A DNA stretch of 64,000 bases from an uncultured Christensenellaceae bacterium (GTDB lineage Bacteria; Bacillota; Clostridia; Christensenellales; Aristaeellaceae): the NCBI GenBank assembly GCA_905234985.1, contig CAJOJQ010000001.1, positions 1 through 64,000 on the forward strand, in the 5' to 3' direction. The position numbers were made by a program, and so were the translations under genes. The notes beneath the pieces are model-generated. The model was not told the origin of the DNA. It worked only from the letters and a program-made list of their open reading frames with translations, and made no database searches. Positions 1 to 64,000 of this stretch are shown piece by piece. Within the stretch, counting starts at the first letter, position 1, and every line of letters starts with the position of its first letter.

Positions 1-81
1 TATTCTCAACTTTTCGCCGCTTTGAGCACCTTGGCCGCGCTTACGCACGGAAAATTGGCCGACGCAACCTAATATCGGAGG

Positions 82-360
82 TTATTGGAGGTTGCCTATG
101 ATAATTCTTATTCCAATGAGTGCAATTATGACCACAATGGCCAAAACCTCGCTGCTGTCCCGATCCGAATCGCTGCTCGAATCGCTGCTCGAGCTCCAAC
201 TGGAATAACTGTCCGAACTGTCGCTCGAGTCCGAACCGCCGCCCCAGTCCGAATCACTGTCGAAATCGCCGAAAGCGATGCCGGGGAGGGGCGAAGCCAG
301 CAGGCACAGCAGGAGCAGGGCCGTCAGAAGCGCCAGGGTTCTTTTCCGCGGTTTGCGCAT
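82..360 (-). CDS. Small secreted Ser/Asp-rich membrane protein
   Basis: A 92-residue protein. Residues 1-30 form a basic start plus hydrophobic stretch typical of a signal peptide (ending near PGIAFG). Residues 31-70 are almost only Ser, Asp, Gly and Trp. Residues 71-88 form a hydrophobic segment (VLAIVVIIALIGIRIII), and the protein stops four residues later. This layout resembles the N-terminus of Firmicutes proteins that carry a TIM44-like domain after the membrane segment, but no such domain follows. The frame stays open for 27 codons after the TAA to the window edge, so a truncated longer protein is possible. It is last in a leftward operon, 110 bp after the YlbF-like gene. Function unknown. 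Confidence 0.5.
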   Translation of the reverse strand: MRKPRKRTLALLTALLLLCLLASPLPGIAFGDFDSDSDWGGGSDSSDSSDSYSSWSSSSDSSSDSDRDSSEVLAIVVIIALIGIRIIIGNLQ

Positions 361-469
361 GATGATCTTCCTTCCGAATGATTTGTTAGAGTGTATCCTG
401 AACTGTTTGTGCGGATACCCGGCGGGAGGGAAAGCCCGGGATTCGATAAAAACAAGGGTGTTTCTTCCG

Positions 470-868
470 TCAGCCGCACCCGCCGCAGGCCGCGCAGTTG
501 CCGCTGCATCCGCCGCCGGTATTTCCGCCCGGGTTCAGGACGGCGGAAAGCTCGCCGTTCACCTGGGCCATCATATCGGAAAACTGCTTCCGGGCGGATT
601 GGAGGGCTTGATACATGGGCATGGCCTTGATCTGCCCGTGCACTTCTTCCAGCTCCCGGGCCAAAGCGTCCATCTGGTCGAAATCCGGTTCCTTTTTCAG
701 GGTGATTTCCTCGATGTCCCGGTGGATGCCGTCGTACTTTTTGTACAGGGCCTGCAATTGCTCGTCCTGGCCCGCCGCGTCCTCCGTGGCCCGCATGGCG
801 ATGTATTCCGGGGACTGGGCGATGACGCCCGCCAATTCTTTGGCCTTTTCGATGACTGACTGACTCAT
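470..868 (-). CDS. YlbF/YmcA family regulator with Cys-rich tail
   Basis: A 132-residue helical protein of the YlbF/YmcA (Com_YlbF, RicA/RicF) family. In Bacillus these proteins form the Y-complex with YaaT, which carries [4Fe-4S] clusters and helps RNase Y mature mRNAs. The position fits YmcA: in Bacillus subtilis ymcA lies just downstream of ymcB (miaB), and here the start is only 4 bp from the miaB stop. The body (1-112) is charged and alpha-helical. The C-terminus is a Gly/Cys tail with four cysteines (GGCSGNCAACGGCG), a plausible metal or cluster ligand set. Family assignment is fairly sure; the complex and cluster are inferred from Bacillus. Confidence 0.8.
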   Translation of the reverse strand: MSQSVIEKAKELAGVIAQSPEYIAMRATEDAAGQDEQLQALYKKYDGIHRDIEEITLKKEPDFDQMDALARELEEVHGQIKAMPMYQALQSARKQFSDMMAQVNGELSAVLNPGGNTGGGCSGNCAACGGCG

Positions 869-872
869 TGTG

Positions 873-2285
873 TTATTCTCCTTCTATGATTTTTCCCTTG
901 AGGGTGGTCTTGCTGGCTGCGGTGATTTTCACCGGCACGATTTTGCCCACCAAGCCGGCGTTTCCTTCAAAGTTGACGCTGATGTTCCGGGAGGTTTTGC
1001 CGGTGATCTGGTTTTCGTTCCGTTTGGAAGCGCCGGTGACCAGGACGGACGCCGTTTGCCCGATCATTTCCGCGAAGCGCTTCTGGGTCATTTCCTCCTG
1101 GAGGGCGATGAGCCGCTCGATGCGTTCCGTGGCAAGCGCAGGGTCGATGCGGCCCGGCATGTCGGCGGCGCGGGTGCCCGTGCGGGGGGAATAGATGAAG
1201 GTGAAGGCGCTGTCGTACTGAACGGTGCGCGCCAAATCCATGGTGTCCTCAAAGTCCGCGTCCGTTTCGCCGGGGAAAGCCACGATGATGTCCGTGGTCA
1301 GGCCCACATCCGGGGCGGCTTTGCGGATCTTTTCCACCTTTTCCAAATAGCTTTCCCGGGTGTAGCGCCGGTTCATGGTCTGCAAAATGCGGTTGCTGCC
1401 GCTCTGTACGGGCAGGTGCAAATGGCGGCACAGGGCGGGATTTTCCGCCATTTCCCGGATCAATTCGTCGGATAAATCCTTGGGGTGGCTGGTCATGAAG
1501 CGGATACGGGGGATGCCGGTTTCCGAAACCTTATGCAGCAGTTGGGGGAAGGTGAGGCCGCCGGGCACGTCGTTGCCGTAGGAATTGACGTTCTGGCCCA
1601 GCAGCATGATTTCCTGTACGCCCTGCTTTTGCAGGCTTTCCACCTCCCGCAGAATGTCGTCCGGAGTGCGGCTGCGCTCCCGCCCCCGCACGTAGGGCAC
1701 AATGCAGTAGGAGCAGAAATTGTTGCAGCCGTACATGATGGTCACATAGGCCTGGAAGGGGGATTCCCGCCGGATGGGCAGCCCCTCGATGAGCGTGCTT
1801 TGCTCCTCCGGCACGGCTACCGTCCGGCGGCGGGTGGAAGCGGCGCGGTACAGCAATTCGGGCAATTGATAAATGTTACCCGTGCCGAACGCCACGTCCA
1901 CGAAGGGGTATTGGCGCAGAATTTTTTCCGCCATGCCCGGCTCCTGCACCATGCAGCCGCAGACCCCGATAAGCATTTCCGGGCGCTCCTTTTTGATCTC
2001 CTTGAGCCACGTCACGTTGCCCAGGGCTTTGCGCTCGGCGTTGTCCCGGATGCAGCAGGTGTTGTGCAGCACAAAATCCGCTTCCTCCCGGGTGGGCGCG
2101 GCGGTGAGCCCCATTTCCTCCAGCATGCCCGCTAACTTTTCCGAATCATGGGCGTTCATCTGGCACCCGTAGGTGACGATGTGATAGGTCTTCGGTCTGT
2201 CTGCCAGCGCTTCAAATTCTTTCGCAAACTGCCGCTGGGCCGCCATTTCCTCCGGGGAAACGCGGACAGCCTTTTCGTTTATCAT
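873..2285 (-). CDS. miaB: tRNA-2-methylthio-N6-dimethylallyladenosine synthase MiaB
   Basis: A radical SAM methylthiotransferase that converts i6A37 to ms2i6A37 in tRNAs reading UNN codons. The 470 residues are full length for the family. The N-terminal UPF0004 domain begins near residue 35 with YGCQMNAHDSEKL (C41) and has further cluster cysteines in NTCCIRDNAE and GVCGCM. The radical SAM triad CxxxCxxC is C187, C191 and C194 (GCNNFCSYC), followed by VRGRERSR, typical of MiaB. A TRAM domain fills about residues 405-470. ATG start at 2285. It lies between RNase G and the YlbF/YmcA gene in one leftward operon, separated from RNase G by a heptamer hairpin. Confidence 0.95.
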   Translation of the reverse strand: MINEKAVRVSPEEMAAQRQFAKEFEALADRPKTYHIVTYGCQMNAHDSEKLAGMLEEMGLTAAPTREEADFVLHNTCCIRDNAERKALGNVTWLKEIKKERPEMLIGVCGCMVQEPGMAEKILRQYPFVDVAFGTGNIYQLPELLYRAASTRRRTVAVPEEQSTLIEGLPIRRESPFQAYVTIMYGCNNFCSYCIVPYVRGRERSRTPDDILREVESLQKQGVQEIMLLGQNVNSYGNDVPGGLTFPQLLHKVSETGIPRIRFMTSHPKDLSDELIREMAENPALCRHLHLPVQSGSNRILQTMNRRYTRESYLEKVEKIRKAAPDVGLTTDIIVAFPGETDADFEDTMDLARTVQYDSAFTFIYSPRTGTRAADMPGRIDPALATERIERLIALQEEMTQKRFAEMIGQTASVLVTGASKRNENQITGKTSRNISVNFEGNAGLVGKIVPVKITAASKTTLKGKIIEGE

Positions 2286-2306
2286 CTGATTTGTTCCTCC
2301 TCGAAG

Positions 2307-2400
2307 AAAGTGAAAAGTGGAAAGTGAAAAGAGAAATCGATTTTGGTATTATAACGACAACAAGATATATTTCCACTTTTCACTTTTCAATTTCCACTTT
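2307..2400. repeat. Heptamer-repeat hairpin A (word AAAGTGR)
   Basis: The left arm (2307-2331) is AAAGTGA, AAAGTGG, AAAGTGA and a partial fourth unit. The right arm (2373-2400) is CCACTTT, TCACTTT, TCAATTT, CCACTTT, the reverse complement of the same 7-bp words. The 41-nt spacer contains no repeat. The arms can fold into a stem of more than 20 bp in RNA from either strand. The right arm overlaps the RNase G stop codon, so the element sits directly 3' of that gene and 5' of miaB. Same design as the elements at 4180-4282 and 20284-20395, but with a different word. Confidence 0.85.
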
Positions 2401-3475
2401 AATTTTTCTTCCTCGTCATTTCCATCAGCCCCAAGGTGGTGAACCCGTGCACCACAGCCTTCACCGGGTCGTCCCTGAGGGCGTCTTCCAGGGCCTTCTG
2501 CACGGCGGCGCGGCTGTCCTCGCTCTGCATATCCACAAAGTCGATGATGACGATGCCGCCAACGTTCCGCAAGCGCAGGATGCGGGCGGTTTCCTGGGCC
2601 GCCTCCACGTTGAGCTTTACAAAGGTGTTTTCCGTGCCGGTTTTGCCGCCGGTGAATTTTCCGCTGTTCACGTCGATGACGGTCAGGGCTTCCGTCCGGT
2701 CGATAATGAGATAGCCCCCACAGTCCAGCCACACCTTGCGCTGCATGGATTTTTCCAGCTTGGCCCGCACGCTGTACAGGTCGAAGGGGTTTGCGCAGGA
2801 GCGCACGGGGAGGGACAGGGGCGGCAGGGCCTCCGGGGCGTTGGTTAGGATTTCGGAGATTTCCCCATGCTCGTCCCGCAGGAGCCGGGCAAGCGCGTCC
2901 TCCCGGCCTTTCAGGAGGCAGGGAGCCTGTGCTGTTTTCTGCTTTTCCTGAATTTCGTTCCAGGCGGCGGATAAAGCGTTTACGTCGGCGGCCATATCTT
3001 CTTCTGCCGCGTCCGCGCTTTCCGTGCGCATCACCAGCCCGCAGCCCGCTGGGGCCAGCCTGGCGGCGATGTTTTTTAGCCGCGCCCGTTCCCCTTCCGC
3101 TGTGATTTTTTGGGACACGGCGAAGCGAGCAGAGCAGGGTGTTAAGATCGCATACCGCCCGGCTAAAGCGATATCGGCGGTGAGGTAGGGCGCTTTGTCT
3201 CCGATGGGCGGCTTTTTCACCTGCACCAAAATCCTGTCCCCGGAGCGCGGTTTTTCCCTGCACTCGGAAAAGGGCAGGAAGCCCATCTGATCTTTGCCCA
3301 AACGCACGAAACAGGCTTCCATGCCTTTTACGATGCGATCCACCACGCCCAAATAGATTTGCTCGGCTTCGACGCCGCCTCCTGCATCCTGGAAAAAGGC
3401 CAGCAGACGTTTTTCCTCCATCAGGGCGATTTCCCGCTGCCCGTCCCGGATTTCCATCAAAATCTGCTTGCTCAT
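2399..3475 (-). CDS. rng: Ribonuclease G/E family endoribonuclease (short form)
   Basis: A single-strand-specific endoribonuclease of the RNase E/G family, acting in rRNA and mRNA processing. An S1-like RNA-binding region spans about residues 35-110 (EQIYLGVVDRI, then MGFLPFSE). The DNase I-like catalytic part holds the two metal-binding aspartates, D268 (LTVIDVNSGKF) and D312 (GGIVIIDFVDM). At 358 residues it ends just after GLMEMTRKK, exactly before the CPxC zinc-link and small domain of Escherichia coli RNase G, so it probably lacks the zinc-linked dimer interface. Its ATG overlaps the TIGR03936 stop (ATGA), indicating translational coupling. Family sure; the exact in vivo substrate is unknown. 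Confidence 0.88.
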   Translation of the reverse strand: MSKQILMEIRDGQREIALMEEKRLLAFFQDAGGGVEAEQIYLGVVDRIVKGMEACFVRLGKDQMGFLPFSECREKPRSGDRILVQVKKPPIGDKAPYLTADIALAGRYAILTPCSARFAVSQKITAEGERARLKNIAARLAPAGCGLVMRTESADAAEEDMAADVNALSAAWNEIQEKQKTAQAPCLLKGREDALARLLRDEHGEISEILTNAPEALPPLSLPVRSCANPFDLYSVRAKLEKSMQRKVWLDCGGYLIIDRTEALTVIDVNSGKFTGGKTGTENTFVKLNVEAAQETARILRLRNVGGIVIIDFVDMQSEDSRAAVQKALEDALRDDPVKAVVHGFTTLGLMEMTRKKN

Positions 3476-4134
3476 AGCGTTTCCAGGGGCACCAGCGCCC
3501 CCTCCTTTTCACCCAGCAATTGGGTGCGGGTAATCAGCGCCCGGGGGCGTTCCGCGCCAGCGAACTCAAACAGGGAGGAAAGCAGTAAGTCCGGCTTGCA
3601 GGTAGCGCTTTCGCACAGGGCCAGCACCATGGTGAGGGCGTTGCCGTTCAAGGTCAGGCCGTAGATCATGGGCCGGAGGTCGCAGGGCTTCATGCCCGTT
3701 TTGGTTTTGCGGATGGCGGGGATTTCCTTTTGCGAAAGGTACCTTTCCACCGTTTCCGCAAAGCCCTCCGGCACTGTTTCCAGCTCCGCCTGATATATGG
3801 CGGCGGTGAGCAGGGCCATGGGGGCGGGGTGCCGGTCGTCTACGGGCACGGCGGAAATGGCCGGTAAATCCGGCGGCAGGGCGGCGGAGAGCTTTTCCAA
3901 GAACGCCTCCCCGGTCATTTTCCCCTCGATGGGCACCTCCATCACTTCCCTCTTCCCCGGCATGCCCACGGAAAGGGGCGCGGCGAAGGTGAGCAAAATA
4001 TGGGGATTGAACCCCTGGGAATAGCGAAGCGGCAGGCCGCTGCGGCGCAAAGCCCGCTGCATGGCCCGCATCAGGTCAAGGTGGCCGATGAGGCGCAGGC
4101 GGGGGGACTTCTCGAATACGACGATCATCTTCAT
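3472..4134 (-). CDS. TIGR03936 family radical-SAM-linked protein (DUF2344)
   Basis: A protein of about 220 residues of unknown biochemical function that in many Clostridia is encoded directly after the TIGR03960 radical SAM gene and before RNase G, exactly as here. The family hallmark is the N-terminal VVFEKSPRLRLIGHLDLM and the YSQGFNPH motif near residue 45. I place the start at the ATG at 4134 (MKMIVVFEKS); a TTG at 4155 would add seven residues but has no clear ribosome-binding site. The stop overlaps the RNase G start. The partner radical SAM gene upstream is frameshifted in this sequence, so whether the pair still works is open. Confidence 0.85.
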   Translation of the reverse strand: MKMIVVFEKSPRLRLIGHLDLMRAMQRALRRSGLPLRYSQGFNPHILLTFAAPLSVGMPGKREVMEVPIEGKMTGEAFLEKLSAALPPDLPAISAVPVDDRHPAPMALLTAAIYQAELETVPEGFAETVERYLSQKEIPAIRKTKTGMKPCDLRPMIYGLTLNGNALTMVLALCESATCKPDLLLSSLFEFAGAERPRALITRTQLLGEKEGALVPLETL

Positions 4135-4179
4135 GCTGTTCAAACAACCTTTCAAAAGCGAAGCAAGAAATCAGATCAG

Positions 4180-4282
4180 AGTTGAGAGTTTAGAGTTGAG
4201 AGTTGAGATGAAATAGTCTGTACAACGGATTCCGAATCATTCAACTATATAAATCTCAACTCTCAACTCCCAACTCTCAACT
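4180..4282. repeat. Heptamer-repeat hairpin B (word AGTTGAG)
   Basis: The left arm, 4180-4207, is four contiguous heptamers (AGTTGAG, AGTTTAG, AGTTGAG, AGTTGAG). The right arm, 4255-4282, is four complementary heptamers (CTCAACT, CTCAACT, CCCAACT, CTCAACT). A 47-nt spacer separates them. The arms pair over 28 bp with few mismatches. The element lies 5 bp beyond the stop of the TIGR03960 gene and upstream of the TIGR03936 gene, inside a leftward operon. Confidence 0.88.
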
Positions 4283-4287
4283 CTTCT

Positions 4288-6172
4288 TTAATCGGCTAAG
4301 GGCGCGCTGGTCTGCTTTTTCCCCTTCAGCGGCGGATTCTTCACCCAGTCGCACACGCCCCAGGTGTGCAGGCCGCAGCCGTTGCAGCCGTGGCGGCAGT
4401 CCGGAGTGGTTTTCACCTGCTTGGCCTTTTCGTTTTCCTTTTGCAGGTAGGCCATGGTGACGCCTGCGTCGATAAACTGCCAGGGCAGCAGCTCGTCGTA
4501 GGGCCTCTCCCGGTAGGCGTAGAAAGCTACGTCCAGGCCGCAATCGGCAAAGGCCCCTAACCATTGGTCATACTTGAAATGCTCCATCCAACTGTCCAGA
4601 CGGCAGCCCCGCTTCCAGGCGGCGTAAATCACGTCGCAAATGCGGCGGTCGCCACGGGAAATGCAGGCTTCCAGCAGGGAAAGCTCGCTTTCGTGCCAGT
4701 TGAAGTGTACGTTTTTGAGCTTCAAATACTGCCTTAGCTTCGCCTGCTTTTCGTGTACCGTTTCCAGGGTGTCCTGGGCGGCCCACTGGAAGGGGGTGAA
4801 GGGCTTGGGCACGAACACGCTGGCCGAGGCCGTCACCCGCACGCCGTTTTTGCTGCGCTTTTCCTTGGGCAGGGAATAGTAGGCGTCCACCACCTTTTTG
4901 GCAAGATGGCCGATGCCCTGTAAATCCTCGTCCGTTTCCGTGGGCAGGCCCATCATGAAATAGAGCTTGACGCTGCTCCAGCCGCACTCAAAGGCGTCGG
5001 TGACGGAGCGGATCAGGTCTTCTTCGGTGACGCCCTTGTTGATGACGTCCCGCAAGCGCTGGGTGCCCGCCTCCGGGGCCAGGGTGAGGCCCGATTTCTT
5101 CACCTGCTGGGTTTCTTCCAGACTTTGCTTTACGATGTTGTCGATGCGCATGCTGGGAAGGCTTACGCTGACCCGCTTTTCCTTGTACCGATCCATTAAA
5201 GCCTGGATCAGCTGGGGCAGGCAGGTGAAGTCCCCGGAGGAAAGGGAAGAAAGGCTCATTTCCTCGTAGCCGGTGGACTGCTGCAGCTTGTCCGCCAGTT
5301 CCAGCAGCCTGTCCATACTGCGCTCCCGCACCGGGCGGTACAGCATGCCCGCCTGGCAGAAGCGGCAGCCCCGGGTACAGCCCCGCATGATTTCCAGCAC
5401 CATGCGGTCATGCACGATTTCCGTATAGGGCACGGGGATATTTTCCGGGTACACGGCGGAGGACAAATCCTTCACCACCCGCTTTTTCACCGTTTTCGGC
5501 GCGGCGGGATCGTTGGGCGCAAAGGATTTTAAGGTGCCGTCTTCGTTGTATTCCACGTCGTACAGGGAAGGAACGTACACGCCTTCCAACTTCGCTAAAT
5601 TACGGAGAATATCTTTCCGGGAAAGACCCGCTTCCCGCCCGTCCCGGATCACGTCGATCAGCTCCGTCGCCGATCATAAACGCGTCGATGAAGTACGCTA
5701 AATTTTCGGGGTTGAACGCGCAGGGACCCCCCGCCACCACGATGGGGTCGCCTTCCTTCCGGTCCTTGCCGAAAATGGGGATGCGGCCCAAGTCCAGCAT
5801 TTCCAAAATGTTGGTGTAGCTCATTTCGTATTGCAGGGTAAAGCCCACGATATCGAAATGGTTCAGGGCCTTGCGGCTTTCCAGGGAAAAGAGGGGAATA
5901 TGCTCTTCCCGCATTTTATCCGCCATGTCCGCGTCCGGCATAAAGAGCCGTTCGCACAGGGCGTCGGGGCGCTGGTTGATGAGATAGTACAAAATCTTCA
6001 TGCCCAGGTGGCTCATGCCGATCTCATAGGTGTCGGCAAAGCAGAAGCCGAAGGTGCAGCGCACGCTGTTCCAATCCTTGCGCACGCTGTTCATTTCCCC
6101 GCCGATGTAGCGGGCGGGCTTCTGTACGGTTTCCAAAAGTTTCTCCAGGCGGGCGTTTTCCTGTTCGTTCAA
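4288..6172 (-). pseudogene. TIGR03960 family B12-binding radical SAM protein, frameshifted
   Basis: Two overlapping frames together make one protein of about 628 residues, the usual size of the TIGR03960 family. The 5' part (6172 to about 5662) encodes the region up to YFIDAFMIGDG. The 3' part resumes as LIDVIRDGREAG in another frame and carries the radical SAM motif GCTRGCRFC and a cysteine-rich end (CRHGCNGCGLH). The sequence at 5661-5666 looks as if two bases (GA) are missing from an expected GDGE-L junction. The start is probably the TTG at 6172, behind GGGAGGTAGG; the ATG at 6394 would lie upstream of the promoter. First gene of the operon with TIGR03936 and RNase G. Function of the family is unknown. 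I cannot tell a real mutation from an assembly error. Confidence 0.8.
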
Positions 6173-6213
6173 GGGTCCTACCTCCCGAAAGTCAGCATAA
6201 CATACCAATTTAT

Positions 6214-6242
6214 ATTGTACCATTTTATGGGCCGTTTGTCCA
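6214..6242 (-). promoter_or_regulatory. Promoter of the TIGR03960-RNase G-miaB operon
   Basis: On the minus strand TGGACA (6237-6242), a 17-nt spacer and TACAAT (6214-6219) form a sigma-A-type promoter. Transcription would start near 6207, about 35 nt upstream of the TTG start at 6172 and its GGGAGG site. This supports the TTG start over the longer frame. Confidence 0.7.
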
Positions 6243-6305
6243 TTGCCGGAAAGGACGGAAGCCGGAAAATTCAGGCGGCAGAAAGCGACCAAAAATCCCC
6301 CCGAT

Positions 6306-6333
6306 TTGCATTTTTTGAAAAAAAGAGTATAAT
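6306..6333 (+). promoter_or_regulatory. Promoter of the alpha-amylase gene
   Basis: TTGCAT (6306-6311), a 16-nt spacer and a perfect TATAAT (6328-6333). The predicted start of transcription is near 6340, about 129 nt upstream of the amylase ATG. It is divergent from the promoter at 6214-6242. Confidence 0.65.
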
Positions 6334-6339
6334 ATACGA

Positions 6340-6371
6340 AGCCGGGAAGGGGCCAGGGCCTTTTCCCGGCT
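6340..6371 (+). other. Hairpin at the predicted 5' end of the amylase mRNA
   Basis: AGCCGGGAA (6340-6348) pairs with TTCCCGGCT (6363-6371); two G-U pairs and GGCC/GGCC continue the stem to about 14 bp with a minimal loop. It begins at or within a base or two of the start predicted from the TATAAT box. There is no U-run after it, so it does not look like a terminator; a 5'-terminal stabilising stem is more likely. The rest of the leader (6372-6468) is A-rich with only a weak ribosome-binding site (GAGAAAG). Confidence 0.55.
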
Positions 6372-6468
6372 GAACATAAACAGAACGCCGGCAAAAGCGC
6401 GGCGAATACGATATACGAAAAACGGTTTTTGAAAATAAAAACGAAAGCGATTCGAGAAAGTGTGATCT

Positions 6469-7935
6469 ATGAGTACAAACAAAACGATGATGCAGTATTT
6501 TGAATGGTATTTACCCAACGACGGTTTATGGTGGAAACGATGCGCCGCCAAGGCGGTGAACCTGCGCGACCTTGGCATTACCCAGGTGTGGCTGCCCCCG
6601 GCTTATAAGGGCACCAGCCAGGAGGACGTGGGATACGGCGTTTACGATATGTATGACTTAGGAGAATTCGATCAGAAAGGAACGGTGCGCACCAAGTACG
6701 GCACCAAAGAAGAATACCAGGAGGCAATCAGCGCGTTCCACAAGGCCAATATCCAGGTTTTCGCGGACATCGTGCTGAACCACCGCATGGGCGGCGACGG
6801 GACGGAGATCGTGAGCGCGGTGAGCGATTCGCCCGAAAACCGCAATATCCAGATCGACGACGCGCAGAAGGTGAAGGTCTGGTCCCTGTTCAAATTCCCC
6901 GGCCGAAATGGAAAGTACAGCAAATTCACCTGGAATCATACCCACTTTACCGGCACGGACTGGGACGAAAACACCCAGACCATGGACCGTATCTTCCGCT
7001 TCACCGGGAAGAAATGGGCCAGGAACGTGGACCCGGAAAAAGGCAATTTTGATTATCTGATGGGCATGAATGTGGACATGCAAAACCCCACCGTGGTGCG
7101 GGAAACCCAGAAATGGCTGGAATGGTACATCAATGAAACCCATTTGGACGGCCTGCGCCTGGACGCGGTGAAGCATATCTCCTTCCCCTTCTACGGAAAG
7201 CTGCTAAAATATATCCGGGGCGCCACCGGCATGGAGATTCCCGCCGTGGGCGAATACTGGAGCGGCGAACTGGACCGCCTGCTGCACTACCTGGACATGG
7301 TGGACAATGAAATGTCCCTGTTCGACGTGGCGCTGCATTATAATTTCTTCGACGCTTCCCAGGGCCGCCGCAACTTGAAAAATATTTTTGACAATTCCCT
7401 GGTGCAGGCCCGGCCCCAGAACGCCGTCACCTTCGTGGACAACCACGACACCCAGTACGGCCAAAGCCTGCAGTCCTTTGTGGAGGACTGGTTCAAGCCC
7501 CTGGCCTACAGCCTGATCCTGCTGCGGCAGGACGGCGTGCCCTGCGTTTTCTATTCGGACTATTACGGCAATCCCGTCCAGAATCGGCCCCTGGTGCCGA
7601 ACTTAGGCAAGCAAATCAAGGTGCGCCGCTGGTACGCCTACGGGGAACAGCAGGACTACTGCCTGAACGACCATGTGATCGGCTGGGTGCGGCGCGGGGA
7701 CATCGAACATGAAAACTCCGGCGTGGCCGTGGTCATGAGCGACGGGGACGCGGGCACGATTCCCATGGAAATGGGCGCGGCCTTCGCGGGGGAAGCGTTC
7801 TATGACGTGATGGGGATGTGCCACGAACCGGTCATCATCGACAAAAAGGGCGTCGGCGCGTTCCAGACGGCTCCCCGGGGCGTTTCCATCTGGGTGCGGG
7901 AAAAGGCCTTTGAGGATATCATCATCAACGAGTGA
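6469..7935 (+). CDS. Cytosolic alpha-amylase, GH13 family
   Basis: An endo-acting alpha-1,4-glucan hydrolase that would cut intracellular glycogen or imported maltodextrin. The 488 residues match the liquefying Bacillus-type GH13_5 amylases, beginning with MMQYFEWYLPNDG. The catalytic triad is visible: nucleophile D232 (GLRLDAVKH), acid/base E262 (VGEYW) and D327 (VDNHDTQ). There is no signal peptide, so the enzyme should stay inside the cell, as with Escherichia coli AmyA. A C-terminal beta domain follows the barrel from about residue 400. It has its own promoter and a structured leader. The next gene starts 22 bp downstream. Confidence 0.9.
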   Translation: MSTNKTMMQYFEWYLPNDGLWWKRCAAKAVNLRDLGITQVWLPPAYKGTSQEDVGYGVYDMYDLGEFDQKGTVRTKYGTKEEYQEAISAFHKANIQVFADIVLNHRMGGDGTEIVSAVSDSPENRNIQIDDAQKVKVWSLFKFPGRNGKYSKFTWNHTHFTGTDWDENTQTMDRIFRFTGKKWARNVDPEKGNFDYLMGMNVDMQNPTVVRETQKWLEWYINETHLDGLRLDAVKHISFPFYGKLLKYIRGATGMEIPAVGEYWSGELDRLLHYLDMVDNEMSLFDVALHYNFFDASQGRRNLKNIFDNSLVQARPQNAVTFVDNHDTQYGQSLQSFVEDWFKPLAYSLILLRQDGVPCVFYSDYYGNPVQNRPLVPNLGKQIKVRRWYAYGEQQDYCLNDHVIGWVRRGDIEHENSGVAVVMSDGDAGTIPMEMGAAFAGEAFYDVMGMCHEPVIIDKKGVGAFQTAPRGVSIWVREKAFEDIIINE

Positions 7936-7957
7936 GCGGCGGGAAAGGAAGAAAAGT

Positions 7958-9028
7958 ATGAGCGGCATCATCATCCGCCCCTTCCGTCCGGAGGACGAGG
8001 ACGGCATTTTGGCCGTCTGGAACGCCTGCGTGGGCGCGGGGGACGTGCTGTACTATCCTTTGACCCGGGAATACTTTGAACGGAAGCTGCTGCGCGGCGA
8101 CGGGTGCGAAGCGGAAAACCTGCTGATCGCGGAAACAGACGGGCAAATCGAGGGCCTCATCCACGGCGTGGCCCCGGAAACCTTTCCTCTGGCGAAACCG
8201 GGCAGCGCTTACTTGACCTGCATCTTGACCGCCCCCGCGTACCGGGGCCGGGGCATCGGAAAAGCTCTGCTTTCCGCCCTGAAAGCCCGAATGAAGGAAA
8301 GAAAAGCCCATACCCTGTATATTTCCAGCCTGAACCCCGTGAATCTGGACTGGCGCATCCCCGGCACCCCGGGCCACGACCACAACAACATGCCGGGGCT
8401 GGACGCCGGCTGCGCGGGGTACGGCTTTTTTCCGGCTCAGGGCTTTCAAGAAAAGTACCGGGAAGTGAGCCTGTACATGAACCTTGCGGATTACCGCATG
8501 CCAGCCGAAATTCCGGAAATCCAAAACTGTCTGGCGGACGAGGGCATTTATACCGGGCCTTACGACGCATCCTGGAACTGCGAATTTGACGGCATGTGTG
8601 ATCGGGTGGGCAGCGATTACTGGCGGGACGTGCTGCGCACCGAAACCGCCGCCTGGAAAGCAAATCAGCCCAACGCCGACCCCCGCTTCTGGGCGGACGG
8701 CATACGCCCCGCAGGCCCCCGGCCCCTGCTCACTGCCGTGCATGACGGGCACATCGTGGGCTTTACCGGTCCGGTGGACAGGCAGCAAAGCGGTCGGGGT
8801 TGGTTCACCGGCATCTGCACCGATCCGCTGTTTGAGCGCCGGGGCGTCGCCACCGTGCTGTTCAACCTGCTGATGCAGGCGTTCGTGGAAGAAAAAGCGG
8901 CCTTCACCACCCTGTTCACCGGGGCGGACAGCCACGCCCAGAAGGTGTACCGCCGGGCCGGGCTGCGCCCCGTGCGGGAATTCGCTTTGATGGCGCTGGA
9001 TTTGACGGACAAGGAGGAAGCGCAATGA
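7958..9028 (+). CDS. Tandem GNAT acetyltransferase
   Basis: About 356 residues containing two GNAT folds. The first (about 1-170) has the acetyl-CoA loop RGRGIGKAL at residues 96-104. The second (about 185-355) has RRGVATVLF near residues 295-303. Two-domain GNATs usually keep one catalytic and one structural or substrate-binding copy. Substrate cannot be read from sequence. I start at the ATG at 7958 behind GGAAAGGAAG; an upstream in-frame ATG at 7910 lies inside the amylase gene. The stop overlaps the next ATG (ATGA), so it is translationally coupled to the PIG-L-like protein, hinting at a joint acetylation/deacetylation role (inference). Confidence 0.82.
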   Translation: MSGIIIRPFRPEDEDGILAVWNACVGAGDVLYYPLTREYFERKLLRGDGCEAENLLIAETDGQIEGLIHGVAPETFPLAKPGSAYLTCILTAPAYRGRGIGKALLSALKARMKERKAHTLYISSLNPVNLDWRIPGTPGHDHNNMPGLDAGCAGYGFFPAQGFQEKYREVSLYMNLADYRMPAEIPEIQNCLADEGIYTGPYDASWNCEFDGMCDRVGSDYWRDVLRTETAAWKANQPNADPRFWADGIRPAGPRPLLTAVHDGHIVGFTGPVDRQQSGRGWFTGICTDPLFERRGVATVLFNLLMQAFVEEKAAFTTLFTGADSHAQKVYRRAGLRPVREFALMALDLTDKEEAQ

Positions 9029-9717
9029 GCAAAACCATAATGGCCGTGGGCGCCCATACCGGCGACGCCCAATTGACCTGCGGCATGCTGCTTGCCAAGC
9101 ACGCCATGAACGGCGACCGGGTGGTGATCGTAGATCTGACCGCCGGGGAACGGGGCACGCCCCAGGGCTGGACCGTATCGGATTTCCGGGCCTATAACGC
9201 GGAATGCGCCGGGAAATTCGCCAAAAAGTTAGGCGGCGTTTCCATCGTGCTGGACACCCCGGACGGGGAACTGTACGACACAAAGGAAGAAGAACTGCGC
9301 CTTGCCGATCTCATGCGGGAATATCAGGCTGACGCGGTGCTGTACCACTGGAAAAACAGCCTGCACAAGGATCACGAGGCCGCCCACCGCATCACCGATA
9401 ACGCCATTTTCTACGCTTCCCTGCCCACTTTTGAACGCCCCCTGCCGCCCGCGCCCATCAAGCGCTTCATGTGCGCCGAAAACTGGGAGGACGAGCCGGA
9501 GTTCACGCCCTATTACTGGTTCGACGTGACGGAGGCGTTTCCCCTGTGGAAGGAAGCGATCAAGGAGCTGTGGCTCGCGGAGCATTCCGCCAGCTTCAAA
9601 TATTTGCGCTATTACGAGGCGCTGAGCGTGGTTCGGGGCGCTCGCATCGGCGTGGACCACGCCACCTGCTTCGGCACCTCCCCCAGCGCCAAGCGCCAGA
9701 AATTGGATCTGCTGTGA
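9025..9717 (+). CDS. PIG-L family (LmbE-like) deacetylase
   Basis: A 230-residue LmbE/PIG-L fold protein, a family of zinc-dependent N-acetylglucosaminyl deacetylases. The C-terminal metal motif HxDH is present (H114-K-D-H117). The N-terminal motif, usually AHPDDE, reads AHTGDAQ (H11, D14): H11 and one Asp remain, while the other acidic residues are Gly and Ala/Gln. Related proteins with GAHxGD exist, so this may be a subfamily rather than loss of function, but the Gln in place of the usual Glu is notable. It overlaps the GNAT gene by 4 bp. Substrate unknown. Confidence 0.8.
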   Translation: MSKTIMAVGAHTGDAQLTCGMLLAKHAMNGDRVVIVDLTAGERGTPQGWTVSDFRAYNAECAGKFAKKLGGVSIVLDTPDGELYDTKEEELRLADLMREYQADAVLYHWKNSLHKDHEAAHRITDNAIFYASLPTFERPLPPAPIKRFMCAENWEDEPEFTPYYWFDVTEAFPLWKEAIKELWLAEHSASFKYLRYYEALSVVRGARIGVDHATCFGTSPSAKRQKLDLL

Positions 9718-9751
9718 TATACTGAAAAAACCAGGAAGGGAGCGGGAAGAA

Positions 9752-12403
9752 ATGGCTGGAAAGGGATCAGTGATCGGGCTTGCGGCCCACGTGGACGCGG
9801 GGAAAACCACCCTGTCCGAATCGCTGCTGTTTCTTTCCGGCGCGGTGCGCAGGCAGGGCCGGGTGGATCACGGCGACGCTTTCCTGGACACGGAGCGCAT
9901 GGAAAAGGAGCGGGGCATCACCATCTTTTCCAAGCAGGCGGTGCTGACCTGGAAGAAGAAAGAAATCACTCTCATGGACACTCCCGGCCACACCGATTTT
10001 TCCGGGGAAACGGAGCGGGTGATGGGGGTGTTGGACGCCTGCGTGCTGGTGATCAGCGCCGTGGACGGGGTGCAGAGCCACACCCGCACCCTGTGGAAGC
10101 TGCTGGAACGCTTCGACGTGCCCGTTTTCCTGTTCGTGAACAAAATGGATCGCTTTCAGGGGGACAAAAACGCTTTGATGACCGGGCTGCAAAAGCAGCT
10201 TTCCGAGCAGATTGTGGATTTAACCGACCGGGACGACGAAAAGCTGGCCCTGTGCGACGAAGTGGCTCTGGATTATTATTTGAAGGAGGGCAAAGTGCCC
10301 GATTACCGGGTACAGCAGTTGATCCGGCAGCGGCGGCTGTTTCCCTGTTATTTCGGTTCCGCCCTACGCAACGAGGGCGTTGAAAACTTGCTGAATGCCC
10401 TCGCCGATTTCGACCCGGAAAAGGAATATCCTTCGGAATTTGGGGCGCGGGTGTACAAGGTGGCAAGAGACCCCCAGGGGGCGCGGCTGACCTTTCTGAA
10501 AGTCACCGGCGGCGTATTGAGAGTGCGGGATTCGCTGTCTTTAAAGGACGAAAACGGCGAAACCCTGTGGGCGGAAAAGGCAGCGGAACTGCGCCAGTAT
10601 TCGGGGGCGAAGTACACCCCCGTGCAGCAGGCGGAGGCGGGCAGCCTGTGCTGCGTGGTGGGGCTTAGCAAAACGGCCCCCGGCGACGGTTTGGGCGCGG
10701 AAAAGGCGGGAAAGGAAGCGTTCATCCAGCCCTGTTATTCCTGCCGCCTTACGATCCTGGATCAAACGGACATCCACCATGCCCTGGATTATCTGCGCAC
10801 CTTGGAGGAAGAAGAGCCGCTCATGCGGGTGGAGTATATCGAGCAGAAGCGGGAAATTCACATCCAGTCTATGGGCGACGTGTACTTGGAGGTGCTGAAA
10901 CGCCAGTGCCTGGATCGCTTCGGCATGGAGATCGACTTTGCCGATGAAAGCGTGCTGTACCGAGAAACCATCTTGGGGCCTGTGGAGGGGGTGGGCCACT
11001 ACGAACCCCTGCGCCATTACGCCGAGGTGCATCTGCTTTTGACTCCCGGCAAACGGGGCAGCGGCATGACCTTTTCCTCCGCAGTATCCCTGGACGATTT
11101 GGCGGTGAACTGGCAGCGCCTCATCATGACCCACCTGAAAGAAAAGGTTCACGTGGGGGTGCTTACCGGCTCGCCTATTACGGACATGAAAATCACCCTG
11201 ATCGGGGGAAAGGCCCACCTGAAGCACACCGAGGGCGGCGATTTCCGCCAGGCCACCTACCGGGCCATCCGTCAGGGACTCATGAAGGCGGAAAGCGTGC
11301 TGCTGGAACCCTATTTGAACCTGGAGCTGACCCTGCCGGAAGAAAATTTGGGCCGGGCCATGACCGATCTCACCGCCATGGGCGGGGAATTTGAGGCCCC
11401 GGAAGCGGCCCCGGACGGGCTGCTGACCCTTCGCGCCCTGGCCCCCGCCTCCAAGTGCGCGTCTTACGGCAAGCAGGTGAGCATTTACACCAAGGGCCGG
11501 GGGCACATGGCGGCGGAATTTGCCGCGTATTTGCCCTGCGCCGACGCGGATGCGGTGATTGCGGCCAGAGCTTACGATCCACGGGCCGATCTGTACAATT
11601 CCCCCGATTCCATCTTCTGTTCCCATGGAGCGGGCTTTGACGTACCCTGGGATCAGGTGGATGCCTACGCCCATCTGCCCTTATTGAAGGAGGCCAAAGA
11701 GCGGGCGGCACAGGAAGCGGAAGCAGCCCCCAAGCCCCCCGTCCGCTATCAGGGCACGGCCAAGGAGGACGAGGAATTGATGGCGATTTTTGAGCGCACC
11801 TACGGACCCGTCAAGTCCCGGCAGCTGTTCGCGCCGGTGAAGCCCAACCTGCCCAGTGCCGCCCCTGTCGCCCCCGGCGTATCTCCCCAGCGGGAAATTC
11901 TGCTGGTGGACGGCTACAACATCATTTTCGCCTGGGAGGAATTGAAAGCCCTGGCGAAGGACAATTTACAGGCCGCCCGGCAGCAGCTCATGGACATTCT
12001 GTGCAATTACAGCGGCGTCACGGGCAAGGACGTGATTTTGGTTTTTGACGCATACCGGGTGCCGGGCAACGCGGGATCGGTGGAAAAATACCTGAATATT
12101 TTCGTGTGCTACACCAAAGAAGCCCAAACCGCCGACGCCTTCATCGAAAAAACCACCTACGAAGCCAAAGGTGCCGCACGCATCCGCGTCGCCACCTCCG
12201 ACGGGCCGGAACAGACCATCGTGCTGGGCAACCGCGCCCTGCGTCTGTCCGCCCGAGAATTTGAGCGGGAGGTGGAGGGCGTGCAGGGCAGCATCGCCGC
12301 TTTTTTGGAAAAAAATAACCGCGTCCATTCTGCTCCTGCCTTAGAAACAGCCTATAAGGCCGCCTGGCGGCAGAAAAAGCAGGAAGAGGCGGAAGAAAAA
12401 TGA
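9752..12403 (+). CDS. TetM/EF-G-like GTPase fused to a Rae1/YacP NYN nuclease domain
   Basis: An 883-residue two-part protein. Residues 1-660 are a translational GTPase of the ribosomal-protection (TetM/TetO) type. It has G1 AHVDAGKTT (12-20), RGIT, G3 DTPGH (76-80), G4 NKMD (130-133), G5 GSA near 207, and EF-G-like domains II-V. After a Pro/Ala linker, residues about 712-865 form a NYN/PIN-like domain of the YacP/Rae1 family with the expected acidic residues D720 (VDGYN), D766 (VFDAY), D795 (QTADAF) and D817 (TSDG). Rae1 in Bacillus cuts mRNA in the ribosomal A site. The fusion would deliver a nuclease to the site ribosomal-protection GTPases visit. No basis for claiming tetracycline resistance. 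Good site AGGAAGGGAG before the ATG; its stop overlaps the next start. Confidence 0.9.
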   Translation: MAGKGSVIGLAAHVDAGKTTLSESLLFLSGAVRRQGRVDHGDAFLDTERMEKERGITIFSKQAVLTWKKKEITLMDTPGHTDFSGETERVMGVLDACVLVISAVDGVQSHTRTLWKLLERFDVPVFLFVNKMDRFQGDKNALMTGLQKQLSEQIVDLTDRDDEKLALCDEVALDYYLKEGKVPDYRVQQLIRQRRLFPCYFGSALRNEGVENLLNALADFDPEKEYPSEFGARVYKVARDPQGARLTFLKVTGGVLRVRDSLSLKDENGETLWAEKAAELRQYSGAKYTPVQQAEAGSLCCVVGLSKTAPGDGLGAEKAGKEAFIQPCYSCRLTILDQTDIHHALDYLRTLEEEEPLMRVEYIEQKREIHIQSMGDVYLEVLKRQCLDRFGMEIDFADESVLYRETILGPVEGVGHYEPLRHYAEVHLLLTPGKRGSGMTFSSAVSLDDLAVNWQRLIMTHLKEKVHVGVLTGSPITDMKITLIGGKAHLKHTEGGDFRQATYRAIRQGLMKAESVLLEPYLNLELTLPEENLGRAMTDLTAMGGEFEAPEAAPDGLLTLRALAPASKCASYGKQVSIYTKGRGHMAAEFAAYLPCADADAVIAARAYDPRADLYNSPDSIFCSHGAGFDVPWDQVDAYAHLPLLKEAKERAAQEAEAAPKPPVRYQGTAKEDEELMAIFERTYGPVKSRQLFAPVKPNLPSAAPVAPGVSPQREILLVDGYNIIFAWEELKALAKDNLQAARQQLMDILCNYSGVTGKDVILVFDAYRVPGNAGSVEKYLNIFVCYTKEAQTADAFIEKTTYEAKGAARIRVATSDGPEQTIVLGNRALRLSAREFEREVEGVQGSIAAFLEKNNRVHSAPALETAYKAAWRQKKQEEAEEK

Positions 12404-13290
12404 AGCGGGAATTGGACGCCTGCCAGCTGGCGGAGCGAAGCGTCAGCAAAAAATACCGCAAGGAAATCTGGAACCCCTTCATCGCGGCGGTGAAGCGCTA
12501 CGAGCTGGTGGAGCCGGGGGACAGAATCGCCGTGTGCGTGTCCGGCGGCAAGGACTCCATGCTGCTGGCGAAGCTGATGCAGATGCTGCAAAGGTACACG
12601 GAAACGCCTTTTGAATTGGCTTTTTTGATGATGGACCCCGGCTACGCCCCGGAAAACCGGCGCTTGATCGAGGAAAACGCGGCGCTGCTCCGCATTCCCC
12701 TGACCATCTTTGAAACCGACGTTTTCCAGGTCGCCAACGGAACGGAGAAGAATCCCTGTTACCTCTGCGCCCGCATGCGCCGGGGGCATCTGTACAGCGA
12801 AGCCCAAAGACTGGGCTGCAACAAGATCGCTTTAGGTCACCATTTCAGCGACGTGATCGAAACCACCGTCATGGGCATGCTGTACGGGGCCCAATTGCAG
12901 GCCATGCTGCCCAAGCTGCACAGCGACAATTATCCCGGCATGAGCCTGATCCGACCCCTGTACTGCGTACACGAGGACGCGATTTTGGCCTGGCGGCGCT
13001 ACAATCATTTGCGCTTCATTCAGTGCGCCTGCCGCTTCACCGAACGGGAGGCGGGGGACGAACACGGAGGCAAGCGCAAGGAAATCAAAGAGCTGATCCG
13101 GCAGCTCAAGCGCCAAAATCCCGACGTGGAAAAAAGCATTTTCGCCAGTCTGCACAACCTGTGTTTAGACACCTTCCCCGGCTATAAGCACGAGGGGGAG
13201 GAGCATTCTTTTCTGGAACGGTACGACCGTCAAAGAACAAGCGGAGGTGCTTGCCATGGAAAACCGGGTCAAGGTAACGAACGCGGCTGA
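12400..13290 (+). CDS. TtcA-like PP-loop tRNA thiolation protein (copy 1)
   Basis: A PP-loop ATPase of the TtcA/TtuA superfamily, which activates a tRNA base for sulfur transfer with the help of an [4Fe-4S] cluster. The PP-loop SGGKDS is at 48-53. The CxxC pair is C120/C123 (CYLC), and a third cysteine candidate lies in QCACRF (C209 or C211), as in TtcA (2-thiocytidine 32). At 296 residues the last 20 (after FLERYDRQ) look unconserved and overlap the next gene by 35 bp. A close paralog is encoded at 16457-17290. ATGA overlap with the GTPase-nuclease gene places it in the same operon, suggesting a shared translation or tRNA theme. Confidence 0.8.
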   Translation: MKRELDACQLAERSVSKKYRKEIWNPFIAAVKRYELVEPGDRIAVCVSGGKDSMLLAKLMQMLQRYTETPFELAFLMMDPGYAPENRRLIEENAALLRIPLTIFETDVFQVANGTEKNPCYLCARMRRGHLYSEAQRLGCNKIALGHHFSDVIETTVMGMLYGAQLQAMLPKLHSDNYPGMSLIRPLYCVHEDAILAWRRYNHLRFIQCACRFTEREAGDEHGGKRKEIKELIRQLKRQNPDVEKSIFASLHNLCLDTFPGYKHEGEEHSFLERYDRQRTSGGACHGKPGQGNERG

Positions 13291-13627
13291 AATCCCCAGG
13301 GCGGTGGCCCTGGCCGAACAGTGCGCGGCGTCCGAAAAGGACGTTTCTCCGGTCTGCCCCCTGGTCTGCGAAGAACTGCTGGTGCGCCTGCTGAACATGG
13401 GCTGCTCCGACATCAGCGTGTCTTTGAAAGGCCGCCTGTTCAGGCATGTGGAAATCAGCGCGGCGGGCGAGCGGGCGGATGCGTTTTAATCGGCCCCGGA
13501 TACGGAAGGGGACGTAATCGGCGCGCAGCTGGGCGACTGCCTGCTGGAGAAGTACGCGGATCGCTTCACCTTCCGGTATCGGAAGGACGAAAATCTGTAC
13601 AGGATCCATGCCGGAAAACGGGACAAA
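13256..13627 (+). pseudogene. GHKL-ATPase-like N-terminal extension of the ABC exporter, interrupted by TAA
   Basis: A good ribosome-binding site (GGAGGTG) precedes the ATG at 13256. The frame runs 77 codons to a TAA at 13487-13489, then stays open without another stop straight into the ABC exporter. The two halves read as one domain: an N-box-like CEELLVRLLN before the stop and a region like the G2 box of GHKL/anti-sigma ATPases after it (GAQLGDCLLEKYADRF). A single G-to-T change (GAA to TAA) would explain the stop. The exporter may still be made from ATG 13628, which has only a weak upstream site. The GHKL assignment is tentative. Confidence 0.55.
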
Positions 13628-15394
13628 ATGGATCTGACGGAGGAAATCTACGGCTTTTATCAGACCGCCGATCCCGAAAAGCCCCAAAAACCCATGGCGG
13701 CCCTGCTGCATATCGCGGGCGTGCATAAGGGCTTCGTTTCGGCTTCGCTGCTCATCCTGCTCCTGCGGCATTTGGCGGCGCTGATGCTGCCCGTGTTCGT
13801 GTCTAACATCATCATCAATCTGGTGACGGAAACCGGCGCCTTCTTTATCTGGCCCGTGATGGCGAACATAGTATTTTCTGTGATCGCGCTCATGGTGAAC
13901 CTGATTTGCTTCTGGTTGGACAGCCGTTTTTACCGGCGGTTCGCAAGGGCCGTGGAGGCGGGCTTTCGGATGGCCCTTGTCCAGAAGCTGCAAACGCTTT
14001 CCATGAAGTTTCATCAGGAAACGCAGTCCGGCGCGGTGCTTTCCAAGCTGATTTCCGACGTGCAGTTCATTGAAATGCTGATCTATGACCGGCTGGTGGA
14101 AGTGCTGGTGCTGTGCGAGGATGTGGTGTTCATCATCGTTATGGCGCTGCTGAAATTCCCCCTGATGCTGGCGTTCTATATCGTGATCGTTCCGGCGGCG
14201 GTGTTCCTGCTGCGCCGTTTCTCCGGACCCCTGCAGGAAAAGCGGGCGGTCATGCGGCAGCAAAACGAGCAAGTGAACGCCGCCATCAAGGAAATGCTGG
14301 AAATGGAAAGCCTGACCCGCGCCCACGGCCTGGAAAAAACAGAATACAGAGGCATCCTCAAACGGGTGCGGGTTGCGCAGCGGGCGTCCGTTTCGTATGA
14401 CCGGCAGACGGTGGGCCTCAATAACGTCACCTTCGGTGGCTTCCAGGGCCTGCGGCTCCTTTCCCTTAGCTTTGCCGCCCTGCTGACGGCCATGGGCCGC
14501 ATCGACGTGGGCACGCTGGTGCTGTTCCAGTCCATTTTTGAACTGATTATCGGCAACGTGCAGCGCATGCTGGACGCGGTGCCCATGATTACCCAGGGCT
14601 ACGACAGCCTGAAAAGCGTCAACGGAATTTTGTACGCGGATGACGTGGAGCGGAACGGAACCCAGCGCCAGCCCAGCCCCGTCCGGGGAGAAATCCGGTT
14701 CAGCCGCGTTTCTTTCAGCTATGACCCTGCCAAGGAACCAGTTCTCGACGATATCAGCTTTACCGTGCCCGCCGGGGGCAGCGTCGCCTTTGTGGGAAAA
14801 TCCGGCGGGGGGAAAACTACCCTGCTGAACCTGATTTTGGGCCTGTACAGTGTCCAGCAGGGCGAAATCCTGATCGACGGCGTGAACCTGGACGCCCTGG
14901 AAAAGGCCGCGTACCGCCGCCATATCGCCGTGGTGCCTCAGCATACGGTGCTGTTTTCCGGGTCGCTTTGGGATAATCTGGTCTATGGCCTGGGGTATGT
15001 GAGCCATGAAAGCGTGACGGACGTGATCAACCGGGTGGGGCTGAAGGAGCTGGTGGAATCGCTGCCGGAGGGACTGAACACTCAAATTCTGGAAAATGGA
15101 AGCAGCCTGTCCGGCGGGCAGCGGCAGCGCATCGCCATTGCCCGGGCGCTGCTTCGGAATCCCAAGATCATCCTGCTGGACGAAGCCACCAGCGCCCTGG
15201 ACGCCGTCAGCGAACGGCAGGTACAGGAGGCCATTGACGCCATGATGGGCCGCTGCACCGTGGTCATGGTGGCCCACAGGCTGGGCACCCTGCGCCGAGC
15301 GGATACCGTTTACAGGGTGGATCAGGGCAGACTGTACCGCTATGACAGCTTTGATCAGGTCGTCCGGGATATGGAAGGCGGTGAAAAAACATGA
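13628..15394 (+). CDS. ABC exporter (fused membrane and ATPase domains)
   Basis: A 588-residue half-transporter of the ABC-B (MsbA-like) exporter type. Six membrane helices lie in about residues 35-320. The nucleotide-binding domain has Walker A GKSGGGKTT near 390, the signature LSGGQRQR near 493 and Walker B ILLDEATSALD near 520, so it looks catalytically intact. It would work as a homodimer in the membrane; its substrate is unknown. The frame continues upstream to 13256 apart from one stop codon, so the native protein is probably about 712 residues with an extra N-terminal domain. It overlaps the HD gene by 4 bp. Confidence 0.88.
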   Translation: MDLTEEIYGFYQTADPEKPQKPMAALLHIAGVHKGFVSASLLILLLRHLAALMLPVFVSNIIINLVTETGAFFIWPVMANIVFSVIALMVNLICFWLDSRFYRRFARAVEAGFRMALVQKLQTLSMKFHQETQSGAVLSKLISDVQFIEMLIYDRLVEVLVLCEDVVFIIVMALLKFPLMLAFYIVIVPAAVFLLRRFSGPLQEKRAVMRQQNEQVNAAIKEMLEMESLTRAHGLEKTEYRGILKRVRVAQRASVSYDRQTVGLNNVTFGGFQGLRLLSLSFAALLTAMGRIDVGTLVLFQSIFELIIGNVQRMLDAVPMITQGYDSLKSVNGILYADDVERNGTQRQPSPVRGEIRFSRVSFSYDPAKEPVLDDISFTVPAGGSVAFVGKSGGGKTTLLNLILGLYSVQQGEILIDGVNLDALEKAAYRRHIAVVPQHTVLFSGSLWDNLVYGLGYVSHESVTDVINRVGLKELVESLPEGLNTQILENGSSLSGGQRQRIAIARALLRNPKIILLDEATSALDAVSERQVQEAIDAMMGRCTVVMVAHRLGTLRRADTVYRVDQGRLYRYDSFDQVVRDMEGGEKT

Positions 15395-16197
15395 TCGACA
15401 AACAGCGGGCGGAAACGGCGTTTCAGGCGTATACTTCTCAATACGATATGAGCAACGGTATGATTCGCCACAAGGTGGAGCATACGCTTCGGGTGGCGGA
15501 AAACTGTGAAAGGATCGCCGCGAGCCTTGGCATGAATGATGAGGACGTGACGTTTGCCTGGTTTTTGGGCCTGCTGCACGATATTGGGCGCTTTGAACAG
15601 GTGCGCCGATATGGCACCTTCATTGATTCCGTGTCCGTGGATCACGCGGAATTCGGGGCTGATTTGCTGTTTCATGAAAGACTGATTGACAGCTTTCCCG
15701 CCGAAAACCTCCCGGAAAAGGAATTACGCCTGTTGGAAACGGCCATCCGGCTTCACAACAAGCTCACGCTGCCCGAAAATCTGGATGAAAGAACACGGCG
15801 CTTCTGCGAGATCATCCGGGATGCGGACAAGGCAGACATCTTTCGCGTGGTGGCCGAACTGCCCTTTGAGGAACGCATCGGAACAAGCCGCGGGCTGATT
15901 CAGGAGGACGGCGAGGCCAGCGGCGCGGTAATGGACTGCGTGCTTGAGCATCGCTGCGTGCCCCGGGCCATCCGAAAAAACCGCTTCGAGGGCTATATCT
16001 CCCACTGCTGTTTTGCTTTTGAACTTGTATTTCCGGAGACCCGGCGCATCGTCCGTAAGCAGGGCTTTTTGAATTGTCTGCTGGCGGAACGCGGCGCGGA
16101 CGGGAAGGTACTATGGAGCGAAAAAGAACGGGCCCAGCTGCGCATAGTGCGGCGCGAAATCGAAGCCGCTTTTGGAGAGCCTTTGGAAGAAGCGTGA
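15391..16197 (+). CDS. HD domain phosphohydrolase
   Basis: A 268-residue metal-dependent HD protein. The metal ligands are seen at H31 (or H27), H63-D64 (LLHDIGRF) and an Asp in IRDADKADI near residue 146. HD proteins of this kind hydrolyse nucleotides or cyclic nucleotides; the substrate cannot be named. It is the last gene of the rightward operon that begins with the amylase, coupled to the ABC exporter by an ATGA overlap. It converges on the DUF1858 gene, whose stop lies only 24 bp away. Confidence 0.82.
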   Translation: MIDKQRAETAFQAYTSQYDMSNGMIRHKVEHTLRVAENCERIAASLGMNDEDVTFAWFLGLLHDIGRFEQVRRYGTFIDSVSVDHAEFGADLLFHERLIDSFPAENLPEKELRLLETAIRLHNKLTLPENLDERTRRFCEIIRDADKADIFRVVAELPFEERIGTSRGLIQEDGEASGAVMDCVLEHRCVPRAIRKNRFEGYISHCCFAFELVFPETRRIVRKQGFLNCLLAERGADGKVLWSEKERAQLRIVRREIEAAFGEPLEEA

Positions 16198-16220
16198 CCG
16201 GCGGGGGAGGGGCTGACGGA

Positions 16221-16445
16221 TTACGCCTCGTGCTTTGCGATCAGCTTTTTCAGCTCTTCCAGCACCTGATGCACCGGATAACCGGCCTTTTTCGCTGCGT
16301 CCCCCACGGTGGCGGTGCGGATGAGCAGCTTGCCGATGGGGTTATTGATGATTTTGAAGCGCCCGTCGATTTGCATCAGCGCTTCCGGCAGCCAGGGATA
16401 GGCGGCCAGAATGTCCTTGAGCCTGGTTTGTTCGTTGATTTCCAT
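16221..16445 (-). CDS. DUF1858 domain protein
   Basis: A 74-residue protein matching the DUF1858 family, a small helical domain often next to or fused with redox and hybrid-cluster-type proteins. Visible features are MEINEQTRLKDILAAYPWL and the conserved DGRFKIINNPIGK-like middle. I start at the ATG at 16445 (site GAGAGG); a longer frame to 16460 is not needed. It follows the second TtcA-like gene by 11 bp and is probably co-transcribed. There is no cysteine, so it does not itself bind a cluster. Role unknown. Confidence 0.75.
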   Translation of the reverse strand: MEINEQTRLKDILAAYPWLPEALMQIDGRFKIINNPIGKLLIRTATVGDAAKKAGYPVHQVLEELKKLIAKHEA

Positions 16446-16456
16446 GGTTTTTCCTC

Positions 16457-17290
16457 TCAATCGTCGTAATCATCCAGAAAAGAGACTTCTTTTCCCTTGT
16501 ATTTCCACCCCGCCATGGTGTCCAATTGCACATTGTGGATGCTGCCGAAAATGTTTTGCTCCACCACGGGGTTTTCCGCATGCAGCCTTTGAATCAGGCG
16601 CTTGACCTCCAAGCGCTTGCTTGCGTGGGCTTCCGCGTCGGCCCGTTCGGTGAACCGGCAGGCGCATTGGATGAAGGATAGGCCCATGGCGTCCTTCCAG
16701 GCGATGATATCCTGCTCCCGCACCATGTACATGGGCCGAATCAGTTCCATGCCGGGGAAGTTTTTCGCCCGCAGCTTGGGGGGCATGGCCTGCATCTGGC
16801 CCCCGTAGAGCATGCTGATCAGCACCGTTTCGATCACGTCGTCAAAATGGTGGCCCAAGGCGATTTTGTTGCAGCCAAGTTCCTGCGCCTTGCCGTACAG
16901 GCAGCCCCGCCGCATGCGGGCGCACAGGAAGCAGGGGTGCTTTTCCTGGCTGGCCGAGGCTTCAAAAATGTCGCTTTCAAACAGAGTATAGGGGATTTCC
17001 AGCTTTTTTGCGTTGCTTTCCACTTTTTCCCGGTTTTCAGGGTTGTAACCGGGGTCCATAATGAGATAGACGGCCTCGAAGGGCACTTCCGAATGGCGGT
17101 GCAGCAATTGAATCAGCTTCGCAAGCAGCATGGAATCCTTGCCCCCGGAAATGCACACGGCGATCCTGTCCCCCGCCTGAATCAGCCGGTAGCGCTTCAC
17201 CGCCCGGCAGAAGGGCTGCCACAGGGCTTCCCGGTATTCCGTCAGGATGCTTCTTTCCAAGCGCTGGATATAGGTAAACTCCCGGCCCAC
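16457..17290 (-). CDS. TtcA-like PP-loop tRNA thiolation protein (copy 2)
   Basis: A 277-residue paralog of the protein at 12400-13290, alignable along its whole length (SGGKDSMLLAKL, MDPGY, PCxLCARMRRG, GCNKIALGHHF, FIQCACRFTER). The PP-loop S48-S53 and the C120/C123 pair are in the same positions. Likely role: ATP-dependent thiolation of a tRNA base with an [4Fe-4S] cluster. GTG start at 17290 behind AGAGGTGG. It has a good promoter (17324-17352) divergent from uvrA and is followed by the DUF1858 gene. Which copy is the true TtcA cannot be decided. Confidence 0.82.
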   Translation of the reverse strand: MGREFTYIQRLERSILTEYREALWQPFCRAVKRYRLIQAGDRIAVCISGGKDSMLLAKLIQLLHRHSEVPFEAVYLIMDPGYNPENREKVESNAKKLEIPYTLFESDIFEASASQEKHPCFLCARMRRGCLYGKAQELGCNKIALGHHFDDVIETVLISMLYGGQMQAMPPKLRAKNFPGMELIRPMYMVREQDIIAWKDAMGLSFIQCACRFTERADAEAHASKRLEVKRLIQRLHAENPVVEQNIFGSIHNVQLDTMAGWKYKGKEVSFLDDYDD

Positions 17291-17323
17291 GCTGCCACCT
17301 CTTTTGCTTCTGAATACCGCTTC

Positions 17324-17352
17324 ATTATAGGCTTTTTCCTTTTTGCCGTCAA
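17324..17352 (-). promoter_or_regulatory. Promoter of the TtcA-like (copy 2)-DUF1858 pair
   Basis: On the minus strand TTGACG (17347-17352), a 17-nt spacer and a perfect TATAAT (17324-17329). The predicted transcript starts about 25-30 nt upstream of the GTG start at 17290. Confidence 0.75.
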
Positions 17353-17370
17353 CCGCTTGCGAAAATGGGC

Positions 17371-17399
17371 TTCACAAAGGGGAACAAATGTGCTATACT
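17371..17399 (+). promoter_or_regulatory. Promoter of uvrA
   Basis: TTCACA (17371-17376), a 17-nt spacer and TATACT (17394-17399), about 32 nt before the uvrA ATG, which has the site CGGAGGAC. I see no clear LexA/DinR-type operator (GAAC-N4-GTTC) in the 140-bp divergent region. Confidence 0.7.
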
Positions 17400-17431
17400 G
17401 ATCCGGCGACACCAACCAAACGGAGGACAGC

Positions 17432-20242
17432 ATGGAAGACAAGATCATCGTCCGGGGCGCCCGGGAACACAACCTGAAAAACGTGAACATCACCATTCCC
17501 CGCAATCAAATGGTGGTGTTTACCGGCCTGAGCGGCTCCGGTAAATCCTCCTTAGCTTTCGATACCATTTACGCCGAGGGCCAGCGGCGCTATGTGGAAA
17601 GCATGAGCAGCTACGCCCGCATGTTTTTGGGCCAGATGGACAAGCCGGACGTGGATTCCATCGACGGCCTGTCTCCCGCCATTTCCATCGACCAGAAAAC
17701 CACGGCCAAGAACCCCCGTTCCACCGTGGGCACGGTGACGGAAATCCACGATTATCTGCGCCTGCTCTACGCCCGCACCGGCAAGCCCCACTGCCCCAAC
17801 TGCGGCAAGGAGATCAAGCAGCAGACCGTGGACCAGATGGTGGACGCCATTCTGTCCCTGCCGGAGGGGCAGAAGCTGCAAATTTTGGCCCCGGTGGTGC
17901 GCTCCCGGAAGGGCGAGCATACCAAGTTGCTGGAGGACGCCCGGAAAAACGGTTTCGTCCGCGTGCGCATTGACGGGGACATGTACGAACTGGACGACGT
18001 GCCCGCGCTGGACAAGCAGAAAAAGCACCAAATCGATTTGGTGGTGGACCGGCTGGTGGTGCGCTCCGGCATTCAGCAGCGGCTGACCGACAGCTTAGAA
18101 ACCGCCATGAAGCAGTCGGGGGGTCTGGCCTCCGCCCTGCTCACCCCCAGCGGGGAGGAAATCGTCTTTTCCCAGAACTACGCCTGCCCGGACTGCGGCG
18201 TGAACATTGAGGAATTAGCCCCCCGCATGTTTTCCTTCAATAACCCTTACGGCGCGTGCCCCCATTGCTCGGGCCTCGGAGAAACCATGAAGGTGAGCCC
18301 CGATTTGGTCGTTCCCGATCCTTCCAAATCCCTCAACGAAGGGGCCGTTTCCTGCATGGGCTGGAACAGCAGCGGAGACCAAAATACCGCCTCCCACAGC
18401 ATGTTCCAGGCGTTGGCCGACGCTTACGGCTTTTCCATGGACGTGCCCTATTATACCCTGCCGGAGGAAATCAAGAAAAAAATCCTGTACGGCACAGGCG
18501 CGCAAAAGCTGAAAATCGTCTTTGAAACGGGCACCTACCAGACCACCTTCGAGGGCGTGATCCCTTCCCTGGAGAGGCGCTATGCCGAAACCCAGAGCGA
18601 GAGCATGAAGGCCGCCTACGAGGAATACATGGCCCACGAGACCTGCCCCGTCTGCAAGGGCCGCCGCTTAAAGCCCGAATCCTTAGCCGTCACTGTGGGG
18701 GACAGGAACATCGCCGAAATCAGCGAATGGAACGTGAAGGAGACCAAGCGCTTTCTGGATTCCCTCACCTTTTCCGAAAAGGACGGCATGATCGCCGCGC
18801 CCATTCTGCGGGAGGTGGACGCCCGGCTTGGGTTCCTGTGCGACGTGGGGCTGGATTATTTGACCCTCTCCCGCGCCGCCGCCACCCTGTCCGGCGGGGA
18901 GGCCCAGCGCATCCGGCTGGCGACCCAGATCGGCAGTGGTCTGGTGGGCGTGCTGTACATTTTGGACGAGCCTTCCATCGGCCTGCACCAGCGGGACAAC
19001 GCCCGGCTGCTCAAGACCCTGCGGCATTTGCAGGAATTGGGCAATACCTTAATCGTGGTGGAACACGACGAGGAGACCCTGCGCAACGCCGATTATTTAG
19101 TGGACATCGGCCCCGGCGCGGGGGAACATGGGGGCTATGTGGTGGCCCAGGGCACGGTGGAGGACGTGATGAAGGAACCGCGCTCCATTACCGGCCAGTA
19201 TTTGAGCGGGAAAAAGAGCATCCCGGTGCCGGAAAAACGCCGCGTGCCCCAGGGCTGGCTGACGGTTCGGGGAGCCAGGGAACACAATTTAAAGAACATC
19301 GACGTGAATTTTCCCTTAGGCGTGTTCTGCTGCGTCACCGGCGTGTCCGGCAGCGGCAAAAGCAGTCTGGTCAACGCCATCCTGTACGGCGCTCTGGCCC
19401 ATCTGCTGAACCGGGCCAAGCCCCGGAAAGCGGCCTACGACGGCATCGACGGCGCGGAGCAACTGGACAAGATCATCAGCATCGACCAGTCGCCCATCGG
19501 CCGCACGCCCCGCTCCAACCCCGCCACCTATACCGGCCTGTTCGACCTGATCCGCAAGGTGTTCGCCCAGCTGCCGGAAGCGAAAATCCGGGGCTACAAG
19601 GAAAACCGCTTTTCCTTCAACGTGAAGGGAGGCCGGTGCGAGGCCTGCTCCGGCGACGGTCTGCTGAAAATCGAAATGCACTTCATGGCGGACATTTACG
19701 TGCCCTGCGAGGTCTGCCGGGGCAAGCGCTACAACCGGGAAACCCTGGAGGTCAAGTACCGGGGCCTGTCCATCGCCGACGTGCTGGACCTGACCGTGGA
19801 GGAGGCCATGGGCGTTTTCGAGGCGCACCCGGCCATCATGCAGAAGCTGCGCACCCTGTACGACGTGGGCTTAGGCTACATGAAGTTAGGCCAGCCCAGT
19901 ACCACCCTTTCCGGCGGCGAAGCCCAGCGGGTGAAGCTGGCGACGGAATTGAGCCGCCGGGCCACGGGCCGCACCCTGGTGCTGCTGGACGAACCCACCA
20001 CCGGCCTGCACATGGACGACGTGAGCCGCCTGGTACACGTACTCCAGCGCCTCACCGACGCGGGCAATACGGTGCTGGTGATCGAACACAACCTGGACAT
20101 CATCAAAACCGCCGATTACATCATCGACCTAGGCCCCGAGGGCGGCGACGGCGGCGGCACCATCGTGGCCCAGGGTACCCCCGAGCAGGTGGCGAAGGAA
20201 AAAAGGAGCTATACGGGAAGGTTCCTAAAGGGGATTCTATAA
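17432..20242 (+). CDS. uvrA: Excinuclease ABC subunit A
   Basis: The damage-recognition ATPase of nucleotide excision repair; it loads UvrB on DNA lesions. The 936 residues are full length. Walker A motifs are GLSGSGKSS near residue 31 and GVSGSGKSS near 645. Zinc-finger cysteines appear in [30 protein letters not shown] and CEVCRGKR. Two ABC signatures, [11 protein letters not shown] and [11 protein letters not shown], are each followed by a Walker B ([18 protein letters not shown]). It stands alone with its own promoter; uvrB and uvrC are not in the window. A heptamer hairpin lies 41 bp downstream. Confidence 0.98.
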
Positions 20243-20283
20243 AGAGCTTTGTCGGTTTACCGCTAAAGAACAGTTTAAAGCAG

Positions 20284-20395
20284 GTAGGAGGTAGGAAGTA
20301 GGAGGTAGGAGGTTTTATCTTGTTCATCAAGATGCATGCTCCCGTCCTTTTTGTGGACCATATACACTTCCTACCTCCTACCTCCTACTTCCTAC
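20284..20395. repeat. Heptamer-repeat hairpin C (word GTAGGAG)
   Basis: The left arm, 20284-20311, is GTAGGAG, GTAGGAA, GTAGGAG, GTAGGAG. The right arm, 20368-20395, is TTCCTAC, CTCCTAC, CTCCTAC, TTCCTAC. The 56-nt spacer (20312-20367) has no repeat. The arms form a stem of up to 28 bp. The element lies between the uvrA stop and truA, both rightward, and may end or stabilise the uvrA transcript. The flank 20243-20283 holds nothing else that I can recognise. Confidence 0.88.
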
Positions 20396-20431
20396 CTTAA
20401 AGTGCCCTTTCAAAAGAAATGAGGAATGAGG

Positions 20432-21214
20432 ATGTCAAACACCGCGCGGCCCATGCGCCTGCTGCTGACGGTCAGCTATGACGGCACGAATTACGTGGGC
20501 TGGCAGTTTCAGGAGAATGGTCCAAGCATCCAGCAGGCGTTGGAGGAAGCGCTGGAAAAGGCGTTGGGCCGATTTTGCCGGGTCACGGGGGCCAGCCGCA
20601 CGGACGCGGGGGTACACGCCTTAGGCCAGCGGGCGCACGTGGACGTATGCGCGTCCATCCCGCCGGAAAAGTACCCCTTCGTGCTGAACCGCTGGCTGCC
20701 GGAGGACATTCGGGTGACGGCAGCGCGGCAGGTCAAAGACGATTTTCACGCGCGCTTCATGGCGGCGGGCAAGCTGTATACCTACCGCATCCACAACGCC
20801 CCCCACGCCAGCGCTATTTTGCGGAACTGCACCGCCCACGTGCCGGTGACGCTGGACGTTGAAGCCATGCGCGCCTGCGCCAAGGCATTGATCGGCACCC
20901 ACGATTTCGCCGCCTTCGCCGCCGCCGGGGGCCAGGCCAAGACCACCGTGCGCACCATTGACTTTTTTGATATCGCTCGGGCGGGGGAGGAAATCACCCT
21001 GCGGGTACACGGCAACGGCTTTCTGTACAACATGGTGCGCATCATCGCGGGCACGCTGATCGACGTGGGCCACGGCAGGCTGGACGTCGGCTGCATGGCC
21101 CGGGCTATCGAAAACAGGAACCGCCTGGATTTAGGCGTGACGGCCCCTGCCTGCGGGCTGGAGCTGACGCGGGTGGAATACGATTTTGAACGGGAGGAAG
21201 GAAGCCGTGCTTGA
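20432..21214 (+). CDS. truA: tRNA pseudouridine(38-40) synthase TruA
   Basis: Isomerises uridines 38-40 in the anticodon stem-loop of many tRNAs. About 260 residues, the usual size. The catalytic Asp lies in GASRTDAGVHALGQ near residue 56, and the conserved NGFLYNMVRIIAGTL is near 200. Two ATGs compete: 20426 has the GAGGA site directly against it, whereas 20432 (MSNTARPMRLLL) has a 6-nt spacing, so I prefer 20432. It overlaps the next gene by 8 bp. Confidence 0.93.
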   Translation: MSNTARPMRLLLTVSYDGTNYVGWQFQENGPSIQQALEEALEKALGRFCRVTGASRTDAGVHALGQRAHVDVCASIPPEKYPFVLNRWLPEDIRVTAARQVKDDFHARFMAAGKLYTYRIHNAPHASAILRNCTAHVPVTLDVEAMRACAKALIGTHDFAAFAAAGGQAKTTVRTIDFFDIARAGEEITLRVHGNGFLYNMVRIIAGTLIDVGHGRLDVGCMARAIENRNRLDLGVTAPACGLELTRVEYDFEREEGSRA

Positions 21215-21737
21215 GGACGTTTTATTGCAGCAATTCATCCTGTACCCCAAAATGGACCCCCAGGACGCGGTGAAGCTGATTTACCAGCAGGAATTCGGGC
21301 CGGAGCATCTGATTTCCAATGAAAAAAAGACGCTGGCGCAGCTCCGGCAGGAAATGGCCGTCCTGGGTCCCGTGATGGAAGGGGAAGCCCTGTATGAAAG
21401 CATCGGCAACGGCCTGTGCCGCCTGAACCTGCGGCCATGCCTGCGGCGCGGCGTCCCGGCGGAGGATATCTGCCGCATGTTCGTGGAAACGGCCCAAAGC
21501 GCGAAAGGGGACAAAAAGCGGTTCTGGCAGGGCGTCCGCATCCTGCAAAAGTTAGCGGAGGAGGGGGAAACGCCCTTCGATCCCGTGGAGCTGGACGTGT
21601 TTCTGGTGCATTACCCGTCCCAAGCCCCCGCCGTGCATCACAGCCTGGTGTACCAGATCGCCTATCAGCCCGCCTATCGGGTGATCGCGCAGAAAAAGGT
21701 GAAGGATTATTTTACCCGCGTAAGGGAAAACGGATAA
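21207..21737 (+). CDS. Conserved hypothetical protein
   Basis: A soluble protein of 176 residues, mostly alpha-helical by composition, without signal peptide, membrane segment or known catalytic motif. The stretch PQDAVKLIYQQEFGPEHLIS recalls a family of uncharacterised clostridial proteins, from memory only. The start is probably the GTG at 21207, behind GGGAGGAAGG; the TTG at 21186 lies inside truA. It overlaps the truA stop, so it is likely translated with it. I do not recognise a function. Confidence 0.7.
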   Translation: MLEDVLLQQFILYPKMDPQDAVKLIYQQEFGPEHLISNEKKTLAQLRQEMAVLGPVMEGEALYESIGNGLCRLNLRPCLRRGVPAEDICRMFVETAQSAKGDKKRFWQGVRILQKLAEEGETPFDPVELDVFLVHYPSQAPAVHHSLVYQIAYQPAYRVIAQKKVKDYFTRVRENG

Positions 21738-21766
21738 GGTTTTAAGAAAAACTTCATTTTTTTCGA

Positions 21767-21795
21767 TTGCATATGCACGCTTTTTCTGATATAAT
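21767..21795 (+). promoter_or_regulatory. Promoter of the nucleoside ABC transporter operon
   Basis: TTGCAT (21767-21772), a 17-nt spacer and a perfect TATAAT (21790-21795), with A/T-rich sequence upstream (21741-21764). The leader to the ATG is only about 48 nt with GGGAGG at 21835-21840, too short for a purine riboswitch. Confidence 0.75.
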
Positions 21796-21849
21796 AAGCG
21801 CAAGATGGCCTGAAGGGCCGTCCACATTACAATATGGGAGGCACGATTC

Positions 21850-22950
21850 ATGAAGAAGATCCTTGCTCTCTTCCTGGCCCTGGCTCTGTGTCTGGGCGTC
21901 ATGGGCGCTCTGGCCGAAGCTGTCAACCCCGATGACATCGAAGACAACATGACTTCTGCGGACGGCAAATATGAAATTGCGTTCGTGACCGACGTAGGCG
22001 ACCTGAAGGACAAGTCCTTCAACGAAGGCACCTGGAACGGTGTGAAGCTGTACGCTTATGACAACGGCATGAGCTACAAGTATTACAAGCCCGCCAACGA
22101 TAAGGCCGCTACGGACGATGACCGCTACGACGCCATGAAGGCCGCCGCGGAAGCGGGCGCTAAGGCGATCGTTGCTGCTGGCTGGATGCAGACCACCGCC
22201 CTGGCGAAGGCCGCCGCGGAATATCCCGATGTGAAGTTCATCTTCATCGACGGATCGGACATGGGCCTGGACAACGAAGTGGGCGTTGCGTTCAAGGAAG
22301 AACAGTGCGGCTATCTGGCCGGCTATTCCGTGGTCATCGATGGCTTTGAGAAGCTGGGCTTCTCCGGCGGCGGCGGCGGCACCAACCCTGCCTGCATGCG
22401 CTATGGTTACGGTTTCATCCAGGGCGCCAACGACGCGGCTGCCAAGCTGGGCAAGACCGTGGAAATCAAGTTCAGCTGGGCTTACGGCGCTGCTTTCTCC
22501 GCTTCCGCTGAACTGCAGACCCTGATTGCCGGCTGGTACGAAACCGGCACTGAAATCGTGTTTGCCTGCGGCGGCCCCATGTTTGATTCCATCACTGCCG
22601 CCGCTTCCGCCAACGATGCTTACGTCATCGGCGTGGACGATGACCAGTCCTACCTGTCTGAGACCGTGCTCATTTCCGCTCTCAAGGGCGTGAAGCAAGG
22701 CGCTTATCAGATGCTGACCAAGGCTTTTGACGGCACTTGGGAAGCCGGCGCCGTCACCCTGGGCGCCGCGGAGAACGCTGTGGGCCTGCCCATGGAAACC
22801 TCCAAGCTGGAAAGCTTCACTGCCGCCGATTACGAAGCCATGATGGCTGACATCGTGTCCGGCACGCTGGTCATCGACAACGAAGCTCCCGAAGGCGACC
22901 CCAACGTCAAGGGCCCCTGGACCAACGTGGTTGTGGACTACATCGAATAA
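21850..22950 (+). CDS. BMP family (PnrA-like) nucleoside-binding protein
   Basis: The extracellular substrate-binding subunit of a BmpA/PnrA-type importer, a family that binds purine nucleosides. The 366 residues include a signal peptide (1-23, cleavage near ALA-EA) and the family region AFVTDVGDLKDKSFNEGTW. The signal peptide contains Cys15, but its context LALCLG is not a proper lipobox (Leu at -1), so lipid anchoring is doubtful, unusual for a Gram-positive binding protein. Codon use is GCT/ACC-rich compared with neighbours, fitting high expression. It is first in an operon with an ATPase and two permeases, and followed by a strong intercistronic hairpin. Confidence 0.9.
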   Translation: MKKILALFLALALCLGVMGALAEAVNPDDIEDNMTSADGKYEIAFVTDVGDLKDKSFNEGTWNGVKLYAYDNGMSYKYYKPANDKAATDDDRYDAMKAAAEAGAKAIVAAGWMQTTALAKAAAEYPDVKFIFIDGSDMGLDNEVGVAFKEEQCGYLAGYSVVIDGFEKLGFSGGGGGTNPACMRYGYGFIQGANDAAAKLGKTVEIKFSWAYGAAFSASAELQTLIAGWYETGTEIVFACGGPMFDSITAAASANDAYVIGVDDDQSYLSETVLISALKGVKQGAYQMLTKAFDGTWEAGAVTLGAAENAVGLPMETSKLESFTAADYEAMMADIVSGTLVIDNEAPEGDPNVKGPWTNVVVDYIE

Positions 22951-22964
22951 TTGCAATTAAAACC

Positions 22965-22994
22965 AACAGGGAGGGCCATGGGGTCCTTCCTGTT
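22965..22994 (+). terminator. Intercistronic hairpin after the binding-protein gene
   Basis: AACAGGGAGGGCC (22965-22977) pairs over 13 bp, with two G-U pairs, with 22982-22994 around an ATGG loop, and TTTTGC partly overlaps its end. It lies 15 nt after the binding-protein stop. It could end part of the transcripts or protect the upstream mRNA, giving more binding protein than transporter. Confidence 0.65.
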
Positions 22995-23002
22995 TTGCTG
23001 TC

Positions 23003-23021
23003 GGGGCGGATTTTCCGCCCC
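23003..23021 (+). other. Second intercistronic hairpin
   Basis: GGGGCGG (23003-23009), loop ATTTT and CCGCCCC (23015-23021) form a perfect 7-bp GC stem, 9 nt after the first hairpin and upstream of the ATPase start at 23059. No U-run follows. Confidence 0.5.
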
Positions 23022-23058
23022 GGCGGCGAAACCGAAGAAGCAAAAAGGGGGTGGGCGT

Positions 23059-24612
23059 TTGGATCACGAAAATGATTATGTGATCGAAATGCTGCATATC
23101 ACCAAGGAATTCCCTGGCATCAAGGCCAACGACGATATTACCTTGCAGCTTCGCCGGGGCGAGATCCACGCGCTGCTGGGAGAAAACGGCGCGGGCAAAT
23201 CCACGCTGATGAGCGTGCTGTTCGGCCTCTATCAGCCGGAGCAGGGCGAGATCCGCAAGGACGGCAAAACGGTCAAAATCAGCAATCCCAACGACGCCAC
23301 CGCCCTGCACATCGGCATGGTGCATCAGCATTTCAAACTGATCGAAGTTTTTACCGTGCTGGACAATATCATCCTGGGCGCGGAAGATACCAAGCTGGGC
23401 TTCGTGCAGCGCAAAGAAGCCCGGAAAAAGATCGAGGAGCTGTCCAAGCGCTATGGCCTGGCGGTGGATCTGGACGCCAAGGTGGAAGACATCACCGTGG
23501 GCATGCAGCAGCGGGTGGAAATTCTGAAAATGCTGTACCGCGAAAACGAGGTGCTGATTTTCGACGAACCCACCGCCGTGCTGACCCCCCAGGAAATCAC
23601 CGAGCTTATGCAGATCATGAAGGGGCTTGCCAAGGAAGGAAAGTCCATCCTGTTCATCTCCCATAAGCTGAACGAGATCATGGAAGTGTCGGACCGGGTC
23701 AGCGTGCTGCGCAAGGGCCGCTACATTGGCACCGTGAACACAAAGGAAACCACCCCTCCGGAGCTGAGCCGCATGATGGTGGGCCACGACGTGCAGCTGG
23801 TGGTGGACAAAGCGCCCGCCAAGCCGGGGAAAACGGTGCTGAAGGTGACGGATATGCACGTGGCCTCCAGGCTGTACAAGCACGACGCCGTGAAGGGCGT
23901 CAGCTTCCAGGTGCGGGAAGGCGAAATCGTGTGCATCGCGGGCATCGACGGCAACGGCCAGACGGAATTGGTGTTCGGCCTGTCGGGCCTGGAAAAATGC
24001 ACCGGCGGCAAGATCGAAATCAATGGCGTGGATATCACCCACGCGCCCATCCGCAAGCGCAGCGAGGCGGGCGTCAGCCATATCCCCGAGGACCGGCACA
24101 AGCACGGCCTGGTGCTGGATTTCTCTCTGGAGCAGAATATGGTGCTGCAGGCCTTTGAGGAGCCGCGCTTCGCGCATATGGGCTTTATTCGGTTCGGCGA
24201 GGTGCGCAAATACGCCGAACGCCTGATCGAGGAATACGACGTGCGTTCCGGCCAGGGTCCGGTGACGGTGGCCCGCTCCATGTCCGGCGGCAACCAGCAG
24301 AAGGCCATCGTGGCCCGTGAAATCGACCGGGACTTGCCCCTGCTCATGGCGGTGCAGCCCACCCGCGGTTTGGACGTGGGCGCTATCGAGAACATTCACA
24401 AACAAATCGTGGCCCAGCGGGACGCGGGCAAGGCGGTGCTGCTGGTTTCCCTGGAGCTGGACGAGGTGATGAACCTGTCCGACCGGATTTTGGTCATGTA
24501 TGAAGGCGAAATCGTGGGCGAGCTGGATCCCAAACAAACCACGGTGGAGGAATTAGGCCTGTACATGGCGGGTGCGAAGCGGCAGCAGCCGGGGAAGGAG
24601 GCGAGCGCATGA
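23059..24612 (+). CDS. Nucleoside ABC importer ATPase (tandem NBDs)
   Basis: A 517-residue sugar/nucleoside-type ATPase (NupA/YufO-like) with two nucleotide-binding domains. NBD1 is intact: Walker A GENGAGKST, Q-loop VHQHFKL and Walker B IFDEPTAVLTP. NBD2 is degenerate in the usual way for this family: GIDGNGQTE in place of Walker A, signature MSGGNQQK and VQPTRGLD. I choose the TTG at 23059 behind AAAAAGGGGGTGGG, which gives the standard N-terminus MDHENDYVIEML; the open frame to 22951 runs through two hairpins. The stop overlaps the next ATG. Confidence 0.92.
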   Translation: MDHENDYVIEMLHITKEFPGIKANDDITLQLRRGEIHALLGENGAGKSTLMSVLFGLYQPEQGEIRKDGKTVKISNPNDATALHIGMVHQHFKLIEVFTVLDNIILGAEDTKLGFVQRKEARKKIEELSKRYGLAVDLDAKVEDITVGMQQRVEILKMLYRENEVLIFDEPTAVLTPQEITELMQIMKGLAKEGKSILFISHKLNEIMEVSDRVSVLRKGRYIGTVNTKETTPPELSRMMVGHDVQLVVDKAPAKPGKTVLKVTDMHVASRLYKHDAVKGVSFQVREGEIVCIAGIDGNGQTELVFGLSGLEKCTGGKIEINGVDITHAPIRKRSEAGVSHIPEDRHKHGLVLDFSLEQNMVLQAFEEPRFAHMGFIRFGEVRKYAERLIEEYDVRSGQGPVTVARSMSGGNQQKAIVAREIDRDLPLLMAVQPTRGLDVGAIENIHKQIVAQRDAGKAVLLVSLELDEVMNLSDRILVMYEGEIVGELDPKQTTVEELGLYMAGAKRQQPGKEASA

Positions 24613-25865
24613 AGAAAGATTCTTTCTGGGATAAGGCCGGTACGCGCAGCGTGCTGGCGTCCCTGGTCGCCATCCTGATCGGCATGCTGGCGGGCGGCCT
24701 GATCATTCTGATCGTGGGCCTGACCAACCCCAGCTTAGGCGTAGGCGGCGCGTGGGAAGGCATTCGACTGGTGGTGGCCGGCCTGTTCGCCAAGGGCCGC
24801 GATACCACGGGCGCTCTGGTTTTCGGCTTTAATCCCGCTTCCTTCGGCAATATGCTGTTCCGGGCCGTGCCCCTCATCATGACGGGCCTGTCCGTGGCCC
24901 TGGGCAACAAGGCGGGCCTGTTCAACATCGGCGCGGCGGGCCAGTATCTGGCGGGCACGGCGGCCAGCCTGTATGTGTCCCTGTCGCTGCCCACCAATGT
25001 GCTGCCGATTTGGCTGGTGTGGATCATCGCGTTCCTGGCGGGCATGATGGCGGGCGCGGTATGGGGTTCCATCCCCGGCCTGCTGAAAGCCTACCTGAAC
25101 ATCAACGAAGTGCTGGCCTGCATCATGACCAACTGGATCGCGGCCAACGCGGTCACCTGGGTTTTTGAAGGCAGCAACCTGAAAAATGTGCTGGAGGGCA
25201 CCAAGTCCGGTTACATTTACAAAACGTCCACCGTGATGAACGACGTCGTGATCGACGGCGTGCGGCAGACCGTGGGCGCGGCGGTGCCCGAGGGCGCGCA
25301 GGTGGTGGCTACCCGGGGCGGCGTGGCTACGGCCAAAATGGGCCTGGATCAGCTGTTCTCCGGCAGCCAGGTGAACGCGGGCATCCTGGTGGCGATTCTT
25401 ATCGCCATCGTTATTTACATCCTTCTGTCCAGAACCACCCTGGGCTATCAGCTCAAGGCCTGCGGCGCGAACCGCTACGCCGCCCGGTACGCGGGCATCA
25501 AGGACCGGCGGAACATCGTACTCACCATGGCCCTGGCGGGCGCTCTGGCCGCGGCGGGCGGCGCGCTGTACTACCTGTCCGGCAACACGGAATTCTTCTG
25601 GAACACCTATCAATCCCTGCCCTCCGAAGGGTTCAACGGCATCCCCGTGGCCCTGCTGGCTATCAATAACCCGGTGGGCGTGATTTTCGCGGCGGTCTTT
25701 ATGTCCATGCTGCAAATCTGCGGCCAGAAGCTGACGGAACTGACGGCGTTCAACGAGTATATCACCAACGTCATCATCGCCGTGATCGTGTACCTGTCCG
25801 CGTTCATGCTGGTCATCAAAACCTGGATCGGGAAGCTGCGCAGCAGAAAGGCGGTGAACAAGTAA
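24609..25865 (+). CDS. Nucleoside ABC importer permease 1
   Basis: A 418-residue membrane protein of the BPD_transp_2 family (NupB/YufP-like), with about ten hydrophobic segments and the family region GLFNIGAAGQYLAG near residue 105. It pairs with the next gene to form the translocation path for nucleosides brought by the BMP protein. A soluble insert at about residues 195-250 is rich in Val/Gly. ATGA-type overlap upstream, 1-bp overlap (TAATG) downstream. Confidence 0.9.
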   Translation: MKKDSFWDKAGTRSVLASLVAILIGMLAGGLIILIVGLTNPSLGVGGAWEGIRLVVAGLFAKGRDTTGALVFGFNPASFGNMLFRAVPLIMTGLSVALGNKAGLFNIGAAGQYLAGTAASLYVSLSLPTNVLPIWLVWIIAFLAGMMAGAVWGSIPGLLKAYLNINEVLACIMTNWIAANAVTWVFEGSNLKNVLEGTKSGYIYKTSTVMNDVVIDGVRQTVGAAVPEGAQVVATRGGVATAKMGLDQLFSGSQVNAGILVAILIAIVIYILLSRTTLGYQLKACGANRYAARYAGIKDRRNIVLTMALAGALAAAGGALYYLSGNTEFFWNTYQSLPSEGFNGIPVALLAINNPVGVIFAAVFMSMLQICGQKLTELTAFNEYITNVIIAVIVYLSAFMLVIKTWIGKLRSRKAVNK

Positions 25866-26896
25866 TGCCGTTTCTGATTCGTCAAACTCTGGTTTACGCG
25901 GTACCGCTGATGCTCGTCGCCCTGGCGGGCGTGTACGCTGAACGCAGCGGCATCATCAACCTGGCCCTGGAGGGCATCATGATCTTCGGCGCGTTCATGG
26001 GCGTGCTGTTTGTGCGCTTTGTGCAGGAATGGGGCTGGTTCGCCGAAGCCTACGCCGCCAAAAACTATTTGGCGCTGCAAGGATTCTGCGCCTTGGCGAT
26101 CCTGTTCGCCGCCATGATGGGCGCTGTGTTCAGCCTATTGCTGGCTTTTGCGGCCATCAACCTGAAAGCGGACCAGACCATCGGCGGCACGGCGCTGAAC
26201 CTGCTGGCCCCCGCCGTGGTGCTGTTCTTTATCCGCATCATCGCCAACCAGAACACCCTGAACATGTACACCGGCGACGCCGCCAGCTGGTTCATGCTGA
26301 AAAAGGCCATGTTCGGCTACGGCCGCAAGGATGAAATGAGCTTCCTGGGGTCCACCTTCGTGGATAAGGTGTACGTGGCTACCTACATCTGCATCCTGGT
26401 ATTCGTGATCATGGCCATCATCCTGTATAAGACCCGGTTCGGCATGCGCCTGAGGTCCTGCGGTGAAAACCCCCAGGCCAGCGCGTCCCTGGGCATCAAC
26501 GTGGTTCATATGCGCTACGCGGGCACCGTGATTTCCGGCGCGCTGGCGGGCATGGGCGGCTTCGTGTACGTGCTTACCACCGCCAACTGCTCCGCCAACG
26601 GCGACGTGGCGGGCTTCGGCTTTCTGGCCTTAGCCGTCATGATCTTCGGCAACTGGAAGCCGCTGAATATCTGCGGCGCGGCCCTGCTGTTCGGCCTGTT
26701 CAAATGCGTCGCCGCCTCCTATTCCACCCTGGATATCAACGGGGACGGCGTGTATCTGCTCAAGAACCTGAACATCAACACCAACATCTACCGCATGTTC
26801 CCCTACGTCGTCACCCTGGTGGTGCTGGCCTTCACGTCCAAGAGTTCCCGGGCGCCCAAGGCCGAGGGCATCCCCTATGATCCGGGCAAGCGGTAA
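25865..26896 (+). CDS. Nucleoside ABC importer permease 2
   Basis: A 343-residue BPD_transp_2 family permease (NupC/YufQ-like) with about nine membrane segments and the typical AERSGIINLALEGIMIFGAF near residue 22. It is the second membrane subunit of the importer and the last gene of this operon; a U-tailed terminator follows 25 bp downstream. The permease at 29465-30292 is its diverged paralog. Confidence 0.9.
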   Translation: MPFLIRQTLVYAVPLMLVALAGVYAERSGIINLALEGIMIFGAFMGVLFVRFVQEWGWFAEAYAAKNYLALQGFCALAILFAAMMGAVFSLLLAFAAINLKADQTIGGTALNLLAPAVVLFFIRIIANQNTLNMYTGDAASWFMLKKAMFGYGRKDEMSFLGSTFVDKVYVATYICILVFVIMAIILYKTRFGMRLRSCGENPQASASLGINVVHMRYAGTVISGALAGMGGFVYVLTTANCSANGDVAGFGFLALAVMIFGNWKPLNICGAALLFGLFKCVAASYSTLDINGDGVYLLKNLNINTNIYRMFPYVVTLVVLAFTSKSSRAPKAEGIPYDPGKR

Positions 26897-26921
26897 TCCC
26901 CTGTTTCCATACGGCAGGCAA

Positions 26922-26953
26922 GGGCGTTCTCCTTTTGGGAGGCGTCCTTTTTT
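26922..26953 (+). terminator. Rho-independent terminator of the first nucleoside ABC operon
   Basis: GGGCGTTCTCC (26922-26932) pairs with GGGAGGCGTCC (26937-26947), with several G-U pairs and one mismatch; TTTTTT (26948-26953) follows. Confidence 0.7.
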
Positions 26954-26994
26954 CATGGCGAAATCAGAATTTACAGGCTGGGGGCTTTTCCCGC

Positions 26995-27023
26995 TGGACA
27001 AGCGTTCCCGTTTCCTTTATAAT
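26995..27023 (+). promoter_or_regulatory. Promoter of the second (degenerate) ABC cassette
   Basis: TGGACA (26995-27000), a 17-nt spacer and a perfect TATAAT (27018-27023), about 57 nt before the TTG at 27080. Together with the terminator at 26922-26953 it makes the second cassette a separate transcription unit. Confidence 0.72.
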
Positions 27024-27079
27024 GAGAATGAAAACCGCCAGAAACCGCGCGGTGAATCGGGAACGGAGAAGGAAACGCT

Positions 27080-28489
27080 TTGCCCATGACAGATTACGCC
27101 CTCGAAATCGAGCATATTCCCACAGCAGGGAACGGAGAAGGCCTGCTGAAGGCGCGGCCTGGGGAATTTCGCGCCGCGCTGGCAGAGCCGTCCCTTTGCG
27201 CGCTGCTTTCGGCGGAGCTGGGGGGCTTTTCCCGTGGGGGGGAAGCGGAATATACGCTTCACGGGCAGCCTTTTTTCCCCCGTTCGCCCAGGGCCGCGCT
27301 GAAAAAGGGCGTGGCCGTGGTGACGCCGGAGGGCGCTTTGGCCGGGGAATTGAGCCTGACGGACCATATTCGTCTGCTGCCCGGCCTGCTGTGCGGGAAG
27401 AAAAAGGCCCGGCAGAAGGCGGAAGCCCTGTGCGGTGAATACCATTTTTCCGCGGATTTGACGAATCCCGCCGGAAATCTTTCCGCCGGGGATCGGTATC
27501 GGGGCGAGATCCTGCTGGCCCTGCTGCGAAACAGCGAAATCCTCGTGCTGTGCCAGCCGGAAGCGGCCCTGACGCCTTTGGAATTGGAACAGCTGGCGGC
27601 GGGTCTGCGCAAAGCCTGCCAGCAAGGCAAAACCGTGCTGCTGCTCACTTGCCGCAAAAGCGCCGCCGCCCTGGCGGACGCTTACGACGCCCTTTCCCCG
27701 GAACCGGACGATACGCCCCCGGACCGGCTGGACATCGCAGTGGGCAGCGTGGTGCTGGAGGCCAGGAGCCTGACGGGCGGGGGCCTGAAGGACGTTTCTT
27801 TTGAAGCCCGGGCGGGGGAGATTTTAGCCGTCGCGGGCCTGCCCGGCAGCGGCAAACAGGCACTGCTGGACGCCCTGACCGGCGCGCTGGCCCTTTCCGG
27901 GGGCCGCCTGCGGCTGAACGGGCGGGAAATCGACGATTATTCCGTGCGGGAGCGGGTGCGGGCGGGCGTCGCCTGCGTGCCGGGGCCGGACATGGATTAC
28001 GGTTTTCCCTTAAAAAACGTTTCGGCGGGGGAAAGTATGGCCCTGCGTCGGTACAGGGAACCGGCGTTTCAGGAAAGCGGATTTCTGCGCAAGGGCGAAA
28101 TGGGCCGGTACGCCGGGGACGCGCTGGCCTGGCTGAACATTCAACGGGGAGAGGAAGGGACCTCCGAAAACCGGCGGCGCTGCGCCCTGACGCGGGAAAC
28201 GGACGGAAACTTTCACGTTCTGGAGGTGCTGAACCCCACCAAGGGCCTTTCAGACGACGCGGCCCGGGATATCTGGAACCGGCTGATCACCCTGCGGGAT
28301 GAACGGCGGGCCGTGGTGCTGTTTACCGCCGACGCCCGGGAAGCGCTGCTGGCGGGGGACCGGGTACTGACCCTGTGCCGGGGCGAAATCACAGGGGAAT
28401 TCGACCCTGCCGTGACCACGGAAAAGGAATTGGGCCTGTACATGACCGGGCGGCGGCAGGGCGGAGAGGAGCGCTTCGATGAAGAATAA
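27080..28489 (+). CDS. Motif-depleted paralog of the nucleoside ABC ATPase
   Basis: About 469 residues with the tandem-NBD layout of the protein at 23059-24612; the C-termini align (TTEKELGLYMTGRRQ against TTVEELGLYMAGAKR). Nearly every catalytic motif is altered. NBD1 has no GxxGxGKST, and its Walker B reads VLCQPEAALTP instead of IFDEPTAVLTP. NBD2 has GLPGSGKQA, but the LSGGNQQ signature is missing and its Walker B is LEVLNPTKGLS. The frame is fully open, so this is a diverged protein rather than an obvious pseudogene. The start is the TTG at 27080 (AAGGA 6 nt upstream) or the ATG at 27086. It is unlikely to hydrolyse ATP normally. Confidence 0.8.
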   Translation: MPMTDYALEIEHIPTAGNGEGLLKARPGEFRAALAEPSLCALLSAELGGFSRGGEAEYTLHGQPFFPRSPRAALKKGVAVVTPEGALAGELSLTDHIRLLPGLLCGKKKARQKAEALCGEYHFSADLTNPAGNLSAGDRYRGEILLALLRNSEILVLCQPEAALTPLELEQLAAGLRKACQQGKTVLLLTCRKSAAALADAYDALSPEPDDTPPDRLDIAVGSVVLEARSLTGGGLKDVSFEARAGEILAVAGLPGSGKQALLDALTGALALSGGRLRLNGREIDDYSVRERVRAGVACVPGPDMDYGFPLKNVSAGESMALRRYREPAFQESGFLRKGEMGRYAGDALAWLNIQRGEEGTSENRRRCALTRETDGNFHVLEVLNPTKGLSDDAARDIWNRLITLRDERRAVVLFTADAREALLAGDRVLTLCRGEITGEFDPAVTTEKELGLYMTGRRQGGEERFDEE

Positions 28490-29468
28490 GGGCTTCCGCT
28501 CGCTTTTGCGCGCGCTGCTGTGCCTGGGCTTAGGGCTGCTCTTGGGCGCGGCGGTGATGGTCGCCGCCGCCTGGCTGACCCTGGGGGAAATCCGGTGGGA
28601 AACCGTCTGGCAGGAGGGGCTGCTGCCCCTGTGTACAGGCGGGTGGCGGGAAGGCCCTCTTGCTCTGCTGGGCAGGGCCGCCCCGGACGCGCTGCTGGCG
28701 CTGGGTATTTCCCTGGCCTGGCAGGGAGGCATGCTGCAATTGGGCGGCGCGGGCCTTTACGCTTTGGGCGCTGCCGCCGCCATGCTGTGCGGTTCCCTTT
28801 TGGGCTGGCCCTGGTACGCCTGCCTGGCCGTATCCGCTCTGATCGGAACCCTGTGGGGCGCTGTGCCGGGCCTGCTGAAAGCGAAGCTGCGCCTCCGGGA
28901 AGCCATGGGAACGGCGCTTACCGCCTGGGTGGCGATTTACGCCTTGCAGGCGTTTTCCTCTTTGATTGCGTGGGAACAGCCCGCGAAGACAGATTTGCTT
29001 ATTCCCGCCCCGCTGATTGCGGTAGCGCTGGCCCTGCTTGTCTGGCTGGGCGTGAGATTTACCGTGTCGGGGCTGGATCTTCGGCTGCTGGGAGAATCGG
29101 AAAATACGGCCCGGTACGCGGGCGTGGACCCGGGGAAAACCGCGTTTTGGACCCTGTGCCTGTCCGGGCTGCTGGGCGGCGCGGCGGGAGGGCTGGATTA
29201 CCTGCTGGGCGGCGTGAACCAACTGCCGGACCTGTCCCTGGCTTTGACCGGGCCGGGACTGCACGGTCTGGCTGCCGCCGCGCTGGCCGGGGGACGCCCC
29301 TTGGAAGCCGCGCTTGCCGCCGTGGCGGTGAAATACTTGTCCCTGGGGGCGGGAACCGTGAACGGCGCTGTGTTCTCCCCGGAAATGGGCGAAGCGATCC
29401 TGGCGCTGATCCTGTATTGCTGCGCCGCCATCGCCCTGGGGCGCGGGAAAGGGGGAAGGAGAGCATGA
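28479..29468 (+). CDS. Diverged nucleoside-type ABC permease 1 paralog
   Basis: A 329-residue, very Leu/Ala/Gly-rich membrane protein with about eight to nine hydrophobic segments. It corresponds to the permease at 24609-25865: AVPGLLKAKLRLREAMGTAL matches SIPGLLKAYLNINEVLACIM, and TARYAGVDPGKT matches AARYAGIKDRRN. The family hallmark GLFNIGAAGQYLAG has become GMLQLGGAGLYALG. It overlaps the ATPase paralog by 11 bp and the next permease by 4 bp. Function doubtful without an active ATPase. Confidence 0.78.
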   Translation: MKNKGFRSLLRALLCLGLGLLLGAAVMVAAAWLTLGEIRWETVWQEGLLPLCTGGWREGPLALLGRAAPDALLALGISLAWQGGMLQLGGAGLYALGAAAAMLCGSLLGWPWYACLAVSALIGTLWGAVPGLLKAKLRLREAMGTALTAWVAIYALQAFSSLIAWEQPAKTDLLIPAPLIAVALALLVWLGVRFTVSGLDLRLLGESENTARYAGVDPGKTAFWTLCLSGLLGGAAGGLDYLLGGVNQLPDLSLALTGPGLHGLAAAALAGGRPLEAALAAVAVKYLSLGAGTVNGAVFSPEMGEAILALILYCCAAIALGRGKGGRRA

Positions 29469-30292
29469 CCTTTACCGCTTCTCTTTCGCTGTTTTTCGCG
29501 GCCCTGCTGCTGGGCGCTTTGGCCTCCGTTATTGCCGGGCGGGGCGGCAGGCCCCTTTACGCCTTGGAGGGCGTTATGCTGTGCGGCGGCCTCACCGGCG
29601 TGCTGCTTTCCCATGAACCCGCATGGATTTCCCTGCTGGCTGCGGGCGGCGCGGGCATGGGGGCAGCCCTGTTGTGGGGCCTGCCGTTCCTGCGCCGCCG
29701 AAACGGTCAGGTTCTGGCGGGGATCGCCTTTAACGGCTTCGCCGCCGCGGGGTCCATGATCGCCGCCCAGATCATTGGCGGCGTCAGCTACACCCGGAAG
29801 GGCTATTGGCTGGAGATTTACGGGGAAAACGTGACGGTGTTCCTGCCCGTTGCCTTGGGCGCGCTGCTGGCCGTTTGGCTGCTTGTGCATCACAGCCGCT
29901 TTGGGTTTCGCCTGCGTTTATGCGGTCAGAGCGCCGCACCGGAAAGAATGGGCGTACACGTTCGGTGGACGGGGGTTCTTTGCCTGGCCTTTTCCGGGCT
30001 GCTGGGCGGCGTCGGCGGGCTTTCCGCCCTGCTTTCCCTGGGCGGCGGCTGGCGCATGGCCTGGGGCGCGGGCGGTTTGGGCTACGCGGCCATGGCCCTG
30101 GCCTTTGCGGGGAAGTACGGCCCCTTCCGTTCCTTGGGCCTTACGCTGCTGCTGTCGCTGCTCTACGGCGGGGCGGCATGGCTCGGCGCGCCGGAAAGCG
30201 CGCTGACGGCGCTGCCCATTTTAGCGGCCCTGATGCTGCTGGCCATTGCCGGACGGAAACGGCCCACGGATGAACGGATGGAGGTATTATGA
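29465..30292 (+). CDS. Diverged nucleoside-type ABC permease 2 paralog
   Basis: A 275-residue permease paralogous to the protein at 25865-26896; RFGFRLRLCGQSAAPERMGVH matches RFGMRLRSCGENPQASASLGIN in its paralog. It lacks the clear AERSGIINLALEG hallmark, having RGGRPLYALEGVML instead, and is about 70 residues shorter. ATG at 29465. Last of the three-gene degenerate cassette, with a 4-bp overlap to the TraB-like gene. No BMP-type binding protein accompanies this cassette. Confidence 0.78.
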   Translation: MTFTASLSLFFAALLLGALASVIAGRGGRPLYALEGVMLCGGLTGVLLSHEPAWISLLAAGGAGMGAALLWGLPFLRRRNGQVLAGIAFNGFAAAGSMIAAQIIGGVSYTRKGYWLEIYGENVTVFLPVALGALLAVWLLVHHSRFGFRLRLCGQSAAPERMGVHVRWTGVLCLAFSGLLGGVGGLSALLSLGGGWRMAWGAGGLGYAAMALAFAGKYGPFRSLGLTLLLSLLYGGAAWLGAPESALTALPILAALMLLAIAGRKRPTDERMEVL

Positions 30293-31155
30293 AAAGACGG
30301 CTGTTCTCCAGCCTGATCGCCGCCGCGCGGCTTTTGCCCCCTTACGCGGAGGAAGCAAAAAGCGCCCCGCTGGCATACCGGGTCACGGATGGGGCGGGAC
30401 ATGCCCTGTATCTGCTGGGCACCATCCACGCGGGCAGACCGGACATGTATCCCTTGGGCGGCGGGGTGGAGGAAGCGTACCGAAACGCTGATATCCTGGC
30501 GGTGGAGCTGGATTTGGACGCCCGGGCTGGCCGTTTGCCCGGCGCGCCGCTCCTGTACGGACCCCAGGACAGCATTCAAAACCATCTGTCCCCGGAAACC
30601 TTCGCCTTGGGCGCGGAAAGGCTCGGCGTGCCGGAGGCCGCGCTTCGGCGCATGAAGCCCGCCATGTGGTATTCCCTGGCGGAAAACCAAGTGATTTTGA
30701 AGGCGGGGCTGGACGCCGCGGCGGGCGTGGACTGCCAGCTGCTGGAAAAGGCCCGTCAGGACGGGAAGCGGATCGACGAGCTGGAAACTGTGGAGGCCCA
30801 GATGGCGGCCCTGCTCGCCATTCCCGAGGACGTGATCGACTGCGAGGTGCGGGCCATGCTCGCCTGCGCCGAAGAATCCGCAAAGGGGTTGCGGGCGCTG
30901 TTTGAAGCCTGGCGGCAGGGGGACGAAGCGGCCCTGCTTTCCCTGCTGGAGGAATCCGCGGAAGAGGAAGACGACCTGAGCGACGCCCTGATCGACAGCC
31001 GCAACGACGGCTTTGAGGAACAGGCGCTCAAATATCTGAACAGCGGGGAAACGGCGCTCATCGCCGTGGGCGCGTTTCACATCATCGGGAAAAACGGATT
31101 GGCGGAAAAATTGGCCCGGAAGGGCTTTACAGTGGAAGAAATCGGGAGGGAATGA
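30289..31155 (+). CDS. TraB/GumN family protein
   Basis: A 288-residue protein of the TraB/GumN (Tiki-like) family, putative metalloproteases. Family marks are YLLGTIHAGRPDMYPL near residue 40 with a His, the acidic VELDLD, a central AAAGVDCQLLEKA and the C-terminal VGAFHIIGKNGL with another His. The first 20 residues are weakly hydrophobic with basic residues, so secretion is possible but uncertain. Its ATG overlaps the stop of the permease, and galT follows 4 bp after its stop. Role unknown. Confidence 0.8.
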   Translation: MKRRLFSSLIAAARLLPPYAEEAKSAPLAYRVTDGAGHALYLLGTIHAGRPDMYPLGGGVEEAYRNADILAVELDLDARAGRLPGAPLLYGPQDSIQNHLSPETFALGAERLGVPEAALRRMKPAMWYSLAENQVILKAGLDAAAGVDCQLLEKARQDGKRIDELETVEAQMAALLAIPEDVIDCEVRAMLACAEESAKGLRALFEAWRQGDEAALLSLLEESAEEEDDLSDALIDSRNDGFEEQALKYLNSGETALIAVGAFHIIGKNGLAEKLARKGFTVEEIGRE

Positions 31156-31159
31156 ACAA

Positions 31160-32623
31160 ATGCTGCTGGATCGTTTGCTGGATTTGCTGGAAGAAAAGAA
31201 CCTGATGCTGCCCGAGGATCGGGCCTACACCCAAAACCTGCTGCTGGACGCCCTGCACCTGGACGCGCCCGCGGAAGGGGAACTGACCGGCGGGGACATT
31301 CCGGACTGCTTAGGGGAGCTGGCGGAATGGTCCGCGCGAGCGGGCGTGATCGCCGACACCAACGACGAAAAGGACCGGATCATCGCCCGGCTGGCGGGGG
31401 CCTTCACCCCCCACCCGGCGGTGGTGCGGAAGACCTTTTACGAGCTTCTGAACGGTCAGGGCGCGGAAGCGGCGGTGCATTGGTTCTATCAGCTGTGCCG
31501 GGATATCGACTATATCCGGGTGAAGCGCATCGCCCAGAACATCCAGTATAACGCCCCCTCGCCCTGCGGCGAGCTGGAAATCACCATCAACCTGTCCAAG
31601 CCGGAAAAGGATCCCCGGGACATTGCGGCGGCACGCACCGCCCCCAAGTCCGGCTATCCGCTTTGCATGCTGTGCAAGGAAAATCCCGGCTACGCGGGCC
31701 GGGTGGGCTTTCCGGGCCGGGAGAACCATCGCATCGTGCCCCTGAATTTAGCGGGGGAGGAATGGTATTTCCAGTATTCCCCCTACCTGTATTTTGACGA
31801 GCATTGCATCGCGCTGGACGGGGTACACGAACCCATGAAGCTCACTTCCCGGAGCTTTGACCGGCTGTTTGATTTCGTGAACAAATTCCCCTTCTATTTT
31901 ATCGGGGCCAACGCCGATCTGCCCATCGTGGGCGGCTCCATCCTCACCCACGACCATTATCAGGGCGGGCGGCACGTGTTCCCCATGGACAAGGCCCCCG
32001 TCAAGTGGCGCTTCGACGGCCCCGCCGAGGCCGGGGTGGTGGACTGGCCCATGACCTGCCTGCGCTTTGTAAGCAGCGACGCGGCGGAACTGAAGGGCAT
32101 CGCCATGAAGGTGCTGGAGGCCTGGCGGAAGTACAGCGACCCGTCCCTGGGCATCTACGCCGAAACAGACGCGCCCCACAACACCGTCACCCCCACCTTG
32201 CGCGTCCTGCCGGATGGGCGGTACCAGATGCATTTGGTGCTGCGCAATAACCGCACCAGCGACGAGCATCCCTTGGGCATTTACCATCCCCACGCCAACC
32301 TGCATCACATCAAAAAGGAAAACATCGGCCTGATCGAGGTCATGGGCCTGTTCATCCTGCCCGGACGGCTCAAGACGGAGCTGGTGGCCCTGGAACCCTA
32401 TCTGATGGGCGCCGGGGATATTCCCGAAGGCAGCAGCCACGAGGAATGGGTGAAGGCCCTGGCGGAAAAGACGGGCCGAAATCTTACGGCGGAACAGGCG
32501 GAGGAAGCGCTGCACCAGGCGGTGGCGGACACCTGCTATCAGGTGCTGTGCGACGCGGGCGTGTACAAGCAGGACGAAAAGGGGCAAGCGGGCCTCAAGC
32601 GTTTCCTGGATACTGTGTTCTGA
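31160..32623 (+). CDS. galT: UDP-glucose-hexose-1-phosphate uridylyltransferase (GalT type 2)
   Basis: The Leloir-pathway enzyme exchanging UMP between UDP-glucose and galactose-1-phosphate. The 487 residues match the Firmicutes-type GalT2 rather than the 350-residue Escherichia coli type. Marks include CMLCKENPGYAGR, NHRIVPLNL and the His motif SILTHDHYQGGRHVFPM. It can feed UDP-galactose or UDP-glucose to the nearby glycosyltransferases. galK and galE are not in the window. It is followed, 2 bp after the stop, by a glycosyltransferase. Confidence 0.92.
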   Translation: MLLDRLLDLLEEKNLMLPEDRAYTQNLLLDALHLDAPAEGELTGGDIPDCLGELAEWSARAGVIADTNDEKDRIIARLAGAFTPHPAVVRKTFYELLNGQGAEAAVHWFYQLCRDIDYIRVKRIAQNIQYNAPSPCGELEITINLSKPEKDPRDIAAARTAPKSGYPLCMLCKENPGYAGRVGFPGRENHRIVPLNLAGEEWYFQYSPYLYFDEHCIALDGVHEPMKLTSRSFDRLFDFVNKFPFYFIGANADLPIVGGSILTHDHYQGGRHVFPMDKAPVKWRFDGPAEAGVVDWPMTCLRFVSSDAAELKGIAMKVLEAWRKYSDPSLGIYAETDAPHNTVTPTLRVLPDGRYQMHLVLRNNRTSDEHPLGIYHPHANLHHIKKENIGLIEVMGLFILPGRLKTELVALEPYLMGAGDIPEGSSHEEWVKALAEKTGRNLTAEQAEEALHQAVADTCYQVLCDAGVYKQDEKGQAGLKRFLDTVF

Positions 32624-32625
32624 GC

Positions 32626-33843
32626 ATGGAAACGCACATTTTTATCTGCGGGGCAAAATCCGTGGGCCAATACGGCGGATATGAAACCTTTGTGGATAAG
32701 CTGACCCAGTACCACCAGGACCGGACCGATCTTCATTATCACGTGATGTGCAAGGCCAACGGCGCGGGCCGCATGGACGAAAGCAGACTGCCGGGAGCGG
32801 AAAGGATCGGCGAAAACGAATTTCTGTATCACAACGCCCGGTGCGTGAAGCTCCGGGTGCCGAAAATCGGCCCCGCCGCGGCGATTTGGTATGATCTGGC
32901 CGCCCTGCGGTACTGCCTGCGCTATTGCCGGAAGCATCAAATTCAGCGCCCGATTTTTTACCTGCTGGCCTGTCGCGTGGGGCCGGTCATGGGCTTTGTG
33001 AAAAAGCGGGTACACGCCCTGGGCGGCGTGCTGTACGATAATCCCGACGGGCATGAATGGATGCGCGCCAAGTGGCCTTTGCCCGTGCGGCTATACTGGA
33101 AGCAGTCGGAAAGGCTGACCGTGAAGCACGCCGATTTGCTCATTTGCGACAGCCGCTTCATCGAAAGCTATATCCGGGAAACCTACGCTTCCTTCCGTCC
33201 CCACACCGCCTATTTGGCCTACGGGGCGGAGTTGGGGCCGTCCCCGCTTTCCGACAGCACCCCGCGCTTTGTGGACTGGCTGAACCGATGGGACGTAAAG
33301 CCCTTTGAATACTACCTGGCGGTGGGGCGGCTGGTGCCGGAAAACAACTACGAAACCATCCTGCGGGAATTTATGGCAAGCTCTACCCCGCGCGCCCTGA
33401 TCCTGATCACCGATCAAAACGGGGCGCTGCTGCGCAGGCTGGAGGAAACGCTGCGTTTTTCCGGGGACGGGCGCATTCGCTTCGCGGGCGCGGTGTATGA
33501 CGAAGCGCTGCTGTACAAAATTCGGGAAAACGCCTACGCCTACCTGCACGGCCATTCGGTGGGGGGCACCAATCCCAGCCTGCTGGAGGGAATGGCCGCC
33601 ACGAAGGTGAATTTGCTGTACGACGTGGTGTTCAACCGCGAGGTGGGCGGGGACGCGGCTCTGTACTGGCAAAAAGAGCCGGGCAGCCTGCGCGCCCTGA
33701 TCCAAAGGGCGGAGGAGATGCCCGAAGCGGAAAGGGAAGCCTTGGGGCGGAAAGCCAAAGCGCGCATCGGGGAGAACTACCGCTGGCAGACGATCGCGGA
33801 CCGATACGCGGAGCTATGGCGAACCGCATTTGAGGGGAAATAG
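32626..33843 (+). CDS. DUF1972-type family 4 glycosyltransferase
   Basis: A 405-residue glycosyltransferase. The N-terminus (ICGAKSVGQYGGYETFVDKL) is typical of DUF1972/Cps2T-like enzymes, which add rhamnose or another sugar to capsule precursors. The GT-B C-terminal half has the usual donor region (HGHSVGGTNPSLLEGMA). No signal peptide or membrane segment. The start is the ATG at 32626, directly after galT. It is the only glycosyltransferase outside the large leftward polysaccharide operon. Confidence 0.82.
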   Translation: METHIFICGAKSVGQYGGYETFVDKLTQYHQDRTDLHYHVMCKANGAGRMDESRLPGAERIGENEFLYHNARCVKLRVPKIGPAAAIWYDLAALRYCLRYCRKHQIQRPIFYLLACRVGPVMGFVKKRVHALGGVLYDNPDGHEWMRAKWPLPVRLYWKQSERLTVKHADLLICDSRFIESYIRETYASFRPHTAYLAYGAELGPSPLSDSTPRFVDWLNRWDVKPFEYYLAVGRLVPENNYETILREFMASSTPRALILITDQNGALLRRLEETLRFSGDGRIRFAGAVYDEALLYKIRENAYAYLHGHSVGGTNPSLLEGMAATKVNLLYDVVFNREVGGDAALYWQKEPGSLRALIQRAEEMPEAEREALGRKAKARIGENYRWQTIADRYAELWRTAFEGK

Positions 33844-33874
33844 CAGATTGCCTCTTTTCACGGCGCTGATTTGA

Positions 33875-33883
33875 TGGTATACT
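33875..33883 (+). promoter_or_regulatory. Extended -10 promoter for the zinc-ribbon membrane protein
   Basis: TGGTATACT (TG-n-TATACT) at 33875-33883, with only a poor -35 (TTTTCA at 33855-33860, 17-nt spacing). Predicted leader of about 70 nt to the ATG at 33960, which has AAGGAGAGG. The intergenic stretch 33844-33959 shows no other feature. Confidence 0.55.
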
Positions 33884-33959
33884 ATAGTTGGTAAGCTATT
33901 TGTCTGCCGAGGTTATTTGACTGCCGCCGGATTTCGGCGCGCAAGGAGAGGGCATCGCC

Positions 33960-34814
33960 ATGATTTTTAAATGTCCGCGCTGCGGAAAACAGTACTGCAT
34001 TACCAACGTTCGCGACCCCCAGATGATTCTTCGCTGCGTCGATCACGATTGCCGCCATGTTTTTACCATTGCCCAGGCGGAGATCGTTACCACCGACGAT
34101 TCCGCCAGGATCGAAGAAGAAAAAAAGGTGAGGGCCGCGCCGGTGGTTACTGATATGGAGCAGTTCGTGAATGATCAGGCGGGCGTGGCGAAAGCCCTGG
34201 CCCAGGATTATTTTTCCGATCTTCCCGGCGAGAACGCGGGCGAAGCGGCCCCCCAGCCTCCGGCGACGGAGGATTTAGGGGAAGGAACGCCCGAGCAGCA
34301 GCGGCAGCGGCTGTTACAGTTTGCGCAGGAACACCCGGGCAAAGAGAAAGAGCGGGAAATGCCCGTCCAGCCCCGGGAAAGGAAAACGATCAGCCCAAGG
34401 CTGGTGCATGAAAAAAAGGGGCAGCGCGTCGGTTGCCACATTCTGCTGTTCTTCGCCATGGCGATTTTCGCCGGCAGGGTGGCGCTGACCCGGATGCAGG
34501 GCACGGAACAGCAGTTCAGATATTTGGAGGCCCAAATCGTTCCCTCCTGCCTGTACCTGTGTACGGTATTGGCGGTGATCGTGCATGTGCTGCGCTACAC
34601 GGCCAAGCCCAAGTGGATTTCCGCCGTGCTGATGCTGCTGCCGCTGGCGGCGGACGCCTGGTATATGTTCCCGGAAACGCTGAACCTGATGCCCGCCGAG
34701 ACCTGGTTTCTGGTCAACAGCGGCGTGAAGGTCGCCTTTTCCCTGTTCGGCCTGCTCAGAAGCATCCGGGCGGGAAAACGCCCGGCAAAAAAATACCGCG
34801 CCTCCCTGTCTTAA
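33960..34814 (+). CDS. Zinc-ribbon membrane protein of unknown function
   Basis: 284 residues. Residues 1-40 form a zinc-ribbon-like head with CPRCGK (C5, C8) and CVDHDC (C26, C31). A charged, disordered region (45-155, rich in Glu, Pro and Gln) follows, then four hydrophobic segments between about 160 and 270 and a basic tail. MJ0042-like zinc-finger heads of this type are common on uncharacterised membrane proteins. Transcribed from its own promoter. Function unknown. Confidence 0.65.
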   Translation: MIFKCPRCGKQYCITNVRDPQMILRCVDHDCRHVFTIAQAEIVTTDDSARIEEEKKVRAAPVVTDMEQFVNDQAGVAKALAQDYFSDLPGENAGEAAPQPPATEDLGEGTPEQQRQRLLQFAQEHPGKEKEREMPVQPRERKTISPRLVHEKKGQRVGCHILLFFAMAIFAGRVALTRMQGTEQQFRYLEAQIVPSCLYLCTVLAVIVHVLRYTAKPKWISAVLMLLPLAADAWYMFPETLNLMPAETWFLVNSGVKVAFSLFGLLRSIRAGKRPAKKYRASLS

Positions 34815-34831
34815 ACGGGACGCGCTTGTAC

Positions 34832-34848
34832 CGGGAACCCTGTTCCCG
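34832..34848 (+). other. Small intergenic hairpin
   Basis: CGGGAAC (34832-34838), loop CCT and GTTCCCG (34842-34848) form a perfect 7-bp stem between the two membrane-protein genes. No U-run follows, so readthrough is expected. Confidence 0.45.
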
Positions 34849-34880
34849 CTGAAAAACCAACAAAAAGGCGGAAGCTGTTC

Positions 34881-35300
34881 ATGAACGCAGTAAAGGATTT
34901 TATTCGGGATATGCTGGACCGGGCGCTGAATCTGATCTATCCGGGCGTTGAATTTGATACGGCGGGGCTGGCCGGGATCGTGACCTCGTGCCTGATCGTG
35001 CTGGCCGGCGCTGTGGCGATTTATCTTCTGCTGAAGTGTTTTCCGGATATTCGGAGATTCGCCCATGTGACGGTGGTGGCGGCGCTGACGCTGCTGATCG
35101 CCGCCAGCGCGTTTTTCCCCGGCGCCCTGGTGCAGGCGGGGGATTACGCGGGCGATTGGTTGGAACAGCATTATTGGGCGCAGAAGGAAGAACCGACAGA
35201 GGAAGGGGAAAACCCGGAGGGAGAAGCCGCCGAGGAAGGGGAAGCGCCCGACGGGGAACAGGACGAGAGCGCGGGCCGCCAGTTGACGATCATGAAATAG
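34881..35300 (+). CDS. Small membrane protein with acidic tail
   Basis: 139 residues. An amphipathic start is followed by two hydrophobic segments (about 29-51 and 61-82) and a strongly acidic Glu/Gly/Pro tail (about 100-130) ending QLTIMK. Site AAAGGCGGA before the ATG. It follows the zinc-ribbon protein by 66 bp and is the last rightward gene before convergent transcription. Not recognised. Confidence 0.6.
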   Translation: MNAVKDFIRDMLDRALNLIYPGVEFDTAGLAGIVTSCLIVLAGAVAIYLLLKCFPDIRRFAHVTVVAALTLLIAASAFFPGALVQAGDYAGDWLEQHYWAQKEEPTEEGENPEGEAAEEGEAPDGEQDESAGRQLTIMK

Positions 35301-35310
35301 ATAAAATTTG

Positions 35311-35337
35311 GACGCCGGAGCTTCACGCCCCGGCGTC
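35311..35337. terminator. Bidirectional terminator between convergent units
   Basis: GACGCCGG (35311-35318) pairs with CCGGCGTC (35330-35337). On the plus strand TTATTTTTG follows a few bases later; on the minus strand AAATTTTATC. It sits between the stop at 35300 and the stop of the leftward VanZ gene at 35375. Confidence 0.7.
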
Positions 35338-35374
35338 CCGTTATTTTTGCGGTTCTTCGCAGACAAACACGCGG

Positions 35375-36685
35375 TTACTTGGAAAAGCTGAACACGGGCC
35401 AGAAATCCGCCTGCCAGACCCAGCCGTCATCATAGCGGCCCGTTCGGAAGGAGGTAATGGGGTAATTCGCGTTCAGCTCCTTGGCGCAGACCCGATAGGG
35501 GCCGAAATTGCCGTCCAATTCGTTCTGTTCAAAAAAGAGCGCAAGCGTATCCCACGTTCTTCCCACCTCCCGGCTCCTGGCCGACAGCTTCTCCGGCTCC
35601 GTCGTCCACATCAGCAGCTCCAGGTGGGTGGAGCGGTCGGGATCAAAATCGAACCCTTCTTCGGCGATCCAGTACAGGCTTCCTTCATAGAAATACACAT
35701 AGATATGATTGGCGGGATCGTAAACCCGCAAAACCCCGCCGGATACGATGCTTTCCAAATCGGTATTTTTCGTTTCCGGGGGGCGAAACAGGCTGTCGGG
35801 AACGGAATGGATATCCACAGTTCCCTGGGGACCCGCTTCAACCGTCAGATACACCCCCGTCGGGAGGAAACGAAGCAGGCCGAAATCCAGCATGATTTCA
35901 TATTCCTCGCCCGGCTCGATTCCGGTTCCTTCCGCGCGAAAGCCGCCCTTCACGCTGTCCAGGCCAAAGTACGCCGCCGCGTCGGGCCGGGGAAAGCCGG
36001 TTTCCGTTTGCAGGGGACGCTGTTCTCCCGTTCGCGTGGATTGCAAAACCACGGTGCAGTTCTTTGGAATCCGGTCATACCAGAAGCAAACGCCCTCCAG
36101 GCGCAGCTCACCGTCCGGGCAGGAGGCGTCCTCCACCTGGAAGCACAAGCCCTGGGAAAGCGGGGCGAGGGAATCCCCGGCGCTGCTTTTTGAAAAGGCG
36201 AACACGCCGAAGCAGATCAGCAGGGTTCCCGCCCCCGCCGCCGCCAAAAGGCTGCGCTGCGGCTTTTCCGGCGTCCAGCGCCTGACCGCCAGGAAAACCA
36301 GAATGCCGAGAAGCGCGCCTAAGGTGTTGCTGCATACGTCGTCAAATTCAAAGCAGCCCCGCATGGTGACGTACTGCGTTGTTTCGATCAGCAGGGAGAA
36401 GGCCGCGCCCCCCAGAAAAACGCAGACAAAGCCCCTGGGCCGCCTGACCTCCGAAAGCGCGGAGATCAGGAAGCCAAAAGGAACAAACATGGCGACGTTC
36501 GCCAGGATCTGGCGGCCATACTGCCATCTGCCTTCAAACCACAGCCGATAAGACCAGAACAGACGGAAATGGGCGGGATAGTATCCCGCGCTTCGCATCC
36601 CGACGGTGTACCACAGAACAGCGGTCAGATAAACGGCCAGGCAGCCCAGCAGAAGGGCGCGCAGCGGAAATCGTTTCGCGGCGAT
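35375..36685 (-). CDS. VanZ-family membrane protein with large extracytoplasmic domain
   Basis: An N-terminal VanZ-like domain (about 170 residues, five membrane segments, with NVAMFVPFGF and IETTQYV) followed by about 260 residues of predicted outside domain rich in aromatic and acidic residues. The first ATG, at 36598, would cut off the first membrane helix. The frame continues upstream through a good helix (RALLLGCLAVYLTAVLWY) with no in-frame ATG, GTG or TTG that makes sense. A strong AGGAGG lies about 9 nt before an ATC codon at 36685, so translation may begin at ATC, or a start ATG has mutated. Last gene of the polysaccharide operon. Function of the outer domain unknown. Confidence 0.65.
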   Translation of the reverse strand: MAAKRFPLRALLLGCLAVYLTAVLWYTVGMRSAGYYPAHFRLFWSYRLWFEGRWQYGRQILANVAMFVPFGFLISALSEVRRPRGFVCVFLGGAAFSLLIETTQYVTMRGCFEFDDVCSNTLGALLGILVFLAVRRWTPEKPQRSLLAAAGAGTLLICFGVFAFSKSSAGDSLAPLSQGLCFQVEDASCPDGELRLEGVCFWYDRIPKNCTVVLQSTRTGEQRPLQTETGFPRPDAAAYFGLDSVKGGFRAEGTGIEPGEEYEIMLDFGLLRFLPTGVYLTVEAGPQGTVDIHSVPDSLFRPPETKNTDLESIVSGGVLRVYDPANHIYVYFYEGSLYWIAEEGFDFDPDRSTHLELLMWTTEPEKLSARSREVGRTWDTLALFFEQNELDGNFGPYRVCAKELNANYPITSFRTGRYDDGWVWQADFWPVFSFSK

Positions 36686-36711
36686 GGCGGGGACACCTCC
36701 TCCTTTTACTG

Positions 36712-36755
36712 ATGGGCGGCCTTTTCACCCCGGCACGGGGGAAAAAGCCGCCCAT
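36712..36755. other. Long hairpin between the beta-helix and VanZ genes
   Basis: ATGGGCGGC (36712-36720) pairs with GCCGCCCAT (36747-36755). Inside it TTTT/AAAA and CCCC/GGGG continue the stem. It lies 22 bp after the stop of the secreted protein gene and just upstream of the VanZ ribosome-binding site. No U-run, so attenuation or mRNA protection is more likely than strong termination. Confidence 0.6.
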
Positions 36756-36777
36756 TGATTTGCGTCAAAGAACAGGA

Positions 36778-37494
36778 TCACTCCTCAGCGCCGTCCCCGG
36801 CCATATGCAGATAGAAGGAACCGCCCAAAATGAGTACATAGCCCTTGCCTTCATCCTTGTTTTTGGATCGGATGGGGGTTTTGCCGGAATAGATGGTATA
36901 GCTGCCGTCGAAGATGCGCACGCTGTCCTTGCCGCTGATTCCCCGGCCCTCGGCGTGGATTACATAAACGCCGCCGCCGAACTTCACATCATCATTGCCG
37001 ACGATGCCGTGCTTGGCGGAGGCGACGGTCAGGGTGCCTTCGCCGTTGAAGGTGATATCGTCCTTGGCGTACACCGCGCCGTCGATTTCGCCGTTTTCGT
37101 CAAAGCCGTTGCTGGTCAGGGTGTTTTCCGTGCCCTCCGCCAGGGTGATGAACACCTTGTCGGCATTCTTGACGAAAATGCAGGCGGAATTGGCGCAGGT
37201 GATGGAAACGCCGTTCAGCACCAGCTGCACCTTTTCGTCGCTGGCTGCGTCCACGGTCAACGTTCCGTCGGCAATGACGCCGGACAGCACGTACACGCCG
37301 CCTTCGGTGATGGTCAGGCTTTCGGTCAGGGCGATTTCCTTGGCGTCGTCCTCGTCCCATTCGCCGGACAGATCACGGCTGGAGAAGTAATCCTCCAGGC
37401 GCACACCGGACGCCGTGATTTCCGCCTGGGCGAAGCCAACGCTTGACAGGAGCAGAACCAGGACCAGGAGCAGAGAGAAGATGCGGTTTTTCAT
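36778..37494 (-). CDS. Secreted carbohydrate-binding-like beta-helix protein
   Basis: 238 residues from the ATG at 37494 (site AAAGGAGG). A signal peptide (1-23, cleaved near AQA-EI) is followed by Gly/Val/Thr-rich repeats such as GGVYVLSGVIADGTLTVDA and ITFNGEGTLTVASAKHGIVG, typical of the right-handed beta-helix 'carbohydrate-binding domain-containing' family (Cthe_2159-like). It is shorter than usual for the family and seems to be one helix domain only. It lies between the CotH-like gene and a VanZ gene at the end of the polysaccharide locus, so a matrix-binding role is plausible (inference). Confidence 0.72.
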   Translation of the reverse strand: MKNRIFSLLLVLVLLLSSVGFAQAEITASGVRLEDYFSSRDLSGEWDEDDAKEIALTESLTITEGGVYVLSGVIADGTLTVDAASDEKVQLVLNGVSITCANSACIFVKNADKVFITLAEGTENTLTSNGFDENGEIDGAVYAKDDITFNGEGTLTVASAKHGIVGNDDVKFGGGVYVIHAEGRGISGKDSVRIFDGSYTIYSGKTPIRSKNKDEGKGYVLILGGSFYLHMAGDGAEE

Positions 37495-37525
37495 GAGAGA
37501 AGCCTCCTTTGATGGATGATTATTC

Positions 37526-37569
37526 AAAACAATAGACGGGACGATAGAAAGCGGTTCCGCTATTGTTTT
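37526..37569. terminator. Terminator-like hairpin after the CotH gene
   Basis: AAAACAATAG (37526-37535) pairs over 10 bp with CTATTGTTTT (37560-37569). An inner CGG/CCG stem is possible. T-runs flank it on the plus strand (TTTTTTT) and weaker ones on the minus strand. It lies between the CotH stop (37595) and the secreted-protein start (37494). Confidence 0.6.
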
Positions 37570-37594
37570 TTTGCGGGCGGGTGCGATTCGGCTT

Positions 37595-38932
37595 TTATTG
37601 GGCGGCGGGCAGCAGGAACTGGCTGTCCATCCATTTGAGCCGTTTTTGCAGCCATACGATCACGTTATACGCGCTGCTGACGGAACTGCTCTTCCAGGAC
37701 GTAAAGTCTTTTTTATACGTCTCCATCAGACTGATTTCCTGGTCGATACAGCCGCTGACCGCGTTCGTTTCCGATAAGGCCGTCCATTTTTCCGCGGCCA
37801 GACGATGAAACCAATCCTGCTTGATCAGCAACACAAACCAGGGATTTGTCCGGTCGCCGTATTTATCCTTGAAATAATCGTCGCAGTAGGTTTCGTGCAG
37901 CCAGTGCAGGGCGTAATACTGGCCGTTCAGATAAATGACCACGGGCCGCACCCCTTCGCCGATGCCGATTCCCGCTTTCCGGGCGATGGTGTGGGTCAAT
38001 TCGTCGCGGATGAAAGCCCATTGATTATCGTTTCTCACGTTGCGGGCCACCAGGCGCTTGTATTCGTGAATGTATCCGCCCCGGGCTCTGGGCGCATTGA
38101 ACAGGTTATAGGCAAAAATCTTGTTCTTTTTATCGTAGCTTTTCCGTGCGTAGAATTTCATGGATTTGATGGGGTGCTTCCGGCTTTCGCCGCCGAACAC
38201 CCGGATGCCCGCGGTCTGGGAAAACAGCACCTCCCCATCGCTGGAAAACGCCTAAAGATAGATTTCACGCTCCGTTTCCGATCCTCTCTCCTGTGCGTTT
38301 TCTCCCACGAAAATGGCGTCCGGCCCATAGGTCAGATCAAACCGATCGCCGATTACCGAAAAAATCAGGGCCGTAAACCGTGTTTCGATTTCTGTATCCA
38401 AAAAATATGAATTGGAAAAAACCGGCGATTTCGTTCCGTCAGGGTAGTAAGCCACGACACGGATCACGATGCACTTGGGCAGATCAGCGTGGGAAGCGGC
38501 AAGCACGATGGGCCGGGTATACTCGAAACTGGTATAGGAGGGAATCGCACCATCCATGGTATAGAAAATGCCAGATGCCCCTTCGGCGGTAAGCTCCAAC
38601 TGATGGTCCTCGGCATAAAAACCGCTTTCCAAGGAAAACGATACCTCGGCTTTGCTGTTTTCCTGCGCCGCCCGGTACATCTTCAATCGGAGGGCTTTGG
38701 CTTCCTCGGGGGTCAGGGTGGGCGCGGGGGTTATTTCCGGGGTAGGTTCTTCTGTGACCGGTTCGGGGGTGGGGGTATAAGCATCCTCTCTGACTGCTGG
38801 TGTGCTGATCACTGTGTCCACCTTCACGTGGAGGCCGCAGCCTGACAGCAGGGCGCAGCAGACTGCCAGCAGACAGAACAGCGGGATTTTGACGGAACGG
38901 ATCAAAATATGCCGGTCCTTTTGCTCGATCAT
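37595..38932 (-). pseudogene. CotH-type kinase lipoprotein, interrupted by an in-frame amber codon
   Basis: One open frame of about 446 codons broken by a single TAG at 38252-38254. The N-terminal part (ATG 38932, site AAAGGAG) has a lipoprotein signal peptide with lipobox LLSGC, a Thr/Pro/Glu linker and a chitobiase-C/FN3-like beta domain (GIFYTMDGAIPSYTSFEYT). The C-terminal part is a CotH kinase domain (VRNDNQWAFIRDELTH, VVIYLNGQYYALHWLHET). CotH proteins are secretory protein kinases known from spore coats and cellulosomes. The sequence around the stop reads REIYL-stop-AFSSDGEVLFSQTAGIRV; a Glu codon GAG changed to TAG would explain it. Real mutation, recoding and sequence error cannot be separated here. 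Confidence 0.75.
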
Positions 38933-38943
38933 GAGAGCTCCTT

Positions 38944-40212
38944 TCATTCCTGCGCTTCTTTCCGTCCAAATATCCGTTTGAATGTTTCAGAAATCAGTGC
39001 CCACAGGGTTTTATACGCGAATGTCACAAGCAGTCCCAACAGCAGCGCGGCCAAAATTTGCACCCATGTGGCGAAATATAAGCCGGTCTTTGCGCGAAGT
39101 AAATTTCTGACGCCCACGGTCCACTTGCGGAAGAATCCTTCAAGCAGATATACGCCGAAGGTGTAGCTGCCGATGTTGAACAGAATTTTTCCCAGCCGTG
39201 GGGAAGCGGGAAGCCGGATGAACCACAGCTTGGCGCCGTAATACACCAGAATGGACGGGAATACGATGATCGAATCCAGATAGACTTCCGTGTTGCTGCT
39301 GTTCCAGCCGCCATCCACATTGACGCGCCACTCCTTCATAAGGCAAGTCAGATAAATGGACATGAGCGTAAGGACCAGGAGCTGCACGAACCCCTCCGTG
39401 GTATATTTCTCGTCGGTCATTTTGTTTTCCATGTAATAGCCCAAAAGGGGATAGAGCACGCCCCGTGTGGCCGTAAAGAACGTAAAGCTCCAGGAGTGGG
39501 ACGCGCTTCCGCGGAAAAAGAAATAGTCCAAAAAGGCGACCGACGATTCGATCAGCTGCAGGACGATCAGCCAGTAAAAGTCCATCTGTTCCATATGCTG
39601 CGCGATTTTGCGCATGAACGGGATTGTCATCAGCAGACAGATATACGCGTATAAATACCACAGATGGGTAGCAATGTTTCCGCGGTACAGCTTGGTCAGA
39701 AATTCAGATATGGAAAAGCTGGCGCCTGATTTGAGATTCAATTGATAGGTGATGACGGAAACCGCCAGCAGCGTGAACACGAAGCGCAGAACGCGCTTGC
39801 TCAGCAATTTGGCGTACGGCTCATTCCTGCCCAGCAGCAGAGCGCCGGAGGACATGAAAAACAGCGGAACCGCCGCCTTGATGAATACGGAATGGGCCAG
39901 CATCAGCCAATGGGCGATGGTGCCGCTTTCCGTGGTATACTGGGTAAATAGATTGGAGCCTGTATGATTCAGCAGCACCAGGAAAATGGCGAGGATCTTG
40001 ATAGCGTCCAGATGGGATTTGGGCCTGGCCGGGGCTGAAAACAAGCCGTGAAAAATGGGGAATTTGGCTTTCAGGATGTCTGTAAGCCGCACGTTCTTAT
40101 AATCCACCTGAGATTCTTCGGGTTCCTGATCCTGTTCTTCGATCTCCTGCGGGATTTGTTCGGATTCCGGGAGCTGCTGTTCCGGTTCGGGGTTCTGCTG
40201 AGGCGAATTCAT
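38944..40212 (-). CDS. Acyltransferase-3 family membrane protein
   Basis: A 422-residue protein with about ten membrane segments of the acyltransferase 3 (OafA/NodX-like) family. It would transfer acetyl or another acyl group to polysaccharide precursors. The family start (LDAIKILAIFLVLLNHTGS, with His) is near residue 70. The first 45 residues are a disordered Glu/Gln/Pro-rich cytosolic extension, not usual for the family. Its stop and the start region of the CotH-like gene are 11 bp apart. Likely O-acetylates the sugar made by this locus (inference). Confidence 0.82.
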   Translation of the reverse strand: MNSPQQNPEPEQQLPESEQIPQEIEEQDQEPEESQVDYKNVRLTDILKAKFPIFHGLFSAPARPKSHLDAIKILAIFLVLLNHTGSNLFTQYTTESGTIAHWLMLAHSVFIKAAVPLFFMSSGALLLGRNEPYAKLLSKRVLRFVFTLLAVSVITYQLNLKSGASFSISEFLTKLYRGNIATHLWYLYAYICLLMTIPFMRKIAQHMEQMDFYWLIVLQLIESSVAFLDYFFFRGSASHSWSFTFFTATRGVLYPLLGYYMENKMTDEKYTTEGFVQLLVLTLMSIYLTCLMKEWRVNVDGGWNSSNTEVYLDSIIVFPSILVYYGAKLWFIRLPASPRLGKILFNIGSYTFGVYLLEGFFRKWTVGVRNLLRAKTGLYFATWVQILAALLLGLLVTFAYKTLWALISETFKRIFGRKEAQE

Positions 40213-40263
40213 GTTTCCTGTCTCCTTAAGCGAATCATTTATGATACAAAAGCTGTTTTTCCT

Positions 40264-41796
40264 TTATTTCACTTTGCGGAGGATCGTATTCTTGATCTGC
40301 ACCACGGTTTTCTTGAACAGAGGGTTCCGTCCATACACGGCGAAGAAAATGAGGTTGGGAAGCGCAAAGCTGATGCAGGCGCAAATGATCAGCGTGGGCC
40401 ATACGGGCAAATGCACGATATTGCAAAGGAGCAGGGAGCCGACGCTTGATAAAAGCGCCAGGGCGACAAAGCCGCAGAAGAAACGGATATACCGCCATTT
40501 GTACTGGATGGGGAACACTTCGGCGAACAGATTATGCAGCAGCCAGGGAACCTGTACCACCACGATGGAAACCACGGAGGACAGCAGCACGCCGTACAGG
40601 CCCAGCCACTGCACCGTCGCCAGGTTCAGCCCCAAATTCACCAGCGCGCCCACCAGCGGCCGCCACCTGTCCTTGCGCCAGATGCCCGCCGCGTCCTTGA
40701 ACATGTTGATCAGCTTGTTGATCCCCATAGAATAGAAGTAAATGGCGAAGCAAATCACATAGTTGAAGGTGAGCATGTTTTCCTCGCCCATCCAGATCTG
40801 CATGAAGGGCTGGTACATACACAGAAGCATGGCGGTGGCCACGCCCATCATCCAGCCGAACAGAATGGTGAATTTTTCCAGATCCAGATAGTTCTTTTCC
40901 TCGCTTTCGGTGATCAGGCTGTTGCCGATCCCGGCGATGCACGCCCCCACGATGCCGTCCAGCAAGATGCGCAGGGAAGAAATGATGTAATAATAATTCT
41001 GGTAAATCGCCAGCGCCGTCAGGCCCATGAAGGCGGAAATGACCAGCGTATCCGCCGAGTTGAAGATCACGTAGGAGAATTTGGAGGTGAACATATCCCG
41101 CACGCGCTTGGCGATGTCCACCACCTTTTCCTTGGGCAGGGAACCCCGGGGAGAATAGTTGGGATACAGCTTGGATACCCGGACGGCCGTGACCAGGTTG
41201 ATGGCGACCTGGGCCAGCAGCTGGATGATCATATACACATAATAGTTGTGGAATACCATCAGGGCAATGATTTTGACGATGTATTCCACAAAATGGACCA
41301 TCAGGCTGACCTTGCTGCCCACGTCCCTGCGCTGGTGCGCCTGGAGCAGACAGTTTTTGTAGGCGAACAGCCAGTAGGTCAGCACCGTGTTGCCCAGGTT
41401 CATGAAGTACAGGATATACAGGTTCATATCGGCGGGCAGATCGCCCTTGATCAGATTGCGCAGAAACGGTACCAGCGCGATGCCGATCACGGCGATAAAC
41501 AGGCCGATGATCCTGTAAAAAAACCTGTACAGCTTCATCAGCGCGCAAATGGATTCCTCGTCGTCCTCGGCGATGGGCTTGTACATGCTGAACACCATGG
41601 CGTCGCCCACGCCCAGCTCGGCCAGGTTCAGGAAGGACAGAATGGATCGGAAAAGGCCGTTGAGTCCCAGGTATTGCATCCCTAAGAAATTCAGGATGAC
41701 GGAGCGCATGATGAAGGGAACCACGATGTTATTGACCCGCAGCGCCCCGTCAAATAATAAATTGCGCATGGCGTTTTTTGTGCGTTGAATTTTCAT
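40264..41796 (-). CDS. Wzx-type polysaccharide flippase
   Basis: A 510-residue membrane protein of the polysaccharide transporter (PST/MOP) superfamily, with 12-14 hydrophobic segments spread over the length. It should flip undecaprenyl-linked repeat units across the membrane. Typical features are the basic start (KIQRTKNAMRNLLFDGAL) and ADTLVISAFMGLTALAIYQNY in the middle. With the Wzy-like protein at 55076-56629 it makes this a Wzx/Wzy-dependent pathway. Confidence 0.88.
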   Translation of the reverse strand: MKIQRTKNAMRNLLFDGALRVNNIVVPFIMRSVILNFLGMQYLGLNGLFRSILSFLNLAELGVGDAMVFSMYKPIAEDDEESICALMKLYRFFYRIIGLFIAVIGIALVPFLRNLIKGDLPADMNLYILYFMNLGNTVLTYWLFAYKNCLLQAHQRRDVGSKVSLMVHFVEYIVKIIALMVFHNYYVYMIIQLLAQVAINLVTAVRVSKLYPNYSPRGSLPKEKVVDIAKRVRDMFTSKFSYVIFNSADTLVISAFMGLTALAIYQNYYYIISSLRILLDGIVGACIAGIGNSLITESEEKNYLDLEKFTILFGWMMGVATAMLLCMYQPFMQIWMGEENMLTFNYVICFAIYFYSMGINKLINMFKDAAGIWRKDRWRPLVGALVNLGLNLATVQWLGLYGVLLSSVVSIVVVQVPWLLHNLFAEVFPIQYKWRYIRFFCGFVALALLSSVGSLLLCNIVHLPVWPTLIICACISFALPNLIFFAVYGRNPLFKKTVVQIKNTILRKVK

Positions 41797-41815
41797 AGGA
41801 AAACGATCCCCTCCT

Positions 41816-42856
41816 TTACGCTTTGATCGTGGATTTGCGGGCTTTGATGGCGCACAGCAGCATAGCCGACGTATACAGGCGCAGCTTGAAAAGCAGGATC
41901 AGGATTTTGGGGTTTGTGGGCAAGCCCTTTAGCGTGATAAATTGAAGCATGCCCGTCTTTTTCAGTCCGGTTTTGACGGTTTTTACCGCCTGGAAAAAGG
42001 TCTGCTTTTTTTTCAGTTCCCAAATGGCGTTTCGGATGATGAGATGAACGGGGTAATCGTTCAGCTGCCTGTCCATGGACGCGCTGTAACCCCGCATGCG
42101 CTGCTGCATGTAGGATACCAGATGGGTGTAGCTTTCCGTCAGATAATTCATTTTCCCCTGAGCGATGATGGAACCGGTGTTCATTTGATTGTACAGGTAC
42201 AGAGGCTCGTTGCAGATATAGACGTTATGGCAGTTCAAAAGGATCTCGTAAGTCATGGGCACGTCCGTGAACATGCGAATTTTTTCATCCCGCACATAAT
42301 TGTCCACCTGCAATTCCCGGCGGCTGGGCTTGTTCCAGGCGTGGCCTAAGATCATGGTGCCGATAAAGAAGCCCTTCCGGCGGTCGCTGAGCAGATAGGG
42401 GAAGATTTCTTTTTCCAGCCGTTCCCGATCGTACCAGCCCTCCGGCACGGCGTTTTTGATATAATCCGTATGCCCGTCGTTATATACGTTTTCCGAGGCG
42501 AACATGATCATGTCCACCGGTTGATCGGATTCGGCGATCCTGTCGTGGACGAACTGCAGCAGGTTGGGCTTGATCCAGTCGTCCCCGTCCACATAGGTGA
42601 TATAATCGCCCTTTGCGGCAAGGATGCCCGCGTTCCGGGCGGAAACCAGGCCGCCGTTGGGCTTGTGGATCACCCGCACGCGCCCGTCCTTTTTCTCGTA
42701 ATCGTCGCACATTTTCGGACAGCCGTCGGGTGAACCGTCGTCCACCAAAATGACTTCAAAATCCGGAAACGTCTGGGCCAAAATGCTGTCCACGCATCTT
42801 TCCAGGTATTCTTCCACCTTATAAACGGGTACGATCACAGTAAACTGCAAGGCCAT
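41816..42856 (-). CDS. Family 2 glycosyltransferase
   Basis: 346 residues. The GT-A fold of family 2 is clear in the first 120 residues: VIVPVYKVEEYLERCVDSI, VDDGSPDG, NGGLVSARNAG and the metal-binding DGDD in YVDGDDWIKP. The C-terminal half is variable and lacks membrane segments. It would add one sugar, inverting the anomeric centre, to the lipid-linked repeat unit. Donor and acceptor unknown. Confidence 0.88.
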   Translation of the reverse strand: MALQFTVIVPVYKVEEYLERCVDSILAQTFPDFEVILVDDGSPDGCPKMCDDYEKKDGRVRVIHKPNGGLVSARNAGILAAKGDYITYVDGDDWIKPNLLQFVHDRIAESDQPVDMIMFASENVYNDGHTDYIKNAVPEGWYDRERLEKEIFPYLLSDRRKGFFIGTMILGHAWNKPSRRELQVDNYVRDEKIRMFTDVPMTYEILLNCHNVYICNEPLYLYNQMNTGSIIAQGKMNYLTESYTHLVSYMQQRMRGYSASMDRQLNDYPVHLIIRNAIWELKKKQTFFQAVKTVKTGLKKTGMLQFITLKGLPTNPKILILLFKLRLYTSAMLLCAIKARKSTIKA

Positions 42857-42890
42857 GCCCCCCTCTTTGCCTCATTCGTTGTATCATCCG

Positions 42891-44033
42891 CTATGCTTGG
42901 CCGGCTTCCTTTTCCCACAGCCCGCAGATTGCCTCCAGCCGTTTTTCAAACAGTTCGTCCGCGGGGTATTCATCGGCTATCCGCCGTTTGTACGCCGCCA
43001 GCGTTTGGGGCGCCGTCATCCGTTTGATTGCATCCGCGAGGGCTTCCGGCGAATCGTCGGCGAGGGCGCCGAACCGCAGATCCAGAGATTCCGCAATGCC
43101 GGGGCAGTTCACCGCCGCCACCGGCACACCCAGCACCAGCGCTTCCTGCACGGCCAGTCCGTAGCCCTCCGTCACAGAAGAGCTCACGAACAGATCGGCC
43201 TGCTTCAAATAATGGAAGGGATTGGTCTGGGTGCCCAGCAGCTTTACATTCCCCAAGCTCTCCCTGTCGATATACTCCTGAAGCATGGGGCGTTCTTCCC
43301 CGTCGCCGATGATCCACACGTCAAAGGCCAGGGAATCCTTCAGCATTTTGCAGGCCTCCAGCAGCGTGATATAATGCTTTTCCGCCACCAGCCGCCCAAC
43401 GGAAACCAGCAGCAGTCGGTCTCCGTCCCGCTGCAGGGGGCAGGGAAGCCCGGCCAGCTCCCGAATGCGCCGGCAGTCGATGGGATTATACCGCACGCAC
43501 AGGTTGCCGGGATCGCCGATGCTGGCAATGACGGAATCCATGGTGGTTTTTGATACGCAGACCACCTTTTCAAACTGCTTCATGCAGGCCAGTTCATCCC
43601 CCGGATGAGGAAAAGATTTGCTCACATTGTGATCCAGGCGGGTGGAATAATCGGTGTGCACCCAGGCAAATTTCCTTTTGGCGCGGATCTGGCTGGTACG
43701 CCGCATGGTCTGCTTTTCCTGGGTGGCGATGGCGATGTCGAAATTCAGGAGGGAAAGATAGGCGTTCAGCAGCGCGTCGTATACCCTGCCGTAGGAGACG
43801 TCCAAAAACCACAGGGGCGTTCCTTTTTTATAGTGCCTGCGGCGGTGATAGCGCTTGATGAAACGGACGCCCGGCGGCAGCTTTTCGTTGGGGTCGTTTT
43901 TATCCCAATAAACAGCGGCGACGGTAATATCGTACTGATCCTTGGGAAGGTAATTGATCAGGTTCATCATGAACACTTCCGCGCCGCCCCGCGCCACAAA
44001 CAGATTGTCAAACAGGATCCTGCGCTTTTTCAC
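42891..44033 (-). CDS. Family 4 glycosyltransferase
   Basis: 380 residues with GT-B fold. The N-terminal half opens with ILFDNLFVARGGAEVFMMNL, and the C-terminal donor domain has VSVGRLVAEKHYITLLEA, VSSSVTEGYGLAVQEAL and the EX7E-type acidic pair. A retaining transferase, soluble or peripheral. It is one of four GT4-type enzymes in the leftward locus, each separated from the next gene by 20-80 bp. Confidence 0.88.
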   Translation of the reverse strand: MKKRRILFDNLFVARGGAEVFMMNLINYLPKDQYDITVAAVYWDKNDPNEKLPPGVRFIKRYHRRRHYKKGTPLWFLDVSYGRVYDALLNAYLSLLNFDIAIATQEKQTMRRTSQIRAKRKFAWVHTDYSTRLDHNVSKSFPHPGDELACMKQFEKVVCVSKTTMDSVIASIGDPGNLCVRYNPIDCRRIRELAGLPCPLQRDGDRLLLVSVGRLVAEKHYITLLEACKMLKDSLAFDVWIIGDGEERPMLQEYIDRESLGNVKLLGTQTNPFHYLKQADLFVSSSVTEGYGLAVQEALVLGVPVAAVNCPGIAESLDLRFGALADDSPEALADAIKRMTAPQTLAAYKRRIADEYPADELFEKRLEAICGLWEKEAGQA

Positions 44034-44054
44034 GCGCCTTCCCTCCTTTCGGGC

Positions 44055-45125
44055 TTATTCGCAGCGGCGGAGCGCTTCCCTGGTATACCAGCCATCGCGC
44101 AGCTTTTCGCTGATCCTCTCGGCATTTTCCCGCATCTGGGCGTATTCCTCATCGCTGACCCGGTTGATGGCCCCGCGAAGGTCGTACAGGGAGTCCACCA
44201 CGATGCCCACCTTGTTTTTCCGAACGAAATCCGCCTGAGCTGCGTGGCTCCAAATCGCCACGGGGATGCCTGAAACCAGATACAGCGACGTTTTATGGGG
44301 GCAATTGATGCGCAGATAATCGCCGTACATGTCGGAGCAGGTTTCAGCCAGCCTGCCGTCCCACACCAGACCGAAGCTGCCCTCCATCACGTAGGGGATC
44401 TGATCCGACGGGAACGCGCCGAAATACTTGCTGGACCCGTGGAGCCGTCCCCCATAATCCACGCCGTAGAGGTTAAAGTCGCAGTTCGTGGGCAGATTAT
44501 AGGCGTAGCCCACTTTTTTGGGGCGGAGGTTCCCGGCGATGATGACTGGCTTTGTCTTTTCCGTTTTGTCCCTGCGTTGGGAAGGATCAAAACCGGGAAG
44601 CAAGTAATCGAAGAGCCCTATCGGCACCATCTTTTTCTTATCCACGCCCACGGCCGCAAGGGTTTCGAGCATTTTATCGTTGTGTACGATGATTTTGGAG
44701 GCCGTTTTCAACACGCTGATCTCTACGATCTTCATTTTGATTTTCCGCAGAATACCGGTGGATTTCAGCCGGCCGGAGCGAAGCGTTTCCAGATCGTGGA
44801 TCAGCGTGATATAGCGGACGCCTTTGGCGCGCAGCCGCCTGATCAGAAAAGGATAAAGAAAGGAACTCTGCTTCAGAGGAAACTGAACCACGTACATATC
44901 CCCGTTTTTCAGAGGAGCGCAGGATGTTCTTAGGCTGTTGAAAATCCTGAACTGATTGATCAGCTTCACAAACACGTTTTTGGACTTGTTTTCCTCCGGA
45001 TAATAAACGGGCAGATCCTTGTAGCCCGCCATTTCCAGGATGCTGTCCACATCGTCCCGCGCTTTCTCGCCCGCTGTCATCCGGGCGTTCTTATTCACAT
45101 ACAATTCCTTGCTATAATACTTCAC
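44055..45125 (-). CDS. Gtf3/galactofuranosyltransferase-like glycosyltransferase
   Basis: 356 residues with a GTG start (site AGAGGA). It lacks the common GT4 pattern but resembles the Gtf3-like group that includes putative beta-1,6-galactofuranosyltransferases of streptococcal capsule loci: MYVVQFPLKQSSFLYPFL, RYITLIHDLETLR, YGLVWDG-type region (FGLVWDGRLAETCS) and an N-terminus discussing no membrane segment. If the donor is UDP-galactofuranose, a Glf mutase would be needed, and none is in the window, so the sugar remains open. Confidence 0.65.
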   Translation of the reverse strand: MKYYSKELYVNKNARMTAGEKARDDVDSILEMAGYKDLPVYYPEENKSKNVFVKLINQFRIFNSLRTSCAPLKNGDMYVVQFPLKQSSFLYPFLIRRLRAKGVRYITLIHDLETLRSGRLKSTGILRKIKMKIVEISVLKTASKIIVHNDKMLETLAAVGVDKKKMVPIGLFDYLLPGFDPSQRRDKTEKTKPVIIAGNLRPKKVGYAYNLPTNCDFNLYGVDYGGRLHGSSKYFGAFPSDQIPYVMEGSFGLVWDGRLAETCSDMYGDYLRINCPHKTSLYLVSGIPVAIWSHAAQADFVRKNKVGIVVDSLYDLRGAINRVSDEEYAQMRENAERISEKLRDGWYTREALRRCE

Positions 45126-45205
45126 TTTCGTTATCCTCTTTCAAGCAGTATTTCGTTCTCTTTTCTGACTGTCCGTTCCGCGGGAAAGCGGTTTCAGACG
45201 TCAGC

Positions 45206-46252
45206 TTACTTTTTTTCGCAGTAACGCACCGCGTCGATAAAGCCCTGATACATTCGGTCGATGCTGACTTCCGCCTCGTATTCCTTTTCGCATTCCCGCT
45301 TCATGCGGGCAAGCTCCGCTTCGTCGCTGAGCAGGGCCAGCAGCTTTTTCTTGTATTCCGCTTCGTTTTCCACGATATAGCCAGTTTTTCCGTCTTTCAG
45401 GAAGTAGATTTCCGGCGGCTGGAAGCCCTTCATGGTCACGATGGGCATGCCCCAGAAAATGGCCTCGTTCACGCCAAGGCCCACGCTGACGGGAATGGAG
45501 AACACGTCGCCCATGGCCCAGACTTCTTTTCCTTCCTCGCCGTAGCGCTGGCCTAGGTAATACAGATTCGGCGCGGAATCGAATTTGGCCTGCAACTCCG
45601 GCGTGATGCCCGCGCCCATAGCGGCCACGGCGATATCCGGCTGATTGGCCAGGGCGTCCAAAAGCACCTCGATGCGCTTGGACTGTTTCATCCGGCTCAC
45701 ATACAGCACCACCTTGCTTTCCCGGATGCCGTACTTTTCCCGGAGGGCCGCTTTGTCGTAGGCGGATTTGTCGATGTCGTGACAGTCCACGGTGTTGTAC
45801 GCCACGAACAGCTTTTTGCGGTTCTTTTCCTGGAAATTGGCGATCATGTCGGGGGTGTAGGTCACGATGGCGTCGCAGCGGTTGTGGATGTGGTGGTAGA
45901 TCATGTTTTTGATAGGATTGTTGGGGTCCGTATCGCTGGCCCCCTTGTTCCAGAAGATCACCGGGATTTTCTTCTGCATGCAGTAATACATGAGGGGGAT
46001 TTCGATTTTGTCCTTGAGATGCAGGAACAGAATCACGATGTCCGGGCCGATCTCACGGATTTTTTGGGTATAGCCCTTCACGGAAAAGGGCAGGGTGTGG
46101 GCCTGAAAGCGGTATTCGTAGCCCGCGGGCTGGTATTCGTTGGACAGAACGTGAAATTCATATCCATCCTGGGAAAAGCGCTCGGCGAAATAATTATAAT
46201 TCTTCTCCCGATAGTGGAACACATAATTGGAAATGAGCAGGATTTTTTTCAT
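45206..46252 (-). CDS. Family 4 glycosyltransferase
   Basis: 348 residues, GT-B fold. N-terminus KKILLISNYVFHYREKNYNYF; linker-donor region VVLYVSRMKQSKRIEVLLDAL; acidic donor motif in VSVGLGVNEAIFWGMPIV. No signal or membrane segment. It lies between two other glycosyltransferases and probably adds a sugar to the repeat unit. The neighbouring intergenic stretch 45126-45205 holds no recognisable element. Confidence 0.85.
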   Translation of the reverse strand: MKKILLISNYVFHYREKNYNYFAERFSQDGYEFHVLSNEYQPAGYEYRFQAHTLPFSVKGYTQKIREIGPDIVILFLHLKDKIEIPLMYYCMQKKIPVIFWNKGASDTDPNNPIKNMIYHHIHNRCDAIVTYTPDMIANFQEKNRKKLFVAYNTVDCHDIDKSAYDKAALREKYGIRESKVVLYVSRMKQSKRIEVLLDALANQPDIAVAAMGAGITPELQAKFDSAPNLYYLGQRYGEEGKEVWAMGDVFSIPVSVGLGVNEAIFWGMPIVTMKGFQPPEIYFLKDGKTGYIVENEAEYKKKLLALLSDEAELARMKRECEKEYEAEVSIDRMYQGFIDAVRYCEKK

Positions 46253-46278
46253 ATGCGTCCTCCTTCGCCGGAAACCGG

Positions 46279-47523
46279 TCAGCCCATGGCGGCAGGCGCT
46301 TTTCCGGCGGGAGCGCGCTTTTTGCCGTCAAAGGCCCCGGTAAAGAATTTGTCGTAGCCCTCCAGCAGCGCCTGGCTGGTATGCTCCCAGCTCAGTTCGT
46401 TGATCACGCGGTTGCGGCCGAATTCGCCCATGCGCTTCCGCTTTTCGGGATCGGCCAAAAGCTCCTGGATCTTTTTCGCCATATCCACCCCGTCGTTGTT
46501 CTTGGCGTAAACGGAAGCTTCCTGGGCGGAATAGCGGCCCTCGGTCAGATCGAACTGCACGATGGGCTTGGCCAGCGCCATGTATTCCAGGATCTTGTTC
46601 ATGGTGCTTTTATCGTTCATGCTGTTGTATTTGTCGCTGTTCACGCACACGTCGGCGGTGTTCAGGTATTCCAGCAGCTGCTGGTCGGGCACCCGGCCTG
46701 TGAATTCTAAGCAGTCGTCTAAGCCCATGTCGCTGGCCTGTTTTTTCAGCGCGTCCAGGTGGGGGCCGCCGCCCACGATGCCCCAGAACACGTTGTTTTC
46801 GTGTTCCTTGGTGTACTTGGCGGCTTCCAGAATGTATTCGATGCCCTCCTGCTGGCCGATCACGCCCACGTAGCCCACCATGTATTGGTAGCCCCGCTTG
46901 ATGGCGGGCACGGGGTCGATGATGCGCATGCGCTCCAATTTGGGGCCGCTGCGCAGCACGATCACCCGCTCCGGCGGCATTTTGCCCCGCTCGATGGCGA
47001 TTTTCTTGTAGCTTTCGTTGGTCACGAAGGCGAAGGTGCAGTGCTTGTAGGTCTGGCGCTCAAAGAAAAGCTGGCTCCAGTACAAGGGGCCGCCCGCGTG
47101 GCCGAATTTGGCCTCGAACAGCTCGGGGCAGATATCGTGATGGTCGAACACGTATTTCACGCCGTACTTTTTGAACCGGTTGGCCACCAGGTAAATATCG
47201 TCCGGCGGGTTGCAGCCGTGGATCACGTCGAAGCCGATCTGCTGATAGACCTTCTTCGCCAGCCGGATTTCCTCTTTCAGCACAAAAGTGTATTCCTGCA
47301 GATAGCCGATGGCCCCGTTGCCCTCCACGGGCAGGTCGTGGCGGAAGATATGCACACCGTCGATGGTTTCTTCCTCCGCGGTGTAGCCCTTGCCCTTGGG
47401 GCAGATCACGCTGACCGTGTACCCGTTGGCCACCAGGGTAGTGGCCTCCTGCCACACGCGGGTATCGAACGGAACGGGAAGATTTTCCACGATAATCAGA
47501 ACTTTCCGTGACGCACTGCTCAT
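46279..47523 (-). CDS. Family 4 glycosyltransferase
   Basis: 414 residues from the ATG at 47523 (site GAGGAGG). GT-B fold, opening with VLIIVENLPVPFDTRVWQEA as in WcaI/WbuB-like enzymes; donor part with VGYVGVIGQQEGIEYILEA and PIVQFDLTEGRYSAQEASVY. It resembles enzymes that act on N-acetylated sugars or uronates in capsule loci, but the donor cannot be assigned. An upstream extension to 47583 lacks a ribosome-binding site. Confidence 0.87.
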   Translation of the reverse strand: MSSASRKVLIIVENLPVPFDTRVWQEATTLVANGYTVSVICPKGKGYTAEEETIDGVHIFRHDLPVEGNGAIGYLQEYTFVLKEEIRLAKKVYQQIGFDVIHGCNPPDDIYLVANRFKKYGVKYVFDHHDICPELFEAKFGHAGGPLYWSQLFFERQTYKHCTFAFVTNESYKKIAIERGKMPPERVIVLRSGPKLERMRIIDPVPAIKRGYQYMVGYVGVIGQQEGIEYILEAAKYTKEHENNVFWGIVGGGPHLDALKKQASDMGLDDCLEFTGRVPDQQLLEYLNTADVCVNSDKYNSMNDKSTMNKILEYMALAKPIVQFDLTEGRYSAQEASVYAKNNDGVDMAKKIQELLADPEKRKRMGEFGRNRVINELSWEHTSQALLEGYDKFFTGAFDGKKRAPAGKAPAAMG

Positions 47524-47558
47524 ACTGCAGCCTCCTCTATGATGTATTTTGCGGCTTG

Positions 47559-48884
47559 TCATTTGATCCGATTGACCGCCCACTGGTACTTGCCCCGGGT
47601 ACTCAATTGCACTTCGTCCACGAATTTGATTTCCACGTCCAGCAGCCCTTCACACCGGCGCACGATGTATTCCCGCACCCGGCGGATCTCCTCTTCCGTC
47701 AGGGGCGTTTCCTGCACGATGCAAAGGTCCGCCTTGCCCGGCTCCGTCTGGACGTACTGATAACGCTTGATCTTTTTCAGCTCCTCCACGTGGAGGGTCA
47801 TGGCCCCCTTGAATACCTTCTGCCCGTTTTTGCTGATCAGGTGTACTTCGCTGCGCTTGTGGCCCACCAGGCGCATGGCTCCGTTTTCGTCGATCTGCAC
47901 CACGTCGTCCGTGGCGTAGCGGATCAGGGGCATTTTCTTGCTCAGGAACCCGGTACACACGATGCGGTATTCGTTGGCCGTCTCGGTGGGAATCAGCTCC
48001 GTTAGGCCGTAATAATCGTTGAACACGCAGCCAGTGTCCCGGATTTCCGCGAAGCAGGCCCGTTCCGTGTGGCCGTAATAGGAATCCACCGGGCAGCCCA
48101 GCACGCGCTCAATGTATGCCTTTTCCTCCGGGCTGCAGTTTTCCGCGTAGTATACCACATGGTCAATGTGTATCTTCCTGTTGGCCTTTTCCAGCATCTG
48201 AGCAAAGAGATAAATGGCCGAGGGATAGCCCATGATATAGGTGGCCTTGAATTTCTCGATGTCCTGGCAGATGGATTCCAATTGATTGCCCTTGAACAGC
48301 CGGAAGGGAGAAATAACGATCTCGTTTTTCAGGGGCGAGTAATAATAATCCTGATCCTTGTTGTGGCCCCAGAAAGCGGCGGTGCGGGTGCGCAGGGGAT
48401 CATAGCCGAACTTGGCAAGGAAATGGGTCACCACGGCGCGCTCTTTGTAAATGGACGCCTTATCCAACAGCACGGTCAGGGCCTGGCCGCTGCTGCCGCC
48501 GGTGAAGGTTTTATAGTAGGGCAAATGCTCGTCCGTGCTGTATAAATCATTTCCGGCGGCCACGGCGTCGTTTTTTTCCAGCAGCGGCAGGCAGGCAATA
48601 TCCGAAAGCGCTTTTACGCTCTTGGGGTCAAAGCCGCACTGATCGAATTCCCTGCGGTAATAGGGCACGTGTTCATAGGCGTAGATCAGGGTTTCCTTGA
48701 GCGCCTTTAACTGGTACGCCTTTCTTTCCGCTTCGTTCATCCGGTCAAACTGATCCAATTCTTTCCAGGTCTGAACAAAGGTTTTGTTTTTCACCATGAA
48801 TCGGATAAAAACCGGGGCGAAAGCGTATTTCACACCCTTGGGAATTTTCTCATAAATGTTTTTCAGCGAATCGGTCATGCCCAT
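47559..48884 (-). CDS. CapK/PaaK-like adenylate-forming enzyme
   Basis: 441 residues from the ATG at 48884 (GAAGGAGAG site). It belongs to the phenylacetate-CoA ligase-like (CapK) branch of adenylate-forming enzymes often found in capsule loci, where its role is unclear but may be activating an acyl or amino-acid decoration. Marks are FTGGSSGQALTV (phosphate loop), YYGHTERACFAE and YGLTELIP. It is next to the heparinase-type gene, a frequent pairing in polysaccharide clusters. Confidence 0.82.
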   Translation of the reverse strand: MGMTDSLKNIYEKIPKGVKYAFAPVFIRFMVKNKTFVQTWKELDQFDRMNEAERKAYQLKALKETLIYAYEHVPYYRREFDQCGFDPKSVKALSDIACLPLLEKNDAVAAGNDLYSTDEHLPYYKTFTGGSSGQALTVLLDKASIYKERAVVTHFLAKFGYDPLRTRTAAFWGHNKDQDYYYSPLKNEIVISPFRLFKGNQLESICQDIEKFKATYIMGYPSAIYLFAQMLEKANRKIHIDHVVYYAENCSPEEKAYIERVLGCPVDSYYGHTERACFAEIRDTGCVFNDYYGLTELIPTETANEYRIVCTGFLSKKMPLIRYATDDVVQIDENGAMRLVGHKRSEVHLISKNGQKVFKGAMTLHVEELKKIKRYQYVQTEPGKADLCIVQETPLTEEEIRRVREYIVRRCEGLLDVEIKFVDEVQLSTRGKYQWAVNRIK

Positions 48885-48927
48885 AGCTTTTCTCTCCTTC
48901 GTATTGGGGATTGGAAAAGGCAATGCC

Positions 48928-50817
48928 TCATTTCAGGCGGATCACGGTGGTCAGTTCCTTGGTAAAGGCGGCACGGAGGGCAAGGGTCTGATTTTTAACG
49001 CCGTAAGCCGCCGAATACTCGCAGGAAGTGAGCCGCAGCTTTTCCGGCGGCGTGGAAAGCTCCATGGAAAAATCTCCGGCGAAAACGCGGGATTCCTTGG
49101 GCGCAAGCGACGCCCCTGTCCCCGGACCGAACACGAAGCAGGCTTCCCCTTCCGCCTCCGAGGTCAGTTCGTCCCGGATCGTGATCGTCTGGCCGCCGTC
49201 AAATTCCAGCGTACGGCGGTGAATCACGGGCTGGTAGCCGTCCTGGGTCATCACCAGCGCAGCGCCGCCGTCCTTTTCCTGATAATCCACCAGCACGGCG
49301 CTGGCCTTTCTGCCCCACAGGAAGGCGCCCAGCATTTCGGATTGATTCTTTCCGCCCACGCACACGGTATTGTGATTGCGGGTCTCCCGGAAGGCGTTGC
49401 GGCTCTTGAGGTCGCAGTGATAGATACACGTGCCGGGGTCAATGAGCAGAGGCTTCCCCTCAAAATACACCTGAAAGCTCAATGCGTCCGCATGCCCGTG
49501 GGCGCAGATGCTGCCAAAGCCTAAGGCGGCGTGATCCACGCCAATGAGCAGCTTCCGGTCCGCGCTGCGCAGGATGGTGTTGCCCCCCTGCCGGTAGCAG
49601 CAGTATTGGGGCGGTACATACCGTTCTTTTTTCGCCGCCCGCGCCCATTCTTCCTCCGTGAAGAGCCAGCGCAGGGTTTCGCAGCTGAGGGCGTTCAGGT
49701 CCGTATACTGTTTGTCCAGGAGCAGACTGAGCATACCCAGCACATACCGGTAATGGCCCGTGTGATCGTATGCCGCGTCCGGGCCGGAAATGCCCGCCAA
49801 ATCCAGGATCTTCCCCTCGTCGTCGTCCCCGAAAATCACGATTTCCCCGTAATCGCCCATGCAGTCTTTTACATACCGGCCCATTTTGTCCAGCATGTCC
49901 TGCCAAAGGTTGGGCACGGCCAGCCCGTTCTTTTTCAGCAGCCGCAGCATCAGGCCCATGGCTTCCATATAGAAGGACTGGTAGTGCAGGGACTGTTCTT
50001 TGTTTACCCCGTCCGGTTCGTTCTGCAAAGGCAGCTCCCGGGTCAGGATGTTCACCGCCAGGTCGATCCAGGGCTGATGATGGAACAATATGCCGCTGTG
50101 GCCGATGGCGCAGGCCTCCACGATCAGATGGTTGTTGGCGGAGGAATAGCGGGAATAGTGGCTGGCGATGTAATCCGTCATGTTCAGGACGCCGGTTTGC
50201 AGCGCTGTCAGCAGCGTTTTCGGCGCCGGCGCCTTTGTCCCCGCCAGGAAGCCATAAGCATAAATCCAGTTGACGCACCGGATGGCGATTTCCATCACGC
50301 TGGTCCAGGAAATGCCATGGAGGAAGGGATTCTTTTCGTTCCAGTCCGCAAACAGGTCCGTAAGCTCCTTCAGGTATTTTTCGTCGCCGGTGGCGGCGTA
50401 ATCCTTCGCCAGCAGGGCGAACTGAAAATGGCGGTTCAGCTCCCAGTTGGTGCGGGCGTCGCCGATCTCGTCCTTCTGCTTGTATTCCAGATCGTAGGAA
50501 AAAGTGTCCGGCCATTCCTTATCCGTCTGGAAGCCCGCGTTCCAGCGCTTTTTGTACTGTTCGTAATCCGCCCCGGACAGCAGATGAATGGCGGTATTGC
50601 AGGCAAAGGCCGTATTGCCGCCGTTCAGACGCAGACGGCCCGCGTCGGCCTTCAATCCGGCCAGAGCGGGGCGGAACACGGCGCTTGTGATGGGCCGGCT
50701 CTTTCCCTTGAACGCCGCTTGCTCCCGCTTTTCAATGCTCTTTTGGGAGAGGCGCCAGACCACTTCCGGAATACTCATCGCTTTCAATCGCCTGATCAGC
50801 CAGGAAATATTGGGCAT
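48928..50817 (-). CDS. Heparinase II/III family polysaccharide lyase-like protein
   Basis: 629 residues from the ATG at 50817 (site GGAGGAGAGG). An alpha-toroid N-terminal half (NNHLIVEACAIGHSGI, about residues 210-225) and a beta-sandwich C-terminal half (FGSICAHGHADALSFQVYF) as in Hepar_II_III proteins, which cleave uronate-containing glycans by beta-elimination. No signal peptide is seen, as usual for members inside biosynthetic clusters. Next to an AlgD-like dehydrogenase, it could trim or edit a mannuronate polymer, as AlgL does in alginate loci (inference). Confidence 0.85.
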   Translation of the reverse strand: MPNISWLIRRLKAMSIPEVVWRLSQKSIEKREQAAFKGKSRPITSAVFRPALAGLKADAGRLRLNGGNTAFACNTAIHLLSGADYEQYKKRWNAGFQTDKEWPDTFSYDLEYKQKDEIGDARTNWELNRHFQFALLAKDYAATGDEKYLKELTDLFADWNEKNPFLHGISWTSVMEIAIRCVNWIYAYGFLAGTKAPAPKTLLTALQTGVLNMTDYIASHYSRYSSANNHLIVEACAIGHSGILFHHQPWIDLAVNILTRELPLQNEPDGVNKEQSLHYQSFYMEAMGLMLRLLKKNGLAVPNLWQDMLDKMGRYVKDCMGDYGEIVIFGDDDEGKILDLAGISGPDAAYDHTGHYRYVLGMLSLLLDKQYTDLNALSCETLRWLFTEEEWARAAKKERYVPPQYCCYRQGGNTILRSADRKLLIGVDHAALGFGSICAHGHADALSFQVYFEGKPLLIDPGTCIYHCDLKSRNAFRETRNHNTVCVGGKNQSEMLGAFLWGRKASAVLVDYQEKDGGAALVMTQDGYQPVIHRRTLEFDGGQTITIRDELTSEAEGEACFVFGPGTGASLAPKESRVFAGDFSMELSTPPEKLRLTSCEYSAAYGVKNQTLALRAAFTKELTTVIRLK

Positions 50818-50889
50818 GACGCCTCTCCTCCGATCTAATCGCATGTTCCTGTTTCTTTGGATAATCAATCGAGAAACGGTTTGCGAGGG

Positions 50890-51119
50890 GGATTGTCAAG
50901 GGGCGCTCCCCTTGACTGTAATCCGCACCGGCGGCGTGTACGCCGGGAGGACGGAAAATTTCTGTAAGGAGCGTAGACGACTGAAAGAAATTTTCCAACC
51001 TTGCGGTTTTTCCGCCCGGAAATCTCAAAGAGATTTTAGGAAAAACCGTGCGGGGGGCACGCGGGGGGTATGCAATACCCGCCCGCGCATTACTGCGAAG
51101 CCGCAGGCTGAGCAGTAAT
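50890..51119. other. Highly structured intergenic region: six consecutive hairpins
   Basis: Between the AlgD-like stop and the heparinase start lie six inverted repeats in a row: GTCAAGGGG/CCCCTTGAC at 50895-50916 (extended by GGATT/AATCC); CCGGCG/CGCCGG at 50928-50946; GGAAAATTTC/GAAATTTTCC at 50953-50996; CGGTTTTTCC/GGAAAAACCG at 51004-51048, enclosing AAATCTC/GAGATTT; CGCGGGGGGTAT with its complement at 51060-51087; and ATTACTGC/GCAGTAAT at 51089-51119. Together they cover almost every base. No start codon with a good site and no long frame is present. It may be a structured RNA, a complex attenuator or a repeat-derived element. Confidence 0.75.
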
Positions 51120-52493
51120 TTAGAACTCAGTCTTTGCCATATCACGGTCCAGCTTCATTTCCTGGGCGGGATTGTGGTTGATGTTGCCCCAACTGATGCC
51201 CTCGTAGTTGCCCGCGTAGTCCACTTCCTTGAACTGGCGCACCAGGTCCACGATGTACTTGTTGGGGTACTTTTCGGGCACGTTCGCGAATTCCTTTTCT
51301 TTGTTGGTGATCACCAGCACGTCGCAGGCGCTGCACACGGCGTCCAAATCATCGGAAATGATGTCGTGCAGGTGGGGCAGCTTGGCGGCGATAAAGTCCG
51401 CGTTGGTGCCGGTGAGCTGGGACACGCGCACGTTCTTATCGTAGATATGGATCTCGTAGCCTTTGCCGTACAGCACCTCGATCACGTCCACGATGGGGCT
51501 GTTGCGCAGGTCGTCGGTGCCCGCCTTGAAGCTCAGGCCCAGCACGCCCACCTTCCGGCGGCCCTTGCTTTCGATGATGTCCACGGCGATTTTCTTTTGC
51601 AGCTCGTTGGAGGGGTCGATGGCGCTGATTACCGGGGTGGTCACGTAGTAATCGTGGGCCAGGGTGCGCAGGGCCTTGGAATCCTTGGGCAGGCAGGAGC
51701 CGCCGTAGGCGAAGCCGGGCTTGAAGTAATAGGGGGAAATGTTCAGCTGCTTGTCCTTGCAGAAGATTTCCATCACCTTGTGGCTGTCGATGCCCAGGGC
51801 CTTGCAGATATTGCCCACCTCGTTGCCGAACACGATTTTCAGGGCGTGGAAGGTGTTGTTCACATACTTCATGATTTCCGCCACTTCGATGTCGGTGGAA
51901 ATGAATTCGGCGGGGATATCCTTGTACAGTTCCCGGAACTTGGCTTCGGCGATGGGGCTGTCGGTGCCGATGAGGGTCAGGGGGGGATTCATGTAGTCCT
52001 GCACCGAAGTGCCTTCCCGCAGGAATTCGGGGTTGGAAACCACGGTGAAGTCCTTGCCCCGCACCTTGCCGGAGGCTTCCGCGATGATTTCGCCCACTTT
52101 CTTGTTGGTGCCGGGCAGCACGGTGCTGCGGATGGCGACGATGTGGAAATCGTTCTTGTCCCGCAGGGCCTGGCCGATCTGCTTGGCTACATTGTAGATG
52201 TAATTCAGGTTCAGGTGCCCTTCCTTGCTGCTGGGCGTGCCCACCACGATGAAGGAAACTTCGGAATTGTGTACGGCGTAGTGGTAATCCATGGTGGCTT
52301 CCAGCAGGCCCTTGTCGTGGGCTTCCTTCACCAGCTCGTCGATTTCCGCCTCGATGATGGTGGGCTTGCCCTGGTTGATCAGGTTCACCTTGTTTTCGGA
52401 CACGTCGTTGCCGATCACGTGGTGGCCCAACTTCGCGCAGCACGCCGCGCCCACGCAGCCCACGTAGCCCAAACCGAAAATACTGATGTTCAT
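51120..52493 (-). CDS. algD: GDP-mannose 6-dehydrogenase-like nucleotide-sugar dehydrogenase (AlgD type)
   Basis: 457 residues from the ATG at 52493 (MNISIFGLGYVGCVG). An NAD-dependent four-electron dehydrogenase that makes a sugar-nucleotide uronate. Active-site cysteine C267 (GGSCLPKD) is present, along with NPEFLREGTSVQDY and LGLSFKAGTDDLR. Those two motifs and the ending EGISW resemble Pseudomonas AlgD (GDP-mannose 6-dehydrogenase) more than UDP-glucose dehydrogenases, which usually read FKPNTDDMR. The upstream neighbour manC makes GDP-mannose, the AlgD substrate. The product would be GDP-mannuronate. UDP-glucose or UDP-ManNAc as substrate is not excluded. Confidence 0.78.
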   Translation of the reverse strand: MNISIFGLGYVGCVGAACCAKLGHHVIGNDVSENKVNLINQGKPTIIEAEIDELVKEAHDKGLLEATMDYHYAVHNSEVSFIVVGTPSSKEGHLNLNYIYNVAKQIGQALRDKNDFHIVAIRSTVLPGTNKKVGEIIAEASGKVRGKDFTVVSNPEFLREGTSVQDYMNPPLTLIGTDSPIAEAKFRELYKDIPAEFISTDIEVAEIMKYVNNTFHALKIVFGNEVGNICKALGIDSHKVMEIFCKDKQLNISPYYFKPGFAYGGSCLPKDSKALRTLAHDYYVTTPVISAIDPSNELQKKIAVDIIESKGRRKVGVLGLSFKAGTDDLRNSPIVDVIEVLYGKGYEIHIYDKNVRVSQLTGTNADFIAAKLPHLHDIISDDLDAVCSACDVLVITNKEKEFANVPEKYPNKYIVDLVRQFKEVDYAGNYEGISWGNINHNPAQEMKLDRDMAKTEF

Positions 52494-52527
52494 TCCCCAT
52501 ACCTCCATTTATATATTTTTAATTTTT

Positions 52528-53859
52528 TTATTTGATAATCAATGCTTCCGGCAGCGGATAGATGGTTTTATCCTTGGCGCTGATTTCCTGGCCCATCTGC
52601 ACCTCGATGGCGTACATATCCGTATCGGCGATGATGATATGCTTGGTGCCCGCGGGGATGGTGATGCTGTTGCCTGTGCGGAGCTGCTGTTCCACGCCGC
52701 CTAAGATGATCCGCCCCTGGCCGGATACCACGGTGAATATCTCCTGCCGCATTTCGTGGGCGTGGTAGGTCATGCGCTTTCCGGCGCGCAGATGCACCTT
52801 GATGGTCATGGAATGGGGCTGGGCGTCGATCACCGTGTAGGTGCCCCAGGATTTTTCGGCAAAGCGCGCGTCCAAGTCGATCTTTTCCACATAGGGCTTC
52901 ATGGCGCCGCTGCGCTCCTTATCGGAGACCAGGATGCCGTCGCCGCTGGCGGCCACCACCAGGTCCCTGCAGCCCATGACCAGAATGGGGATTTCCAATT
53001 CGTTCACCACATGCACGTTTTCGCAGGTTTCGTCTAAGATCACGTCGCCCATGGTGGGTTCGGGCATGACCTCGGCCATCATGTTCCAGCTGCCCACGTC
53101 CTTCCATTCGCCCGCGTAGCGCATCACCTGGATGGACGGCTCTTTTTCCACCACCGCGTAGTCGAAGGAGATTTTGGTCAGGGTCTCATACTTGCCGAAC
53201 AGGTCCTTGTAGTCGGTGAAATCTATCATGCTGTGGGCTTTTTCGATCAGGTATTTCAGCCGGAAGGCGAATACGCCCGCGTTCCACAGGGCTCCCTGGG
53301 CGATGTACAGCTTGGCGGTTTCCTTGTCCGGCTTTTCCTTGAATTCCTTCACGGGACTCACGGTTTCCCCGCCCTGCGGAATGATGTAGCCGTACTTTTT
53401 GCTGGGCACGGTGGGTTCGATGCCCATGAGGGTCAGGCTGGCGGCGTCGCCCTCCACCAGCTTTTCAAGCCTTGTCAGGGCTTCAAAATAGCTGTTGTTC
53501 ACATAGGGGTCCACCGGGCACACGATCACAGGCTCCTCCGGATCCACGCCCAGCACGTCCTGCAAATAGACCGTCGCCAGGGCGATGGCGGGGAAAGTGT
53601 CCCGCCGGGCAGGTTCCACGCAGATGGACACGGCGTCCCCCAACTGATTGCGGATGGAGGAAACCTGGGTTTTGCTGGTGGCGACCGTCACCTTGGCCCC
53701 CGGGTCCACCGCGGTGATCTGGCGATACACCCGCTGCACCATGGATTCGTTATTGCCTTGGGCGTCCCGGAAAATCCGAATGAACTGCTTAGAACGCACG
53801 TCGTTGGACAGGGGCCACAGACGTTTTCCCGATCCGCCGGACAAAAGGATAATATTCAT
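52528..53859 (-). CDS. manC: Mannose-1-phosphate guanylyltransferase (with cupin domain)
   Basis: 443 residues. The nucleotidyltransferase domain has the pyrophosphorylase motif LLSGGSGKRLWPLS (residues 5-18) and FKEKPD. The C-terminal 110 residues form a type II mannose-6-phosphate isomerase-like cupin (MTYHAHEMRQEIFTVVSGQG), as in ManC/AlgA enzymes. It makes GDP-mannose from mannose-1-phosphate and GTP, and perhaps isomerises fructose-6-phosphate. Placed directly before the AlgD-like dehydrogenase. A phosphomannomutase is not in the window. Confidence 0.92.
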   Translation of the reverse strand: MNIILLSGGSGKRLWPLSNDVRSKQFIRIFRDAQGNNESMVQRVYRQITAVDPGAKVTVATSKTQVSSIRNQLGDAVSICVEPARRDTFPAIALATVYLQDVLGVDPEEPVIVCPVDPYVNNSYFEALTRLEKLVEGDAASLTLMGIEPTVPSKKYGYIIPQGGETVSPVKEFKEKPDKETAKLYIAQGALWNAGVFAFRLKYLIEKAHSMIDFTDYKDLFGKYETLTKISFDYAVVEKEPSIQVMRYAGEWKDVGSWNMMAEVMPEPTMGDVILDETCENVHVVNELEIPILVMGCRDLVVAASGDGILVSDKERSGAMKPYVEKIDLDARFAEKSWGTYTVIDAQPHSMTIKVHLRAGKRMTYHAHEMRQEIFTVVSGQGRIILGGVEQQLRTGNSITIPAGTKHIIIADTDMYAIEVQMGQEISAKDKTIYPLPEALIIK

Positions 53860-53902
53860 GGTCTGTCTCCTTTCCCGTGTTTTGATTGAATGAACGAACA
53901 GA

Positions 53903-53922
53903 ACAGCGTTCTTTTAACGCTG
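53903..53922 (-). other. Hairpin overlapping the stop of a glycosyltransferase gene
   Basis: ACAGCGTT (53903-53910) and AACGCTGT (53915-53922) form an 8-bp stem that includes the stop codon of the glycosyltransferase at 53914. It lies between that gene and manC and could modulate readthrough or mRNA stability. Confidence 0.45.
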
Positions 53923-55035
53923 TGAAGAACCGATCAATTTCTGATAAATGCCCGCCAGCGTCTGCGCGGATACGGGCCAGCTGTATTTCGTGCGGCACAG
54001 CTCCTGAATATTTTCCTTCATGCCGCCTTTTTCCGCTTCGGAGAGATCCGAAAAACGCTGAATCGCTTCCGCTAAGCCCCGGTCGCTTTGAGGATCGTAC
54101 AGCAGGCCGGTTTTTCCGCCGTCGGTTTCTTCCACGAAGGTGGGAATGCCGCTGGCGATCACCGGTTTGCCGAAGGTATAGGCCAGCAGCAGCGCGCCGC
54201 TGCCGTAAATCACCTTGTAGGGGAACAGGCAGCAGTCCGCGCCGTTGAAATAATCCGCCACCTCTTCGTCCGGGACGCGCCGGAGCTGAAGCTCCACGAA
54301 ATCCTCCAGGCCGTATTGCTTCAGCAGGACCTGATAATCGGTATCGTCCAGCTCCCTGCGCTGGTTGCCCGCGACGATGATGCGGATCTTTTTCCGGTAT
54401 TCTTCCGGCAGCAGGGACGCCGCTTTCAGCAGATCGTCGATGCCCTTATATTTGCGCACCATGCCAAATTGAAGGAACACGGTTTTTTCATGGGGCGTTT
54501 CCTTGACGGAAGAATCGTATTCGCTGAATGTGCCGTGGGGCACCACGTGAACTTTATTTTCGACGGAAGGCTCGAAACCCACCAGCACCTTTTTGCTGTG
54601 TTCGTTATGGACGATGATGGCGTCGCAGGTCCGGTACCATTTTTTCAGCCTGTCCGCTTCTTTTTTTCCGCCGCTTTCGTGGGGCAGGATGTTGTGGGCG
54701 GTGCAGACCAGCTTCTTGCCGGTCAGGCGGCGCGCCAGCAGATAGGCGGGCATTTCATACCGCTGCTGCTTGAACGCCTGCAGGTGGATGACGTCGTACC
54801 GGCCGAAAAGGATGGCCCCATACAGCGACGCAAGCCCCCGGAAATAGGAAAGCATGCCTAACTTTTTCTCTTTTACCTTGCTTTCCAGCACGCTTTTGCA
54901 CCGGAACGATTCATTGTCGGGGTGATAGTACCGGTTGGTAATGAGCGTTAAATCCACGCGCTTGCTCAGGGGCCTTGCCAGCTCCAGCACATAGGGCTGA
55001 TTGGGCAGCCAAGTATCGGTCATCAGTACCTTCAT
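53914..55035 (-). CDS. Family 4 glycosyltransferase
   Basis: 373 residues from the ATG at 55035 (site GGAGGAAAGG). GT-B fold: TDTWLPNQPYVLELARPLSK at the start, LVCTAHNILPHESGGKK in the acceptor half, and LQFGMVRKYKGIDDLLKAA plus YGSGALLLAYTFGKPVIAS in the donor half. Placed next to manC, it may be a mannosyl- or mannuronosyltransferase, but this is only positional inference. The longer frame to 55149 overlaps the Wzy gene and has no ribosome-binding site. Confidence 0.85.
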   Translation of the reverse strand: MKVLMTDTWLPNQPYVLELARPLSKRVDLTLITNRYYHPDNESFRCKSVLESKVKEKKLGMLSYFRGLASLYGAILFGRYDVIHLQAFKQQRYEMPAYLLARRLTGKKLVCTAHNILPHESGGKKEADRLKKWYRTCDAIIVHNEHSKKVLVGFEPSVENKVHVVPHGTFSEYDSSVKETPHEKTVFLQFGMVRKYKGIDDLLKAASLLPEEYRKKIRIIVAGNQRRELDDTDYQVLLKQYGLEDFVELQLRRVPDEEVADYFNGADCCLFPYKVIYGSGALLLAYTFGKPVIASGIPTFVEETDGGKTGLLYDPQSDRGLAEAIQRFSDLSEAEKGGMKENIQELCRTKYSWPVSAQTLAGIYQKLIGSSQR

Positions 55036-55075
55036 TTGCCTTTCCTCCTGTACATAGGGGAGCGAACAGCCCCTT

Positions 55076-56629
55076 TTATTCGTCGTCGAATTCCTTGAGC
55101 AGGGATTCCAGCTTGTTTTCCGTCTCCTCCTCGTCTTCGTCGCGGACAAACCGGCGCGCGGCTCCTCGGGGCGGCGGAGGAATGGGACGGGATTCCGATA
55201 TATTGCTGAACCGCATCTGGAATGCCGCCATATCGGACGAGGTATCCTTTTGCTGGGTCGTATCCATGCTGTCGTTCACAAAGATGCGCGCTTTTTTCCG
55301 GCTTTCCAGCTTGTGCCTGTCAAACGCCTGATACATCATGGCTAAGATGACAAAGCAGCCCAGCGTGTAGATGGTGGAAGGGTCCGTCTGCCGTTCGGTA
55401 AGGGAACGCACCGTGAACATGACCAGGAAGGAACTGGAGAACAGGTATTGATCTTCCTTCAGATATTTGATGCCGCGCTCCGCCAGGATGAACATGAAGT
55501 AGAATATCGAGACGCCCACCAGGCCTTCATTGCACCACATTTCGATCATCATGTTATGGGTGCTGGCCGAGGAGGTGGCGGCCCAGGAATACTGATCGAA
55601 ACCGCCGTGGAAAGCCTTTACGGCCGAGGGGGTTTTCCAGAACATTTCCAGGCCGTAGCCGAACAGGGTATGGCTCTCCTGCATCACCACGATGGCCTGG
55701 TTCCAAAGGGGCACACGACCGGTGAGGGATGCGTCCTTCCCCAGAGAATTGAGAAACGGCTCCAGGGCCTGCAGCACCGTCAGCGCGAAGAACAGAAAGC
55801 CGATGGTGACCACAATGAACAGCATGCCCAGGGGCAGCCGCTTGGGTTTCTTCTTTTTGTTGCCCCTGCTCTTCAGGCGGTAATACACCACATAACCGAT
55901 GCACGCCATGGTGATCAGCAGCGCGCCCATGTTTTTGGTCATCAGCATGAACACGAACTGCACGCCCATGGTAGCAAGGAAAATAATGGAAATTCTGGAT
56001 TTTCTTTGCAGATAAATGTTCAGCAGGATGATCTGTACAGTCATGCCGAAGGCCAATTGCGTGCCGCATTCGTTTTTTGTGGCAAACAGGCCGCGGAAGG
56101 TATTGGAACCCTGATAGCGGTAAAAAGTGACTTTTGAAAAGAGTACGGTGCTGACCAGGGTGATGGCCATGAAAAGAAACTGGGCAATGTAGAAGAGGGT
56201 CAGCATCTCTTCGATATCGTACTGTTCCACCAGCCACAGGGCGAACATGACCGTCAGGATCAGGTGCAGCACGGTCATGACCACCGTTTTTCTGTCGATG
56301 GACACCACCATGGATATGCCGGAAACATAGGCGACGTACAGGTAGGGCAGCCAATAGCAAGGCTGCAGATTGATCAGCTTGATGCTCATCACGTCGTTGC
56401 CTGTGGCCAGCATGACCAGCAGGAACTGCAGGCCAAAGGCGAAATATTCCACGAGCTTGGATACTCCGCCGCCGATCACCTTGCTCAGCGTGCCCGGAAA
56501 GCCAAGGAAAACGAGCAGCACGAAAATGACCATCACGTTTCGGATGGCCTTGAAGCTGGCCACCTGGGCGTCGATTGCTTTCTGTACGGAATCTTGAATT
56601 TGCCTGTCTCTGCGAAGGCCGGTATCCAT
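55076..56629 (-). CDS. O-antigen ligase/polymerase-like protein (Wzy type)
   Basis: A 517-residue membrane protein with about eleven hydrophobic segments. It has the Wzy_C/O-antigen ligase region: SLTGRVPLWNQAIVVMQESH and, in the large outer loop, the conserved His in SSASTHNMMIEMWCNEGLVG. It would polymerise repeat units on the outer face of the membrane. A cytosolic C-terminal tail of about 75 residues is acidic and rich in Arg, Pro and Glu (PIPPPPRGAARR, DEDEEETENK), longer than usual and perhaps a contact site for regulators. Confidence 0.85.
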   Translation of the reverse strand: MDTGLRRDRQIQDSVQKAIDAQVASFKAIRNVMVIFVLLVFLGFPGTLSKVIGGGVSKLVEYFAFGLQFLLVMLATGNDVMSIKLINLQPCYWLPYLYVAYVSGISMVVSIDRKTVVMTVLHLILTVMFALWLVEQYDIEEMLTLFYIAQFLFMAITLVSTVLFSKVTFYRYQGSNTFRGLFATKNECGTQLAFGMTVQIILLNIYLQRKSRISIIFLATMGVQFVFMLMTKNMGALLITMACIGYVVYYRLKSRGNKKKKPKRLPLGMLFIVVTIGFLFFALTVLQALEPFLNSLGKDASLTGRVPLWNQAIVVMQESHTLFGYGLEMFWKTPSAVKAFHGGFDQYSWAATSSASTHNMMIEMWCNEGLVGVSIFYFMFILAERGIKYLKEDQYLFSSSFLVMFTVRSLTERQTDPSTIYTLGCFVILAMMYQAFDRHKLESRKKARIFVNDSMDTTQQKDTSSDMAAFQMRFSNISESRPIPPPPRGAARRFVRDEDEEETENKLESLLKEFDDE

Positions 56630-56693
56630 GCGCCCGTCCTCCTTTCCGTGAAATTACTGCCGGGCCGCGCTTTAGGCCGCGTTAAGGCCGGGC

Positions 56694-57434
56694 TTACGCT
56701 TCGTCTTCGTCCTCATCCTCGTCTTCATCCTCATCGCTCCGGTTCCTGAAGTAGAACGCCGCGCCCACCTTGTACAGGATAATGCCGATGATCGCGCCCG
56801 CCGTGTTGGCGGTAATGTCCTCGATATCGCACTGACCGATGGTCAGGAACATCTGCGTGGCTTCGATCATGGTGGAAAGCATCAGGCCCAGGGCCGCCAC
56901 GTAGGTCATCTTTGCCAGACGCGAGGGGCGGATCAGCGGGAACAGGACGCCCAGGGGAATGAACATGACGGCGTTCAGGAACAAGTGCTGCAGCGGCTCC
57001 AGGGATTTGATGCGGATGGCCTCCCGCAGCTGGTCGAAGCGCAGCAGAATGGCCCTGCTGTGGCCCTCCTCACGGGAGAAGATGGTCACGTAGGAGATCA
57101 TCAGCAGATACAGGATGAACAGCACCAGCATCTTTTTGTTCAGATATTTGAAATTGACAAACAGGCCGTACAGCGCCACGAACAGCACACTGCAGGCCGA
57201 CAGCATCAGCAGGGCCAGCAGCATGAAGCTGTTGCTGCCCATCTGGCTCAGCACGATCATCAGCGGAATGGCCACGGCGGCGTAAACCACCAGCAGCACG
57301 AACGCCAGTATGGGAAGGGATTTTTTGTTGCTGATGCGGGCGCACATGACGCGGAAGATAAACAGGTAGCCGCACAGCAGCAGGAAGCCCATCAGCGCGT
57401 AAGTCATGATGTCGATATTCAGCATCTCCAGCAA
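56694..57434 (-). CDS. VanZ-family membrane protein with Asp-Glu repeat tail
   Basis: 246 residues. The N-terminal half has three or four hydrophobic segments; the VanZ domain covers about 105-225 (LNAVMFIPLGVLFPLIRPS, IEATQMFL). The protein ends in a pure acidic repeat (SDEDEDEDEDEDEA), encoded by a GAG/GAT-type short tandem repeat at about 56697-56735 that could change length by slippage. The start is the TTG at 57434 or the ATG at 57425. It lies between the Wzz-kinase and Wzy genes. VanZ proteins in polysaccharide loci are common, but their function is not settled. Confidence 0.8.
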   Translation of the reverse strand: MLEMLNIDIMTYALMGFLLLCGYLFIFRVMCARISNKKSLPILAFVLLVVYAAVAIPLMIVLSQMGSNSFMLLALLMLSACSVLFVALYGLFVNFKYLNKKMLVLFILYLLMISYVTIFSREEGHSRAILLRFDQLREAIRIKSLEPLQHLFLNAVMFIPLGVLFPLIRPSRLAKMTYVAALGLMLSTMIEATQMFLTIGQCDIEDITANTAGAIIGIILYKVGAAFYFRNRSDEDEDEDEDEDEA

Positions 57435-57458
57435 GCAGGCTCATCCTTTCCGTTTCAC

Positions 57459-60104
57459 TTATAAATCATCAAACAGGTTCTTTTTTCCGCTCTTGCCGTG
57501 GGCGGGGGCCGCGTTTTCGCCGTCCTTGCCCTGCGGCTGATCCCAGCTGCCGTCCAGGCCCATGCGCACCAATTCCTCGGTGATTTCGGCGTCGCTTCTG
57601 ATGAGCGGCTCGGCGGCCGCCTCCTCGTCCATCAGATCGTCGAACACGTTGCGGTTGGCTTTGATCACGGCGGCTTCGGGCTTGATATCCTTCAAGGGCT
57701 GGGGGGCTTTCGGCTTTTTCTCGATGCCCAGGCCCCAGAAGCCTCCGCCCGGTTTCTTTTTCTTCGCGGGTTCCGTTTTTGCCTTCTTTTCGGCGGCGGC
57801 CTTTTCCTTGACCGGCGCTGCCTTGGGCTTATCGGCCTTTGCGGGCTTTTCAGCCTTTGCGGGCTTTTCGGCCTTTTTGGATGCGGAGGCCTTGTCTTTT
57901 TCAGCCTTCGCGGGCTTTTCTTTCTTGGTTGTTTTTTCAGCCTTCCCGGTCTTGCCGGACGAATCCTCGAACAGGAATCCGAACAGTCCGCGCTTCTTTT
58001 GGGGCTGTTTAGGCGGCAGGGCGACAGGCTTCACAGGCTCCGCCGGTGCGGAGGAGACCTGTTCGAGCGGGCTGAGGGCGGTTTCCTCGCCCGCGGGGAT
58101 AGGCGGCGCTTCCTCCGGGCTGATGATTTCCGGCTCGGGGAGGGAGACCGCCTGCTCCGCTTCCTCCGGGCTGATGATTTCCGGTTCGGGGAGAGAGGCC
58201 GCCTGCTCCGCTTCCGGCGGAGTGTCGGCGGGGGGCTGGGGCCGTTCCTCCGGGCTGATGATTTCCGGCTCGGGGAAGGAATCGGCCTGAGGAGGCTGTT
58301 CCGCTTCCGTGGGGACGTCCACAGGCGGCAGGGGCCATTCCTCCGGGTTGACGGCTTCCGCTTTGGGGAAGGCGGCGGCCTGAGGCGCCTGCTCCGCTTC
58401 CGAGGGGATATCCACAGGCGGCAGGGGCCATTCCGCCGGGTTGACGGCCTCCGGTTTGGGGAAGGAGGCGGGCTGGGCCGGTTCCGGCGCGGTCGTCCGC
58501 GCGGGCGCTTCCCGCATGGCGGGCGGCAGATCCATGTCCTCCGCGTTCCCGGTGGCTTCCGTGGCTTTTTGCTTGTTGATCAGCGCCAGCAGGGCGGCGT
58601 CGTTCTCTTTGCTTTCCGTCTTCTCGGTCTGGGTCTTTTCGACCTTCGGCCCTTTCTTCTTCTTTTTCTTTTTCTTGGACGAGGGCTTCTTCTTTCCGGC
58701 GGCCGCGTCCTTCTTCTCCGCGTCCTTTTTGCCTACGCCCATCATCACGTTCTTGGAGGTCTGCACCGCGTTGACGATGCAGCCCAGCACACGGGTGCCG
58801 GATTTATCCAGCTTTTCCAGGGCGGCCTGGATTTCGGGAATGGAAGCCGTATCGTACCGGGCCACGAACAGCACGGCGTTGGCCACCTGGTTCAGGCTCA
58901 GGGTTTCGGATTCCTTGCCTACGGGCGGCGCGTCGATGATGATGAAATCGTACCGCTCCTTGAGCTGGGTGATCATCTCCACGATGGTGCTGTCCAAATA
59001 AATCAGGTTATGCTCCATCACCATGGGCAGCAGGTCCAGATAGCCGGTCATGGTGGTGATGGCGTCGTTTATGGTGATTTCGCCCCGGTACAGGGCGTTC
59101 AGGGAACGGTCGTAATCAATATTATTCAGGAACAGGGAACCCAACATGGGGTTTTTATAGTCGAAGTCGATCAGCAGGGTATGCTTCTCCATATCCGAAA
59201 GCTCGATGGCCAGGCTGGCGGCCACCGACGTGCGGCCTTCCTGACCGGTTGCGGACGTGATATAGAAGCAATGGCATTTATCCTTGGACCCCATGCGGTT
59301 TCGCAGGATGTATGCCGCCGCCGAAAAGCTTTGCGCCACGTCGGACGACGCTTTATCGTCGGTGACCAGGATGGAGGATCTGTCCCTAAAAAACGCGCTG
59401 TCGTGGGGGATAATACCGATGGTTTCCAGGCCGAACACCGTTTCCACGTCTTTTACGTTGATCAGCGTGGGACGCATCATCAGCTCGATCACGGCGAAGC
59501 CCATACCGGCGGCGAAGCCCAGCACCGGCAGGATCATCCAGGTTTTGATGTTGGCCGTGCGGGAGTTGATCAACACTGCCACCGGTTCGTTGAAAATGCG
59601 CAGGCGGCCCACCTGCAAAAGCTGGGACAAAAGATCGTTGGCGGCGTTGATGATATCCTGCCACAGCGCCAGGCCTTCCTCGCCGTGATCCCACGTCAGG
59701 CGCATGGTGATGATGTTGGTATCGCTGTACTGGGCAATGGACAGCCCGTTGCGGATATCCGAAGCGGAAACGCCCAAAAGCTGTTGGTCGTTAATGACCT
59801 GATAAAGCAGCCGGTCGCTGCGGAGCAGATAGTAAACCGTATCGTACAGCTCGGTAGCCATGGTCAAATCGGTCCGATTGGGCGCGATGCTGTTGCCGGA
59901 ATACCGGCCCTGGCTGTCTACCGGGGCAATGATGAAGGAACCGTCGATCTGGTAATCCTCAACGGCGGACTGCACGTAGTTCATACCGGACAAAAGCAAA
60001 CCGAAAACCAAACCCATCAGGGTAAGGGAGACGATGATTTTCCAGCGCTTCTGCACCGCGAACAGCAAATCGCTGATGCGCAGCTGAATACCGACTGTAT
60101 TCAA
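57459..60104 (-). CDS. Wzz/BY-kinase fusion with degenerate Walker A and long Tyr-free tail
   Basis: 881 residues. Residues 1-215: a chain-length determinant (Wzz-like) domain with membrane helices near 24-42 and 193-213 around an outer loop. Residues 245-450: a BY-kinase-like domain with Walker A TGQEGRTS (286-293; the usual Lys is R291), Walker A' LLIDFDYKNP and Walker B FIIIDAPP. Residues 455-881: a low-complexity tail with a poly-Lys block (KKPSSKKKKKKKK), five imperfect copies of a Pro/Glu repeat (PEAVNPAEWPLPPVD; PEPEIISPEE), Ala/Lys stretches and short hydrophobic motifs (RGLFGFLFED, NVFDDLMDEE, NLFDDL at the end). The tail has no tyrosine, so the usual autophosphorylated Tyr cluster is absent. 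Probably controls polymer length as a scaffold or pseudokinase. Confidence 0.85.
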   Translation of the reverse strand: MNTVGIQLRISDLLFAVQKRWKIIVSLTLMGLVFGLLLSGMNYVQSAVEDYQIDGSFIIAPVDSQGRYSGNSIAPNRTDLTMATELYDTVYYLLRSDRLLYQVINDQQLLGVSASDIRNGLSIAQYSDTNIITMRLTWDHGEEGLALWQDIINAANDLLSQLLQVGRLRIFNEPVAVLINSRTANIKTWMILPVLGFAAGMGFAVIELMMRPTLINVKDVETVFGLETIGIIPHDSAFFRDRSSILVTDDKASSDVAQSFSAAAYILRNRMGSKDKCHCFYITSATGQEGRTSVAASLAIELSDMEKHTLLIDFDYKNPMLGSLFLNNIDYDRSLNALYRGEITINDAITTMTGYLDLLPMVMEHNLIYLDSTIVEMITQLKERYDFIIIDAPPVGKESETLSLNQVANAVLFVARYDTASIPEIQAALEKLDKSGTRVLGCIVNAVQTSKNVMMGVGKKDAEKKDAAAGKKKPSSKKKKKKKKGPKVEKTQTEKTESKENDAALLALINKQKATEATGNAEDMDLPPAMREAPARTTAPEPAQPASFPKPEAVNPAEWPLPPVDIPSEAEQAPQAAAFPKAEAVNPEEWPLPPVDVPTEAEQPPQADSFPEPEIISPEERPQPPADTPPEAEQAASLPEPEIISPEEAEQAVSLPEPEIISPEEAPPIPAGEETALSPLEQVSSAPAEPVKPVALPPKQPQKKRGLFGFLFEDSSGKTGKAEKTTKKEKPAKAEKDKASASKKAEKPAKAEKPAKADKPKAAPVKEKAAAEKKAKTEPAKKKKPGGGFWGLGIEKKPKAPQPLKDIKPEAAVIKANRNVFDDLMDEEAAAEPLIRSDAEITEELVRMGLDGSWDQPQGKDGENAAPAHGKSGKKNLFDDL

Positions 60105-60158
60105 TGCATCGTCTCCCTTCTTTTTTTGCTCCGCGCTTTAGGGCGGGCCGGATTGATT

Positions 60159-61916
60159 TTAGGATTCTTCCTCCGCCGCGGCGCGTTTTTTGCGCCGGCG
60201 GACGATGATGATCACTACCACGACCGCCACGATCACCACCAGGGCCGCGACGCCCGCGATGATGATGTAATGCAGCAGGTAAGAGGTCTGCAGGTTGATG
60301 TTCTGCACTTCGGCGATATCCCTGACCTGGATATCCAGGCGGGTGGATCTGTCGTCTTCACGGATGATATAGTAATTTCCCGCCTCCAGATCGGTGAACA
60401 TCAGCGGCGCGCCGGTGGTGGTCCATACGCGGATCAGGGTGCCGCTGGCGTCGTACAGCGCCAGGTTCACGTCGGCCACCTGGATATCGCTGAATTCGTC
60501 CGTCAGGCCGATGGACACGCGGATCATGTGATTGAACAGGTTCAGCTGCGCTTCGCCTTGCCCGTCGATGCGTCCGTCCCCGCTGACCTGGAAGGAATAA
60601 ACGGATTTATCCAGCACGTAATGCTCGTTGGAGCTGGTCTGCGTGATCTGATAGGTGACGCCCTTTTCCAGAGAATCCAGCAGGATATCGCCCGAACCGT
60701 TGGTGACGGCCTCGATGGCGGGATCGGCGCTGCCCTGCTTGGAAACGGAGAATGTGGCGCCCCGAATGGCGCGGGTGGGGTAGAGTTCATCCTTCAAGGA
60801 GATCCGGATTTTTGTGCGAACGCTGGAAAGGGCGTTGGCGGGGGGCAGGGAGCCGGTTTTCTTTTCCACTGACACTTCCAGCTCCGTTTCCAGGCCGGTG
60901 TAGTATTCCGGGATCACGCGCTGGCGGAGCAGGTAAGGCCCTAAATACACTTCCTCGCTTTCGCCGCTGCCGTTTTCGCCGATGATGATTTCGCTCACCG
61001 TCTGGCCCACTCTGTACCGCAGGGTGCCGTCGCTGGTGATGATGTTTTCCGCCGCGATCACGTCGAATTCCGCGCCCGAGAGGGGCTGGCCCGTTTCGGC
61101 GTCGGTCATCCGCAGGCGGATGATGTTCCGGGAGGGATAGATGGGCACGCGCACCACCAGGGGGTCGGCCCAGTCGTAGGTTTCGGTCAGGTGGAATTCC
61201 ACGTTGTCTGCCGCGTCGTAGCCCTCGGGTTCCGTCAGCTCATGCAGCTCATAGTCGCCAAGCGTCAGTTTTTCCGGCATATAGAAGGTGCCGGACTCGG
61301 TGGTTTCAAAGAAGCGGAAGGAGATCCTCTCGGGGTAGTACACGTTGAGTACCTGCAGGGCATGGCTTTCGCCGTACAGCTCAAACTGCACGCCCTCTTC
61401 CTTGACGGACCTGTCGGTTTCCGCGTCCACCATGATCACGTAGACGGCGGATTTCATGCCCATATCCGGCTCGTCGCCCGGCCCCTCGCCCATACCGTTG
61501 CCGCCGCCGTCGCCGCCGCCCCCGCCGCCGGAGCCGGCGCCGGGCAGATCAGGCGTGGGGGTGGGAGAAGGCGTGGGGGTGGGCGTCAGGGTGCTGGTTT
61601 CCGTGGGCGTGCTGAGGGGATCAATGCCCTCCGACACGTACCAGCCGTCGCTGCCGCCTCCGCCGCCCCCGTCGGGGAACCAGACGAAGGCGGTGGGTTC
61701 CGGGGTTTCGGTGGCGTCGATATCGCCATTGTCGGAATCGGCGTAGGTGTTGCCCGCTTCGGGGTCCTTGAGGGTATATTCGGGAATATGCACAAGGTAA
61801 AGGCCGAGCAGCAGGATCACGAGCATCAGAATAAGCAGCAGGGCGCTGAACATATCGGACGCCGGCTGCCAAAAATTGATTTCTTCGTCTGTGCCGCGCT
61901 TTCGGTTTTTCTTCAT
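60159..61916 (-). CDS. MotB-like stator subunit with SpaA-type ectodomain and second membrane anchor
   Basis: 585 residues, and unlike any described stator B subunit I know. The N-terminus (INFWQPASDMFSALLLILML) copies the MotB/ZorB/TolR first helix: W16, then D21 where MotB has its proton-carrying Asp (YADFMTAMM). After helix 22-44 comes an outside linker rich in Pro, Thr and Gly (about 45-155). Four SpaA/Cna-B-like beta-sandwich units follow (about 158-545; e.g. TGQPLSGAEFDVI, GNYYIIREDD). A second helix (550-572) and a basic cytosolic end (RRRKKRAAAEEES) close the protein. There is no OmpA-type peptidoglycan-binding domain. It begins 19 bp after the MotA/ExbB-EAL gene. ATG 61916, site AGGGAG. 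The stator role is inferred. Confidence 0.78.
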   Translation of the reverse strand: MKKNRKRGTDEEINFWQPASDMFSALLLILMLVILLLGLYLVHIPEYTLKDPEAGNTYADSDNGDIDATETPEPTAFVWFPDGGGGGGSDGWYVSEGIDPLSTPTETSTLTPTPTPSPTPTPDLPGAGSGGGGGGDGGGNGMGEGPGDEPDMGMKSAVYVIMVDAETDRSVKEEGVQFELYGESHALQVLNVYYPERISFRFFETTESGTFYMPEKLTLGDYELHELTEPEGYDAADNVEFHLTETYDWADPLVVRVPIYPSRNIIRLRMTDAETGQPLSGAEFDVIAAENIITSDGTLRYRVGQTVSEIIIGENGSGESEEVYLGPYLLRQRVIPEYYTGLETELEVSVEKKTGSLPPANALSSVRTKIRISLKDELYPTRAIRGATFSVSKQGSADPAIEAVTNGSGDILLDSLEKGVTYQITQTSSNEHYVLDKSVYSFQVSGDGRIDGQGEAQLNLFNHMIRVSIGLTDEFSDIQVADVNLALYDASGTLIRVWTTTGAPLMFTDLEAGNYYIIREDDRSTRLDIQVRDIAEVQNINLQTSYLLHYIIIAGVAALVVIVAVVVVIIIVRRRKKRAAAEEES

Positions 61917-61935
61917 TTACCGGACTCCCTGTTGA

Positions 61936-63501
61936 TTAAGTCTTGTTGATTACGTCTTCAAATTCCTTGATGGAAATGGGCTTGGAAAGATAGAAGCCCT
62001 GGCCTTCGGTGCAGCCGCACTTGCGCAGCATGTTCATCTGCTCCATGTTTTCGATGCCCTCGGCGGACAGCGTCCGCTGCAGATTGCGGGCCTGATCGAA
62101 AATGGAATTGAGCATGCCCTGGTTCACCTTCCCGCCGAAGCGGCGCAGGTCCAGCTTCATGGCGTCGCAGTTCACGTTTTCGATGGAATTCATGGCGATG
62201 AAATCGCCGTCGAAGCCGTCCATCACCACGCGGAAGCCGTTCTGGCGCAGCTTTTCTTCGGTTTCGATCACCACATGGCTGGACTGGATATAGGCGTTTT
62301 CCGCGATTTCGATTTCCAGATAAATGGGGGGGATGCGGTATTTTTTCAGCATTTCCGAGAAGAACTCGGCAATGTCGATGGCCAGGATGTCGGTTTTTGT
62401 CACGTTGATGGAAATGGGCACCGGGCGGAAGCCCGTATCCACCCATTTGCGGATGGTGATGCACACCTGCTCCCAGATGTACTGGTCCAGCTTGGTGATG
62501 TAGCCGTTGCTTTCCAGAATGGGAATGAAAACGGCGGGGGAAACCATGCCCAATTTTCCGTGGCTCCAGCGCACCAGCGCTTCCGCGCCCACCATTTTGC
62601 GGGTGTTCAGGTCAAAGCGCGGCTGGAGATAGAAGATAAATTCGCCGTTCTTCAGGCCCTGCAGGATCTGGGGCATCAAAATCTGCTCGTTGCCGGTGTT
62701 CTGGGCCGGAATGGAGGGATTGGCCGCACCGCCCGCCACGGTAAAGGTGCCGCTCTTGGGCAGGCGCTCCAGCAGCTGGGTGATCTGCTTCATTTCCCGG
62801 CGTTCCCGGTAGCGCAGTTGCTCCTCCACGGGCGGGATCACGTTTTTGTGGAACTCGTCGATGAACAGGCCCAAATTCCGAATCATCATGTTCCAGGTGA
62901 TGCGGTAAATAATGTTGAACACAAGGGACAGAATAACGCCCGCGATGGACGTATAGAAAGCCACGCGGATACCGGCCAGCAGCGTCTGCACGCTGGACAG
63001 GGCGGCGTTCACGCTGCTGAACCCGATGCCCTGAATACCGACGATCAAACCGATGAAGGTACCGAGGATGCCAAGACCGGTCAGGGTGCCGGGAAGCTGC
63101 TGCACCACGTTCTGCCAGCTTTTCAGGCCTAAGATATCTTCGTTGATGTAATCCTCGATATCCGACAGCACCTGGCCGGAATCCCGCTGGGCCTGCACCT
63201 TTTCCTGGTACTCGCGGAACTGTTCGTCCATCACCCGCTGATGGAAGAATTCTTCGATCTGCACCATCACGGACCAGGTGGAGCTGGTCTGCACCTCCAG
63301 TGCCCGTTCGATGTTTTCCAGGCCCGTTTCAAAGGCGCGGTAATACTGGATCACCGGGAACACGCCCAAAAGCACGCCTAAGAAAACGATGCCTTCCATG
63401 ATCACGATGAAAACGGTGGATATCTCATCCGGCGCATAAGCGGTGAGAATCACACCGCCTATGAGGATAAAAATAACCAGAAAATAAATCAGTCTCCTCA
63501 T
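61936..63501 (-). CDS. MotA/TolQ/ExbB proton-channel domain fused to an EAL domain
   Basis: 521 residues. Helices 1-2 (about 4-23 and 27-52), a cytosolic stretch (55-130), and helices 3-4 (about 137-160 and 181-205) give the MotA topology. The region LPGTLTGLGILGTFIGLIVG (136-155) and AFYTSIAGVILSLVFNI (181-197) match the MotA/TolQ/ExbB channel signature, closest in style to ZorA-like members. From about 265 to the end there is an EAL domain: E307-A-L (GAEALVRW), ISINVTKTD, LEIEIAEN, KLDLRRFG, AEGIEN and GQGFYLSKP. The catalytic DDFG is D428-G-F-D431, so one metal-binding Asp is gone and c-di-GMP binding without hydrolysis is likely. First gene of the polysaccharide operon. Confidence 0.82.
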   Translation of the reverse strand: MRRLIYFLVIFILIGGVILTAYAPDEISTVFIVIMEGIVFLGVLLGVFPVIQYYRAFETGLENIERALEVQTSSTWSVMVQIEEFFHQRVMDEQFREYQEKVQAQRDSGQVLSDIEDYINEDILGLKSWQNVVQQLPGTLTGLGILGTFIGLIVGIQGIGFSSVNAALSSVQTLLAGIRVAFYTSIAGVILSLVFNIIYRITWNMMIRNLGLFIDEFHKNVIPPVEEQLRYRERREMKQITQLLERLPKSGTFTVAGGAANPSIPAQNTGNEQILMPQILQGLKNGEFIFYLQPRFDLNTRKMVGAEALVRWSHGKLGMVSPAVFIPILESNGYITKLDQYIWEQVCITIRKWVDTGFRPVPISINVTKTDILAIDIAEFFSEMLKKYRIPPIYLEIEIAENAYIQSSHVVIETEEKLRQNGFRVVMDGFDGDFIAMNSIENVNCDAMKLDLRRFGGKVNQGMLNSIFDQARNLQRTLSAEGIENMEQMNMLRKCGCTEGQGFYLSKPISIKEFEDVINKT

Positions 63502-63623
63502 CCGCGTCGCTCCTACAAATCTATTTTGACCGTCCGCCCCGCCGCCTTGGTCTTGCTCCGGCTCCCCCCCGGACGGACGGGAAAGAAGGTTGCCTCAACA
63601 AAGGGTCAAAAAACCCCACCTTC

Positions 63624-63632
63624 ATTATAGCA
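63624..63632 (-). promoter_or_regulatory. Extended -10 promoter of the stator-polysaccharide operon
   Basis: On the minus strand TGCTATAAT (TG-n-TATAAT), about 120 nt upstream of the ATG at 63501. No convincing -35 at the right distance. The leader 63502-63615 contains a G/C-rich stretch (63536-63572) but no riboswitch that I can recognise, including no clear c-di-GMP aptamer. Confidence 0.6.
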
Positions 63633-63695
63633 TATCAAGGCGCGGAGCGCTATACCGTTCGGCAAAAAATGTGGGTCAAAGTGGAATATAATGGT

Positions 63696-63733
63696 AAAAA
63701 AGCAGCAAAAAAGCAACAAAAAGGCAACAAAAA
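63696..63733 (-). promoter_or_regulatory. Phased A-tracts upstream of the stator promoter
   Basis: A-tracts of five or six bases begin at 63696, 63707, 63718 and 63729, exactly 11 bp apart, in an imperfect 11-bp tandem repeat (AGCAACAAAAA type). Such phasing bends DNA. They lie 65-110 bp upstream of the predicted start of the polysaccharide operon. On the minus strand they are also the T-runs following the hairpin at 63736-63748, so they may serve as a terminator tail. Confidence 0.6.
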
Positions 63734-63735
63734 CG

Positions 63736-63748
63736 CCCCGCCGCGGGG
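63736..63748 (-). terminator. Likely terminator of the gene entering from the right
   Basis: CCCCG (63736-63740), loop and CGGGG (63744-63748), followed on the minus strand by several T-runs. It is about 80 bp beyond the stop of the partial gene at 63829. Confidence 0.5.
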
Positions 63749-63828
63749 AGCGCGTCAGGGCGAAAGGAGGAGACGGTTCATTTCATAAAATTTCTATCCG
63801 GATCAGAAAGCAGTGAACCGGGGGAGGC

Positions 63829-64000
63829 TTACTTTTCGCCCCGGCCCCGCCGCTCCGCTTCGTGCAGGCAGGCGATCAGCTGGGCGGTGGTCAGTTCCCG
63901 CTGGCCGAATTTTTCTTCGCCCACCACGCCCGCCATGCCGTGCCACAGGCAGGCCAGGGCGGCGGCGTCCAGGGGTGCGGTTTGGACGAGAAGGACGGCA
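63829..64000 (-). CDS. C-terminal part of a probable ADP-dependent NAD(P)HX dehydratase
   Basis: The 3' end of a gene that continues beyond the window. The last 56 residues include PLDAAALACLWHGMAGVV followed by GQRELTTAQLIACLHEAERR. This fits the final helices of the YjeF C-terminal (NnrD/CARKD) family, which repairs hydrated NADH and usually ends HG-AGD...G...ASDLIEALP. The substitution AGVV for AGD makes the call uncertain. Stop TAA at 63829-63831. Confidence 0.5.
   Translation of the reverse strand, partial: AVLLVQTAPLDAAALACLWHGMAGVVGEEKFGQRELTTAQLIACLHEAERRGRGEK

Follow-up and report, generated by a model that had tools for sequence, protein, structure and literature searches.

Few outputs of 5:2 ion motors are known. 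For such motors, the accessible part of PMC11890865 describes an ion path made of an Asp in a first membrane helix and a ring of Ser/Thr, and in Zorya it places a tail on ZorA and a peptidoglycan-binding domain on ZorB. Flagellar stators are acted on by the c-di-GMP proteins YcgR, MotI and FlgZ, as the accessible part of PMC12564702 reports; these are separate, PilZ-type proteins. Here we describe a gene pair in a 64,000-nucleotide stretch of DNA from an uncultured Christensenellaceae bacterium (the window) that would bring these themes together within one complex. Gene A (61936..63501, 521 aa) encodes a MotA/TolQ/ExbB-type channel subunit (PF01618) fused to a degenerate EAL domain (PF00563), and gene B (60159..61916, 585 aa) encodes a MotB/ZorB-like first helix, a linker, SpaA domains and a C-terminal membrane helix; these and all features below lie on the reverse strand. 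Our best explanation, which we consider about evenly poised between right and wrong, is that the two proteins act as a 5:2 ion motor into which a c-di-GMP clutch is built and which is tied to polysaccharide assembly of the Wzx/Wzy type. We found no account of this arrangement among the matches listed in the open-licence literature, a search that left subscription papers mostly outside.

The gene pair and its polysaccharide neighbours

Another 35 loci, including those of Faecalibacterium, Brotaphodocola and Lachnoclostridium, encode relatives that span the whole length of A, and B adjoins A in every one of them, although one B (L003) is cut by the contig end. Window B retrieved 32 of these B proteins by BLAST, and those of L022, L032 and L033 came from BLAST with other B proteins. 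Because the pair recurs in these loci and again in a divergent locus at 38% identity (L147), its adjacency is not due to chance. The window's two genes are 19 bases apart, and in 23 of 34 loci they overlap by 4 bases if the first possible start is taken. A first-pass annotation of this DNA had given the same coordinates, strand, gap and protein lengths, along with W16 and D21 of B, and all of these stand. It had also named homologous loci that never pair A with B as grounds for abandoning its reading, and the loci examined show the opposite. Alignments A1 and A2 comprise 33 A sequences out of 36 and 33 B sequences out of 35, omitting as near-identical L011, L023 and, for A alone, L003; A3 (15 sequences) and A4 (18) were picked for spread.

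The first gene downstream of B encodes a fusion of Wzz and BY-kinase (57459..60104). A Wzz/BY-kinase gene comes next in all 34 loci whose contig continues (33 found by BLAST with the window protein, L020 by BLAST with other relatives) and also in L147. The pair heads polysaccharide operons in some gut bacteria, and the annotation's claim of an exopolysaccharide locus directly downstream is supported, as is the co-occurrence for which it had proposed a survey. Further along lie genes for a VanZ-like membrane protein (56694..57434; PF04892), with a relative in 28/35 loci, and for a Wzy-type polymerase/ligase (55076..56629; PF04932), with a relative in 25/35. The window's kinase has Arg in place of the Walker A Lys and a 443-residue tail without Tyr. 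We rejected the idea that the BY-kinase is generally dead: the Lys is retained in 28 of the 33 sequences that cover this position and is Arg in the other 5.

The putative ion channel

Residues 1-250 of A (62752..63501) comprise both membrane and cytoplasmic helices in the predicted model. PF01618 matches residues 91-201 (E 1.4e-8) at 34.9 bits against a cut-off of 22.9, a match whose absence the first-pass annotation had named as grounds for giving up its stator reading. All 33 A proteins that were scanned carry both PF01618 and EAL within one open frame (E <= 0.01). The nearest solved relatives of the channel half by sequence are ZorA chains (8vvn_C, E 6.7e-19; 8qyd_A, E 3.1e-13). If A lines an ion path, one would expect a polar ring of Ser/Thr in its last two membrane helices, and T148 in the third helix (63058..63060, aligned with ZorA T147) and S185 in the fourth (62947..62949, aligned with ZorA S184), both numbered by hand count, occur in 36/36 A proteins. 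The single-chain model of A shows the expected helices and strands (mean pLDDT 81, pTM 0.48). Since the best 50 of 1346 Foldseek matches to it are all EAL structures, the channel half is identified by sequence profiles and not by fold search. Among the matches listed from a phylum-level search with whole A, those beyond the window's own genome were likewise EAL proteins. Weak channel matches were inspected in class samples L089 and L090 (plus the strong L088) and in an order sample, L111 and L116.

The first membrane helix of B (residues 16-42, 61791..61871) aligns with the W..D of ZorB, and carries W16 in 35/35 proteins and D21 in 34/35, the exception being L026 with Ala at position 21. The profile check that had been suggested for B gave a divided answer: no Pfam model of the MotB/TolR/ExbD type matched window B at E <= 1 or any of 33 B proteins at E <= 0.01, but PADLOC ZorB1 matches B (E 1.1e-4), and a profile of B N-termini has ZorB/MotB-like chains as its three best PDB matches (E 1e-5 to 7e-4). 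It is from the latter two results that we take B to be a stator subunit, and together with PF01618, W16/D21 and the ZorA matches they uphold the earlier description of a stator-type channel pair. A second stator-type pair, overlooked in that description, lies elsewhere in the genome, outside the 64-kb window.

With flagellar MotA/MotB the pair shares PF01618 and the Trp and Asp of the first B helix. It differs in the EAL fusion of A, in the lack of an OmpA-type Pfam match in B and in the lack of a flagellin match in the genome (92.7% complete), and on the last two grounds we rejected a flagellar stator. Zorya types I and II supply the nearest solved relatives, by sequence, of both channel halves, and the likeness extends to the same Asp and Thr/Ser positions and to an extra cytoplasmic part on A. 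Where the accessible part of PMC11890865 describes the ZorA tail and the peptidoglycan-binding domain of ZorB, A has an EAL domain, and B has SpaA domains and a second membrane helix. That the pair is an orphan Zorya-type defence module is barely credible, even though PADLOC, NCBIfam and PDB matches of the channel halves are to ZorA and ZorB, given that all matches fall under the curated NCBIfam cut-offs (33-63 bits for A with the ZorA models, against 100-750), that ten neighbours scanned gave no match to ZorC/D/E-like partners, that 33 B proteins lack an OmpA domain and that the constant neighbours are instead polysaccharide genes; on the cut-offs and missing partners we also rejected Zorya membership. 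The first-pass annotation had reported that flagellar and Zorya partner genes are lacking, and this holds for flagellin in the genome and for Zorya partners in those ten neighbours.

The SpaA part and the EAL domain

Between the first helix of B and its SpaA part runs a Gly/Pro/Thr-rich linker (about residues 45-154, 61455..61784) that is predicted to be disordered, with pLDDT under 50 at 53-152. It could be delimited in 31 of 35 proteins (its end motif was not located in the right place in L022, L034, L026 and L028), and in these it spans 58-117 residues and is rich in Gly, Pro, Ser, Thr, Asp, Glu and Asn. There follow four SpaA/prealbumin-like domains (about residues 155-545, 60282..61454), as had been described: PF17802 matches four stretches at E <= 1, three of them at E <= 0.01, and SpaA was found in 33/33 B proteins scanned. 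The protein ends in a membrane helix with a basic tail (60186..60278, from model and hydropathy), and hydropathy places such a segment (about 547-577) in 35/35 B proteins, a few of them barely over threshold. The single-chain model of B shows the expected helices and strands (mean pLDDT 77, pTM 0.56). No peptidoglycan-binding or OmpA-type Pfam domain was found in window B or in the 33 B proteins scanned. With a linker and a second membrane segment, both ends of B probably lie in the membrane.

A rival view is that A and B are an ion-energised sensor or signalling gate and no torque motor, in which the SpaA stalk would sense polymer, wall or surface and open the channel, and the EAL ring would signal to the BY-kinase. 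A flexible linker and two membrane anchors fit tension sensing better than torque, the EAL domain is receptor-like and the kinase is the constant neighbour. Retention of the ion-path signature of driven motors speaks against such a gate, which we regard as unlikely. We give little credence to the reading of the first-pass annotation, in which the motor would extend or retract the SpaA part, as an adhesin or stalk, on the cell surface. Foldseek does match this part to pilin- and adhesin-repeat-like folds, at low whole-chain TM scores, but the linker is predicted to be disordered, the C-terminal membrane segment is present throughout and none of the 35 B proteins has an LPXTG-like motif in its last 60 residues, on which ground we also rejected a sortase-anchored SpaA pilin. 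That torque moves or stretches a SpaA surface domain is not supported in that form, for a protein with a flexible linker and both ends probably in the membrane. Freedom to turn may instead belong to the ring of A, with its EAL domains in the cytoplasm.

The EAL fold of A spans residues 279-508 (61978..62667; PF00563, E 1.3e-53; Foldseek to PaMorA, 4rnj_A, E 6.0e-18, TMt 0.89). G429 (62215..62217) stands at the place of the second Asp of DDFGTG in catalytic EAL domains, and this position is never Asp in the 36 A proteins (G 33, N 2, S 1), against 39 of 40 control EAL domains, which are near sequence matches from 39 of 40 loci given rather than a random draw, with those under 190 residues dropped. 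The full catalytic signature, with both Asp of DDFGTG, is therefore absent from A, and the EAL domain is probably no enzyme. Its ligand residues are mostly kept among the 36 proteins (E307 36, R311 35, N366 36, D428 35, K449 35, Q501 35), and it is perhaps a c-di-GMP receptor. Binding cannot be general, because nearly all ligand residues are gone in L147 and several are lost in L037. The degeneracy of this domain was overlooked in the first-pass annotation.

The EAL fold and the survival of most signature residues could instead mean that A is a membrane-anchored phosphodiesterase that lowers c-di-GMP beside the polysaccharide machine. The EGVE base (E481) is kept in 33/36 A proteins, and by a rule in the accessible part of PMC12900916 an EAL domain with this base is uncertain in activity rather than inactive. 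Set against this are the second Asp missing in all 36, a changed loop 6 and the loss of most ligand residues in L147; we rejected A as a catalytic phosphodiesterase on the missing Asp, and hold that reading to be very improbable. In LapD, a degenerate EAL receptor, loop 6 is the switch loop and is likewise altered, according to the accessible part of PMC3032553. A shares with LapD and FimX the EAL fold and an altered active site, weakly matches the LapD NCBIfam model (E 1.6e-9) and also matches FimX structures. It differs from them in that its EAL domain is attached to an ion channel without a GGDEF or HAMP part, has EAL and ExLxR motifs that are mostly intact and matches catalytic EAL domains better than these receptors.

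We counted 47 GGDEF matches in the window's genome. Both L022 and L034 have a gene ahead of A in which a GGDEF motif was read by eye, and 36 bases separate its end from A. The GGDEF/EAL-type genes that precede A group into a single cluster for 5 of 32 loci, perhaps no more than the background of GGDEF-rich genomes. This count omits L019, L021 and L030, whose A was lost to a rule on overlapping frames, and under that rule antisense frames also displaced real genes, such that these are leads only. Rfam scans of the window and of the 20 kb starting at 60000 (L123) gave no family, and thus no c-di-GMP riboswitch in these stretches.

A proposed motor for polysaccharide assembly

Returning to the motor with a c-di-GMP clutch, we infer its stoichiometry, rotation, ligand and output as follows. 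Together, A and B would make up a complex in the membrane, probably A5B2, that belongs to the 5:2 ion-motor superfamily. Ions passing D21 of B would rotate the ring of A subunits about a dimer of B, which would be anchored by its second membrane helix and SpaA stalk, and not by peptidoglycan. The five EAL domains would make a cytoplasmic ring that has lost c-di-GMP hydrolysis and retained binding in most members, such that c-di-GMP could act through it as a built-in clutch. As with YcgR, MotI and FlgZ in the accessible part of PMC12564702, c-di-GMP is here proposed to act on a stator, but through a domain within the A subunit. The EAL ring would then act on the Wzz/BY-kinase assembly to power or time chain length or export; that the ring contacts the BY-kinase is a guess from gene order. 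We count against this explanation that the best 50 Foldseek matches to A include no channel structure, that B matches no MotB-type Pfam model, that L147 and L037 have lost EAL ligand residues, that E481 is mostly kept, that L026 has Ala at position 21 of B and that no riboswitch was found; distance-matrix correlations of 0.85-0.93 carry no background control. It is a more tentative thought, possible but short of probable, that such pairs are a lineage of their own among rotary motors driven by ions in Gram-positive gut bacteria, with a ring-fused c-di-GMP clutch and mechanical energy delivered to Wzx/Wzy polysaccharide assembly.

D21, T148, S185 and the EAL ligands offer single-residue handles on the pair, and named relatives are at hand. 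If the explanation is true, polysaccharide assembly would be added to the outputs of 5:2 motors, a stator subunit would itself bear a second-messenger domain, and gut Clostridia would have a direct c-di-GMP route to the control of capsule or exopolysaccharide.

Domains, models and channel residues

Gene A (61936-63501, minus strand) and gene B (60159-61916, minus strand) are separated by a 19-base gap. The first-pass annotation took A for a channel subunit of the MotA/TolQ/ExbB type, and its product indeed matches PF01618 over residues 91-201 (34.9 bits, cut-off 22.9), together with an EAL domain at residues 279-508 (182 bits). B carries SpaA stretches (PF17802), four at E <= 1 and three at E <= 0.01. 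When profiles were compared with the PDB, the channel half of A matched only ZorA-type chains at E <= 0.01 (6/6; best 8vvn_C, 6.7e-19), and the top matches to the B N-terminus were ZorB/MotB-like (8vvi_A, 1e-5; 8vvn_B, 2.3e-5; 8qyd_F, 7e-4), with W and D aligned; the next nine matches had E >= 0.06. In Zorya and Mot motors, PMC11890865 describes the B-subunit Asp as packing against the A-subunit Ser/Thr ring. T148 and S185 of A, each kept in 36 of 36 sequences, line up with ZorA T147 and S184 in the profile alignment (numbers counted by hand), T184 is kept in 34 of 36 (Ser in L008, Ala in L026), and W16 and D21 of B are kept in 35/35 and 34/35, respectively. We have little doubt that the pair forms a stator-type channel. 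The D21 exception, locus L026, is a natural B variant (7199-8869) with Ala at this position, and in the A protein of this locus T184 is replaced by Ala and residue 429 is Ser; we remark in passing that this pair could be a decaying or regulatory copy.

AlphaFold2 models from 33 sequences reached a mean pLDDT of 81 and pTM of 0.48 for A, and 77 and 0.56 for B. In Foldseek, solved EAL domains superpose on the EAL half of A (4rnj_A, E 6e-18, TMt 0.89); all 50 matches listed (of 1346) are EAL structures with no stator among them, so the fold search gives the channel half no support. The B model runs from a helix (16-42) through a stretch with pLDDT below 50 (53-152) and a long beta part to a C-terminal helix (547-584). 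Pilins and adhesins match the beta part with E down to 3e-18 at whole-chain TM scores below 0.3 of the query, and the likeness is therefore at the level of the repeat. Hydropathy gives two membrane segments in 35/35 B proteins, the second barely above threshold in a few, and the last 60 residues of these 35 contain no LPXTG-like motif.

An EAL domain that looks non-catalytic

Across 36 A sequences, E307 and N366 are kept in 36, R311, D428, K449, D451 and Q501 in 35, E481 in 33 and E401 in 29. The second Asp of the DDFGTG motif is a metal ligand; it is Asp in 39 of 40 other EAL domains (near hits outside the family), and A has Gly (33), Asn (2) or Ser (1) at this position, 429. L037 lacks R311, D428, K449 and Q501, and the divergent locus L147 also lacks E307, N366, E401, D428, K449 and Q501. 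Given these counts and the missing second Asp, the domain has retained its fold and seemingly lost catalysis, with ligand residues remaining in most members. The rule in PMC12900916 would class an A-type EAL domain as uncertain, which counts against lost catalysis. We regard the domain as very probably non-enzymatic, and somewhat favor, from residue conservation, c-di-GMP binding in most members.

Relatives and gene neighborhood

A scan of 84,980 genomes, one per species, found 46 loci, with whole A in 35 (L003-L037) and the EAL domain alone in 11; the patterns were peptides of the window protein, so the count favors near relatives and is a minimum. Loci L003, L004 and L023 are 95-99% identical, and titles mention Ruminococcaceae, Oscillospiraceae, Faecalibacterium, Lachnoclostridium, Brotaphodocola, Blautia and others. 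The two genes, read as a pair in the first-pass annotation, do occur together, B adjoining A in 35/35 further loci: BLAST with window B detected it in 32 (L003 B is cut at the contig end), and other B proteins used as queries recovered it in L022, L032 and L033 (identity to the closest one 91, 63 and 59%). PF01618 and EAL are both present in 33/33 A proteins scanned and SpaA in 33/33 B proteins scanned; MotB and OmpA models matched none of these B proteins. With the first possible start taken, the two genes share 4 bases in 23 of 34 loci measured. The suggested survey for Wzz/BY-kinase neighbors bore out the linkage, with this gene following A/B in 33/35 loci by BLAST with the window protein and in L020 by BLAST with other loci's proteins (49% identity); the L003 contig stops before it. 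VanZ is found in 28/35 loci and Wzy in 25/35, some contigs stopping early. In L022 and L034 (9389-9964, plus strand), a short gene whose product shows a GGDEF motif (by eye) stops 36 bases before A, apparently in one operon with it.

The full A type is rare: whole-genome draws found it outside the query genome in 0/298 genomes for the phylum (among the matches listed), 1/290 for the class, 0/199 for the order, and 0/147 for the family of L027. The single class-draw case (L147 in genome G306; 232 bits) encodes an A protein of 38% identity, followed by B and Wzz/BY-kinase; weaker channel matches in the class and order draws scored at most 91 bits, and the four inspected by eye all lack an EAL domain. 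The source genome holds a second stator-type pair (L124, contig C60, 6184-8782, minus strand) next to a gene that looks like mnmE; its ZorA-like member has a long C-terminal part, and its MotB-like member ends in an OmpA-like domain (by eye). Channel matches in its score range occur in 12/199 other genomes of the order draw, all of the same family, and the two inspected are of this second kind.

In the window, A/B are followed by the Wzz/BY-kinase fusion (57459-60104, minus strand), a VanZ-like protein, Wzy, a glycosyltransferase, a GDP-mannose-type pyrophosphorylase and a nucleotide-sugar dehydrogenase, and further downstream on the same strand by three more group-1 and one family-2 glycosyltransferases and an acyltransferase (ten proteins scanned). 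The next genes on the other side of A look housekeeping by eye, one as an NAD(P)H-hydrate repair enzyme, and A therefore looks like the first gene of the operon. The stretch at 48928-53859 (minus strand), encoding the pyrophosphorylase, the dehydrogenase and a heparinase/alginate-lyase-like protein, suggests a uronic-acid polymer and a lyase dedicated to it. On the strand of A, about 6 kb away, lies a 1226-residue membrane sensor (9922-13602, minus strand, of L123, the 20-kb stretch from 60000 on) with a C-terminal HD-GYP-type domain (by eye). In 5/33 BY-kinase sequences (window, L004, L005, L023, L037), Arg replaces the Walker A Lys, and the tail of the window protein, 443 residues long and rich in Lys/Arg, contains no Tyr; this is perhaps no autokinase.

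What the pair may do

Judged by sequence, A and B bear marks of the 5:2 motor superfamily, yet are none of the named members tested: no OmpA-like domain, defence partners or flagellin were found. Flagellar MotAB differs in its OmpA-like domain, which has no match in B, and flagellin has no match in the source genome. Zorya is alike in the channel halves, but A/B have no defence partners among the ten neighbors scanned, and the earlier claim that flagellar and Zorya partners are absent agrees with both searches. No description of the arrangement was found in open-licence literature, among the matches listed, nor is it mentioned in the passages retrieved from PMC12505986 or PMC12564702.

Because the Wzz/BY-kinase linkage is constant, we think it likely that the pair is dedicated to polysaccharide assembly. 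That torque is passed on to the Wzz/BY-kinase seems unlikely. Both ends of B would sit in the membrane, and B has a floppy linker; on this basis we think that the A ring and the EAL domains it carries would be the moving or signalling part. In most members of the family, c-di-GMP may well be what controls it.
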